Source of the DNA: Rhodospirillales bacterium
Lineage (GTDB): Bacteria > Pseudomonadota > Alphaproteobacteria > Rhodospirillales > UBA2165
NCBI GenBank assembly: GCA_028823885.1
Contig: JAPPFK010000177.1
Coordinates: 32,183 to 79,111, forward strand
Length of the DNA: 46,929 bases
Direction of reading: 5' to 3'
The notes beneath the pieces are model-generated. The model ran no database searches. It was not told where the DNA came from and was given only the letters and a program-made list of their open reading frames with translations. The translations under genes were made by a program, and so were the position numbers. Positions 1-46,929 of this stretch are shown here, one piece after another (the first letter of the stretch is position 1; each line of letters opens with the position of its first letter).

Positions 1-426
1 AAGCGGCTCGCCCTTTGCCCGCCCAAACCCATGGTGTGTGTATCACACAACGCGGCCGGTGACGGCGGCCTCGGCGGCCGCGGCAAACGCCGCGGCGACG
101 ACACCCCCCATTGAATGACCGACGGCCACCACATTCGGCAATTTTAGGAACGCTATCAAGGATTTAGCTGCCAAGACATAGTCCTCTGGGCGATCTCCAA
201 ATGAATCGGACTCACCGAAACTCGGCGCATCCCAGGCAACGATACGGAAGGATGAGGCCAACTCGTGAAAGGCATAAGACCAACTCAGACTACTGCCATT
301 CATGCCGTGCAAAAAAAGAAGGGCTGGGCCGGAACCCGCTTCCCGATAGGCTAGTCGGCCACCCTTGTGTGGCACAAACCGTAAGTTGGGCGCTTCTATC
401 ATTCGCGTAAGCCCCCTCCGAGCCAT
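1..426 (-). CDS. Alpha/beta-fold hydrolase, partial, with an apparent frameshift
   Basis: Alpha/beta hydrolases of this class cleave esters or related bonds with a Ser-Asp-His triad; the substrate here is unknown. The open frame gives 127 residues with the oxyanion HG at 40-41 and the nucleophile elbow GHSMGG at 103-108, where Ser105 is the nucleophile. It then stops at 43, whereas the family usually runs to about 260 residues. Just past the stop a different minus-strand frame reads CDTHTMGLGGQRASR up to the window edge, which resembles the family's usual continuation after the elbow region. I therefore infer an indel near 45-60, either a real mutation or a sequencing error. The Asp and His of the triad would lie outside the window. 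ATG at 426 and a second Met at about 402 are both possible starts. Confidence 0.7.
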
Positions 427-515
427 CAGCTCGTCAACGGGGCGCTTTCCCGAAGATGGCCCCCCTGCCTCTCTAGCGGAACACAGGGGGTTACTTCAAA
501 AAATAATAAAAAATT

Positions 516-986
516 TTACATGTCTTGATCGGTCGGAAGCTCATTCAGCTCACGCATTGAAATCAAGGTTTGCGCAAGCCTCAAAGACTGCATGAACTTC
601 TCGTTGACCAGAAGCGCATTGCAGTAGTTGCGCCAGGCGTCCAGCATCGGTTCGGTCGGTCGAAAGTCGCGACGGCGGCGATCTCCCCCCTCCGGCATTT
701 CCTCCAGATAACCGAACTCCAGCGCCTCATGTACGGTGGATGTTACGGTTGGCCGGCTAAAATCAGATACTTGCACAAGATCCGTTATCGTGAAGGAGCC
801 TTTGGAGAAGTAAAAGTTCATCATGTACCGGCGGAGCTCGAATGCCGTGAAGCTGGTGTTGAAAAACCGGCGCACCTGGCCAGGGCCGTGCTCTCGTCGA
901 TAGATGTGGCGCGAGCTTTCGAACGAAGCCTGCACAAAGCAAAAGTGGTCGAAGAGTGTTTTCTCGTTCAGCAAGAGCGCCCCCAT
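516..986 (-). CDS. Winged-helix (MarR-like) transcriptional regulator
   Basis: This 156-residue cytoplasmic protein has a winged helix-turn-helix at about residues 64-100. A helix containing TITDLVQVSDFSRPTVTSTV is followed by a basic wing, GGDRRRRDFRPTE. The surrounding helices would form the dimer interface, as in MarR-type proteins. The C-terminal part (DAWRNYCNALLVNEKF) is helical and has no ligand-domain signature I recognise. It lies 90 bp upstream of the hydrolase on the same strand and could control it, but no operator was found. ATG at 986 is the only good start; no clear ribosome-binding site precedes it. Confidence 0.6.
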   Translation of the reverse strand: MGALLLNEKTLFDHFCFVQASFESSRHIYRREHGPGQVRRFFNTSFTAFELRRYMMNFYFSKGSFTITDLVQVSDFSRPTVTSTVHEALEFGYLEEMPEGGDRRRRDFRPTEPMLDAWRNYCNALLVNEKFMQSLRLAQTLISMRELNELPTDQDM

Positions 987-1697
987 TTATGCAAATATTT
1001 TCACCTAAATACTGCCACATTCGAGCAAACCTGCAACCAGATTCTCGCTCGTGCTCGACCGTTTAGAGTCCATAGATGCGGCGCAAATTCTCAAGATCGG
1101 CTTCGACTGCCTTGACATTTGCGGCGGTTGCTTTGCGCATTGAACTACCGTTGGGCAGCTACTGGGGCTGAGCTTTACGGAAATCTACCGATTTGCGGCA
1201 TGGAGTTCCTGGCTCATCAATCTGATGGTCGCGAAATGGTGGCTAAGAAGACGGTCATTAACCGCCGGTTCAATTTGAGCGTTTGGTCGTTAGCGTTGTG
1301 CGATGAGTGATCGAAGCCACAATTGCGCGATCGAGAACCTACTTATAGTTCACTCATAAATCGACCAAAGGCCGCTCCTGGGTGGAAGAAGACGCTAGAA
1401 AATCGCGGATTTATGCCCACTCTTCCCCCGTAAGCGGACTCAAAATTGACTATTGTGGGGGGACTGCCATTAGCCAAAAGCGGACTCTCGCTACAATTTA
1501 TGGGTGGTCGGTATCGGGCACATTGCGTAGCCGTTGGGCGGGAGTCGCCCACCTCATTAGAATCGGACTTTAGGGATTGAGCGGCAATTTCCGTGGATGG
1601 GACGAATTTATATATATTGACCGGACGAAGTGAGCAGAGGACGCCCCTGCTTGATACTGCAGCGAAATTCAGACCGGCGGAGAGGGGCGGTGCAAAG
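987..1697. other. Gene-poor stretch with short degenerate repeats
   Basis: No convincing gene is visible here. Short related words containing GCGGACT or CGGACTTT occur near 1430, 1480 and 1565. The stretch reads like decayed intergenic repeat sequence. A 25-codon minus-strand ORF at 1063-1140 is too short to call. The promoter of the monooxygenase at 1698 should lie in the last part. Confidence 0.4.
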
Positions 1698-2762
1698 ATG
1701 AATATCCTGATTGTTGGCGCCGGGCCCACGGGTCTAACAGCCGGCTTGGAGTTGGCACGGCGTGGAATTACTCCAACGATTGTTGATAAACGGGAATCGG
1801 CATCGACCCTGAGCCGCGCCGTCGGCATCACATCGCGTAGCCTGGAAATATTGTCGCGTTCGGGGGCCGCCGAACGATTGATTGAGGAAGGCATCGCGAT
1901 GGAAGGACTGAAGGTTTATGTCGGTGACCGGTTGGTAATGGAGGTGCCGCTTTATTCGGATCGCACCTACTATCAGCATGTTCTGGGCTTAGCACAGGAT
2001 CGGACGGAGGCGATAATGGCGGACACGCTCACCTCTTTGGGCGTTGCCGTGCGTTATGGCGTGGCTGTGGTCGGTCTCACGGAGAACTCCGATCATGTGG
2101 TTGTCCGTTATTCTGACGATACCGAAGAGGCTTTCGAGCAAGTCATTGGCGCGGACGGAACCCGAAGCACGGTTCGAGAGCAGGCGGGTATCGGCTACCC
2201 TGGACACGATCTTCCCCAGATTTGGTCCATTGCCGATGTCGATTGTGACGATTGGCGTCACCCCGGCCGTGTAACCGTCGTCCGCGCGGCACCGGGCAAG
2301 ACCATCGTCGTCGGGCCGCTCGGCTCCACCCGATACCGTCTCGTCGCCAGCCATGAGGATGCAATAGAGGCATTGCCGTTGCCGATGAACATAAAAAATG
2401 TCCGCAGTGAGGGGAAGTTCACGATATCCGTACGTCAGGCGGAAACTTACTCGAAGGGACGGGTTCATCTAGCCGGCGACGCGGCCCATTGCCACGTGCC
2501 TATCGGTGGTCGTGGTATGAACCTGGGCATCGCCGATGCCGCGGAATTGACAAAACAGCTGATCGAAGGGGGCGACATGGATGAATATTCATCGATTCGA
2601 CACAGCTACGGTGCGGCGACGCTCAAGGTGACCGAGCGCGGCCGTAAAATGGCAGGGGGGATAAACCTACCCAGGCGTGCGGCATTTCGCCTGTTGACGA
2701 CCGTGGTCAATGCCATCGGTCCTGTAAAACGGCGGTTGGGCCGATTTTTGGTGGAGTTCTGA
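1698..2762 (+). CDS. FAD-dependent aromatic-type monooxygenase
   Basis: A 354-residue flavoprotein of the PHBH/UbiH-like group, whose members hydroxylate aromatic or polycyclic substrates using NAD(P)H and O2. The N-terminal dinucleotide fold GAGPTGLTAGLELARRG lies at about residues 6-22. The second FAD motif AGDAAHCHVPIGGRGMN is at about 258-274, and the DG motif (GADGTRSTVREQAG) lies between them. The start is placed at 1698 because the FAD motif follows directly and a purine-rich GGAGAGGGG precedes it; an upstream in-frame ATG at 1593 would add 35 unrelated residues. The protein is somewhat short for the family because the C-terminal domain is compact. It stands alone, so the substrate cannot be inferred. 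Confidence 0.8.
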   Translation: MNILIVGAGPTGLTAGLELARRGITPTIVDKRESASTLSRAVGITSRSLEILSRSGAAERLIEEGIAMEGLKVYVGDRLVMEVPLYSDRTYYQHVLGLAQDRTEAIMADTLTSLGVAVRYGVAVVGLTENSDHVVVRYSDDTEEAFEQVIGADGTRSTVREQAGIGYPGHDLPQIWSIADVDCDDWRHPGRVTVVRAAPGKTIVVGPLGSTRYRLVASHEDAIEALPLPMNIKNVRSEGKFTISVRQAETYSKGRVHLAGDAAHCHVPIGGRGMNLGIADAAELTKQLIEGGDMDEYSSIRHSYGAATLKVTERGRKMAGGINLPRRAAFRLLTTVVNAIGPVKRRLGRFLVEF

Positions 2763-2962
2763 GTGCGATACTGATCCGACAACATTAGATTCTGCCGCGG
2801 AGCAAGCAGCCATGGATAGCCCAAGACGCGGCGGTTACCTCCGGGTCGCTGGCAGATTTTTAGCGATTTTCTCGGGAATGTCCGCTTCCAGTGGTAGAGC
2901 AGACGCTAGAGCCGATCTAGACTTCGGTGGCTGAAAGGTCCGCAATTAGCCACAAGCCGACA

Positions 2963-3232
2963 TTAGCCTTCTGGAACTCCGGCTTTACGGAGACCGTCGA
3001 TATAGAATTTCTGGTTCTTATCAGGACGTGTGGCTGCCTTCTCCGAGATCCATTGCAGAGTCACGTGGGGCCATTGTACCGCCATTCGTTCAATCTCGGC
3101 TGCTGCCACGTCCAACCGCCCTAGATGACCGAGCGCGGAAATTCGAGCGAGATGTGCGTAGACCATAGTGAGTTGAACTAACGATTTGTCCGCCCACTCT
3201 ATCAGCGCCGCAAACGTGCGTTTCATGTTCAT
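2963..3232 (-). pseudogene. C-terminal remnant of a TPR-type (adenylate cyclase-associated) protein
   Basis: The 89-residue frame carries a TPR-like helix pair (ALGHLGRLDVAAAEIERM) and the closing motif YIDGLRKAGVPEG. This ending is typical of the TPR tail of class III adenylate/guanylate cyclases and related regulators in alphaproteobacteria. Those proteins have about 500-600 residues, so only the last part survives. Upstream lies the terminator of the MetE-like gene, so no room remains for the catalytic and TPR domains. I infer a relic, although expression as a small ORF cannot be excluded. Confidence 0.5.
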
Positions 3233-3237
3233 GTCAC

Positions 3238-3262
3238 GAAAAAACCGGCTGATAAGGCCGGT
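3238..3262 (-). terminator. Rho-independent terminator of the MetE-like gene
   Basis: On the minus strand ACCGGC, a 7-nt loop and GCCGGT are followed by a run of T. It sits about 28 bp past the stop of the MetE-like gene at 3290. Confidence 0.75.
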
Positions 3263-3289
3263 CGACTTAAAGGGGCTTAACTTAACTCT

Positions 3290-4327
3290 CTAGCTGAGCT
3301 CCGCCCGGACGATTGCCGCGCCGGCGGCCATGGCTTTGATTTTGCCGAAGGCCACGTCCCGGGGCAGGTATTTGAGGCCGCAGTCGGGGGCGACGATGAT
3401 CCGTTCCGCGGCACAATGGGGCAGCGCCCGGCGGATGCAGGCGGCCACCTGATCCGGGGTTTCGACCTCGTGGGTGGAGAGGTCGAGCACGCCCAAAATG
3501 ATCTTTTTGTCCGGCAGGGTTTCCAATATTTCGCAATCGAGTTTCGACTGCGCCGTCTCAATGGAAATGCCGTGGACCGGGCAGTCCGCGAACTCAGGCA
3601 GGAAGGAGTACCCCTCCGGCCGATCATGCTGAAGGGCGGCGTAACCGAAACAAATGTGGACGGCGGTTTCGCCGGTGAGGCCGTCCAGGGCCTTGTTGAG
3701 GGCCGCCAAACCGAACTCCCGGGCGGGTTCGGGCCGGGCTTGCATGTAGGGTTCATCCAACTGGACGATATCGGCGCCGGCGGCGAACAGGTCTCGGGCT
3801 TCCTCATGTACGGCGGCGGCGTAATCCATGGCCATCTCCGCATCGCTCTCGTAATAGTCGTTCTGGGCCTGCTGGGACATAGTGAACGGGCCGGGGATGG
3901 TCATTTTGATCCGCCGGTCCGTGTGGGCGCGGAGGAACTCAACATCTTCCACTTCCACGGCATGCTTCCGCCGGATGGGCCCTGTGATCCGGGGCACCGG
4001 ATTGGGCGCGCCGGTCCGGTCCAGGGCCGTGCCGGGATTGTCCAGATCGATGCCCTCCAACGCGGTGGCAAAGCGGTTTGAGTAGCTCTCCCGGCGGATT
4101 TCACCGTCGGTGATGATATCGAGCCCGGCTTGTTCCTGTTCCCAAATGGCGATCAGGGTGGCGTCGTCCTGGGCTTGCTCAAGATGCTCCGGGTCCGGCT
4201 TCCACAGTTCCAATGCCCGCGTCCGGGGCGGCAACCGCGCGCCCAGCCGCTTCCGGTCAATCAGCCAGTCCGGCTGTGGATAAGAGCCGACCAGGGATGT
4301 CGGGAGAAGGGTTTGGCGGTTTGTCAT
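3290..4327 (-). CDS. Cobalamin-independent methionine synthase-like protein (MetE C-terminal family)
   Basis: This 345-residue protein matches the UROD/MetE-like catalytic barrel alone, without the N-terminal barrel of full MetE (about 750 residues). Visible family marks are GSYP at 14-17, TDGE at 73-76 and QLDEP at 189-193. The probable zinc ligands are His224 and Cys226 (HICFGYA), a Glu near 257 and Cys316 (PDCGLKYL). Stand-alone proteins of this type transfer methyl groups to thiols. Whether the acceptor here is homocysteine or another thiol is not determined. The gene is divergent from the arylsulfotransferase-like gene at 4570 and ends in its own terminator, so it is monocistronic. Confidence 0.8.
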   Translation of the reverse strand: MTNRQTLLPTSLVGSYPQPDWLIDRKRLGARLPPRTRALELWKPDPEHLEQAQDDATLIAIWEQEQAGLDIITDGEIRRESYSNRFATALEGIDLDNPGTALDRTGAPNPVPRITGPIRRKHAVEVEDVEFLRAHTDRRIKMTIPGPFTMSQQAQNDYYESDAEMAMDYAAAVHEEARDLFAAGADIVQLDEPYMQARPEPAREFGLAALNKALDGLTGETAVHICFGYAALQHDRPEGYSFLPEFADCPVHGISIETAQSKLDCEILETLPDKKIILGVLDLSTHEVETPDQVAACIRRALPHCAAERIIVAPDCGLKYLPRDVAFGKIKAMAAGAAIVRAELS

Positions 4328-4511
4328 GGTGCTGCAACGGACCGGATTTCGTTGACGAAGACCCTACATCAATTTTTTGCACGTTTTACTTATATGTTCA
4401 GTTCAAATGACAAATAAGTTTATGAGACGGTTTGAAATCACGGAAGATGGCATCACCAATTGGGCGTCATTAAATTGTTTTCGAGACAGCTCTTCTGTCC
4501 TACGGATAAGT

Positions 4512-4540
4512 GGGCGGCGGTTATGCCGCCGCCCTTTTCT
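4512..4540 (+). terminator. Terminator-like hairpin in the leader of the ASST-like gene
   Basis: GGGCGGCGG, a 5-nt loop and CCGCCGCCC are followed by TTTTCTT. It lies only 30 bp before the start at 4570, and no plus-strand gene precedes it. It is therefore either the end of a small unannotated RNA from 4330-4510 or a leader attenuator. Confidence 0.65.
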
Positions 4541-4569
4541 TGTACAATTGCCTATCAGGGGACCCCTCT

Positions 4570-5793
4570 ATGCCACCTACCGTATTTCCAAAAGGCGTCA
4601 CGATCCACGAAACGGACAAGGCCTACGACTGCCACGTCATGTACGAAGGCAGAGGCGGCGAATCCTATCTCGTCAATATGGCCGGCGATATCGTCCGCCA
4701 ATGGCCGCATACCGGATTCCCGGCCGAAATGATCGATCCCGCTGTGAACGGCGGCAGGAAGGGGCATGTTCTGCTCCAGCGGGAACCGGACACTTTCTTT
4801 AACGAGACGATTCTTGAAATGGATTGGGATGCCAACATCGTCTGGGAGTGGGGAGACAAGGCGCCGGGAGGCAAGGCGCGTCAAAACCACGACCTCTGCC
4901 GCCTCGCCAACGGCAACACGATGATCATCAGCAAAAAGGAATATACGGTCCCGGATCTCCATCCCGAAGAGTTCACGGATCAGCCCCTCTACGAAGTCAC
5001 GCCCGACGGCGAAATCGTTTGGGAGTGGGCGCCCCACGAACATCTGGACGAACTCGGGATCGATGGGCGCCGTCAGGAGGTTCTCTTCAGCAAGACCGAC
5101 GTCCGGTCAAGGGCGTATATATTCGTGATCAACGACATGCAGCCCCTTGGGCCCAACAAATGGCATGACGGGGGAGACGGCCGTTTCCATCCCGACAATG
5201 TTATGATCGATTCCCGGGAGGCGAATTTCATCGCCATCGTCGAGAAATCAAGCGGCAAGGTAGTATGGCGGATCGGTCCCGATTACCCGGGCGCATACGA
5301 TTTTACCCAACGGGATTTCAACGGGCCGTGCCCCAAGCCGGTCGATTCGATCTCCGGTCAGCATGATGCCCATATGATACCTGCCGGACTGCCGGGCGAA
5401 GGCAACGTTCTGGTTTTCGATAATGACGGTCCGGCCGGTTTGCCTCAGGTCTATGCGAAGACGTTCCCGGGGTCACGGATATTGGAGATCGATCCGATCA
5501 CGGAGCAAATTGTCTGGCAGTATGACGGCTCCAGTTCCTCCATGCCGTTCTGGGCGTTTTACAGCTCGTTCATTTCCAGCGCCCGGCGGCTGCCCAACGG
5601 GAACACCCTCATCTGCGAAGGCATGCACGGGCGCATCTTTCAGGTGACCGCGGACGGTGAGATTGTCTGGGAATATGTCAATCCAATCTTCGGCGAATGG
5701 AGCCAGCACCAGATGAACCTGATCAACTTCGGGGGACGCAAGGCCAACTGGGTGTTCCGCGCACAGCCCGTACCGAACGACTGGCTGCCTTGA
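4570..5793 (+). CDS. Arylsulfotransferase (ASST)-family beta-propeller protein
   Basis: A 407-residue protein with repeated propeller blades marked by short IVWEW-type strands: ANIVWEWGD, GEIVWEWAPHE, GKVVWRIGPDYPG, EQIVWQYDG and GEIVWEYVNP. The central GQHDAHMIPAG and VLVFDNDG are typical of PF05935/PF14269 proteins. Classical ASST moves sulfate between phenols without PAPS and is periplasmic. No signal peptide is visible here, so the location may be cytoplasmic and the reaction is uncertain. ATG at 4570 is preferred because an AGGGGAC precedes it; the ATG at 4510 lies inside the hairpin. A PAPS-type sulfotransferase and a sulfatase lie at the other end of the window. Confidence 0.75.
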   Translation: MPPTVFPKGVTIHETDKAYDCHVMYEGRGGESYLVNMAGDIVRQWPHTGFPAEMIDPAVNGGRKGHVLLQREPDTFFNETILEMDWDANIVWEWGDKAPGGKARQNHDLCRLANGNTMIISKKEYTVPDLHPEEFTDQPLYEVTPDGEIVWEWAPHEHLDELGIDGRRQEVLFSKTDVRSRAYIFVINDMQPLGPNKWHDGGDGRFHPDNVMIDSREANFIAIVEKSSGKVVWRIGPDYPGAYDFTQRDFNGPCPKPVDSISGQHDAHMIPAGLPGEGNVLVFDNDGPAGLPQVYAKTFPGSRILEIDPITEQIVWQYDGSSSSMPFWAFYSSFISSARRLPNGNTLICEGMHGRIFQVTADGEIVWEYVNPIFGEWSQHQMNLINFGGRKANWVFRAQPVPNDWLP

Positions 5794-5875
5794 ACCTAAG
5801 GACCGCAGGGGCACTGTCGGAAGAAACGGGGCTGTGAGCGTGTTTTTTCTTCCCACAATATATTGGGGTGAAAAA
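5794..5875. other. Spacer downstream of the ASST-like gene
   Basis: An AT-rich spacer between convergent units. No clear terminator stem was found. Confidence 0.4.
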
Positions 5876-6097
5876 TCACAATCCCTTTCGCTGTTTCAAG
5901 TGACGTGAGACATCGCTGGAAGCGAGTGAGGCAAACTCGTTCGCGTATTCTGAACTTGCCTGAACGGCCGCGCGCACCTGCCTCATCGCGAGGAACATGC
6001 GGGTCCGCGTTTCATCCGTCCTGGAAACGTCCCGCTCCGGCGAAAAGGCCATCGAGGCTGGATACCCGACGGAATCTGAGGTCCCCACGGCACTCAC
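5876..6097 (-). CDS. Small hypothetical protein downstream of the DUF3604 gene
   Basis: A 73-residue frame starting with GTG at 6097, 3 bp after the stop of the DUF3604 gene, so it could be co-translated. It is Ser/Ala/Arg-rich with a predicted helical stretch around TRTRMFLAMRQVRAAVQASS. It has no membrane segment and no motif I recognise. It may be a chance ORF; the only support is the tight spacing. Confidence 0.25.
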   Translation of the reverse strand: MSAVGTSDSVGYPASMAFSPERDVSRTDETRTRMFLAMRQVRAAVQASSEYANEFASLASSDVSRHLKQRKGL

Positions 6098-6100
6098 TAG

Positions 6101-7594
6101 CTATCGGTAGTTGACAAATACCGGGCTTGTCCACGCCATGTGGCCATTTTTCTGCTTCACCCGGAGATACACGTTCGACCTGATGTCCGAGGTCGGCAAA
6201 GTGCAACTGTCCTGCACCTCGGTCGCATTCGACGGCAGTATCCGGTGCCAGTGATAATTCTCCGACGGCCACGGCGCCAAATGATGCGGCTCGGAACCAC
6301 GAAACAGATTTACCACGCGTGACGTAGTCCTCTTGCTGATCGGCTTTGAGAGAACGACGTCTATGGATGCTTCGGTACTCCCCTCCAGTTCCAGCACGAG
6401 ACTTTGGTTGGGGTTCTCCCGAAACGCATCCTTCCGGGAGGTATAGGACTGGACGGAAAGCCCCGCTTCCCCGGTTCGGGTAAACCGGTGTCGACGATCT
6501 TCGTCAAATGGTCCCGACTGGAGGCAGGGGAAATACCGGAGAATCCGTCCATCTTTCACGGTGATCTCTATCGCCCAGTCCACGATCCTGGCTTCCGCCA
6601 TGGCCGACCATGGCCCCCAACCCCATTCGAGCCGAATCTGAAACGGTCGTCCGAAAGTTTCTTCCAGCCCGGCCGCCTCTTCGGCAAACGAGCGGTGGAC
6701 GACAACGCCATCCTGGATGACTTCCACCGCCTCTATCTCATCTCGGCCGCCAACGCTATATTCGATGGCGATTTCCTTGCCCGCCTCGATGTCAGCCCCC
6801 ATGACCTCTCCGTTCACATGGAAATCCACCTCGATCCTGTCGCCGGTAAGTGCGTAGGTCCGGCGCTTACGAATGGCGTCCAGGATTGCGGGGCGCGTGA
6901 GGTCTTCGACAAGTGCTGCCATGAGTCCCTCGCCATAGGCGCCGGGAAAGGCTGCGTGGTTGTCGCTGGAGGCCACAAATCCAAACTTTCTGCCTGCGGC
7001 CAGTGCGGCCTTGGCGGTGTTTACCGTATCCCGGCCGCCGGGCGATCCGATGAACATAGGGTATGGTCCCCGGTCATCCTCGGAGTTTCCGTGCCAGGAA
7101 TAGATTTCCACGACTGGCGTGCACTGATTGTCGAATTCGTCCCAGTTCACGCCTCGCCGGCCTCTCGGATAGGCAAGGTGATGGGGAATCATCAGAGCTG
7201 ATTTCGACAAACAGAATTGCCGAAGTTCGGTCAGCGAGTTTGCGTAGTGGATCGGTTGGTGATCGTCGGGAAACACCACGCACTGGTCACCAAAAAAATT
7301 TGAATGCCACTCGAAGCCCAGAAAGGAACAAAAGGAGCCGTCATCATTTGAATCAGCGATGACTTTTTGAACACGCGGCCAAGTCTCCGCCAATTGCTCG
7401 AATCCCTTGTTGAAGTATTCCTCACCGCCATTCTCGATTTCGCCCAGGTCATGCCAGCTTGAATGCCCCGTAAATGCAAAGAAATCGAGGTGTGTGCGTG
7501 CGACATCCACGCTCCGCTCAATCGAGCCAACGCCGTAACCATGAGCATTGTGGTTGTGAATGTCGCCGTAGACGACGGTGTAGTTGTCGGCCAT
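6101..7594 (-). CDS. DUF3604 / PHP-like metal-dependent hydrolase
   Basis: A 497-residue protein whose N-terminus YGDIHNHNAHG (His13, His15) is the metal-binding start of a PHP-type fold. Further candidate ligands follow in FTGHSSWHDL, IPHHLAYP, EIYSWHGNSE and SSDNHAAFPGAYGEG. The DUF3604 hallmark ILDAIRKRRTYALTGDRI precedes a beta-rich C-terminal part. Substrates of the family are poorly known, but PHP enzymes usually hydrolyse phosphoesters. No signal peptide is seen. The remains of an IclR regulator lie just upstream, and its loss suggests the gene is now constitutive or controlled elsewhere. Confidence 0.75.
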   Translation of the reverse strand: MADNYTVVYGDIHNHNAHGYGVGSIERSVDVARTHLDFFAFTGHSSWHDLGEIENGGEEYFNKGFEQLAETWPRVQKVIADSNDDGSFCSFLGFEWHSNFFGDQCVVFPDDHQPIHYANSLTELRQFCLSKSALMIPHHLAYPRGRRGVNWDEFDNQCTPVVEIYSWHGNSEDDRGPYPMFIGSPGGRDTVNTAKAALAAGRKFGFVASSDNHAAFPGAYGEGLMAALVEDLTRPAILDAIRKRRTYALTGDRIEVDFHVNGEVMGADIEAGKEIAIEYSVGGRDEIEAVEVIQDGVVVHRSFAEEAAGLEETFGRPFQIRLEWGWGPWSAMAEARIVDWAIEITVKDGRILRYFPCLQSGPFDEDRRHRFTRTGEAGLSVQSYTSRKDAFRENPNQSLVLELEGSTEASIDVVLSKPISKRTTSRVVNLFRGSEPHHLAPWPSENYHWHRILPSNATEVQDSCTLPTSDIRSNVYLRVKQKNGHMAWTSPVFVNYR

Positions 7595-7702
7595 GGGGCT
7601 CTCCTGACAGACGACGCGATGAACCCGCGAGATAGCTGACGCACCGCTACGGTCGTCTTCGTCGGCACCCGGACGGTCCGATACTTCGACAGCCGTCTCT
7701 TT

Positions 7703-7990
7703 TTAGGCGTCTGAAATCGGACCCGGAACGGAGGTATCGATTTCACCGAAACCGACAATTGCCATCGCGCCGGCCAGCGCTCCCGGGTACCGAAAAATCG
7801 GGGCCGATTGTGCGGAAATAGCACGAAGGACGCCCCCGATCCAGCATGCCACGCCGTTCTCCCGGACTTCTTCCAGCATTTCTCGTTCGGCTTGCCCGAA
7901 CATGACGACCGCTCGACGCCAACCATAGCCTGGCCGAGGCCGCGAAACGCGTTCCCACGGGCGTCGGCATGGCCGAAACGGCCGCAGTCT
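7703..7990 (-). pseudogene. Decayed IclR-family regulator (effector-domain remnant)
   Basis: The frame ending at 7703 reads EMLEEVRENGVA, then AISAQSAPIFRYPGALAGAM and AIVGFGEIDTSVPGPI. This follows the closing part of the IclR effector domain (ISAPVFD..G.LAGALTV.G). Upstream, MPTPVGTRFAASA appears in another frame, as expected for the start of the same domain, so at least one frameshift separates them. The DNA-binding half is absent. Such regulators are about 250 residues long. Confidence 0.5.
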
Positions 7991-8134
7991 CCTCGACCCT
8001 GCGGGCGCTCGCCTTTAGGTTACGAGCCTAACGGGTGTCAAGCTCGTGACTGCCGCGTCTCATGACGGCTGAGGTGCGAATCAAATTGTTTGCCAATAGT
8101 TTGCCAAACGACCAAATCACCAATGACGGAATCC

Positions 8135-8172
8135 AAAAGCCCCCGACAGCATCATTGTTTTCGGGGGCTTTT
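8135..8172. terminator. Bidirectional terminator hairpin beside the left tRNA-fMet fragment
   Basis: AAAAGCCCCCGA at 8135-8146 pairs with TCGGGGGCTTTT at 8161-8172 around a 14-nt loop. On the minus strand it directly follows the CCA end of the tRNA fragment, as a tRNA terminator would. Confidence 0.8.
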
Positions 8173-8243
8173 TGGTTGCGGGGGCAGGATTTGCCCAAGC
8201 ACCTACAATCAGTCGAACAGTGTGACGGTCAATCAGAGTGGTC
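8169..8243. repeat. Left copy of a 75-bp direct repeat ending in a tRNA-fMet 3' fragment
   Basis: Matches 39228-39302 in the same orientation with five mismatches in 75 bp. Read on the minus strand, the last 21 nt before the T-run are the 3' end of an initiator tRNA, from the T-loop to CCA. The remaining part is not tRNA. This is what an attachment site of an element integrated at a tRNA 3' end looks like. Two TTTGCCAA words lie 3 nt apart near 8092-8110 and might be integrase arm sites. Confidence 0.7.
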
Positions 8244-8299
8244 GCAGGAGCCGAATACCAACCTATCCTAATTTTGGGGATTAAATACTTGGCCTGCCA

Positions 8300-8377
8300 T
8301 TAGTAAATGAACCTGACGATGGCGGCAATTGTCGCCAGGACGAACACCGCTGCCAACACCACCTTCGTCGAGTTCAT
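8300..8377 (-). CDS. Possible 25-residue single-span membrane peptide
   Basis: A short frame from ATG at 8377: a polar MNSTK, then VVLAAVFVLATIAAIVRFIY, which is long enough for one membrane helix. The ribosome-binding site is weak. It lies at the decayed 3' end of the surface-sugar operon and could be a fragment of a larger protein or a chance ORF. Confidence 0.25.
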   Translation of the reverse strand: MNSTKVVLAAVFVLATIAAIVRFIY

Positions 8378-8531
8378 TACGGTTCCCGTCAATCGTCGGG
8401 ATCATTTGCACGAGATCGGAAAAGCATGCCGCGACCGGAACACCGCGGGCGCTCTTCTTCAATCCCGATATCCCCGGTTCCGCAGCACGGTCATCCGAGG
8501 GCGTCCGTGGCATGTGTGTTCGCTTCGCGCT

Positions 8532-8745
8532 TCATGAAACGGTCGCCAGCACCCGCACCCAGGTCGCCAGCCAGCTTTTCCCGGTCATCGCGTTTCCCGA
8601 ACACCATTCCCGGCGGGCTTTCTGGACGTCTTCCGATTGCCACCAGTGATCGATCGCGCCGGTATGCTTCTCGACAAACTCAAGATCGGCGATGTCCGAC
8701 TCCGCGTCGACGTGCTGACGATACTTCAACTTCGAACGGGCAGAC
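8532..8745 (-). pseudogene. C-terminal fragment of a second LIC12162-type transferase
   Basis: The frame reads HTGAIDHWWQSEDVQKARRE and then WCSGNAMTGKSW. This aligns with the end of the intact gene just upstream, IEGWWRSEAVQSARRAWC. Only about 60-70 residues of a roughly 600-residue protein remain, and no start is evident. Its TGA overlaps an ATG at 8535 that opens only a 14-codon frame, followed by another overlapping 11-codon frame, so the operon end is a trail of fragments. Confidence 0.6.
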
Positions 8746-8758
8746 GGCGGCAGGAAAT

Positions 8759-10546
8759 TTATGAACCGGATTTTGCGGAGCCGGGAATGGGGTCCGGAAT
8801 TGACGAAACGGTGCCCGGTCCGCGCGCAAGTTGCCAAAGAGCCTTGGCCCAATGCCATTGCCACAGCATCGCGGTGCGAGCGTACCGATGACACCAGGCC
8901 CGGCGCGCAGACTGAACCGCTTCACTTCGCCACCATCCCTCGATGTCGTCCCAAATCTCATTCACCTTGGCGGCAGCGGACGGGGCATCACGATGGATGA
9001 GGCCGCAATCGGCCAATGCATCAAGGTAGGGGGCGGCCTGACGGCTCATTGGCCAATCGTCCGGGTTCCAGTAGGCAATCGTCGGAACGTTCGCGGCGAG
9101 AGCTTCCAGGAATGAGGTGCCGGGGTAATCGATAACGGCCAGTTTGCAGCGCAGCATTTCCGGAACCAGCGGGCCTTCCAGGACCTTCAGGTCCGGAAAA
9201 GACCGCTGAAGGTAAGGGGCGTCCAACAGCGTTTTGATTTTTTCGTACGGACGATAGGCAAGCTGTTCCCTGATGGCGCCGTTCAGCCCTCCGACAAACT
9301 CTCTCTTCATCCGCCGGTAGACCAGCCACCGGGAGAGGCTTGGATCTGAGTGGAATCGGTGGCCATAAACCTCCATGCACGTGCCGATGAAAATCAGTTT
9401 TTGGTTTTGGCGTCCATGGGCATTTCTGATCCGGCTCAGATGGGGTGACGGAACAGGGACAAACTTCGCCGCCGCGTCCTCTTGTTCCTTCCAGCCCCAG
9501 GTCAGGAACGCATGCCCTGCATATTCGGAATGAGCAGGCACAGGCGTTGCGATGCTCGTGCCGTAGTGTCCCCCATGCTGCGCGCCGACGACCCGCTCTC
9601 CCCGCTCAAGGGCGATTGCCGTGAGGAAGTTGTTTTCCGTGAGTTGGCTGCCCAGATTGTCGACAAATAAGCGACCCGGCGCAAAACGCCGTCGTGATGC
9701 CCATGCATCCCAGCGGGAAAAATCGGCGCCGTAGCAGGCGGGCCGGGTGGCGCTCACCAACCGCCCGTAAAGCCGCAAAAACGCGTCGGGAAACCTGTCC
9801 TCTATATTTCGGTCGATGGTCTCGGTTTCCGTTTGGTCCGAGAGATGGGTGCTTCGCGGCAAGAGGCTCAACATGACGGAAAAGGGCAGTTTCCAAACAC
9901 GCACGCCATGAGCATGATTAAATGGAAGGTGCCCCAATAGTTGCCGTAGACGACTCCTGGTGACCGTCGGGCAGCCTGTTGGCAAGTCCGGCTCGGGCTT
10001 TTCGCGAATTTCGATCAATTGCCACGATGGGGGGCAAAGTTCGCGCACGATAATTGAAGATACCCAATGGTCGAACAGCCGGCTCCGGTTCATCCGTTGA
10101 TAGAATTCCTCGATTTCGAGGCTCGGCCACGCACGCCTGTCCGGGTGTACAAATACGCTGAACGGCTCGTTGCCGTGACGTTCAACCATGGCGGAAACGT
10201 ACAGGTAACGCCGCCATAACAGCTGAGCGCAGGTCATCAGCCAGACATAAAGCAACGATCGCCAGTAGCGGCTGCCATGGCTGCCGCCGGAACCGAGGTC
10301 GATATCCTGGCCAAGCCGCTCCGCGGTCAGCAATGCGAGTTGCTCGGTGTCATCGCACGCCGATTTCAGCTCCGCCGGCGAGCGGATCGGTTCTTCGAAA
10401 GGCAGCCTGTCCCAGCCGGGAAACCGGTCCTCGGCGCCGACGAAGCACCAAGGCCCAACAACCAAATCGCGATCAAAATCGAAATCCGGCGGAGGTTCAG
10501 TCAGAAAAATCCGGCGAGACGTCAATGCGAGGGGGTCGTCCGTCAT
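8759..10546 (-). CDS. LIC12162-family putative surface-glycan transferase
   Basis: A 595-residue cytoplasmic protein resembling TIGR04331 (LIC12162 family), putative transferases found with nonulosonic-acid and flagellin-glycan genes. Visible marks are RRIFLTEPP near the N-terminus, the region LLYVWLMTCAQLLWRRYLYV, and VVGAQHGGHYGTS with FLTWGWKEQ after it. The second half, with KLAVIDYPGTSFLEALAANV and PTIAYW, resembles the nucleotide-sugar-binding half of GT-B glycosyltransferases. It likely moves an activated nine-carbon sugar onto an acceptor; this is inference. ATG at 10546 overlaps the TGA of the PIG-L fragment (TGATG), so translation is coupled. A TTG three bases upstream is also possible. 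Confidence 0.75.
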   Translation of the reverse strand: MTDDPLALTSRRIFLTEPPPDFDFDRDLVVGPWCFVGAEDRFPGWDRLPFEEPIRSPAELKSACDDTEQLALLTAERLGQDIDLGSGGSHGSRYWRSLLYVWLMTCAQLLWRRYLYVSAMVERHGNEPFSVFVHPDRRAWPSLEIEEFYQRMNRSRLFDHWVSSIIVRELCPPSWQLIEIREKPEPDLPTGCPTVTRSRLRQLLGHLPFNHAHGVRVWKLPFSVMLSLLPRSTHLSDQTETETIDRNIEDRFPDAFLRLYGRLVSATRPACYGADFSRWDAWASRRRFAPGRLFVDNLGSQLTENNFLTAIALERGERVVGAQHGGHYGTSIATPVPAHSEYAGHAFLTWGWKEQEDAAAKFVPVPSPHLSRIRNAHGRQNQKLIFIGTCMEVYGHRFHSDPSLSRWLVYRRMKREFVGGLNGAIREQLAYRPYEKIKTLLDAPYLQRSFPDLKVLEGPLVPEMLRCKLAVIDYPGTSFLEALAANVPTIAYWNPDDWPMSRQAAPYLDALADCGLIHRDAPSAAAKVNEIWDDIEGWWRSEAVQSARRAWCHRYARTAMLWQWHWAKALWQLARGPGTVSSIPDPIPGSAKSGS

Positions 10547-10689
10547 CAAAGCACTTGGCGCCGGGGATCTTCACAGGCCTGATCCATGTCCTCGAATTCT
10601 CCCGCACCGACATGAGGTGCAACAACTCCGCCGCATCCCAATATTTCATCGTCCGGATGCGCGGCGGCCACCGGAACCGAACTCGTCAT
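10546..10689 (-). pseudogene. N-terminal stub of a PIG-L/LmbE deacetylase
   Basis: A 47-residue frame whose first 30 residues, including VAAAHPDDEILGCGGVV, match the metal-binding start of PIG-L deacetylases, which have about 220 residues. Compare the intact homologue at 20564-21244. After that it runs into EFEDMDQACEDPRRQVL and stops. Its ATG overlaps the WbqC stop (ATGA) and its TGA overlaps the next ATG (TGATG). The layout fits an in-frame internal deletion that left both coupled ends. The second metal motif is gone, so it cannot be an active enzyme. Confidence 0.65.
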
Positions 10690-11390
10690 ATGGTGTTCTC
10701 TCCATTGCGAAGAATGTCCAGGCTCTCAGGCCCGTGGTTGAAGAGAAGGTCGATTACCGACATGAACGGTTCAAAACCTGGAAACAACTGCGGGTACGTG
10801 GGATGCCGATAGTCATGAAACGACAGCTCGATATTCGCATTTTCGAACGCTGTTTGATCGAGATAGTCGCGGCCGAATGGCCCGGAGATATAGCGACTCG
10901 CGCCGGCTGCCTTACAGAGGTCGACGACAAGATCAGCCTTGACGCTTTCGACATTCATCTCCGCGCTGGACCGCGTCGGGACCGTAATGCCGAGTTGCTG
11001 AAAAAGTACGCCGTTCACCGCTTCGATTACTTCCAGAAGGTTTGTCCAGGGTCTGTCGTATATGGGCCATAGCGCCGATGCCACTAAATCGAAATATGGC
11101 GCGCGCCGGTAGCAGGCTTCGATAGAACGCCAGTGCTTGACTTGCCAACGCATCGTGTCCGCAACTTCGACTTGGTTGATCGGCTGGCGTATACCCTTCG
11201 AATGTCGAATTGGAACGGTAAGCCAGCACCAGCCTTGGGCCGTTCTTATACGATTGCGATTGACGAACTGGTTTCGATCACCCACGGAAATCGCGACATG
11301 ATCGAGTGTGATCAGCAAGTCACTCCGAAGAACGCGATCGAAATAGCCGAGCCACGGCAAGTAGGCCGGCTGCATGATGGAGACGATCAC
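10686..11390 (-). CDS. WbqC-like family protein
   Basis: A 234-residue protein with the family opening MIVSIMQPAYLPWLGYFDRV and the conserved VNRNRIRTAQGWCWLTVPI. WbqC-like proteins occur in O-antigen and surface-glycan clusters, often with aminotransferases. Their biochemical role is not established, and a cytoplasmic modifying enzyme is likely. ATG at 11390 overlaps the stop of the upstream methyltransferase by ATGA. Confidence 0.85.
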   Translation of the reverse strand: MIVSIMQPAYLPWLGYFDRVLRSDLLITLDHVAISVGDRNQFVNRNRIRTAQGWCWLTVPIRHSKGIRQPINQVEVADTMRWQVKHWRSIEACYRRAPYFDLVASALWPIYDRPWTNLLEVIEAVNGVLFQQLGITVPTRSSAEMNVESVKADLVVDLCKAAGASRYISGPFGRDYLDQTAFENANIELSFHDYRHPTYPQLFPGFEPFMSVIDLLFNHGPESLDILRNGENTI

Positions 11391-12043
11391 GCTCTCCGCG
11401 CTTCCCGCCGCAAGAACACCGTGAAGTCGCCCCGGTGATAGTCGTGACGCAGAGTCGCGAAAGGCGTTAGCGTGAAGCAGAAGCGCAGAACCGCCGCCGG
11501 GTCCTCCCGGTACTCTCCTTCGTCTTGACGCTCGGCGTGGGTGCTCAGGCAGTTAAAGGCGAGGCTCACCTCGGCGAACCGGTAGAGATGGGTCACGGCT
11601 GCCTGGAGATAGTCGAACGGAGCCGCTTGCCGGGTGGAGAAAATGCCGCTCGCAATTACATGGTGCGCACGGTACGAAGCGTCGAGATCAAACAGGTCTG
11701 CGACCTCGAAGCGCGCTTCCGGGAAACGCGCGCGCGCGATCGAAACCATCTCCGGCGTGAGGTCGACACCGCAATAGTCCACGCAATACCCGTTCTCGAG
11801 CAGCCAGGCGAAGAGGTCGCCCTGGCCGCAACCGATGTCGAGCAGGCTTGCCTCGGGATCGAACCCTCCGGACGCGAGCACTTCGAAGCGCGCGGTCTGG
11901 CTCCTCGAATCACGCCAGCCAAGTGCCTGAATGTCGACACCGAAGCGATCGACCAGATTCCGGAAATGATTGATGGTGTGGTGATCGTCCGCTGTCCAAG
12001 CCGCCTTGTGCGGCGGTGCGGTCGAGCCTTCCTTGTCAGTCAT
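11387..12043 (-). CDS. Class I SAM-dependent methyltransferase
   Basis: A 218-residue protein with SAM motif I LLDIGCGQGDLFAWL at about 67-81, followed by CGVDLTPEMV and the strand FEVADLFDL. It is small and soluble. Within the surface-sugar operon it probably methylates the sugar or a precursor, but the acceptor is unknown. It lies 45 bp after the other methyltransferase and overlaps the WbqC-like gene by 4 bp. Confidence 0.8.
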   Translation of the reverse strand: MTDKEGSTAPPHKAAWTADDHHTINHFRNLVDRFGVDIQALGWRDSRSQTARFEVLASGGFDPEASLLDIGCGQGDLFAWLLENGYCVDYCGVDLTPEMVSIARARFPEARFEVADLFDLDASYRAHHVIASGIFSTRQAAPFDYLQAAVTHLYRFAEVSLAFNCLSTHAERQDEGEYREDPAAVLRFCFTLTPFATLRHDYHRGDFTVFLRREARRA

Positions 12044-12088
12044 CGCGGCCGCTGTCCAACGTGTATGCGGTATGGTCGGGACGCAAGG

Positions 12089-12775
12089 TTACGCGCTCGC
12101 CTCCTTCTCCGCGACGATCCGCCACTCCGCATGGACCAGGTTATTCCCGTCGAGCAGGTCCGAACGTTCCATATGTTCGAGAATCCGAATGCGCCATGGC
12201 GCGGGCAATGCGCGTTCCACGTCGTCCCGCCCGTAAAAGGAGATGCCGCCGGCGCCGATCAAACTGCCTCGCGCGATGTTCTCGACAAGACCGTCGGCGC
12301 CGGGCGTGCCGGCGGCGGCGCTGCCGTGTCGTTCGCTGTAGGGATTGAAGAAGAAGAACCCGCCGGAACGGAGCACCCGCGCCACCTCCGCCACGGCTGT
12401 CCTGCCTGCCGCATGGCCGACACACGAGAGCGCGGCGCGATCCAGCGCAAGATCGAAGGAGTCATCATCGAAGGGTAAATCATCGAATGTGGCGACGCGG
12501 AAATCGCCGATGAGTCCGTCTCGGGCAAAACGCTCGCGGGCATACGCTATGGCGGATGGGCTTCCGTCGATACCGCAGACTGCGAAGCCTTCGCGTGCCG
12601 CGAACCAAAGATTGCTCCCTGTTCCGCAGCCCACTTCCAAGATGCGCACATTCTCGCGGGCACGCTCCTTGGGTGCGTAGCGAAACACGAAGGAAACCAC
12701 CGCATCCCACGGATAAAGCTGGCGGTGCCCGGCTGCGTAGCTCGTCTCCCACACCGGATCGACGCGCGCACTCAC
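12089..12775 (-). CDS. Class I SAM-dependent methyltransferase
   Basis: A 228-residue methyltransferase with motif I ILEVGCGTGSNLWFAAREG, then CGIDGSPSAIAYARERF and the DLPFDDDSFDLALDRAAL block typical of Methyltransf_11/25. GTG at 12775 is chosen because it overlaps the stop of the synthase gene (GTGA) and the protein then starts VDPVWETSYAAG. Longer readings run antisense through the synthase and make no sense. A role in O- or N-methylation of the nonulosonic acid is inferred from context only. Confidence 0.8.
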   Translation of the reverse strand: MSARVDPVWETSYAAGHRQLYPWDAVVSFVFRYAPKERARENVRILEVGCGTGSNLWFAAREGFAVCGIDGSPSAIAYARERFARDGLIGDFRVATFDDLPFDDDSFDLALDRAALSCVGHAAGRTAVAEVARVLRSGGFFFFNPYSERHGSAAAGTPGADGLVENIARGSLIGAGGISFYGRDDVERALPAPWRIRILEHMERSDLLDGNNLVHAEWRIVAEKEASA

Positions 12776-13830
12776 CGGACGAAGTCGCTCTCGTCGAATA
12801 CGTGCCCGCGCTCTACGGCGCATTTCAGCGCACGACCGATCAGGGTTGAGACGAGCGCGGGCCGGTAGCCCGTACCCGGCCGGCGAAAGGCCACATCCGC
12901 GCGCTCCAGCTGGTGGCCCGCGGAAAGCCCGCCGGCGGCGACACACGAGAGCCGATAGCTCATGCGCGCCTCCGCCTCTCCGTCGGCGGGTGCGATCGCG
13001 GCCGAGCCCAATCCTTCTTCCACCGCGCGCACGCCCTTGATCAGCGACTCGAGTTCTCGGGGATCCGCCGAGAAGGCATGGTCGGGCCCGGGAAGGTCGT
13101 GTCTGAGCGTGACATGTTTTTCGACCACGGCGGCACCGAGAGCAACGGCAATCAACGCCGCCATCTCGCCCCGCGAATGGTCGCTGAAGCCAATCACGCA
13201 GTCGAATGCCGCGGCGAGCGATTGCATGCGGCGCAGGTTCAACTGATCGACCGGCGTCGGGTAGGCGGAGACGCAATGAAGCAAGACAAGGTTTCGTCCG
13301 CCCGCGCCGCGATAGGCTCCGACTGCCTCGGCGACTTCTTCCTCCGTGGCCATGCCGGTCGACAGGATGGTGGGGCGGCCGCTGCGCGCCATCGCCACGA
13401 TCAGATCCAGATGCCCCAGATAGTCGGAGCCGTTTTTCAGTGCGGGCACGTCGAGCGCCAACAGCTCAGCGACGCCTTCCTCACTGGTCGGCGTGCTCAG
13501 AAACGATATGCCATGCCGATCGCAGGCATCGCGCAGAAAGACAAGATCGTCGCCGGTGATCTCGCACCGCTTGAACAGGTCGAATTGCGATTCGACCACG
13601 TTCTCGCCTTGAGAGAGATAGCTGTAGGTCATCGACCGGTCCGAGAGGAAATCCTCGGCGCGGTAGTTCTGAAACTTGACGGCGTCGGCGCCGGCGGCGG
13701 CGGCGGCGGCAATGGTTTGCTCGGCCAGCGCCCTCTCGCCATTGTGGTTGATGCCGATCTCCGCGATCACATAGCAGGGATGGCCAGGGCCAACAGCGCG
13801 TCCTCCGATTTCTATCGGGGCGATGCTCAC
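12772..13830 (-). CDS. pseI: Pseudaminic/legionaminic acid synthase (NeuB family)
   Basis: A 352-residue NeuB-type synthase. It condenses phosphoenolpyruvate with a six-carbon 2,4-diamino sugar to give a nonulosonic acid. The barrel carries VIAEIGINHNG, DAVKFQNYRAEDFLS, ILSTGMATEEEV and HCVSAYPTP, and VEKHVTL near residue 230. The C-terminal SAF (antifreeze-like) domain includes RPGTGYRPA. The lack of NeuC and the presence of PseB, PseC and PseG point to pseudaminic rather than sialic acid. The start is GTG at 13830, overlapping the preceding small ORF (GTGA). Confidence 0.85.
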   Translation of the reverse strand: MSIAPIEIGGRAVGPGHPCYVIAEIGINHNGERALAEQTIAAAAAAGADAVKFQNYRAEDFLSDRSMTYSYLSQGENVVESQFDLFKRCEITGDDLVFLRDACDRHGISFLSTPTSEEGVAELLALDVPALKNGSDYLGHLDLIVAMARSGRPTILSTGMATEEEVAEAVGAYRGAGGRNLVLLHCVSAYPTPVDQLNLRRMQSLAAAFDCVIGFSDHSRGEMAALIAVALGAAVVEKHVTLRHDLPGPDHAFSADPRELESLIKGVRAVEEGLGSAAIAPADGEAEARMSYRLSCVAAGGLSAGHQLERADVAFRRPGTGYRPALVSTLIGRALKCAVERGHVFDESDFVR

Positions 13831-14021
13831 GCCACACTCCGTTCGGGCGGCAAGGCACGCATGTGAATCGCCTGCGCTACCCGCATCGTGCCGCGTGACC
13901 GGGCGTACGGAAACCGCCGCATCTCCGCCGCATAAACCTCAAGCGCGCGCCGCACGAATTCTTCGGCGTTCCAACGCCTGACCGTGGCGACGAGGTAGGT
14001 CCCCTTTTCTCCTGCGTTCAT
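13827..14021 (-). CDS. Small ORF of unknown function, coupled on both sides
   Basis: A 64-residue frame from ATG at 14021, which overlaps the formyltransferase stop (TGATG), and ending in GTGA with the synthase. It contains TYLVATVRRWNAEEF and then Arg-rich helices (AAEMRRFPYARSRG). The opening faintly recalls the first strand of formyltransferase-like proteins, but this is weak. Because two other small ORFs in this operon are clear stubs of large enzymes, this one may also be an internally deleted gene. A real small protein is equally possible. Confidence 0.4.
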   Translation of the reverse strand: MNAGEKGTYLVATVRRWNAEEFVRRALEVYAAEMRRFPYARSRGTMRVAQAIHMRALPPERSVA

Positions 14022-14713
14022 CAGGAGCATTCGTCCTCATCCGAATTGGGGCGATCGTCGGGCCGCAAGACCAGCGTGAACCGTCTTCCCCGGTGATCGA
14101 AATAGGCCGGGTATCTCTCCGGGTCGGCGACGCGAAGGAGATCGAACTGCTCCGCGATGGTCCGATACGGATTCAGCCGACTGTCGCGAGGTGTCCGTCG
14201 CGGATGGAACGTGGGCTGGCCGCGCTGTTCGGTGCCCGCCGGCCGAGACTCTTCGTCGAGAAAGCGCCGGCAAAGCTCAAGCGCCTTCTCGCCCAGGAGG
14301 TGCCGCCACTCGGCGTATGTCTCGTTGCCGACGAGATTGATTGCGTCGCGATAGATGACAGGCCCTGCATCGACTTCGCCGACGGCCTCGAACAGACAGA
14401 ACGGAATCGTCGTTGCCCCCTCGAGAATCTGCCAAGTCACGGGAGAGAAGCCCCGCCCCTTCGGCAGGGCGCTCGCGTGCACCACAAGGTTGGAATGATT
14501 CCTCTCTAATACCTGACCGGGGACAACGCGGACGCATCCGAGCAGGAAGGCAACGTCACCTTCGGGCAAGTCTTCGGCGCGCCGGACCAGCCGGCCCTCG
14601 TCGCCGTCGGCCCCGATCTCGTCGACCAGGCGCTGGGCATACGGCAGTATCCAGCTGTCGTTGTCCACGAGCACCGATACCCGCCGGGGCTTCTTCCAGC
14701 CGCTATCTGTCAC
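14021..14713 (-). CDS. Formyltransferase-family protein (sugar N-formyltransferase candidate)
   Basis: A 230-residue protein with the formyltransferase core (PF00551): NLVVHASALPKGRGFSPVTW, then QILEGATTIP and EVDAGPVIYRD. The catalytic His and Asp are visible. The usual Asn-x-His is instead Asn-Leu-Val-Val-His. I recall this variant from formyltransferase-like proteins next to neuB genes. Family members use N10-formyl-tetrahydrofolate to formylate an amine. With no PseH visible, it may acylate the 4-amino group of the PseC product. GTG at 14713 is chosen after a GGCGGA and because upstream residues are antisense to pseG. Confidence 0.75.
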   Translation of the reverse strand: MTDSGWKKPRRVSVLVDNDSWILPYAQRLVDEIGADGDEGRLVRRAEDLPEGDVAFLLGCVRVVPGQVLERNHSNLVVHASALPKGRGFSPVTWQILEGATTIPFCLFEAVGEVDAGPVIYRDAINLVGNETYAEWRHLLGEKALELCRRFLDEESRPAGTEQRGQPTFHPRRTPRDSRLNPYRTIAEQFDLLRVADPERYPAYFDHRGRRFTLVLRPDDRPNSDEDECS

Positions 14714-14735
14714 GCGGGATTTCCGCCTGCATTCG

Positions 14736-15788
14736 TCACGCCGGCCTGCCTGACGGCGCGACGCACCGCTCGGGCGAGAGGGCGGGGGCACCGATCGCCT
14801 GCGCCACCCGTCTTGCGCCCAGCCCGTCGACAAGTCGCCGGGCCGCGGAACCGGCAGCCACCAGTGCGTTCCGGTTCGCCACAAATGCGGAAACCGTTTC
14901 ATACAGAATCGGGGAGGATCGAGCATCTTCCAATTCGAGGGGAACAACCGCGCCGGCGCTTGCCGCGATCTCCAGGCCCGGTCTCTGGTTGTCGTTCAGC
15001 GCGATCGTCAAGCTTGGTACGCCCAAGCGGCAGCGTTCCCACATCGAAAGGCCGGCGGCGCCGATCGCCATATCCATGCCGCTCAATAGGGCGGCCATGT
15101 TCGGAACGTTCTCGTGCACGATGACGCCTTCGAGCTGCCGGATTTGCCGACGTCGCGGGTTGGCATCGGTGACGACGACATGGACGTTCAAGGATGCACG
15201 GCAGCCGACTCCGTCAAGCGCCTCCAAAACAGGCATCGTCAGCCCCGAGCCATCCGCCGATCCGAAAAAAACCAGGATGTTTTTCTTCCGTGTTCGAGAC
15301 GCCCTGCGCCGCCTTGTACGGAACTCGCGCCTCAATATCGAATACCTGGGCCCCAAGAGCACGGCGCTTGCCGGCGGCAGGAGGTCTCGATACGCATCGC
15401 TTCCCGGTGCCCGCCCCGCATCGACGAGTATGTCGCAATCGTGACGCCGGTTTGCCAGATCGTCGATCACAAGAATTTTGCTTCCGGATTTCCTGATTTG
15501 CGTCTCCCAGCGGTCATCCAGGCCGTAGTGGTCCACCACCACCCAATCGGATGCTTGCGCCGCCTCACGCGTGGCCTTCGCGTCGCTTCGCCAATCATCG
15601 TTGCAGTCAAGGATGCGAAAAGGAATTTCCGCGCGTGTCAGCATCGAGGTGCCCAACCTGTCGTCTGTCCGGGTTGCGAATTCGACCAGATTGCCCCGAG
15701 CCCCAAGTTCCTGCGCCAGCGCGATGCAGCGTCCCATATGGCCGGCCCCGGTCTTTGCCGAGGCATCGGCCCGAAGCAGAATTTTCAT
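14736..15788 (-). CDS. pseG: UDP-2,4-diacetamido-2,4,6-trideoxy-beta-L-altropyranose hydrolase
   Basis: A 350-residue GT-B-fold hydrolase that removes UDP before the synthase step. The N-terminus has LLRADASAKTGAGHMGRC, with His17 in the position of the catalytic His of Campylobacter PseG. The C-terminal half carries GSADGSGLTMPVLEAL and GAAGLSMWERCRLGVPSLTI for UDP binding. ATG at 15788 overlaps the upstream small ORF (ATGA). Some PseG proteins are fused to a PseH acetyltransferase; this one ends after the hydrolase domain. Confidence 0.88.
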   Translation of the reverse strand: MKILLRADASAKTGAGHMGRCIALAQELGARGNLVEFATRTDDRLGTSMLTRAEIPFRILDCNDDWRSDAKATREAAQASDWVVVDHYGLDDRWETQIRKSGSKILVIDDLANRRHDCDILVDAGRAPGSDAYRDLLPPASAVLLGPRYSILRREFRTRRRRASRTRKKNILVFFGSADGSGLTMPVLEALDGVGCRASLNVHVVVTDANPRRRQIRQLEGVIVHENVPNMAALLSGMDMAIGAAGLSMWERCRLGVPSLTIALNDNQRPGLEIAASAGAVVPLELEDARSSPILYETVSAFVANRNALVAAGSAARRLVDGLGARRVAQAIGAPALSPERCVAPSGRPA

Positions 15789-15919
15789 TCCGGAATCAAG
15801 CCGGTTGTCGTGCCTGAAACAACGGTTCCATCGGTGCGCCGGGCGGCGCTGAGTGCCGCCAACTCGGGCCTGGCGCCGGGAAGTTGCATGAGAACACTCG
15901 ACGGTTTGCGCACCCACAC
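15785..15919 (-). CDS. Small ORF of unknown function between the oxidoreductase and pseG
   Basis: A 44-residue frame from GTG at 15919, 5 bp after the oxidoreductase stop, ending in ATGA with pseG. The sequence includes WVRKPSSVLMQLPGARPEL and ALSAARRTDGTVVSG. I do not recognise it. Position and coupling resemble the other stubs in this operon, so it may be the leftover of a larger gene that has been deleted internally. Confidence 0.35.
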   Translation of the reverse strand: MWVRKPSSVLMQLPGARPELAALSAARRTDGTVVSGTTTGLIPE

Positions 15920-15924
15920 GGATT

Positions 15925-17283
15925 TCAGTCCGCGATTTGCCGCTCGACGCCGGTCAGGACCGCCTCGAGTATTTCTGGCTGCGAAAAGGTCGTCCCCGCG
16001 CCGCGGCCCGCCGCCACCAGGTTGGTCAGGCCATCGATCGCGTTCGGGGTTCGCGCCTGCGTCTGCTGGCCGGCAAGTCGCAGGGGGAAGGCATTGGCGA
16101 TCCATTCATGGCCCATGAACTCGCCGCTTCGGACGTCGTCGACGAGCCCCAGGTCGCCGAGTTCGCCCCTGACCCGCTCCGAGATCTCTTCGATGTCTTT
16201 CGGGTGCTCGCTCCAGAGCGTTTCGACCGTCACCCGCGATCCGTCGGAATCGTTGCCGGGGGCGATGTTGTCGTAGAGCGTCACTCGGTAAGAGACCGCG
16301 TCCTCGTCGTATATCGAGACCCAGTGCAGGTTCGGCGTCACGCCCTTGCTCTTGAACAAATAGTGCAGCAGGAGCACGTGACGAAACGCCGGCGCCGTTC
16401 CCGGAACGCCCGTGCCCAATGTGCGCGTCAGCAACGGCAGGGGAATGGTCCAGACCAAAAGGTCGCATGGCAGGCGTTGCCCATCGGAAAGCGTCACGCC
16501 CGTGATCCGCCCGCTGTCGGTATCAACGGCGTCAATGGTCGTTGCGGCGTGCATGCGGGCGCCGGCATCGGCGAGCCGCCCGGCGAGCATTTCCGGCCAC
16601 ACACCAATACCGCCATCGTGCGGATAGAACTTCTGTATGGGCGAAGGGCCTTCGCGCGTTTTTGTATAGGCGATGCGCTTGTCGTACTCGGGAAGCCTCT
16701 TGAGCCGCTTTGCCGCGCGGGAGGGCACGACGATCAATCTGGAAATGCCGAAACTTTCGTGCGCCGCGGGCGCGAGCTGTTCAAGCGCGCGACCGGCAAG
16801 CTTGCGCATGACCGGCCGGAAAATATGCTCGGTATATGTGGAACCGTATTCCGCCTCGAGCGCCTCGGCCAGATGCAATACATCGTCCTCCGCCTCCTGG
16901 CCGTCGAGTATCTCCACCAGGCCGCGGGCGTATAGATGGGGGTCAAGAACTCTCGCGTCGATGCAGTCGCTGCTACTGTTCAACCGGCCGCCGAATACGT
17001 TTCCCTTCGGAAGGCTGGTCTTGAAGACATGCCACTTGTCTTCGTTCATCCCCTGAAAGAGAACCGAGTCTATTTTCGGGTTTCCCGTCTCGACCGCATA
17101 GTGGATGCCGGTGTCATAGCTTAACCGGCTTCGATACCGGGTTGAGCGCAACAATCCCCCCAGCCGGGTATCTCTTTCGACCAGGTGGACAACGTGCCGA
17201 CCGGCTCGGGCGAGCAGGAGCCCGGCGAACAGGCCCGCAATACCCCCACCGACGACGACGGCATTGTTCGATTGATCGATCAT
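15925..17283 (-). CDS. FAD-dependent oxidoreductase (amine-oxidase / protoporphyrinogen-oxidase-like)
   Basis: A 452-residue flavoprotein. The N-terminal VVVGGGIAGLFAGLLLARAG and the following ERDTRLGGLLRS are the FAD/NAD-binding and substrate-lid signatures of the amino-oxidase superfamily. The C-terminal NLVAAGRGAGTTFSQPEILEA closes the FAD site. Related proteins in glycan clusters include UDP-galactopyranose mutase-like enzymes, but the reaction here is unknown. The start at 17283 lies one base after the fusion gene's stop, so the pair is co-translated. Confidence 0.75.
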   Translation of the reverse strand: MIDQSNNAVVVGGGIAGLFAGLLLARAGRHVVHLVERDTRLGGLLRSTRYRSRLSYDTGIHYAVETGNPKIDSVLFQGMNEDKWHVFKTSLPKGNVFGGRLNSSSDCIDARVLDPHLYARGLVEILDGQEAEDDVLHLAEALEAEYGSTYTEHIFRPVMRKLAGRALEQLAPAAHESFGISRLIVVPSRAAKRLKRLPEYDKRIAYTKTREGPSPIQKFYPHDGGIGVWPEMLAGRLADAGARMHAATTIDAVDTDSGRITGVTLSDGQRLPCDLLVWTIPLPLLTRTLGTGVPGTAPAFRHVLLLHYLFKSKGVTPNLHWVSIYDEDAVSYRVTLYDNIAPGNDSDGSRVTVETLWSEHPKDIEEISERVRGELGDLGLVDDVRSGEFMGHEWIANAFPLRLAGQQTQARTPNAIDGLTNLVAAGRGAGTTFSQPEILEAVLTGVERQIAD

Positions 17284-17284
17284 C

Positions 17285-19327
17285 TTATCGTACCCGAAAT
17301 AACGGTTCGATCGGCGCGCCGGACAATTTTTCGTCCATCGAATCGTTGAAAACGGCGTCCGCGATGGCCGGCAATACCTCGTCGTATGCATCCAACAGAA
17401 TGTCGGCTTCCGACGCGGTGTGCGCCAACGAGATATTGTGGCTGGACTGGATTAATATTCCCCGCCGCAGCATTTCCTGAATAAACAGGGTATATTTCTG
17501 CCATTGGGTGTGCCGTTCGGAGTCCTTGAACGTCAGCAGCGTCCACGGAGCAAGCCCGTTGAGCGAGACCCATTCTCCAAGGCCGTGCGCTTCCAGCCTC
17601 GGCCGGAGCCCGGCCTGCACACGGCCGCCTACGTCCCATAAATGTTCGACCACGTCGTGATCGCGAATTTTTCCGATCGTGGCGAGCGCGGCGGCGAGCC
17701 CAACCGTTTCGCCGCCGGCCGTGAATGAAAAGAAAATCTCTTCCATTAAATGCATGATGTCGGCGCGTCCGACGATCGCGGAAATGGCGTATCCGTTTCC
17801 CATACCCTTGCCGAGAGTGGCGAGATCGGGCGTAACTCCGAAATATTCCTGTGCGCCCCCCAGCGCGTAACGAAACCCCGTGATGATCTCGTCCAGGACG
17901 AACAGCGCGCCATGATCATGGGCAAGGTCACGCACACCTTCGAGATATCCCGGCGCGGGCTCCGTCGCATTCATGGCTTCCATGATGACGCAGGCGAATT
18001 CGCCGGGACGGGACGACAGCAACCGGTCCAGCGCCTCGAGATCGTTGTAGGGAAAGGGATGCGTAAGCTCGCTGACCGCCTTGGGCACGCCGCGGTTGCG
18101 CGAGGTCGATCCGATATACCAGTCCTGCCAGCCGTGATATCCGCATACTGCCACGCGGTCCCGATTCGTATAGGCCCGGGCAAGCCGTACCGCGCCGGCG
18201 GTAGCATCCGATCCGTTTTTCCCGAATCGCGCCATCTCCGCGCATGGAACCACCTCGGCAAGGAGTTCCGCCAGCTCCATCTCCAGCCGCGTGGCCAGTG
18301 ACAGGGTAACGCCCTTGCCGATCCGATCGATGACCGCGCCGTCCACGTCGGGATCGCTATAGCCGAGGATGACCGGCAACAGGCCGTTCACGAAATCGAT
18401 ATATTCGTTGCCGTCCACGTCGACGACCCGGCACCCGTCCCCGCCTTCCAGAAACAGGGGCGCGCATCCCGCCGGGTAGGCGAGGTGGCTTTTGGAGAAG
18501 GTTTGCGATGCCAGGGGGATGACCCTCTCGGCCCGTTCCAGCATGAGGTTCGATTGCTCGTAGCCGCGATGTCCATCCGGCCACTGCCTGCGCGTCTTCT
18601 CGGCTCCCTGGTTGCGCCGAATGCCCATGTTGATGTCGGCCGTATCCGGGGCATCCCGCAACAGCGCAAGAATCTCGAGGTGGGACGGGACTTCCGTACC
18701 GCCGAGGCGGTCCGCCACGTCCCGGGCGAACGCCAGATCCGCCGCTTCGTCTACCGTCCAGCGCAAGCGGTGCAGGCCGGGGATCGGACACCTCACATTG
18801 GCCATGCGAAACAGGTTGCGTCTGTTTCTGATGTAGGGAGTCACATGTTCGCGGTCAGCAGGCGCCCGGGCGTTCTTCGCTGCCGACTGCAAGGCGGACC
18901 GCGAAAACACCTCGCAATCCAGTCCATCCGGCCATGTCGGCGGGTCGATGTTGCTCGCATAGTCAACGCCTGATTCGTCGAATAGCCCTAGCACGAGCTC
19001 GCATATGTGCGGGTCGAGAAAGGGGCAGTCGGCAGTCAGCCGCATGATCACGTCCGCGTCTTCGGCAACCGCCACCCGATGAAAGCGTTCGAGCACGTCA
19101 TCCCGGGGGCCTCGATAGCAGGACGCATGGTTGGCTTCGCACCAGGTCGCAATCCCGTCGTCGGCCGTATTGTCCGATGTGGCGACGACGACGGTGTCGA
19201 GACCGCGAATGCGTCGCGCGGCGGATAGGGTCCAGGCGATCATGGGTCGGCCCCCCAGGTCGGCCATCACCTTTCCCGGCAGGCGCGTGGACTGCATTCT
19301 TGCCTGTATGATCGCGATCTTTTTCAT
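17285..19327 (-). CDS. Bifunctional SpsF/PseF-like cytidylyltransferase and class III aminotransferase
   Basis: A 680-residue two-domain protein. Residues 1 to about 235 are an SpsF-type nucleotidyltransferase: IAIIQARMQSTRLPGKVMAD, MRLTADCPFLDP at 95-106, and TVDEAADLAF at 191-200. Residues from about 250 to 680 are a class III, glutamate-1-semialdehyde-aminomutase-like PLP enzyme with YHGW (397-400), FVLDEIITGF (Asp479) and the PLP lysine in TLGKGMGNGY (Lys507). No separate PseF is intact in the operon, so the first domain is the likely CMP-sugar synthetase. The second may transaminate or isomerise a linked amino sugar or substituent. ATG at 19327 overlaps the upstream stub (ATGA). Confidence 0.8.
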   Translation of the reverse strand: MKKIAIIQARMQSTRLPGKVMADLGGRPMIAWTLSAARRIRGLDTVVVATSDNTADDGIATWCEANHASCYRGPRDDVLERFHRVAVAEDADVIMRLTADCPFLDPHICELVLGLFDESGVDYASNIDPPTWPDGLDCEVFSRSALQSAAKNARAPADREHVTPYIRNRRNLFRMANVRCPIPGLHRLRWTVDEAADLAFARDVADRLGGTEVPSHLEILALLRDAPDTADINMGIRRNQGAEKTRRQWPDGHRGYEQSNLMLERAERVIPLASQTFSKSHLAYPAGCAPLFLEGGDGCRVVDVDGNEYIDFVNGLLPVILGYSDPDVDGAVIDRIGKGVTLSLATRLEMELAELLAEVVPCAEMARFGKNGSDATAGAVRLARAYTNRDRVAVCGYHGWQDWYIGSTSRNRGVPKAVSELTHPFPYNDLEALDRLLSSRPGEFACVIMEAMNATEPAPGYLEGVRDLAHDHGALFVLDEIITGFRYALGGAQEYFGVTPDLATLGKGMGNGYAISAIVGRADIMHLMEEIFFSFTAGGETVGLAAALATIGKIRDHDVVEHLWDVGGRVQAGLRPRLEAHGLGEWVSLNGLAPWTLLTFKDSERHTQWQKYTLFIQEMLRRGILIQSSHNISLAHTASEADILLDAYDEVLPAIADAVFNDSMDEKLSGAPIEPLFRVR

Positions 19328-19527
19328 GTCGTGACGAAGGGTGAGGCCAGCGGGTCATCTTCGCCGCCGTCGGGAAATGCGAGAACGATTTTCTCAAGCA
19401 TGCGGCAGTGCGACAGCTGATCCATCATGATCGCCAATATCGGCTGGCCGTCGATCTCCGCCAGTGACTTGCCGGGGAACCTGGTCGATCCCATACGCGC
19501 CTGGATGATTGCAATCGCCCCCGTCAT
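19324..19527 (-). pseudogene. N-terminal stub of a second SpsF/PseF-like cytidylyltransferase
   Basis: A 67-residue frame starting MTGAIAIIQARMGSTRFPGK, the nucleotide-binding start of SpsF-type enzymes (about 240 residues), and continuing to VLAFPDGGEDDPLASPFVTT before the stop. The metal and sugar sites are missing. Both ends overlap neighbours by ATGA, with the reductase upstream and the fusion gene downstream. It may be the lost stand-alone PseF, or the short copy from a tandem duplication with the first domain of the fusion. Confidence 0.65.
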
Positions 19528-20543
19528 TGGGCCGCAACCGTTTTGAAATCCGGCCACAATGCAGGGTTCACTATTGCCGGGTCGGCCACGGAAAACGATT
19601 GCGGTGAGCGAATGCGCGCTCCCGCGCTTTCCCGAACCCCGTCCAGCACTTTCGCCAACTGGCTGGTTTTCGTTACGCCGATCAGAACCGTATCGATATC
19701 GTCCAGATCCAGCAGAAAGGTCAAAGCCGCCGTCGCAACGTCCAAACCGGCTTCGCCGGCACGGAACCTCAGTTCCGACAGCGTATTTCCGACCGGCCCG
19801 AAATGCGAAGGCAGCGCCGCGGGATCGGCAAAGATCAGGCCTTTCAGGAACGCCGACCGGGCATGGACTTCCACGCCGCGTTGTTTCAGCACCCGCAGAT
19901 GTCCGCTTTCAATCAGGCGCTGGTCCAGAATACTCACCGGCAGCTGGATCAGATCGATCGGAAAACGGTCCAGTATCAATTCGATCTGATCGGCCGAATA
20001 CACCGAGGCTCCGATTTTCCCGGCAACGCCGTCCGCGCGAAGAGTTTCCATCGCCTCGAACAGATGCCCGCCTCCCGCTCCCAGCAGGTTGTCCACCTTG
20101 TGAATCATCAGTCCGTATACAGACCGGACGCGAAGCGCGCTCAGCGAACGGTGGAATTGATCGATCAGCGCATCGGCATTCGCGGGCGTCATGCGATCGT
20201 CCGGAAACGCCGTTGTTTTGGTCACAATCCGAAACCGGTGTGTCGGCGGCAGCGTCCGGCCCAAAATCGTTTCGGCGTTCCCGTAGGCGGGCGCCGTATC
20301 CAGCACATCCATGCCCGATGCCGCGGCTGCCGCGAGAATTTCGGCTATCTGCGGTTCGTCAGGCCGGGTTTCGCGGCAATCGATGGCATAGTCGAGCCCG
20401 AACTGCGCGGTGCCGAGTCCGAGACGGCGCAAATCGCGGGATGGCGCCGCCGGGTTGTTTTCGTGGTACAAGGTCTTGTCGGGTCCGGCTCGGGTGTCGT
20501 CCCGGTTTCCGTGGGCGGCCGCCGCTTCGGTATCTCGAATCAT
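19524..20543 (-). CDS. Aldo/keto reductase
   Basis: A 339-residue AKR barrel. LGLGTAQFGLDYAI opens the fold. GMDVLDTAPAYGNAE gives the Asp and Tyr of the catalytic tetrad, TKTTAF the Lys region, and GLMIHKVD the His. AKRs of this type occur in nonulosonic-acid and deoxysugar clusters and reduce a keto sugar with NADPH; the substrate is not known here. ATG at 20543, 20 bp after the deacetylase stop, is preferred over 20618, which lies inside that gene. The N-terminal 40 residues are low in conservation. Confidence 0.75.
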   Translation of the reverse strand: MIRDTEAAAAHGNRDDTRAGPDKTLYHENNPAAPSRDLRRLGLGTAQFGLDYAIDCRETRPDEPQIAEILAAAAASGMDVLDTAPAYGNAETILGRTLPPTHRFRIVTKTTAFPDDRMTPANADALIDQFHRSLSALRVRSVYGLMIHKVDNLLGAGGGHLFEAMETLRADGVAGKIGASVYSADQIELILDRFPIDLIQLPVSILDQRLIESGHLRVLKQRGVEVHARSAFLKGLIFADPAALPSHFGPVGNTLSELRFRAGEAGLDVATAALTFLLDLDDIDTVLIGVTKTSQLAKVLDGVRESAGARIRSPQSFSVADPAIVNPALWPDFKTVAAQ

Positions 20544-20563
20544 CGTTGCGGTTGCGGTTATTT

Positions 20564-21244
20564 TCAGTTCCAGACGCTGCGCAGGGTCACGAATGCTTCG
20601 GCGGCCGATGCGCCGCATTCGGCGCCCCTTTTTGCCGCCAGCGCCCTGATGCTCTCGCGCGAGCGGGGATGAGGCGGGGCGCCCAGCTCGTTTTCGTAGA
20701 CCTCAAGCGCATTCATCTTGTCCTCCAGCACATCGTCGAGAACGACGAAGTGGTTGGGAAGGAAACTGAACGGCTCGGCGTTCGGCGCCTGGTCGGTGCT
20801 CGATGGCGTCTCGAACGCGAACACGCTGGGAGATTTGCCGCCGGCATGCATTGGGCGCAGCGCGACAAGAACGGCCTGGGCGGTGATCCGGTGATCATGG
20901 TTCAGGTCGCCCGGATGGTGGGTATAAACGACGTCCGCATCGAGGGCCGTCAGTTCACCGGTCAAAAGCGAGGCTATTTCGACCATTGGCACGGTATCGA
21001 AACGCTGATCCGGCAGATCGAATATTCTACGTATCGAACAACCCTCGCGATCCGCCCATTCGGCCGGTTTCGCGGTGCGCTCGGCGTCGCGCGGCGCGGC
21101 GGCGGTTTTCGCCGCTTCACCGTCGGACAAAATGATGATCTCGACCCGGTCGCCGGACCGGGCATGCCGGATCAAGGTCCCTCCGACGCCCAGAACTTCG
21201 TCGTCCGGATGGGCGGCCACGCATACGACGACCTTGCCCGTCAT
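20564..21244 (-). CDS. PIG-L (LmbE-type) N-deacetylase
   Basis: A 226-residue zinc deacetylase with VAAHPDDEVLGVGGTLIRHA (His12, Asp14, Asp15) and THHPGDLNHDHRITAQAV, the two metal motifs of the family. PIG-L enzymes remove N-acetyl groups from sugars. In this operon it could free an amine on a diamino sugar, which the formyltransferase could then refill. It overlaps pseC by ATGA at 21241-21244. A truncated relative sits at 10546-10689. Confidence 0.85.
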   Translation of the reverse strand: MTGKVVVCVAAHPDDEVLGVGGTLIRHARSGDRVEIIILSDGEAAKTAAAPRDAERTAKPAEWADREGCSIRRIFDLPDQRFDTVPMVEIASLLTGELTALDADVVYTHHPGDLNHDHRITAQAVLVALRPMHAGGKSPSVFAFETPSSTDQAPNAEPFSFLPNHFVVLDDVLEDKMNALEVYENELGAPPHPRSRESIRALAAKRGAECGASAAEAFVTLRSVWN

Positions 21245-22434
21245 GCGCGGGGTCCGGAAAAAATTCGGCCCAGCGCGTCGATTACACGGTCCTGATCGGC
21301 ATCGGTCATCGCCGGGAAGAGCGGCAGGGTCAGCGTGTCTTGATAGTAGGCTTCCGCTTCCGGGAAATCACCCGGCTTGAAGCCGCGCGCCCGGTAAACC
21401 GGGTGCAGGTGCACCGGAATATAATGCACCTGACAGCGGATGCCGTGGGCGGCCAGCGCCTCGAACACGTCCCGCCTCGACAGCCCGGCCGGGTTTTCGC
21501 CGATGCGGACGGCATACAGGTGATAGCCGGAAACGGCATCGGGATGGACGGTGAGCGGCGTCACTGGAAGATCCGCAAGATGTGCGTCATAGCGCCGGGC
21601 AAGCGCGTTTCTTCGGTCCACGAAGGTTTGCAGGCGTCTCAACTGACTGACGCCCAAGGCCGCCTGAATGTCCGTCATGCGATAATTGTACCCGACGGCG
21701 ACTTGCCGATACGCCCAGGGGTCTTCCAACGCCTCGCCGATCACATCGGTATCGCGGGTGATGCCGTGAGTGCGGGCGAGGCGCAATCGGCCGGCCAGCC
21801 CGGCATCGTTGGTCGTCACGGCGCCGCCCTCCGCGGTCGTCACGATCTTGACCGGGTGAAAACTGAATGCCGCCATGTCGGAAAATCTACAGCTGCCCAC
21901 CGGCGATCCCGATCGGTCCCGCCCGCCGAGCGCGTGGCAGGCATCTTCGATGATCTTGAAGCCATACCTGTCCCGGAGGCGCGCGATGCGCTCCATGTCG
22001 CACGCTTGCCCGCCGAAATGTACGGGCACGACGACCTGCGGCAGCGCACCCTTCCTGTCGGCGTCTTCCAGCCGTTCGGCAAGGCGATCGGCGGACATGT
22101 TGCCGTCGCGTTGGTCGATGTCGACGAAATCTATTTCGGCGCCGCAGTACAGGCCGCAATTCGCCGAGGCGACAAAGGTGTTCGGCGTCGTCCAAAGCCG
22201 TCGGCCCGGTTCGAGGCCTGCCGCAATTGCCGCGACATGCAGGGCGGCGGTGCCGTTGCAGACCGCCACCGCGTAATCCGCCCCTGCATGTTCGGCGATT
22301 TCCCGTTCGAACTTTTCAACCGCCGGACCCTGGGTCAGCCAGTCCGACCGCAGTACCGCAACCACGGCCTCGATATCGGCCTCGTCGATCGATTGCCGGC
22401 CGTAGGGCAGTACATTTGACGCCTCCCCGCTCAT
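21241..22434 (-). CDS. pseC: UDP-4-amino-4,6-dideoxy-N-acetyl-beta-L-altrosamine transaminase
   Basis: A 397-residue DegT/DnrJ/EryC1 aminotransferase. It has PYGRQSIDEADIEAVVAVL at the start, CNGTAALHVAA, and the PLP aspartate in IIEDACHALGG (Asp164). The PLP lysine is in FSFHPVKIVTTAEGGAVTT (Lys196). PseC converts the PseB product to the 4-amino sugar using glutamate. Directly after pseB with an ATGA overlap, the assignment is safe. Confidence 0.9.
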   Translation of the reverse strand: MSGEASNVLPYGRQSIDEADIEAVVAVLRSDWLTQGPAVEKFEREIAEHAGADYAVAVCNGTAALHVAAIAAGLEPGRRLWTTPNTFVASANCGLYCGAEIDFVDIDQRDGNMSADRLAERLEDADRKGALPQVVVPVHFGGQACDMERIARLRDRYGFKIIEDACHALGGRDRSGSPVGSCRFSDMAAFSFHPVKIVTTAEGGAVTTNDAGLAGRLRLARTHGITRDTDVIGEALEDPWAYRQVAVGYNYRMTDIQAALGVSQLRRLQTFVDRRNALARRYDAHLADLPVTPLTVHPDAVSGYHLYAVRIGENPAGLSRRDVFEALAAHGIRCQVHYIPVHLHPVYRARGFKPGDFPEAEAYYQDTLTLPLFPAMTDADQDRVIDALGRIFSGPRA

Positions 22435-23435
22435 TCAGGGTGCGTCGCCAAATCGCCGAGCAGCCGTGCCATTACCGGCCCATCGATCCAATCGGGGTTC
22501 GTGTCGCTGGCATATCGAAAGCCTTCCGGGACCGGTACTCCCTCCGGGTGAGGTTTCCTTCCTTCCGACCACATATTGAACGGGGGTTCGATAATATAGC
22601 GGTCGCTCAGTTCCAGTGTGGTAAGGGAATCGTCCTCGGTGATCATTACCTCGTGAAGCTTTTCCCCAGGCCTGATTCCGACCTCCTCCCGGCACATATC
22701 CGGGGCCATGCATTCGGCAAGGTCGACAATTCGCATGCTTGGTATTTTCGGCACATAGATTTCGCCGCCCTGCATCATTTCCATGCTGGAGAGGACAAAA
22801 TCGACGGCCTGTTGAAGGGTAATCCAAAAACGGGTCATGCGCTTGTCGGTAATGGGCAGGGAACCGGCTTTTTCCGCTATCAGTTTATTGAAATAGGGTA
22901 TGACGCTTCCGCGGCTGCCGAGAACGTTGCCATAACGAACAACCGAAAAACGCGTCTCCGAACTGCCGCTCAAGTGATTGCCGGCGACAAAAATCTTGTC
23001 GGACGCGAGCTTCGTCGCGCCATACAGATTGACCGGATTGGCGGCCTTGTCCGTGCTCAGCGCAAGCACCCGTTTCACGTTGTTTCCGATGGCTGCGTTA
23101 ACGACGTTTTCGGCGCCATGTACGTTTGTCTGCACGCATTCGAACGGATTGTATTCCGCCGCGGTCACATGTTTCAGGGCGGCCGCGTGAACGACGTAAT
23201 CCACGTCGCGCATCGCCATGGTAAGTCGCTCGGCGTCACGAACGTCGCCAATGAAATACCGCATGCAAGCATACCGGCTTCCGGGAAATATCTGCTGCAT
23301 TTCGTATTGTTTCATTTCGTCCCGGCTGAAGACGATCAGTCGACGAGGCGAATACTGGTCGAGCACCGTCCGGACGAACCGATGTCCGAAAGAACCTGTC
23401 CCACCAGTGACCAGGATGGATGTTCCGTCAAACAT
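22431..23435 (-). CDS. pseB: UDP-N-acetylglucosamine 4,6-dehydratase (inverting)
   Basis: A 334-residue short-chain-dehydrogenase-fold enzyme with TGGTGSFGHRFVRTVL (NADP site, 10-25), VVHAAALKHVTAAEYNPFE and the catalytic STDKAANPVNLYGATK (Asp129, Lys130, Tyr138, Lys142). It performs the first step of the pseudaminic pathway, giving the 4-keto-6-deoxy L-arabino sugar. Most PseB proteins have Pro after LKxV where this has Thr. ATG at 23435 is the start of the whole operon. Confidence 0.9.
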   Translation of the reverse strand: MFDGTSILVTGGTGSFGHRFVRTVLDQYSPRRLIVFSRDEMKQYEMQQIFPGSRYACMRYFIGDVRDAERLTMAMRDVDYVVHAAALKHVTAAEYNPFECVQTNVHGAENVVNAAIGNNVKRVLALSTDKAANPVNLYGATKLASDKIFVAGNHLSGSSETRFSVVRYGNVLGSRGSVIPYFNKLIAEKAGSLPITDKRMTRFWITLQQAVDFVLSSMEMMQGGEIYVPKIPSMRIVDLAECMAPDMCREEVGIRPGEKLHEVMITEDDSLTTLELSDRYIIEPPFNMWSEGRKPHPEGVPVPEGFRYASDTNPDWIDGPVMARLLGDLATHPE

Positions 23436-23556
23436 TTCTGACTCTAGATTTCATCGAAAGGCTGCTGACGAGGAATTTTCCCACGCTACCGCAGTCGGGG
23501 TGAATCACTTCCTCCCGATCTTCAGGCTTGCAAAACCGGATCTCGTCAAATAGCCG

Positions 23557-23760
23557 TCACGCGGGTGCGGCAATCGAATCCAGTCTTACTTTGGCTGTCA
23601 GCCTGTTCTTCTCTGCGAACCGTTGCGGCGTCAAATAGTAGGCATGGTGGCTTGCCGGGATTTGCTGCACTTTCACGAAACCTTTGCGAATGCACCGTTT
23701 CAGGTATGCATTGGTCAATCGGAGCGCGATGGCGTCGGCGTCCGCTTCACCGGTTTTGCT
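23557..23760 (-). pseudogene. Remnant of a winged-helix regulator of the EPS-associated type
   Basis: A minus-strand frame without a start codon reads LRLTNAYLKRCIRKGFVKVQ, then QIPASHHAYYLTPQRFAEKN, then RLTAKVRL. This resembles the second half of the winged-helix regulators (LTNAYLKRCVKKG..YYLTPKGFAEKSRLT) common beside surface-polysaccharide operons in alphaproteobacteria. The helix upstream and the initiation region are lost. It lies directly ahead of pseB, where such a regulator would belong. Confidence 0.55.
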
Positions 23761-24170
23761 ATGGTCAGGGATGCCCGAAATCCACCACTACTTTGCCGTT
23801 CATCTCGCGAACACTATCATGTTCATTGCCTGAACACCAAGGCAAATTTGCGTGGATTGCCCCCTGGAAGTGGCCCAGTTTTGTTGAGAGAGTTCGGCGT
23901 ATTCCGACGTATAGAAGGACTATGGAATAAGCCGTTGCGCCAGCATTCTCCATCTCCGGTACTGACCTGCGGTTATCCACGACAGCTAAATCTGCGTCCC
24001 TCCTTCTCTATCATCGCGCAGCAACAACCGCCAAACGATGTTAGGTGGTCAGGAACACTTCTTTGACCCTGCGACCCATCCCACGGTTCTGCGGACGGTC
24101 GCGAATCTGCGTCCGCGCATCGGGGTTGACCATGTATTGATCGCGCGAAACCGGCCCGAAATCGGAATTG
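23761..24170. other. Gene-free stretch upstream of the tRNA-fMet relic
   Basis: No supportable gene is visible. Frames on both strands are short and have no recognisable motif. It must contain the promoter of the pse operon unless that lies closer to 23436, but no convincing -35/-10 pair stands out. Confidence 0.4.
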
Positions 24171-24210
24171 AAAGGCCCCAGAAAACGATAATGTTTTCAG
24201 GGGCTTCTTT
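24171..24210. terminator. Terminator hairpin beside the central tRNA-fMet relic
   Basis: GGCCCCAGAAAAC at 24174-24186 pairs with GTTTTCAGGGGC at 24193-24204 around a 6-nt loop, with T-rich and A-rich flanks. On the minus strand it follows the CCA end of the tRNA relic. Confidence 0.75.
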
Positions 24211-24263
24211 GGTTTCGGGAGCAGGATTCGAGCCTGTGACCTTCAGGTTATGTGCCCTGAGCC
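24210..24263 (-). pseudogene. Degenerate 3' half of an initiator tRNA (tRNA-fMet)
   Basis: The minus strand reads ACATAACCTGAAGGTC and then the T-arm ACAGGCTCGAATCCTG, followed by an acceptor strand ending ACCA. This follows tRNA-fMet from the anticodon loop to CCA. The CAT anticodon is kept, but the invariant U33 is changed, one base is inserted in the anticodon stem, and the T-stem and acceptor carry substitutions. The D-arm and 5' acceptor strand are not recognisable. It cannot be a working tRNA. Confidence 0.65.
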
Positions 24264-24391
24264 TAGTTCGGCGCGGCGGGTGGTCCGATCAAGTATATAA
24301 TTCCCTTAACAAATGGGACCCCAGCCTCCCCCCTGAGCCTTCATCGGCAATCGAGACCATTGCGGCCAACATTACATTTTGTTTGATTTGA

Positions 24392-24408
24392 TGAGACGGA
24401 CGGTCTAA
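24392..24408. promoter_or_regulatory. Operator-like inverted repeat ahead of tetR
   Basis: AGAC, 5 nt, GTCT at 24394-24406, with an extra half-site TAGACC at 24414-24419. A possible promoter is TTGATT at 24383 and TAATTG at 24406 with 17-bp spacing, so the site would overlap the -10 region and allow autoregulation. Confidence 0.55.
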
Positions 24409-24419
24409 TTGCATAGACC

Positions 24420-25055
24420 ATGGTAATCGAAATGACCAAGCCCCGGCCCCGGGGCAGACCCCGCAAAGATCCCGCAGAAATAAAAGCAGTCCGAGACAGC
24501 TTGGTTCGGGCTGGTGTGGCATTCCTCACCGAAAAAGGCTTCGCAACGACCGGTCTGGATGAGATTTTGCAAAGCGTCAAAGTGCCCAAGGGTTCTTTTT
24601 ACCATTACTTCGAAAGTAAGGAGGCTTTCGGTGTAGAGCTAATCAAGAATTACGCGGTCTACTTCGCGGAGTTGCTTGATTCGAACTACTTGAACGAAAA
24701 TCTGCCTCCCCTCGAACGCATCGCAGCCTTCATGGAGGAAGCCAAAAACAACATGGCCCGGTATGAATTTCGGCGGGGGTGTTTGGTGGGTAACCTCGGC
24801 CAGGAAATGGCTGTCATACCCGATGCCTTTCGCCAGCTGCTGATCGAGACCCTCCATGATTGGCAGTCGCGAACGGCCGCGTGTCTCAAGCTGGCCCAGA
24901 AAGAAAAGCAGATATCTGCGGAGTTAGACTGCGACATGGTTGCAGCCAGTTTTTGGATTGGTTGGGAAGGCGCTGTCTTGCGCGCAAAGCTCGAAAGAAG
25001 TGGTGCTCCGATCGACATATATGCCACTCATTTTTTAAATGGTATTCACAAATAA
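24420..25055 (+). CDS. TetR/AcrR-family regulator, AcuR-like
   Basis: A 211-residue repressor. The N-terminal HTH covers about residues 25-70 with FATTGLDEILQSVKVPKGSF and YHYFESKEAFG. The ligand domain has MARYEFRRGCLVGNLGQEMA, which closely resembles AcuR-type TetR proteins, known to respond to acrylate in Rhodobacter. It stands at the head of an enzyme set that fits acrylate or 3-hydroxypropionate catabolism. Start codons at 24420 and 24432 are both possible; neither has a good ribosome-binding site. The predicted promoter would give an almost leaderless mRNA for 24420. Confidence 0.85.
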   Translation: MVIEMTKPRPRGRPRKDPAEIKAVRDSLVRAGVAFLTEKGFATTGLDEILQSVKVPKGSFYHYFESKEAFGVELIKNYAVYFAELLDSNYLNENLPPLERIAAFMEEAKNNMARYEFRRGCLVGNLGQEMAVIPDAFRQLLIETLHDWQSRTAACLKLAQKEKQISAELDCDMVAASFWIGWEGAVLRAKLERSGAPIDIYATHFLNGIHK

Positions 25056-25072
25056 AAAATTTTGCTATTTTT

Positions 25073-25088
25073 CTAGACGATCGGTCAA
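25073..25088. promoter_or_regulatory. Second operator-like site ahead of the catabolic operon
   Basis: AGAC, 5 nt, GTCA at 25075-25087 repeats the geometry of the site at 24394-24406 (shared AGAC-N4-GGTC). It lies between the tetR stop and the dehydrogenase start, so the TetR protein probably controls both units. Confidence 0.5.
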
Positions 25089-25122
25089 AAAATAATTGGC
25101 TAGGCTGATCAAAAAAAGCCCA

Positions 25123-25140
25123 CCGACGAAATTTCGTCGG
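25123..25140. promoter_or_regulatory. Perfect 18-bp palindrome in the mmsA leader
   Basis: CCGACGAAA followed directly by its reverse complement TTTCGTCGG, 20 bp before the start codon. No T-run follows on the plus strand. It could be an mRNA stem or a second protein-binding site. Confidence 0.5.
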
Positions 25141-25159
25141 CAGAAAAGAAGGACAGGGA

Positions 25160-26692
25160 ATGAATACCGCCAACGACGTCTCTGGCCTCAATCCAGAGAT
25201 AGAAACCATCGGCAACTACGTGAACGGTGTCCGCATTCCGGCCACCTCGGATGACGGGCTGAACGTCTACAACCCGGCAACGGGCGAAACGACGTCTCGT
25301 GTAGTTCGCTCTACGCCACAGGATGTAGACGCCGCGGTGCAGGCGGCGAAATCTGCATTTCCCGGATGGTCGGAGACTCCACCACTGAAGCGCGCGCGTT
25401 CAATGACCGCCTTTCTTGGTTTGCTCCAGGGCAACAAGGACCGGTTGGCAGAGGTCATTACGGCGGAACACGGCAAAGTATTCTCGGACGCGCGGGGAGA
25501 AGTGGACCGCGCTATCGAGTCGGTGGAGTTTGCTTGCGGGATTCCTCAGCTACTGAAAGGCGATTTCTCCGATCAGGCGTCTACTGGCATTGACAACTGG
25601 ACACTTCGCCAGCCACTCGGTGTGGTTGCCGGTGTCACGCCGTTCAATTTTCCGGTCATGGTGCCAGCGTGGATGTTCCCGGTGGCAATTGCTTGCGGCA
25701 ATTGCTTCATTCTCAAACCCAGTCCGACCGATCCGACGCCTTCGCTCATCGTTGCTGATCTGATGACCGAAGCGGGGTTCCCTCCTGGGGTGTTCAATGT
25801 CGTCCAGGGCGACAAGGTTGCTGTAAATGCACTTTTGGACCACCCGGACGTTGCAGCACTCTCGTTCGTAGGCTCCACACCGGTCGCGAACGCGATCTAT
25901 GAGCGTGGCGCCGCCAAAGGAAAACGGGTGCAGGCGCTCGGAGGCGCAAAAAATCATCTCGTTGTCATGCCTGATGCCGACCTCGACAAGGCCGTCGATG
26001 GGCTAATCGGTGCCGCCTATGGTTCCGCGGGAGAGCGCTGCATGGCGATCTCGGTTGCGGTGCTGGTGGGCGACGCGGCCGACAAGGTTATTCCTCAACT
26101 GGAGTCTCGCGCGCGCGGGCTCTGCATCGGCTCCGGGATGGATCCCCAAAGCGAAATGGGACCCATCGTCACCGAAAGCGCCCGACGACGGATCTCGGGC
26201 TGCATCGATGATGGTGTTGAAGAGGGGGCGGAACTACTCGTCGACGGCCGGGGATTCTCCCCTGACGACACCAATCGCGGATTTTTCCTTGGGGCCAGCC
26301 TGTTCGACCACGTGACCCCCGAGATGAGGATCTATCGGGAGGAAATATTCGGGCCGGTTCTCTCCTGCGTCCGGGTGGATACCCTCGACGACGCTATCGA
26401 ACTCATCAATGCCCATGAGTATGGCAACGGTGTCAGCTGTTACACGCGCAGCGGTGAAGTCGCCCGGACTTTTGGCCGCCAAATTCAGGTTGGGATGGTT
26501 GGGATCAACGTTCCGATACCTGTCCCGATGGCATGGCACGGATTCGGCGGTTGGAAGCGCAGCTTATTCGGCGACATGCATGCGTATGGTGAAGAGGGCG
26601 TCCGGTTCTACACAAAACAGAAGTCGATCATGCAGCGTTGGCCGGAGGACATGAAAGCAGGAGCCGAGTTCGTCATGCCGGTGGCCAGTTAA
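25160..26692 (+). CDS. mmsA: CoA-acylating methylmalonate/malonate semialdehyde dehydrogenase (DddC-like)
   Basis: A 510-residue aldehyde dehydrogenase of the MmsA type, which oxidises malonate or methylmalonate semialdehyde to acetyl- or propionyl-CoA with NAD and CoA. Family marks are [20 protein letters not shown], the nucleophile in [10 protein letters not shown] (Cys294), and [20 protein letters not shown] near the C-terminus. With the GMC dehydrogenase, CoA-transferase and hydratase that follow, it matches DddC of the acrylate/3-hydroxypropionate route. AAGGACAGGG precedes the ATG. It is the first gene of a long plus-strand operon. Confidence 0.88.
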
Positions 26693-26703
26693 GAGAAGGT
26701 CTG

Positions 26704-28374
26704 ATGAGTCTGGAATTCGACTACATCATTGTCGGCGCGGGAACAGCAGGGTGTCTGCTGGCGAATAGGCTCAGCGCCGAGCCGAATAACCGGGTTTTGC
26801 TCTTGGAGGCCGGCTCAAAGGACAACTACCACTGGATTCATATTCCGGTCGGCTACCTCTACTGTATCGACAACCCCAGGACCGACTGGTGCTTCCGGAC
26901 GGAGAAGGAACCCGGTCTCAACGGTCGGTCTCTTCTTTACCCCCGCGGACGAACACTCGGCGGCTGTTCCAGCATCAACGGCATGATCTATATGCGTGGA
27001 CAAGCTAGGGATTATGATTTCTGGGCCAACGCAACAGGTGAGAATGAGTGGTCATGGACGGCCTGCCTGGAGGACTTCAAGGCCCATGAGGACAACTACC
27101 GGCTCGACGACGCGAACGGCCGGCAAAACGGCAAGCGCCAAAGCGAGGATGGCTTCCACGGGGGTGGCGGCGAATGGCGGATCGAGACCCAGCGGCTCAA
27201 TTGGGAAATTCTCGATGCGTTCTCGGAGGCGGCCAACCAAGCCGGCATCCCGTCGACCGACGATTTCAATAAAGGCGACAATACGGGCACCGGTTATTTC
27301 GAAGTCAACCAACGGAATGGTTGGCGATGGAACACGTCGAAGGCGTTTCTGCGCCAGGCGAAATCCCGATCAAATCTTGCTATTTGGACAAATGCGCAGG
27401 TCGAGAAGCTGGCGATCTCCACCCAGGACGATGGCAGAAAGCGATGCACTTCCGTATCGCTCGTAAAGGACGGCACATCCCAGACCGTTACTTGCAAAAA
27501 GGAGGTCGTTCTCGCCGCCGGTGCAATTGGCAGTCCACAAATCTTGCAGGTTTCCGGCGTCGGCGACGGTGAGCATCTCAATAAAACGGGGATCGAAGTA
27601 AAACACGATCTGCCGGGGGTTGGACGAAACCTTCAAGACCACCTGCAACTCAGGACGATCTACAAGGTAAAGAACGTCCCCACTCTCAATGTGCGGGCCT
27701 CAACCCTGTTGGGTAAAGCCGGAATTGGTCTGGAGTATCTGCTGAAACGAACCGGGCCAATGAGCATGGCGCCATCGCAACTTGGAATATTCACAAGAAG
27801 CGGCCCGTCCCGAGAGTTCTCAAACATTCAGTTTCATGTGCAGCCGTTGAGTCTCAATGCGTTTGGTGAGGATCTGCATTCATTCCCCGCGATTACAGCC
27901 AGCGTATGCAATTTGAACCCGACCAGCCGGGGAACCGTACTGGTGACGTCCCCGGACCCAAAGACGCCGGCCGCTATCGCACCGAACTACTTGGACACCC
28001 AGGAAGACAAAGACGTTGCCGTCGAAGCGATCAAAGTCGTTCGGAACATCATTAAGCAGCCCAGGCTTAAACAGTACGAACCGGAAGAATATTTGCCAGG
28101 TGCGGAATTGCAGTCCGACGAAGATCTCGTGAAGGCTGCCGGGGACATTGGCACCACAATATTTCACCCGGTCGGAACCGCGAAGATGGGGCGAGATGAC
28201 GATCCCGCCGCGGTCGTAGATAGCCGGCTGCGGGTGCGCGGGATCGACGGACTACGAGTCGTGGACGCGAGTGTGATGCCCACCATCACCAGCGGCAATA
28301 CAAACAGCCCAACCTTAATGATCGCTGAAAAAGCGTCTCGTTGGATCATCGAACACGAAATGGGAGGCAACTAG
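26704..28374 (+). CDS. GMC-family FAD-dependent alcohol dehydrogenase (DddA-like)
   Basis: A 556-residue GMC oxidoreductase related to choline dehydrogenase. It has FAD motif VGAGTAGCLLANRLS at the start, GRTLGGCSSINGMIYMRG (GMC signature 1), and the active-site HPVGTAKMG with SGNTNSPTLMIAEKAS (His and Asn) at the end. In the acrylate pathway of Halomonas, DddA oxidises 3-hydroxypropionate to malonate semialdehyde, the substrate for the preceding gene. The substrate here is inferred from context. ATG at 26704 follows AGAGAAGG. The gene starts 12 bp after mmsA and its TAG overlaps the next GTG. Confidence 0.85.
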   Translation: MSLEFDYIIVGAGTAGCLLANRLSAEPNNRVLLLEAGSKDNYHWIHIPVGYLYCIDNPRTDWCFRTEKEPGLNGRSLLYPRGRTLGGCSSINGMIYMRGQARDYDFWANATGENEWSWTACLEDFKAHEDNYRLDDANGRQNGKRQSEDGFHGGGGEWRIETQRLNWEILDAFSEAANQAGIPSTDDFNKGDNTGTGYFEVNQRNGWRWNTSKAFLRQAKSRSNLAIWTNAQVEKLAISTQDDGRKRCTSVSLVKDGTSQTVTCKKEVVLAAGAIGSPQILQVSGVGDGEHLNKTGIEVKHDLPGVGRNLQDHLQLRTIYKVKNVPTLNVRASTLLGKAGIGLEYLLKRTGPMSMAPSQLGIFTRSGPSREFSNIQFHVQPLSLNAFGEDLHSFPAITASVCNLNPTSRGTVLVTSPDPKTPAAIAPNYLDTQEDKDVAVEAIKVVRNIIKQPRLKQYEPEEYLPGAELQSDEDLVKAAGDIGTTIFHPVGTAKMGRDDDPAAVVDSRLRVRGIDGLRVVDASVMPTITSGNTNSPTLMIAEKASRWIIEHEMGGN

Positions 28375-29654
28375 TGGCAAGCTCGAACGAACTGGAACCG
28401 AAAAAGGGCCCGCTTGACGGAATAACGGTCCTTGATTTTTCCCGAGTGCTGGCCGGCCCTTATTGCACCATGGTGCTTGCCGACCTCGGCGCCCGGGTCA
28501 TCAAAGTCGAGAAAATTGGCACAGGCGACGACACCCGAGAATTCGGGCCGTTCATCGAAAAGGATTCCGCTTACTTCTGCTGCTTCAACCGGAGGAAGGA
28601 AAGCATTGTTCTCGATATCAAATCTCCCAGAGACCGGGAGCTTCTTGAACGGCTGCTGGACGAGTCCGATGTTCTCGTCGAAAACTTTCGGCCCGGGGTT
28701 ATGGACCGGCTGGGATATGGGCCGGAACGGCTCGCAAAAACCCATCCCCATTTGATCTACGCGTCAATTTCCGGATTCGGCCATTCCGGACCGTTTAGCG
28801 AGTTGCCCGGTTACGACATGGTCGTCCAGGCCATGGGCGGAATTATGAGCCTCACCGGATGGCCCGATGGCGAACCGGCGCGCGTCGGCACGAGCTTCGG
28901 TGACCTGGGCGCCGCCTTGTTTGCCGCTGTTGGCATCGTTGCTTCGCTCTATAGCCGAACGAAGGACGCTCAGGGCACCCGGGTCGACATTGGCATGCTC
29001 GATTGCCAGGCCGCGCTCATGGAAACAGCTTTGGCTCGGTACGATGTCGAGGGGATCGTGCCAAACCGAACCGGCGACAGTCATCCATCTCTAGCGCCCT
29101 TTGAAAGTTTCCGCGCCAAAGACGGAAAAATCGTTATCGCCGCCGGCAACGACACACTATTCATGTTGATGGCCGACGCGATCGGCGCGCCTGAACTGGC
29201 GTTGGATACTCGCTTTATGACCAACGACCTGCGGTGTCGGAACCGGCCGGAGTTGGTCGTCGAAACGGAGAAAATTCTGTCCAAGCAGAATGTCGCTTAT
29301 TGGATCGATGCGTTGAACGACGAGGGTGTTCCGTGCGCTCCCATCAACACGATCGATAAGCTTTTTGATCACCCGCAACTTAAGGCCCGCAACATGATTG
29401 TGCGGGTACAAGGGGAAGCGGCCAAACCGTTCAAGACCGCAGGCAATCCGATAAAAATGACCGGCCGCGTCGAAATCGACACCGAGACACCAATGAATGC
29501 GCCGGGTCTTGGTCAGCACCGTGAAGCCATCCTTGCGGAACTGATGTCTGACGATGGCTCGTATGACTTGCCGTCACAGGACAGCGGAAGTTCATCGACA
29601 ACCACACGATTAGGCACTCCGAAGGCGGCCAAGAGCACGTCGGAAGCGGCCTAA
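28374..29654 (+). CDS. Class III (CaiB/BaiF) CoA-transferase, AcuN-like
   Basis: A 426-residue family III CoA-transferase with VLDFSRVLAGPYCTMVLADL at the start, and GFGHSGPFSELPGYDMVVQA, where Asp148 is the acyl-carrying residue. RVGTSFGDLGAALFAA follows. Such enzymes swap CoA between acids and thioesters. AcuN of Halomonas is of this class and activates acrylate. The C-terminus has an unusual Ser/Thr-rich tail of about 30 residues (DSGSSSTTTRLG). GTG at 28374 shares a base with the upstream TAG (TAGTG); the ATG at 28341 lies within the dehydrogenase gene. Confidence 0.85.
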   Translation: MASSNELEPKKGPLDGITVLDFSRVLAGPYCTMVLADLGARVIKVEKIGTGDDTREFGPFIEKDSAYFCCFNRRKESIVLDIKSPRDRELLERLLDESDVLVENFRPGVMDRLGYGPERLAKTHPHLIYASISGFGHSGPFSELPGYDMVVQAMGGIMSLTGWPDGEPARVGTSFGDLGAALFAAVGIVASLYSRTKDAQGTRVDIGMLDCQAALMETALARYDVEGIVPNRTGDSHPSLAPFESFRAKDGKIVIAAGNDTLFMLMADAIGAPELALDTRFMTNDLRCRNRPELVVETEKILSKQNVAYWIDALNDEGVPCAPINTIDKLFDHPQLKARNMIVRVQGEAAKPFKTAGNPIKMTGRVEIDTETPMNAPGLGQHREAILAELMSDDGSYDLPSQDSGSSSTTTRLGTPKAAKSTSEAA

Positions 29655-29677
29655 ACACACTTTCAGGAGACCCGAAA

Positions 29678-30523
29678 ATGCCACAACGAGCAGCCGCGAA
29701 GAAGTCGAGAGCAAAGAAACCCACTCCGGTCGTTGTTGCGGAGACAAGTGATGATGCCGAGATGATCATCGTCGAGCGGCGGGAGGAGGTCGGCCTGATC
29801 ACCTTGAACCGGCCCAAGAGCCTAAATGCGCTGAACCGCCAGTTGGCCCAGGAAACACTGGCGGCTCTCAAATCATTCGACGCGGACCCCGACATTGGAG
29901 CGATCGTTATCGCTGGTAGCCCTCGAGCGTTTGCTGCGGGCGCCGACATAGAGGAAATGGCCGAGAAAACCTTCACAGAGTTTTATATGGATGACTTCCT
30001 GTCACCCTGGGACCAGGTTAATGACATATCGAAGCCGATAATTGCCGCCGTCAGCGGTTATGCCCTCGGGGGCGGGTGCGAACTGGCACTCCTCTGCGAT
30101 TTCATCATTGCTTCGGAAGATGCGCAGTTTGGTCAACCGGAGATCAAGCTCGGCATATTGCCGGGAATGGGCGGCTCTCAGCGGCTCGCCCGTTCGGTCG
30201 GAAAAGCCCTGGCAATGGACTTGATCCTGACGGGCAGAAACATCGGCGCCGAAGAAGCTAAACAAGCTGGCTTTGTGGCTCGGGTTGTTCCCAAAGAGGA
30301 GCTTCTACAGACAGCTCTCGAAGCTGCCCACACCATCGCCGGCTACAACTCGCCCGCGGTCAAGATGGCAAAGGCGGCAGTAAACAGAGCGTTTGAAACC
30401 CCGCTGTCAGAAGGACTGCGGCAAGAGCGTCTCCTATTTCAGGCGGCATTCGCCACGGATGGCCAGAAGGAAGGGATGAACGCGTTTGTCACTAAAAGGG
30501 CTCCGGTATTCCGGAATCGATAG
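29678..30523 (+). CDS. Enoyl-CoA hydratase/isomerase, AcuK-like
   Basis: A 281-residue crotonase. LITLNRPKSLNALNRQL and AGADIEEMAEK give the oxyanion hole. SGYALGGGCELALLCD and FGQPEIKLGILPGMGGSQRL carry the two catalytic Glu. It would hydrate acryloyl-CoA to 3-hydroxypropionyl-CoA, as AcuK does. The first 25 residues are a Lys/Ala-rich extension (RAAAKKSRAKKPTP) that crotonases normally lack. AGGAGA precedes the ATG by 9 bp. Confidence 0.85.
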   Translation: MPQRAAAKKSRAKKPTPVVVAETSDDAEMIIVERREEVGLITLNRPKSLNALNRQLAQETLAALKSFDADPDIGAIVIAGSPRAFAAGADIEEMAEKTFTEFYMDDFLSPWDQVNDISKPIIAAVSGYALGGGCELALLCDFIIASEDAQFGQPEIKLGILPGMGGSQRLARSVGKALAMDLILTGRNIGAEEAKQAGFVARVVPKEELLQTALEAAHTIAGYNSPAVKMAKAAVNRAFETPLSEGLRQERLLFQAAFATDGQKEGMNAFVTKRAPVFRNR

Positions 30524-30589
30524 GCCCGAATCAAGAAAGACGAAGTCACTATCAATTTCAAGCACGATAACAGAGAGGTAGAAATCAAA

Positions 30590-31852
30590 ATGTCAAACTC
30601 ACCACTAAAAGCCTTAGCTCTAGTAGCGGCCACGGCGCTGGCGTTCGCAAGTTCCTCGGCGCTGGCGGAAACGACGATTAATATCGCCGGTTGGGGGGCG
30701 AAGTCGGGGCCCCTGCGGTCGTTCGGCGTAAACTCAGAGGCCGTAATGAAGGCCGCTGTCGCGCGTGTCAATGAGATGGGCGGCATCAAGTTGAAGAACG
30801 GCTCCAAGGCTAAGCTCGCCTTCGACTATCACGACAGTGCCTGCAACGCGGAACAGGCAATTGCGGTTGCCAGAAAGGTTGCTTCCGAATCAAACGCCCT
30901 CGTGGGTATTGGGCCAACGTGCTCCGGTGCAGCCGCCGCAATGTTTGGCGTGTTCCAAAAGAAAGTAGGTGATTCCGGTGACACGGGTCTCCAGTTTCCA
31001 ATCCTGACAGACACGGCCGTTCGGAACGGTCTGGCCAAGATTTCCCAATGGACGTTCCGGAACACGCCCAACGAGCCGGATATGTACGACAAACTCTGGG
31101 CTTGGGTCGCTAAGAATCACCCCAACTTGAAGACCATCTATGGCGGTACCGAGACTGACCAAGGCCACTCCAACGGTACGTACTCCAAGGTGATTGTCCA
31201 GGCCGCAACCCGTCACGGCTTCAAGTGGTCAAAAGGAAACATTGAAGGTCTGACTGGCAAGCTTGCATCAGGCTTCAAAAACGTACTGTCGTCCTCCTCC
31301 AATTGGCTACAGGCCGACACCAACTTCTCGGTTCAGGCGCGGGCGTTCAGGCGTTCGGGTGCAGATATCTTCATCATCTCTTCTCACCCGTTCACCACCT
31401 GCGGCATGTTGAAGGAACTTAAGCGCCAACGGGCAACGCCAAAACTGATTATCGGCCTGACGTCATCGTCCTCCGCGGAGGTCATGAAAGGCTGTGCCGC
31501 CGAAGCTGAGGGAATGATTATCCCAACCAGCTTCGCGCCGATTACGCCTGCGGCCCAGGAGGTTGCGGCCCTTGCAAACAAGAACGGCGGGGACGCTGAC
31601 CTTCATTCCGCAGCGGCGTGGGAAAACGTCATGATCATCAAGCAGGTCATGGAGACGGTCGGCGTTACCGGCGATCCGTCAATGGTTCAGAAAGAGCGTC
31701 GGATGATCCGTGATGGCCTGGAATCCCTGAAATCCACTAATGGTCTGATCGGCAAGGTCACCCGCGTTCAAGACGAAGGAGAAGCCCTCAAGCCCTATGT
31801 CTTCGTTCAGGCGAAGGCGGGCAACTGGGTGGTTGTTCACGACCCCCGGTAA
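30590..31852 (+). CDS. Branched-chain-type ABC transporter substrate-binding protein
   Basis: A 420-residue periplasmic binding protein of the Leu/Ile/Val (type I fold) class. A signal peptide with the hydrophobic core ALALVAATALAFASSSA is cleaved after SALA. Mature features are GWGAKSGPLRSFG, ARVNEMGGIK and VGIGPTCSGAAAAMFG. The family handles amino acids, amides and small organic acids. The enzymes upstream suggest acrylate, 3-hydroxypropionate or a precursor such as DMSP, but that is inference. It is the only binding protein for the two permease sets that follow. Confidence 0.85.
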   Translation: MSNSPLKALALVAATALAFASSSALAETTINIAGWGAKSGPLRSFGVNSEAVMKAAVARVNEMGGIKLKNGSKAKLAFDYHDSACNAEQAIAVARKVASESNALVGIGPTCSGAAAAMFGVFQKKVGDSGDTGLQFPILTDTAVRNGLAKISQWTFRNTPNEPDMYDKLWAWVAKNHPNLKTIYGGTETDQGHSNGTYSKVIVQAATRHGFKWSKGNIEGLTGKLASGFKNVLSSSSNWLQADTNFSVQARAFRRSGADIFIISSHPFTTCGMLKELKRQRATPKLIIGLTSSSSAEVMKGCAAEAEGMIIPTSFAPITPAAQEVAALANKNGGDADLHSAAAWENVMIIKQVMETVGVTGDPSMVQKERRMIRDGLESLKSTNGLIGKVTRVQDEGEALKPYVFVQAKAGNWVVVHDPR

Positions 31853-31865
31853 AGTGCCCCGAGTT

Positions 31866-31909
31866 TGGCTGTCTGCGGTGGAACGCTAGTCCGCCATCGC
31901 AGACAGCCA
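31866..31909 (+). promoter_or_regulatory. Strong intercistronic hairpin after the binding-protein gene
   Basis: TGGCTGTCTGCG and CGCAGACAGCCA form a perfect 12-bp stem around a 20-nt loop. No T-run follows, so it probably protects the upstream message or marks a processing site, keeping binding protein above permease level. Confidence 0.75.
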
Positions 31910-31984
31910 CTCCCGCGCATTCCGAAATATCGATCGTGAAACGGCATCGCGAAACGTACCGCCAACCAGCTACGGCACGGAATA

Positions 31985-32872
31985 ATGAATTTTGACCATA
32001 TTGATGTAGTCCAGTCGCTGATAGACGGGGTGCTTTTCGGCTCGGTCTACGCCCTTCTCGGCCTTGGCTTTACTCTCATTTTTGGCGCCATGCACAAGCT
32101 GAATATGGCTTATGCGGCATCCTCGATTGCGGGGGCGTACGTCGGTTTAGCCACGATCACAATTTTCGCCGTGCCGACCGTCCTCGCCTTTGTCGTTGGG
32201 CCACTGGCAGCCGGGGTGGTGGGTCTGCTCATCTATATTTCGTGTTTCCAGTTCATGCCGCGCAATAACCTGCTGGCGCCATTGATGGCATCGATCGGCG
32301 CGCTGTTCTTTATCGACGAGGTAATCATCGACCAGACCGCCGGCTCGCCAATAACGTTTCCAGTGCTGTTGCCGGATGCCTATTTTCCCGTTGGCGAGTA
32401 CGGCTTTCGTGGCGACCTGCTATTTATCGCGTTTGCCAGTTTCATTCTGATGGGCGTCATCGTCTTTATGCTTTATCGGACCAAAATGGGGCTCGCGACC
32501 CGGGCTGCGTCACAACAACCGGTGGCGTCATTGCTGTGCGGCATCCCGACACATCGGACAAATTCAACTGTCTTCATTCTCGCAGGTGTGCTCGGGGGAT
32601 TTGCCGGTTGTCTGGCCGCTGCGGCTGTCGGCGTCCTGTCACCGCTATTGACGCTGCCGTTGACGGTGAAAGGCCTCATTGTGACGGTCATTGGCGGGCT
32701 CGGCAGTATTCGCGGCGCCATCGTTGCTGGGTTTATGATCGGCGCGCTGGAGAATCTGTTTCTCCTGTTTCGCGGCGTAAACGAGCGCGACATTTACGTA
32801 TTCTTGGTTCTCTTTCTCTTTCTCGTGGTCCGTCCCAACGGCCTCTTCGGCACCTCCATAGATCGGGACTAG
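31985..32872 (+). CDS. livH: Branched-chain-type ABC permease LivH (set 1)
   Basis: A 295-residue inner-membrane permease with the LivH opening LIDGVLFGSVYALLGLGFTL and FGAMHKLNMAYA, about eight hydrophobic spans, and the EAA-like region VKGLIVTVIGGLGSIRGAIV. It would pair with the LivM protein at 32877. Located 130 bp after the binding-protein gene. Confidence 0.9.
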   Translation: MNFDHIDVVQSLIDGVLFGSVYALLGLGFTLIFGAMHKLNMAYAASSIAGAYVGLATITIFAVPTVLAFVVGPLAAGVVGLLIYISCFQFMPRNNLLAPLMASIGALFFIDEVIIDQTAGSPITFPVLLPDAYFPVGEYGFRGDLLFIAFASFILMGVIVFMLYRTKMGLATRAASQQPVASLLCGIPTHRTNSTVFILAGVLGGFAGCLAAAAVGVLSPLLTLPLTVKGLIVTVIGGLGSIRGAIVAGFMIGALENLFLLFRGVNERDIYVFLVLFLFLVVRPNGLFGTSIDRD

Positions 32873-32876
32873 CTGC

Positions 32877-33794
32877 ATGGAATATTACCTCGGAATCTCA
32901 CAGACAATCGGCGTACATACGCTGCTCGGCTTGTCTGCCTATGTGTTGCTGCTAACAGGACAACTTAGCCTCGCCCAGGTCGGGTTCTTTGCCATTGGGT
33001 CGTACGTCTCAGGGATTTTGACGGTCATATTCGGCTGGCACGTATTGCCGGCACTTTTTGTCGGGGCGTTGGTCGCCGGTGTATTTGCGTTCCTCGTCGG
33101 CTTCCCGGCCCTTCGTGTAAAGGGATTGATGCTGGTGGTCGCGACCATCGCCTTTTCGGAAATTGTCCGCCTTGTTTTCTTTAACCTGAATTGGCGGGTC
33201 GAAGTAAACGGCCTCGAAGTTGGGCCAGACAGCACCCAAGGATTTAGAGAGATCCGATACTTTGCGGCCAACGGCTGGGAACAGGCCCATGTTGTGCTGC
33301 TGATCTGGCTCATCGTTATCCTGGTCATGGTCATGCTTTGGTGGCTGGACAAAGTTCGTGCAGGGGCTGTCTTGCGGGCAGTTGGTGAAGACGAGCTAGC
33401 GGCACAGAGTTCTGGCATCAATCTGACCATGGTCAAGGTGGCTGCCATGACTGGCGGCGGCGTCATCGCCGGAATTGCTGGAGGGCTGTACGCTCATTCG
33501 ACCACATACGTCGACCATCACACCTTCTCGATTCTGTTGGCGACGTTTGCGGTGTCCTACCCAATTCTGGGCGGTCTGAAGAACGTCCTCGGCACTCTCA
33601 TGGCGGTCATATTCATACAAGGGTTCATTATCGAGGGTCTCCGCTTCATGGGAGACTACCGGAACATTCTTTTTGGTCTGCTGATCATCGTCGCGATGAA
33701 TTTCCGGCCGCAGGGTCTTGTCGACGGAAACTTCACCTCCGATGTGAGAAAGCTGCTCCGAATGAAGCAGAATGGGGCTGGCGCCGATGCTTAG
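32877..33794 (+). CDS. livM: Branched-chain-type ABC permease LivM (set 1)
   Basis: A 305-residue permease with LSAYVLLLTGQLSLAQVGFF, RVKGLMLVVATIAFSEIVRL and ILGGLKNVLGTLMAVIFIQG, the usual LivM blocks. It starts 4 bp after livH, and its end overlaps the ATPase gene. Confidence 0.9.
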   Translation: MEYYLGISQTIGVHTLLGLSAYVLLLTGQLSLAQVGFFAIGSYVSGILTVIFGWHVLPALFVGALVAGVFAFLVGFPALRVKGLMLVVATIAFSEIVRLVFFNLNWRVEVNGLEVGPDSTQGFREIRYFAANGWEQAHVVLLIWLIVILVMVMLWWLDKVRAGAVLRAVGEDELAAQSSGINLTMVKVAAMTGGGVIAGIAGGLYAHSTTYVDHHTFSILLATFAVSYPILGGLKNVLGTLMAVIFIQGFIIEGLRFMGDYRNILFGLLIIVAMNFRPQGLVDGNFTSDVRKLLRMKQNGAGADA

Positions 33795-34548
33795 AATCAC
33801 CGGCCTCGCCAAGTACTTCGGTGGCGTCCGGGCCGTCGATGGGCTCGATATTCAAATAGATAAAGGAGAGATTTTTGGGCTAATCGGGCCCAACGGATCA
33901 GGGAAGAGTACCACGGTCAACTTGATCTGCGGTGTCTTCCCTCAAACATCCGGCACAATTGAACTAGACAATGTCGATCTGGGGAAAATGGCGCCCCATC
34001 AAAGAATTGAGTCCGGAGTCTCTAGAACGTTCCAAAACATCCGGCTCTTTGGAGAGCTCACTGTTTGGCAAAATCTATGGGTTGCTTGGCGTGATGCGCC
34101 TGGCCACGAGACCAACTGGTTGGTGAACTGGTTTGGCAGTCCCGCTGATCGGCAGCACGAAATTCAGAAGCTGCTTGAGTTTTCAGGGCTTGGAGATCAC
34201 TCCGATAAACCAGCTAACAGCCTGTCCTTCGGGGAGCAGCGGCAGCTCGAACTCGCCCGCGCCATGGCCTCGAAACCGAAGCTTATCCTGCTTGATGAGC
34301 CCGCCGCAGGGATGAACTCAGAAGAGGTGGCTGACCTCAAAGAGCGCATTTTGACGATGAAAGAACTCGGGATGACCGTGCTTCTGGTCGAACATGTGAT
34401 GGACTTGGTAATGAGTGTCACTGATCGGATCACCGTCTTGAACTTCGGCAAGCCTATCGCCGAGGGCACGCCAGTCGAAATCCAGAACAACGAGGCCGTA
34501 CAGGAAGCCTACTTCGGTTCCGCCAAGAACGTCGAGGCGGGGGCCTGA
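33772..34548 (+). CDS. livG: Branched-chain-type ABC ATPase LivG (set 1)
   Basis: A 258-residue ATPase with Walker A GPNGSGKST, a Q-loop in RTFQNIRLFG, signature LSFGEQRQLELARAM, Walker B LILLDEPAAGM and the switch His in LLVEHVMDLV. All catalytic parts are intact. ATG at 33787 (MLRITGLAKYFGG) is a likely alternative start giving the usual LivG N-terminus. Confidence 0.9.
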   Translation: MGLAPMLRITGLAKYFGGVRAVDGLDIQIDKGEIFGLIGPNGSGKSTTVNLICGVFPQTSGTIELDNVDLGKMAPHQRIESGVSRTFQNIRLFGELTVWQNLWVAWRDAPGHETNWLVNWFGSPADRQHEIQKLLEFSGLGDHSDKPANSLSFGEQRQLELARAMASKPKLILLDEPAAGMNSEEVADLKERILTMKELGMTVLLVEHVMDLVMSVTDRITVLNFGKPIAEGTPVEIQNNEAVQEAYFGSAKNVEAGA

Positions 34549-34549
34549 C

Positions 34550-35263
34550 ATGCTCGAAATCGAAAATCTTTCCACGTCCTATGGTTTGATCAAGGCGCTG
34601 AAGGGCGTGTCGCTAACGGCTGAAGACGGCAAGGTGACTTGTATCTTGGGCCCAAACGGCGCCGGCAAAACGACCCTCATGTTTACCGCAGCCGGAATAC
34701 TGAAACCTGATTCAGGATCGGTAAAATTTGGTGGGGCCGAATTGGCCGGCTTAGCTGCTCCCAAGATCTTGCAGCAGGGACTGGCCTTGGCTCCGGAGAA
34801 CCGCCTGGTCTTTCCGCAAATGTCCGTGAGGGACAATCTCCTAGCCGGTGCCTATATCCGGCATCGTTCAGAAGCGACACAGGTCGAGGAAGATCTAGAG
34901 AAAATATTCGAGCGCTTTCCGGTGCTGAAGGAGAGGACAGAGCAGACGGCGGGAACATTGTCGGGAGGTGAGCAACAGATGCTTTCTGTTGCCCGCGCGC
35001 TCATGTCACGTCCCAAGATGCTCTTGTTGGACGAACCGTCCGTCGGCTTGGCGCCGCTTATCGTCGACGAAATATTTTCCATCATCAGACAAATGAACAA
35101 AGACGGAATCTCGATCCTCTTGGTCGAGCAGAATGCCGTGAAGGCCCTTGAGGTCGCTGACCATTTCTACCTCCTTGATCAGGGTAAGGTTGCTTTCAGT
35201 GGAACACCCGGAGAGATGGCCAACGATGACGTGATCAGGCGAGCGTATTTAGGCGAACATTAG
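34550..35263 (+). CDS. livF: Branched-chain-type ABC ATPase LivF (set 1)
   Basis: A 237-residue ATPase with Walker A GPNGAGKTT, signature LSGGEQQMLSVARAL, Walker B MLLLDEPSVGL and SILLVEQNA, where LivF has Gln before Asn in the switch region. It begins one base after the livG stop and completes the first transporter set. Confidence 0.9.
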   Translation: MLEIENLSTSYGLIKALKGVSLTAEDGKVTCILGPNGAGKTTLMFTAAGILKPDSGSVKFGGAELAGLAAPKILQQGLALAPENRLVFPQMSVRDNLLAGAYIRHRSEATQVEEDLEKIFERFPVLKERTEQTAGTLSGGEQQMLSVARALMSRPKMLLLDEPSVGLAPLIVDEIFSIIRQMNKDGISILLVEQNAVKALEVADHFYLLDQGKVAFSGTPGEMANDDVIRRAYLGEH

Positions 35264-35279
35264 CGCATCGGAAACCCGG

Positions 35280-36176
35280 ATGGATTTCCTTCAGACTTCA
35301 ATCGACGGACTGCTGTTTGGTTCAGCGTACGCACTATTGGCGCTCGGCTTTTCGCTGATCTTCGGGATCATGAAGCGCATCAATCTGGCCTATGGGTCAT
35401 CTCTCTTGTTCGGCGGTGCGCTTGCGGTTTGGTTGGAGCCATTCTTGGGTGGCGGGGCGCTAGGATTGCTTCTTGTTACCGTGTTTGGCGCGGCGGTTGC
35501 CGGAATTTATGTCGAGCGCCTCTGCTTCTCTCCCCACCTCGGGAAGACGGGGACCATGGCATCGATGATTGCGACTTTTGCAATTTGGATGCAGCTTGAT
35601 GAGATCTCATCTCAGCTGCTGCCCCAGCGCACACACGGTTTCGCGGGGATCGACATTGAAGCGATTTCGTTCGCAGGAATCATCCTGCGTAGTGATCACG
35701 TTCTGCATTTTTGGGTCGCTGTCCTTGCCATTGGAGCGCTCTATTGGACCCTATACCGGACCCGCTTCGGCCTTCTGCTGAGGGCGTCGGCGGATGACCC
35801 GGAGATCGCCTATTTGCTGGGCGGCCGAGTTGGATTGCTAGGAGTTGCGACGTTTGCGATCGCCGGTTTCCTCGGAGGAACCGCGGCATTCCTAATCCTA
35901 TCGAGCGACGGACAGATCACTCCCCATTTCGGTTTATGGAGCACCTTCAAAGGCCTGGTTGCAATGATGCTCGGAGGTGTTGGGTCGTTGCCGGGTGCGA
36001 TAGTCGGGGGATTGTTGCTGGGCTTCGCCGAAGCTCACGTCACCTTCTACCTGGGGGCTGAGTTTCGCGACATTCTGACCTTTGGTCTGCTGCTGCTCAT
36101 TTTGGTGCTGCGGCCGGGGGGACTAATGGGCGTCGATGTATATCGAACCGGACGCTTGGCGACCGAGAGGATTTAG
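35280..36176 (+). CDS. livH: Branched-chain-type ABC permease LivH (set 2)
   Basis: A 298-residue permease opening SIDGLLFGSAYALLALGFSL and FGIMKRINLAYG. It is related to but clearly diverged from the first LivH. The loop VAMMLGGVGSLPGAIVGG contacts the ATPase. It starts 16 bp after livF with no second binding-protein gene before it. Confidence 0.88.
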   Translation: MDFLQTSIDGLLFGSAYALLALGFSLIFGIMKRINLAYGSSLLFGGALAVWLEPFLGGGALGLLLVTVFGAAVAGIYVERLCFSPHLGKTGTMASMIATFAIWMQLDEISSQLLPQRTHGFAGIDIEAISFAGIILRSDHVLHFWVAVLAIGALYWTLYRTRFGLLLRASADDPEIAYLLGGRVGLLGVATFAIAGFLGGTAAFLILSSDGQITPHFGLWSTFKGLVAMMLGGVGSLPGAIVGGLLLGFAEAHVTFYLGAEFRDILTFGLLLLILVLRPGGLMGVDVYRTGRLATERI

Positions 36177-37078
36177 TGATGAGCCTCTATGTCGCATCCA
36201 CCCTCACCAATGTTGCCCTTATTTCATTCTTGGCGTTGTCGGCCTACCTCGTCTTGGTGGTGGGAGAGGTTTCATTCGGCCAACAGGCCTTCTTTGGAAT
36301 TGGAGCGTATGTCACGGCGACGGTGACTGCTATTTTTGGCGGTCACGTCGTGGTGGCACTCCTCTTGAGCACGATCGCCGGCGGACTGGCGGCATTGCTT
36401 TTGGCGGCACTGGTGATCCGGCTGTCAGGACTATATTTTGCCATTGCCTCACTTTGTTTTGCCGAACTTCTGCGCCTGACGCTGCTCCGAATTCGAATTC
36501 CCCTCGAGATTGACGGAAGAACCACCGGTATGGACGGGCCGGAAGGTTTCTCGAATATCCGTTGGATATTCGAGAACAATTTTGAGGTCACCGATTTCTT
36601 GATACTGACCGTACTTTGCCTAGCGGCGCTCCTCGTATTGTTGTTTTTCTTTGAACGTACGACCATCATGTTGCGCGCTCGGCTGGTCGGTAAGGATGCA
36701 ATACTGGCCCAGTCGCTTGGCATTCGGCCGGCTCAATACCGTCTGGCCTTTATCGGCCTTTCCGGCATGGTAGCTGGTTTTGGCGGCGCGCTTTTCGCAT
36801 TGTTCAACACACATATCGAACCTCAGATGTTCGGGGTGATGCTGGGCGTTCACGCACTTGCTTATTCGATTATCGGGGGCCTTGGCGCACCTCTTGGTCC
36901 CCTGATTGGTGTCGGCATCGACATTGGCCTTTTGGAAAGTATTAGAGCGCTTTCCGAATATCGCATGATCGCCTTCGGCGGATTGGTGGCCGTGCTCCTG
37001 ATCCTATTCCCACAAGGATTATTGAGTCCACGCGTCGTAAATCAATTGCGAGCACGGATTTGGCGGCGCCGTGTTTGA
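36176..37078 (+). CDS. livM: Branched-chain-type ABC permease LivM (set 2)
   Basis: A 300-residue permease with LSAYLVLVVGEVSFGQQAFF, IRLSGLYFAIASLCFAELLR and YSIIGGLGAPLGPLIGVGID. GTG at 36176 shares a base with the upstream TAG; ATG at 36179 is the alternative. Its end overlaps the next ATPase gene by 8 bp. Confidence 0.88.
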   Translation: MMSLYVASTLTNVALISFLALSAYLVLVVGEVSFGQQAFFGIGAYVTATVTAIFGGHVVVALLLSTIAGGLAALLLAALVIRLSGLYFAIASLCFAELLRLTLLRIRIPLEIDGRTTGMDGPEGFSNIRWIFENNFEVTDFLILTVLCLAALLVLLFFFERTTIMLRARLVGKDAILAQSLGIRPAQYRLAFIGLSGMVAGFGGALFALFNTHIEPQMFGVMLGVHALAYSIIGGLGAPLGPLIGVGIDIGLLESIRALSEYRMIAFGGLVAVLLILFPQGLLSPRVVNQLRARIWRRRV

Positions 37079-37736
37079 GCTAAACCGCATAACAAAGTCG
37101 TTCGATGGGGTTCGCGTCCTGCAAGACGTCTCGCTGGTCCTGCGCCCGGGCGATAGGGTGGGCCTGACCGGTGGCAACGGGACCGGCAAATCAACTCTGA
37201 TCAATATTGCGACGGGATTCTTGGAACCGAGCTCCGGACAGATCACCCTTGATGGGCAACCGCTGAATGGCCTGCCGCCATGGAAATTTTCTCGGCTTGG
37301 TATCCGGCGTAGCTTTCAAACCGCACGGCTAATTCCCACGGCAACGGTCCGTGACCAATTTCGTATCGGAAACGCAGCCGGGAACCTTCATCGCAGACGC
37401 GCTCTAATTGAGAAATGCGGTCTGTCGGAGTTTCTCGACCTATTTCCCTTCGAAGTACCGCTGCCCGTGTTGCGGAAGGTCGAAGTTGTCCGGGCGCTCC
37501 TGGCGGATCCGGCGGTTATGTTCTTGGATGAACCATCCGCCGGGCTCTCGCCGACTGAACTGACGTCTTTCGCCCACTTCATATCCGAGAACCTGCACGA
37601 CAAGACCGCACTTATGATCGTTGAGCACCGCCGGGACCTGATGCGCCTCCTGGTGGAGAATATCGTGACGTTGGACCGAGATGAACCCGGCATCCGGGTT
37701 GGTTCTATGCCAATGAAGGTTGTTGGTAGTGCTTGA
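37071..37736 (+). CDS. livG: Branched-chain-type ABC ATPase LivG (set 2), signature motif degenerate
   Basis: A 221-residue ATPase, shorter than the usual 250 or so. Walker A is GGNGTGKST (34-42), the Q-loop region is RRSFQTARLIP, Walker B is VMFLDEPSAGL and the switch His is in LMIVEHRRDL. Where LSxGxxxxxEIARAL should be, the sequence is LPVLRKVEVVRALLADP, so the LSGGQ-type signature is lost. Heterodimeric ABC proteins with one degenerate site are known in other families. The start is GTG, inside the livM stop region (GTGTTTGA). Confidence 0.8.
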   Translation: MFELNRITKSFDGVRVLQDVSLVLRPGDRVGLTGGNGTGKSTLINIATGFLEPSSGQITLDGQPLNGLPPWKFSRLGIRRSFQTARLIPTATVRDQFRIGNAAGNLHRRRALIEKCGLSEFLDLFPFEVPLPVLRKVEVVRALLADPAVMFLDEPSAGLSPTELTSFAHFISENLHDKTALMIVEHRRDLMRLLVENIVTLDRDEPGIRVGSMPMKVVGSA

Positions 37737-38385
37737 ACTGGAGGACATTTCCGTACGATACGGCTCGGTCCATGCGGTCAACCAGGCGAGTATTTCGGTT
37801 GAACCGGGCGGACTAGCAGTCCTCGACGGACATCACGGAGCTGGGAAATCCAGCCTGCTAAAAGCCATTGTGGGGGCTGTTCAGTCCGACGGGAAACTAA
37901 TCCTAGACGGGGTAATTGAGGATCGTCGAACGCCAGCAATGATGTTGCGACGGGGCGTCGTCTTGGTGCCGGAAGGACGACACCTATTCGCAAGCCTAAC
38001 AACGCGCGAGAATTTGGAGTTTGGCTCCGCGGTCTCTGGTGTCGCGGGACAGTTGGATCGTGTCATGGCGCTGTTCCCGGAGTTGGTCTCACTCCTGGAT
38101 TCTCCGGCATATTCGCTTAGCGGCGGTCAGACCCAGATGCTGGCATTCGGACGAGGCGTCATGGCTTCGCCAAGGTATCTACTTCTCGACGAACCCATTC
38201 TCGGCCTTTCAAGTGGTCCCAGTGAACGAGTTTGGGAAGGAATTGCCTCGCTAAGGCGGGAGGGCGTCGGTGTAATTGTGACCGGCCACCACAACGTTCC
38301 TGGCCACATCAACTCGGACCAGATTTTTTCAATGGTAAACGGTCAACTGAAAAGGGAGAGAAACAATAAAACGCTTCACAGCTAG
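37729..38385 (+). CDS. livF: Branched-chain-type ABC ATPase LivF (set 2)
   Basis: A 218-residue ATPase with Walker A GHHGAGKSS, signature YSLSGGQTQMLAFGRG, Walker B YLLLDEPILGL and a switch His in VTGHHNVPG. The signature is intact, unlike in its partner. It is shorter than set-1 LivF. GTG at 37729 (GTGCTTGA overlap, the same architecture as the preceding junction) is preferred to the TTG codons at 37720. Confidence 0.8.
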   Translation: MLELEDISVRYGSVHAVNQASISVEPGGLAVLDGHHGAGKSSLLKAIVGAVQSDGKLILDGVIEDRRTPAMMLRRGVVLVPEGRHLFASLTTRENLEFGSAVSGVAGQLDRVMALFPELVSLLDSPAYSLSGGQTQMLAFGRGVMASPRYLLLDEPILGLSSGPSERVWEGIASLRREGVGVIVTGHHNVPGHINSDQIFSMVNGQLKRERNNKTLHS

Positions 38386-38791
38386 CTTCGCAATTGTATT
38401 GATCGCGAGTTCATTCATGTCGTCGCCTGTCCTTGCACAGGCGGTGAAGAGTAAGACTCAGTGCAAACCCACTGACGCAAAGCTCACCTACGAGTGTACG
38501 GTTATGTTGATGCTAGACGGCAAACCGGTGACCGGGGCCGACATCATGGTCAAAGCTGACATGCCCGCGATGCCTATGGCTCACAACGTCAAACCGGTGC
38601 CGGCTAAAGCAATGCATCATGCCGACGGCCAGTACAGTTTCCAGATTGAACTGGAAATGTTTGGAGAATGGAAATTCACATACGACCTGGCAAAGCCGTT
38701 CCGGGACCGGTTAGGCGAGAAGATCATGTTCTCCTCGGGCGATCCCAACGAAATGAAAAAGGAAAAGATGGGAACTCATAGACATAACTAG
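38366..38791 (+). CDS. Small exported YtkA/FixH-like protein
   Basis: A mature protein of about 115 residues follows a signal peptide with the core FAIVLIASSFMSSPVLAQA. The folded part has a Cys pair (QCKPTDAKLTYEC) and an immunoglobulin-like YtkA pattern, MPAMPMAHNVKPVPA then DGQYSFQIELEMFGEWKF. The Met/His-rich loop suggests copper or another metal, by analogy with periplasmic copper proteins. A GGGAGAG ribosome-binding site is spaced for ATA at 38366, which would give a complete signal peptide (KRFTAS...). The first standard start is TTG at 38399, which shortens the n-region. Confidence 0.6.
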   Translation: MKRFTASFAIVLIASSFMSSPVLAQAVKSKTQCKPTDAKLTYECTVMLMLDGKPVTGADIMVKADMPAMPMAHNVKPVPAKAMHHADGQYSFQIELEMFGEWKFTYDLAKPFRDRLGEKIMFSSGDPNEMKKEKMGTHRHN

Positions 38792-39200
38792 GCGCACTCC
38801 TTTTGACTGGCCAAATGATGCCGGATCGCCGCTTGGGAGCCGCTGTTTCGGCCCATTTCCTTCTTTCCTTTTCGACCGGAGCCTTTGCTGGCGCGTTTTC
38901 TTCTCCCTTTTGTCGAATTTCCTTTCGAATTTCGATACCTCATGCCCAAGCCACTCCCGTCCCCGGTTCTGGCTGCCGGCCTTGCAAGCGGAGCGCGCAG
39001 GCAGCTCGGGCACAAGGCGCAGCGACTGTGCAAGAGCGACCGAAGGTGATAGGGATCGCGGCGGTTTCGGAGCGAGCGCCCCGAGCACTCGCGACGCGAC
39101 GGTGTCACCTGGGGTCCCGGCGAGGCCACGCGGTGCATTAACTTCGCTTACGGTACGCTTACGGCATTGGAATGGATCGACACCACAGAAAAAGAAGACG
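38792..39200. other. Gene-free stretch at the right end of the catabolic block
   Basis: No supportable gene is visible. A minus-strand frame of about 116 codons is Arg/Ser/Lys-rich with no motif and looks fortuitous. Near 39144-39166, CGCTTACGG occurs twice 2 nt apart, recalling the paired words beside the left repeat. Confidence 0.4.
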
Positions 39201-39230
39201 CCGCTATTCTATTGTAATAGCGGGGTTTTT
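39201..39230. terminator. Terminator hairpin beside the right tRNA-fMet fragment
   Basis: CCGCTATT at 39201-39208 and AATAGCGG at 39216-39223 form the stem; GG and seven T follow. It adjoins the CCA end of the right repeat, as the hairpins do at 8135 and 24171, but its sequence differs from both. Confidence 0.75.
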
Positions 39231-39302
39231 TTGGTTGCGGGGGCAGGATTTGCTCAAGCACCCACAATCAGTCGAGCAGTGTGACCGCCAATCAGAGTGG
39301 TC
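39228..39302. repeat. Right copy of the 75-bp direct repeat ending in a tRNA-fMet 3' fragment
   Basis: Same orientation and extent as 8169-8243, with five single-base differences. It contains the same 21-nt tRNA 3' end and the same 50 or so non-tRNA bases. Similarity stops on both sides at the same points, which argues for a defined unit. Confidence 0.7.
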
Positions 39303-39319
39303 ACCACAAGGTCCCCTCC

Positions 39320-39400
39320 GGTTATAGCCTGAACTATCTCATCGACACGGCGAACACCACAATCGTCGACGTGGAGGCGGCGATGCGGATCACCAATGAG
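39320..39400 (+). mobile_element. Relic of an IS1182-type transposase
   Basis: 27 codons read GYSLNYLIDTANTTIVDVEA then AMRITNE. This matches the conserved block (GYSLNYLID....IIVDVEAT..RI..EV) of IS1182-family DDE transposases. The rest of the roughly 450-residue protein is absent on both sides. It starts 18 bp after the right repeat. Confidence 0.55.
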
Positions 39401-39421
39401 CGGATACCACCGTCGAAACAC

Positions 39422-40570
39422 CTAATAGTACCGCCGTGGGATTCCGAACGCGGTTTTCCACTCCCTGGACGCGCCCTTGCCCATGATCATCTCTTCGTGG
39501 AAATCGCCGATGGGGTAGATGTCGGGCGCGTCGGCGTCGCTCCAGACGCCCTGCCGCTTCCGCTCCTCGCGCCGGTCGATCAGCCACTCGATGTAGCTGT
39601 CGCGGAAGTGGCCGGGCGCAACCATCAGCGCCGCCCGGACCCGGTCGTCGATCTCCCGGTAGGTGGCCGCCGCCGCCTCGCTGATCTCGATGGCGCCGTA
39701 ATCCAGCCCATAGCCCGCCTCGAGCTGCTCCCCGCCGGCCACGGCGGCGAAGATCTGCTGGTCCTTGACGCTCAGGAGTTCCTTGTAGACACCGACGAAC
39801 CTGTCGGTCACCGGCGTGCCAAGGGGCGCGTGGGCGATGCCGCCCGGGTTGCCGATGTTCCGGGAGCGGTTTTGGGCGATCTCGGATTTGTGGAACTCGA
39901 GCATGGCGGGCGAATAGTCCTCGCCGAGAAATTCGCAGACGCGTCGAAGCTCGGCCTCCGGTTCCCGCACCAGGGTCTCGTAGTTGAGGTCGAGCCACTG
40001 TTCGGCGCTCATTTTTTCGCGCCACGGTTTCGCCGCGTTGATGAACAGCTTCCAGCGCTCGGCGGAGCAGAACGCGTTGTACGAGCCGAAACGGGAATGG
40101 ATGGTTTCGGCGACGTTGTCCCGCCCGTCCCGGGTCAGGTAGATGAATTGCGCGTTGGGGAAGTCCTCGACGACCTGGCCGATGAAGAAGCCGTTGTTGG
40201 GCGACTTCTCGGCCCAGCGGGGCTTGCCGTTCTGCCAGGCGTGCCGTTCGAGCATGGCGCAGAAGATGCCGGCGAAGCTCCGCTCCCGGAGATCGCCCAG
40301 GATTTCATCGAGGATGGTCGCCGGGTTGGCCTTCATGCCCAGAAACGGGGGCACCAGGGTGAAAATCATCTCCTCGGCGAGAGTCCGGAAGTTCTCCTCC
40401 CGGCCCAAATCCCCGTAGGTGTGGAGATAGGGGCGGAACCGCTGGTAGTACCAGGCGACCTCGGGCACGGCGATGCGGGGATGACTGCCGATCATCAGCA
40501 TCAGCATGGTCGTGCCCGACCGGTGACAGCCGAGAACGAAGACCGGCTTTTCCTCCAACGTGATGCTCAT
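39422..40570 (-). CDS. PAPS-dependent sulfotransferase family protein
   Basis: A 382-residue cytoplasmic sulfotransferase. The 5'-phosphosulfate loop is [20 protein letters not shown] near the start. The 3'-phosphate site is [20 protein letters not shown], and [12 protein letters not shown] precedes it. The family moves sulfate from PAPS to sugars, lipids or small metabolites; the acceptor is unknown. ATG at 40570 overlaps the ABC ATPase stop (ATGA), so it is the last gene of the transporter operon. This is unusual and hints that the transported compound is linked to sulfation. Confidence 0.85.
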
Positions 40571-41621
40571 GGGTTCAAGTTCTCCATTTGGCCCTCCGTT
40601 TCCGGCCGGGGTTCCGCCGCGTCCGCCGCACTTCCGTCGTGCAGGTGGCACGATACCCAGTGTCCGGGCTCCACCTCCTTGAGGCTCGGGGATTCCATCC
40701 GGCATCTTTCGGTCGCATAGGGACAGCGGGCATGGAAGTGACAGCCCTTGGGCGGGTCGATGGGGCTCGGCACGTCGCCGGTCAGGATGACCCGGTCCTC
40801 TCGGGTGACCCCGGGATCGGGGATCGGCACCGCCGACAGCAGCGCCTCGCTGTAGGGATGCAGCGGGTTCGAGAACAGCGTCCGCTTGTCGGTCAGCTCG
40901 ACGATGCGGCCCAGATACATGACGCCGATCCGCTGGCTGATATGCTCGACCACGGCGAGGTCGTGGGCGATGAACAGGTAGGAAAGCTCGTAATCCTCCT
41001 GCAGATCCATCAGCAGGTTGATGACCTGCGCCTGGATGGAGACGTCGAGGGCCGAGACCGGCTCGTCGCCGACGATGAGGCTGGGGCTGAGCGCCAAGGC
41101 GCGGGCGATGCCGATGCGCTGGCGCTGGCCGCCGGAGAACTGGTGGGGGTAGTTGTCCAGCTGTTCGGGGCGCAGGCCGACCCGCTCGAACAGCGCCGCC
41201 ACCCGCTCGCGCAAGGCGCCGCCGGAGGCGATGTCGTGAACCTTCAGCGGCTCCCCGACGATATCGGCGGCCTTCATGCGCGGATTGAGCGACGAGTACG
41301 GGTCCTGGTAGATGATCTGCATGCGCTGGCGGAGCCGGCGCATTTCCTCCCTGGGGATGCGGGTGATGTCGCGCCCCTCGAACTCGATGCTGCCCTCCGT
41401 CGGTTCGATCAGGCGGAGAACGGTCTTGCCGACGGTGGTCTTGCCGCAGCCGCTTTCGCCCACGAGGCCGAAGGTCTCGCCCCGCTCGATCTCGAAGGAA
41501 ACGCCGTCGACCGCGTAGACGTGCCCGGTGACGTGGGCCAGAACGCCCTTGCGGATGGGAAAGTGCGTCTTGAGGCCGCTGACCTTCAGGAGGGGCTCGC
41601 CGCCGCTGGTCGCAGCTTCGG

Positions 41622-41625
<4 letters not shown>
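40567..41625 (-). CDS. dppF: Dipeptide/oligopeptide-type ABC ATPase, DppF-like
   Basis: A 352-residue ATPase with Walker [21 protein letters not shown] (Q-loop, DppF type), signature [17 protein letters not shown] and Walker [13 protein letters not shown]. The C-terminal oligopeptide-transporter block ([17 protein letters not shown]) would hold an iron-sulfur or zinc site. ATG at 41625 overlaps dppD by ATGA. Confidence 0.88.
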
Positions 41626-42673
<1,048 letters not shown>

Positions 42674-42674
<1 letters not shown>

Positions 42675-43567
42675 CACACCTCCTTGGCGAACCGGGGATC
42701 AAGGAGGTCGCGGAGACCGTCGCCGATCAGGTTGACCGAGAGCACCGTCGCCGCCAGGAACAGGCCGGGAAACAGGATGATCCATGTGGCGCTGCTGAGA
42801 TAGGAGCGCCCGTCCGCCATCATGGTGCCCCAGCTGGGAATCTCGGGCGGCGTTCCCGCGCCGAGGAAGCTCAGCGCGGCCTCCGACAACATGGCGGACG
42901 CGCAGACGAAGGTCGCCTGCACAATCAGCGGCGCGAAGGTGTTGGGCATGATGTGCTTGAAGATCACCCGCGCCGTCCCGGCGCCCGCGGCCACCGCCGC
43001 CTCGACGTAGGTGATCTCGCGGGTGACGACGACGACGCCCCTCACCAGCCGGGCGACCCGGGGAATCTCGGGTATGGTCAGGGCGATGATCACGGTCTCG
43101 ATGCCGGCCGGCAGCAGGGCGATGAAGCCGATGGCCAGCAGCAGTCCGGGGATGGCCATCAGGCCGTCCATGATCCGCATGAGCCAGGCGTCGATCTGGC
43201 GGACGTAGCCGCTCAACAGCCCGACCATCAGCCCGATGAACACCGCCAGCAGCGCGACGGTGATGCCGACGGTCAGGGAAATGCGGCCGCCGAATATGGC
43301 CCGCGCGAACACGTCCCGGCCGAACCTGTCGGAACCGAACCAGTACTCCGCCGAAGGCGGCTTGAGGCGGCCGGTGACCACATTCAGTTCGGCCGGGTCC
43401 TTGGCCGCGATCCAGGGCGCGAAGATGGCGACGAAAATGATCACCGACACCATGAGCAAACCCAGCGACAGGTTCGGATTGCGGCGGACGAACCCGGCGA
43501 TCCGCCGGTGCAGGGGCGGCGCCTCGGCGGCCTCGAACTCCATTTCATTGACGGCGGCTGTCGACAT
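42674..43567 (-). CDS. dppC: Dipeptide/oligopeptide-type ABC permease, DppC-like
   Basis: A 297-residue membrane protein. An N-terminal cytoplasmic segment is followed by [20 protein letters not shown] and the DppC mark [20 protein letters not shown]. The EAA loop [20 protein letters not shown] contacts the ATPase. About six spans. It is 4 bp downstream of dppB. Confidence 0.88.
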
Positions 43568-43571
43568 GACC

Positions 43572-44513
43572 CTAGTGCCTCACCCGGGGATCGAAGAGCG
43601 AATAGCTTAAATCGACCACCAGATTGACCAGCACGTAGATGCCCGAGAAAACCAGGATGACGCCCTGGACGACCGGATAATCGCGATCGAGAACCGCCTC
43701 GATGGTGAGATTGCCCATCCCCGGGATGTTGAACACGGTTTCGATGACCACCACGCCGTTGATCAAGAGCGCGAACCCGATCCCGATGACCGTGACGATG
43801 GGGATGGAGGAATTCTGGAGGGCGTGCCGGAACAGCACCTTCATCGGCGGCAGCCCCTTTGCGTAGGCGGTGCGGATGTAGTCCTCCTTCAGGACCTCGA
43901 CCACCGTGGCGCGGGTAATCCGGGTGATCAGCGCCATGTAGGACGAGCCCAGCGTGATCGTCGGCAGGATCATATGGTGGAGGAAGGTGCCGAATCCCTC
44001 CCTGATGCTGACGAACCCCTGGGCCGGGACGATGGTCCAATCCACGGCGAATTTCGAGACGAACATGAAGCCGAGCCAGAATCCGGGCACGGAGAACCCC
44101 AGGACGGCGAAGATCATTATGGAGTGGTCCCACCACGTGCCCTGCTTCCAGGCCGCCATGACGCCAAGGGGAACCCCGAGAAAGACGGCGAACGTCAGCG
44201 TGGTGATGGCCAGGAAAATGGTCGGCTCGATGCGCTGGGCCATCAAGGTCGTGACCGGCTTGCTGACCAGCAGGGAGGTTCCGAGGTCGCCCGTCGCGAT
44301 GTTCCCGGACCAGATCAGGAACTGCGTGTGCAGCGGCTTGTCGAGCCCCAGCGACTCCCGGAGTTGCTGGATTTCCCCCGGGGTCGCATCTTCATCGGCG
44401 AGGATATCGGCGGGATCACCCGGCGTCAGGTGGATGAGGAGGAAAACGAACACGCCCACCACGATCATCACCGGGATAGCAGCGAAGCAACGACGGACGA
44501 TGTAGGTAAACAT
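43572..44513 (-). CDS. dppB: Dipeptide/oligopeptide-type ABC permease, DppB-like
   Basis: A 313-residue membrane protein. The first span IPVMIVVGVFVFLLIHLTPG is typical of DppB, followed by LGLDKPLHTQFLIW. The EAA loop is YIRTAYAKGLPPMKVLFRHA, and FNIPGMGNLTIEAVLDRDYP lies near the end. Hairpin 44536-44567 separates it from the binding-protein gene. Confidence 0.88.
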   Translation of the reverse strand: MFTYIVRRCFAAIPVMIVVGVFVFLLIHLTPGDPADILADEDATPGEIQQLRESLGLDKPLHTQFLIWSGNIATGDLGTSLLVSKPVTTLMAQRIEPTIFLAITTLTFAVFLGVPLGVMAAWKQGTWWDHSIMIFAVLGFSVPGFWLGFMFVSKFAVDWTIVPAQGFVSIREGFGTFLHHMILPTITLGSSYMALITRITRATVVEVLKEDYIRTAYAKGLPPMKVLFRHALQNSSIPIVTVIGIGFALLINGVVVIETVFNIPGMGNLTIEAVLDRDYPVVQGVILVFSGIYVLVNLVVDLSYSLFDPRVRH

Positions 44514-44535
44514 GGCCGAATACTACCCCAAGGCC

Positions 44536-44567
44536 GGCAGCCCCGAAAAAATTTTTCCGGGGCCGCC
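44536..44567 (-). promoter_or_regulatory. Intercistronic hairpin between the dppA-like gene and dppB
   Basis: GGCAGCCCCGAAAAA and TTTTTCCGGGGCCGCC form a long, nearly perfect stem 22 bp after the binding-protein gene. It may act as a partial terminator or message stabiliser and lower permease expression relative to the binding protein. Confidence 0.65.
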
Positions 44568-44589
44568 ATTGAACCTTGCCTATCTGAAA

Positions 44590-46191
44590 CTATTCCTTGC
44601 GGATATTCCAGTAGATGGGGGACGGCGCCCTGACGGCGCCCTTGACGTTGCTGCGGTACGCCGCTTCGTTGGAGTACAGGCCGGTCTGAATGTACGGCAC
44701 GGTGTCGTACACCACCTTCTGAAGCTCGGCGGCGATTTTCTTCCGCTCGTCTTCGGACTTGGCCTGGCCGAAGGCCACTTTGAGCTTTCCGATCCGCTCA
44801 TCGCAGGTCCATCCGTAGAAGCCCTTCTTGTTGCAGCCGTCACCTTGAAGGAGACCCATCAACGCCGGAATGGACGGCGTCACTTCCTGGGTGGCCTGAA
44901 CGTAGATATGCCATCCCTTCTTCGGATCCTTGTTGGGATCCACGGTGTTTTTCCGCCGTGCGATGGCCGCGCCGCGGTTCATGGCCTGGTGTTCCACCTT
45001 GACGCCGATTTTGCGGAGATTTGCGGCCAGAACCGTCGCATTGGAGAAGGTTGCGGTGCTGCCGGCCTGGAAAACCTGGATCGTCTGGCCATTATAGCCG
45101 CCCTCTTTCATGAGCTGTTTGGCCTTTTCCAGATCCTGCTTCATGATCGCCTCCGAAGCCACGTCCGTCGCGTACGGGCTGGCACAGGTCCAAACCGAAG
45201 GACAGGTCTGGTAGAGCGCCGGATCGCCGGTGATCGCCGTCAGGGTTTCTTCCTGGCTGATCGCCCACAGCAATGCCTGACGCGCCTTCTTGTTGTCGAA
45301 CGGCGGCGCAAGGTGATTGATGAAGATAAGGCCCTGGCGGCCGGTCCGCAGCGGCTTCAGGACCACGTTGGGATCGTTCAGTAGGTCGTTTCTGAGCGCA
45401 TGAGGGACTTCCTGGATCAGGTCGATCTCACCCGTCCTCAATGCCGCGACCCGCGTGGCATCGTCCTTCATGATTTTCCACTCGAGCTTCTTGACGTAGA
45501 CCTTCTTGCCTCCGGCGGTGAAGCTGGGCGGTTCCGAACGGGGCACGTAGTCCTCGAACTTCTTGAAGTGGAGCTGCTTGCCCGGGACATATTCGTCCGG
45601 CAGGAAAACATAGGGACCCGAGCCCGTGAAATCCTTGATCTGCTTATTTCGCGGCGTTTTGGCCAACCGCTCCGGAATGATCGCCGGGGGATAGCGGACC
45701 GAAGTAAAGACCTCCATGGCCATCCCGAACGGCTCTTTCAAGGTCCAGGTGATGGTCTTGTCATCCACCCTGTCGATGGACTTGGTGAACTGTTTGAAGA
45801 TCCGCGCGGTGCCGCGCCGTCCGTTGCTCCAGCGCTTCAGCGATGCAACCACGTCGGCGGCGCGCACCGGCTGGCCGTCGTGGAACTTGAGGCCGGGCCG
45901 CAAGGTGACGGTCAGCTTCGTCTTGTCCGCATTCCAGGTGAACTTCTCAGCCATTTGGGGCTGCACCACCATATTTTCATCGAATGCGAACAGGCTATCG
46001 TAGACCTTGTACTGAAAGAACTCCGTACTCCCGCCGCCGCCAAAGTGGGGATCGAGAACTTTCACGTTGAACCCCGCAAATCTGAGCGTGTCCTTAGGCG
46101 GCATTCGCTGCGCCAACGCACTGCCGGACGCAACCAGCACCGAAAAGCCCAATGCGAGGGCCATGGAGAAAACCAAGGAGCGTTTCGACAT
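44590..46191 (-). CDS. Family 5 extracellular solute-binding protein (DppA-like)
   Basis: A 533-residue periplasmic protein with a signal peptide (core LVFSMALALGFSVLVASG, cleavage after ALA). The family 5 blocks are LKFHDGQPVRAADVVASLKR and KTITWTLKEPFGMAMEVF, and the later ETLTAITGDPALYQ. The fold binds peptides, but also opines, sugars or sulfated compounds. ATG at 46191 follows GGGAGACTT; an upstream start at 46206 would lack a good site. First gene of the transporter operon. Confidence 0.88.
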   Translation of the reverse strand: MSKRSLVFSMALALGFSVLVASGSALAQRMPPKDTLRFAGFNVKVLDPHFGGGGSTEFFQYKVYDSLFAFDENMVVQPQMAEKFTWNADKTKLTVTLRPGLKFHDGQPVRAADVVASLKRWSNGRRGTARIFKQFTKSIDRVDDKTITWTLKEPFGMAMEVFTSVRYPPAIIPERLAKTPRNKQIKDFTGSGPYVFLPDEYVPGKQLHFKKFEDYVPRSEPPSFTAGGKKVYVKKLEWKIMKDDATRVAALRTGEIDLIQEVPHALRNDLLNDPNVVLKPLRTGRQGLIFINHLAPPFDNKKARQALLWAISQEETLTAITGDPALYQTCPSVWTCASPYATDVASEAIMKQDLEKAKQLMKEGGYNGQTIQVFQAGSTATFSNATVLAANLRKIGVKVEHQAMNRGAAIARRKNTVDPNKDPKKGWHIYVQATQEVTPSIPALMGLLQGDGCNKKGFYGWTCDERIGKLKVAFGQAKSEDERKKIAAELQKVVYDTVPYIQTGLYSNEAAYRSNVKGAVRAPSPIYWNIRKE

Positions 46192-46383
46192 GATTAAGTC
46201 TCCCAAGAATGTTTGTTGTCAGGCGCCTAGCCTTTCAGCGCCCCTGTCGGCCGGCCCCCGGCACTCTTTCCGATCGAGGGTCTTTGTGCAGGCCAGCCTA
46301 CGAATGAAACTCTAGCCCTTGCCCGAAAACGAAATTGTATTGAAGGCGACATTCGTGAGATTTCCCGATTCGAGGCGAAAGGG

Positions 46384-46929
46384 TCAATCGGCGGAAGGCG
46401 GCTCGTGGTCAGGCTCCACCGGCTCGACGAACGGATAGCGCTGAAGCGCCTTGGCGTAGAAGCTGCTGGCGCGGCCCCGCACATAGCGCCGGGAATCGTC
46501 GCGCACCATCTGGACCGCCCAGTTGGAGTATTTTTCGGTGGTTTCGGTGAGGTCGCGCAGCAAAAGCCTCCTCTTTTGGCTTGTTCGAATGCGTTCACCC
46601 AGCGCGGCCGGATCCCAGTCCGAATACAGCCGCTCGTGCAAACCCTGCTCGACCTCCTTGACCTCGTCGCGGCCCGCGAGGTTCTCCAGTTCGTCCGGGT
46701 CGTTCTCCAAATCGAACAGCAGCGGCGGCAGCCCCTCGCTCACCCAATATTTGTAGTTGCCGCGCCGCACCATCCGGGACGGCGCCGGGTGACCCGTCGC
46801 CGACCACTCGGAGATCACCTCGTCCTTCCAGCCGTCGGACGAGCCGTGCATCAGGCCGACCAGGCTGTCGCCGTCGAGTTCGGTGACCGGCTCATCCTCT
46901 TTTCCCGCGAGTTCGAGGCAGGTCGGGAC
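46384..46929 (-). CDS. Sulfatase family protein, C-terminal part, cut by the window edge
   Basis: At least 181 residues continue off the right edge. VPTCLELAG, then LDGDSLVGLMHGSS and YKYWVSEGLPPLLFDLENDP followed by DELENLAG, form the standard C-terminal part of type I sulfatases, resembling choline-sulfatase-like members. The catalytic Cys/Ser motif lies outside the window. It is 190 bp upstream of the binding-protein gene on the same strand and may supply desulfated products, or belong to the same regulon. The sulfotransferase at the other end of the operon carries out the opposite reaction. Confidence 0.8.
   Translation of the reverse strand, partial: VPTCLELAGKEDEPVTELDGDSLVGLMHGSSDGWKDEVISEWSATGHPAPSRMVRRGNYKYWVSEGLPPLLFDLENDPDELENLAGRDEVKEVEQGLHERLYSDWDPAALGERIRTSQKRRLLLRDLTETTEKYSNWAVQMVRDDSRRYVRGRASSFYAKALQRYPFVEPVEPDHEPPSAD

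Follow-up and report, generated by a model that had tools for sequence, protein, structure and literature searches.

Stand-alone and fused cytidylyltransferases both take part in the biosynthesis of nonulosonic acids (NulOs). SpsF of Bacillus subtilis belongs to the CMP-legionaminic acid pathway (PMC7439481) and is a stand-alone enzyme without an aminotransferase partner. EpaA, encoded by A. baumannii prophages, joins a CTP_transf_3 domain to an aldo/keto reductase (AKR) in one chain and, together with EpaB, changes C8 of pseudaminic acid, as seen by NMR (PMC12053666); its product is the 8-epimer. In Shewanella, KdnB oxidises C8 of Kdo en route to Kdo8N (PMC5125639), and KdnB/KdnA together with KdsB oxidise a hydroxyl, transaminate and CMP-activate a 3-deoxy-ulosonic acid. 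An 8-amino NulO of the pseudaminic acid type is known from the O-antigen of Flexibacter maritimus (PMC3210612).

The locus described here joins these activities differently. The window, i.e., the whole stretch of 46,929 nucleotides that was analysed from a Rhodospirillales bacterium, contains a single ORF for an SpsF~class III aminotransferase fusion. The gene lies in an operon on the minus strand with the order PseB, PseC, PIG-L, AKR, SpsF stub, fusion, FAD oxidoreductase, PseG, formyltransferase and NeuB; two methyltransferase-like ORFs, a WbqC protein and a LIC12162-family transferase follow on the same strand. The features are:

22431..23435, minus strand: PseB, UDP-GlcNAc 4,6-dehydratase (inverting); TIGR03589, 525 bits vs cut-off 407.75
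21241..22434, minus strand: PseC, UDP-4-keto-6-deoxy-AltNAc aminotransferase; TIGR03588, 525 bits vs cut-off 423.5
20564..21244, minus strand: PIG-L family N-deacetylase (Pfam)
19524..20618, minus strand: AKR, predicted partner oxidoreductase; Aldo_ket_red, E 8.5e-28, and conserved neighbour in homologous loci
19321..19524, minus strand: SpsF stub of 67 codons, likely remnant of a stand-alone SpsF gene, by its identity to stand-alone SpsF
17285..19327, minus strand: SpsF~class III aminotransferase fusion, 680 aa (single ORF, Pfam)
18617..19327, minus strand: SpsF (cytidylyltransferase) domain of the fusion, alphaproteobacterial fused lineage (Pfam CTP_transf_3, tree)
17285..18580, minus strand: class III aminotransferase domain of the fusion, PLP lysine Lys507 (Pfam Aminotran_3, conservation, Foldseek)
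15925..17283, minus strand: FAD-dependent oxidoreductase (Pfam Amino_oxidase/NAD_binding_8)
14736..15788, minus strand: PseG, UDP-sugar hydrolase; TIGR03590, 243.7 bits vs cut-off 153.55
14021..14947, minus strand: formyltransferase, candidate for sugar-amine N-formylation; Pfam Formyl_trans_N, 50% identity to the neighbour in locus L095; true start probably nearer 14760
12772..13830, minus strand: NeuB-family nonulosonate synthase; Pfam NeuB, E 8.6e-77
8759..10549, minus strand: LIC12162-family transferase, candidate glycosyltransferase of the cluster; TIGR04331, 337 bits vs cut-off 225

The fusion ORF starts with ATG and has no internal stop, whereas the plus strand of the same interval has 10 in-frame stops; the initial annotation, which had described a two-domain chain of 680 residues here, was exact in its coordinates, and the gene itself reads on the minus strand. 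Residues 1 to ~230 form the SpsF-type cytidylyltransferase and residues ~262-680 the class III PLP aminotransferase, with a linker at ~231-260. Pfam places CTP_transf_3 (PF02348) at residues 4-174 (E 1.3e-28, 100.8 bits vs a gathering cut-off of 22.6) and Aminotran_3 (PF00202) at residues 290-631 (E 1.1e-43, 149.9 bits vs 30.5). The nucleotide-binding signature of the SpsF domain, IQARMQSTRLPGK, holds the RxxSxRLPGK loop, in which Q8, R10, S13, R15 and K19 are invariant among 34 fused homologues, as are Lys507, Asp479, Glu450, His398 and Asn371 of the PLP site, so that the key residues noticed earlier in both domains are borne out by conservation. Score and nucleotide loop together assign the N-terminal domain to the SpsF-type cytidylyltransferases, the same family as B. 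subtilis SpsF, and score together with the conserved PLP lysine and aspartate assign the C-terminal domain to the class III PLP aminotransferases. The SpsF domain is predicted to be a CTP-dependent activator of a NulO. An AlphaFold2 model built from the 34 fused homologues has a mean pLDDT of 89.9 and a pTM of 0.87; its weak part, with blocks at pLDDT 59-77, is residues 231-260, where the initial annotation had marked a linker (235-260) and where both length and sequence vary between the homologues. The ORF length, the double homology and the conservation lie far beyond chance.

Like EpaA, the fusion links a CTP_transf_3 domain to a predicted modifier of the NulO backbone and would work with an oxidoreductase; unlike in EpaA, the AKR is a separate upstream gene, and the fusion carries a class III PLP aminotransferase with a predicted amine product. 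The set of activities matches that of KdnB/KdnA and KdsB, but these are unfused and act on Kdo, and KdnB is an iron-type alcohol dehydrogenase. KdnA belongs to a different aminotransferase class.

The fusion is present as one copy in its own genome, and full-length fused homologues occur in relatives as well as in Alphaproteobacteria, Acidobacteriota, Chloroflexota, Omnitrophota, Aquificota, Nitrospirota, Bacteroidota and others, including the isolates Paramagnetospirillum marisnigri, Terasakiella and Colwellia. The concern raised initially, that the fusion might exist only in this assembly through an erroneous join of two genes, is thereby removed. We fetched 89 loci, which are the best matches out of a larger set and not a random sample: 36 carry the fused ORF, 37 carry two genes, mostly adjacent, and in 16 the aminotransferase has no SpsF within the fetched stretch. 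The pair nearly always sits within a nonulosonic-acid cluster. On strongly supported branches of the aminotransferase tree, the fused state changed at least six times when split and stand-alone loci were taken together, and five times in the most parsimonious count for fused versus split loci alone. In the order of Bacteroidetes genome G101, the aminotransferase was found in 3 of 46 genomes. Because SpsF and the aminotransferase are mostly fused or neighbouring genes, lie in NulO clusters and changed their fused state repeatedly, the view that both activities serve one pathway, first suggested by the fusion itself, is well supported.

Among phage records, we found at most partial matches to the fusion and no AKR match; two phage-labelled entries, MT837580.1 and OQ572405.1, match the aminotransferase domain at 39% and 34% and are possibly bacterial DNA. 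Two SpsF~aminotransferase fusions come from regions in which no PseB/PseC pair was recognised, one with a UDP-GlcNAc 2-epimerase gene (L145) and one with two Gfo/Idh/MocA genes (L144), and judging from this context the module may also serve other types of nonulosonic acid.

The usual order in the fetched loci is PseB-PseC-oxidoreductase-SpsF-aminotransferase-PseG-(acetyl/formyltransferase)-NeuB. Where 3.5 kb or more of upstream sequence was available (68 loci), an NAD(P) oxidoreductase lies near the SpsF/aminotransferase pair in 66, usually directly adjoining it (62 by automatic call; L020, L023, L030 and L036 added by hand). In L135 and L141 the aminotransferase has no obvious partner of this kind. 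These oxidoreductases belong to unrelated families, namely AKR (~45 loci), Gfo/Idh/MocA (~16) and SDR (five), and such a near-constant neighbour drawn from three unrelated families is new here. In an Acidobacteriaceae MAG (L036:6957-10043), a single ORF of 1028 aa comprises Gfo/Idh/MocA, CTP_transf_3 and Aminotran_3. For comparison, PseC loci from the window's order were drawn from 100 relatives: an AKR or strong Gfo match was present in 9 of 11 loci with the aminotransferase vs none of the 14 NulO clusters that lack it (Fisher p 2.7e-5), a comparison counted once the pattern had already been seen and with queries from aminotransferase-bearing loci, so that distant oxidoreductases elsewhere could be undercounted. 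Both sets contain SpsF, which would fit a general CMP-NulO synthetase. The oxidoreductase is tied specifically and recurrently to the aminotransferase-bearing NulO clusters.

On balance, we lean towards reading the fusion as a bifunctional CMP-nonulosonic-acid enzyme in a module that would oxidise, aminate and CMP-activate its substrate, giving a triamino NulO, most likely the 8-amino form. By homology to the established pathway, PseB, PseC, an N-acyl or formyl transferase, PseG and the NeuB-family synthase would supply a 5,7-diamino-9-deoxy nonulosonic acid. The only free hydroxyls of this sugar are O4 and O8, and the hexose C5 hydroxyl becomes a free O8 only after PseG and NeuB. The adjacent oxidoreductase (in this operon the AKR) would convert a free hydroxyl to a ketone, with C8 as the most likely position; the ketone would then be transaminated by the class III PLP domain with an amino-acid donor, after which the fused SpsF domain would link CMP to the triamino sugar, ready for transfer onto a surface glycan. 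The standard route from a sugar hydroxyl to an amine pairs a dehydrogenase and a PLP aminotransferase, as in KdnB/KdnA, WlbA/WlbE and GnnA/GnnB; AKRs usually reduce, which counts against the oxidation step. Amination at C8 followed by CMP activation is the best reading because O8 is free and EpaA/EpaB, KdnB and the F. maritimus sugar provide precedents; the literature searched for a NulO with an 8-amino group and an aminotransferase contained nothing relevant. The gene set also occurs in the Legionella pneumophila Sg6/Sg12 O-antigen loci (PMC3694923), and for the non-1 serogroups, among which Sg6/Sg12 are perhaps not told apart, legionaminic-type sugars without an 8-amino group have been reported. 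These reports are the main counter-evidence to the 8-amino reading.

The Legionella case, in which the same genes accompany a reported stereoisomer without an extra amine, would instead fit a PLP domain that epimerises an amine-bearing carbon (C5/C7, or C4 of the UDP-sugar) while the oxidoreductase epimerises another centre. Class III PLP epimerases (GenB2-type 6'-epimerase/aminotransferase, isoleucine 2-epimerase) do match by sequence, but far more weakly than GSAM, FumI or PctV, and an epimerase would not need the dedicated dehydrogenase that is specific to aminotransferase clusters and fused in L036; we regard this explanation as unlikely. Somewhat less likely still is the same module with the new amine at C4: O4 is the sole other free hydroxyl and the genomic evidence fits both positions equally, but the precedents just named all concern C8, and we know of no natural 4-amino NulO. 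The differing acyl, formyl and amidino transferases of the clusters might also suggest that the aminotransferase makes or modifies the N-acyl substituent or another small donor, and not the sugar backbone. This we hold to be improbable, as the aminotransferase stays with SpsF while acyl-modifying genes vary, and its fusion to the CMP-transferase, in one case together with a sugar-type dehydrogenase, suggests the sugar as the target.

The C-terminal domain had been called GSA-aminomutase-like, which holds for its fold and not for its family. The best PDB fold matches in Foldseek are GSAM enzymes, closely followed by FumI (aminopentol aminotransferase, TM 0.90-0.92) and PctV, and the domain shares with HemL and FumI the fold type I class III PLP architecture at ~30% identity. 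The FumI match also speaks for the amination reading. It reaches 241.5 bits vs a cut-off of 527 for HemL/GSAM TIGR00713 (homologues 244-288 bits) and 408 bits vs 486 for NF004856, and stand-alone homologues also stay below both cut-offs. In alignments to HemL structures (5i92 and others), NSPV..RAF is replaced by SQTFSKS, and FEAGF by a gap and HN; the substrate Arg in NSPVRAF and the Glu in FEAGF are sites that we take to be GSAM-specific. HemL acts in a haem context and FumI in a fumonisin context, whereas the domain studied here occurs in a nonulosonic-acid context. It is very improbable that chance or an assembly error has joined a true glutamate-1-semialdehyde aminomutase to SpsF: the top HMM and PDB matches do carry the GSAM name, but the missed cut-offs, the lost GSAM sites and the fusion's recurrence in independent genomes, including isolates, speak against it. 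The family is easily misannotated as haem-pathway aminomutases.

Together, fusion and oxidoreductase most probably represent a new variant of CMP-nonulosonate biosynthesis. More tentatively, an uncharacterised, widespread module of oxidoreductase, CMP-transferase and class III aminotransferase could make CMP-activated 8-amino NulOs in many phyla, and NulOs with extra amino groups might be common but overlooked in surface and flagellar glycans. The module would then supply genes for 8-amino NulO biosynthesis, for which, in the literature searched, we found none although the sugar has been described chemically in one fish pathogen. It would also predict which bacteria bear extra amino groups on sialic-acid-like sugars, groups that alter surface charge and recognition. 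The L036 triple fusion states the logic of the module in one chain and, with the recurrent fusions, offers a direct way to test in vitro in which order the steps run.

The stub of a second SpsF gene, suspected directly upstream of the fusion, is real. It shares bases with both flanking genes, its ATG with the AKR stop (AATGACG) and its stop with the fusion ATG (ACATGA). Its identity to stand-alone SpsF is 64% for L043 and 59% for L095, against 45% for the fused domain; a duplicate of the fused domain was dropped as an explanation, the stub being nearer to the stand-alone genes. A frameshift splitting the stub from the fusion was also discarded, as the stub frame has no SpsF homology beyond its stop. 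The window's aminotransferase domain is likewise closest to those of L043 (67%) and L095 (SH-aLRT 95-96), neither of them fused, while the fused SpsF domain falls in an all-fused, mainly alphaproteobacterial clade (18 rows, SH-aLRT 99) with a best match of 57% to L009. From these affinities, the stub is likely the 5′ remnant of a displaced resident SpsF, and the window's fusion is likely a chimera in which a fused-type SpsF domain recombined onto the resident aminotransferase gene. In AU tests, placing SpsF with L043/L095 gave p 0.32 and placing the aminotransferase (GSAM) domain with the fused clade p 0.071. We saw no foreign GC content in the SpsF part (63.4% vs 60.6%; neighbours 55-65%).

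As first proposed, no CMP-sugar synthetase besides the fusion was seen in the operon; elsewhere in the genome there are two more distant relatives, one of which is a KdsB. PseB, PseC and PseG exceed the cut-offs of their pseudaminic acid families, but the synthase does not, with 252.4 bits vs 340.25 for PseI (TIGR03586), and it is also below the cut-off for NeuB_NnaB (319.7 vs 399.65). As the synthase resembles N-acetylneuraminate synthase more than PseI by score, the sugar of this cluster may not be pseudaminic acid. No PseH-like acetyltransferase was recognised in the operon; the formyltransferase may act in its stead and N-formylate the precursor's 4-amine. A gap of 1 nt separates the fusion stop from the gene for the FAD oxidoreductase, which has homologues in only two of the fetched loci (L065 and L048). 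Unrelated to the sugar operon, a run of ORFs on the plus strand of the window (25160-30523) resembles, by translation, aldehyde dehydrogenase, GMC oxidoreductase, CoA-transferase and enoyl-CoA hydratase.
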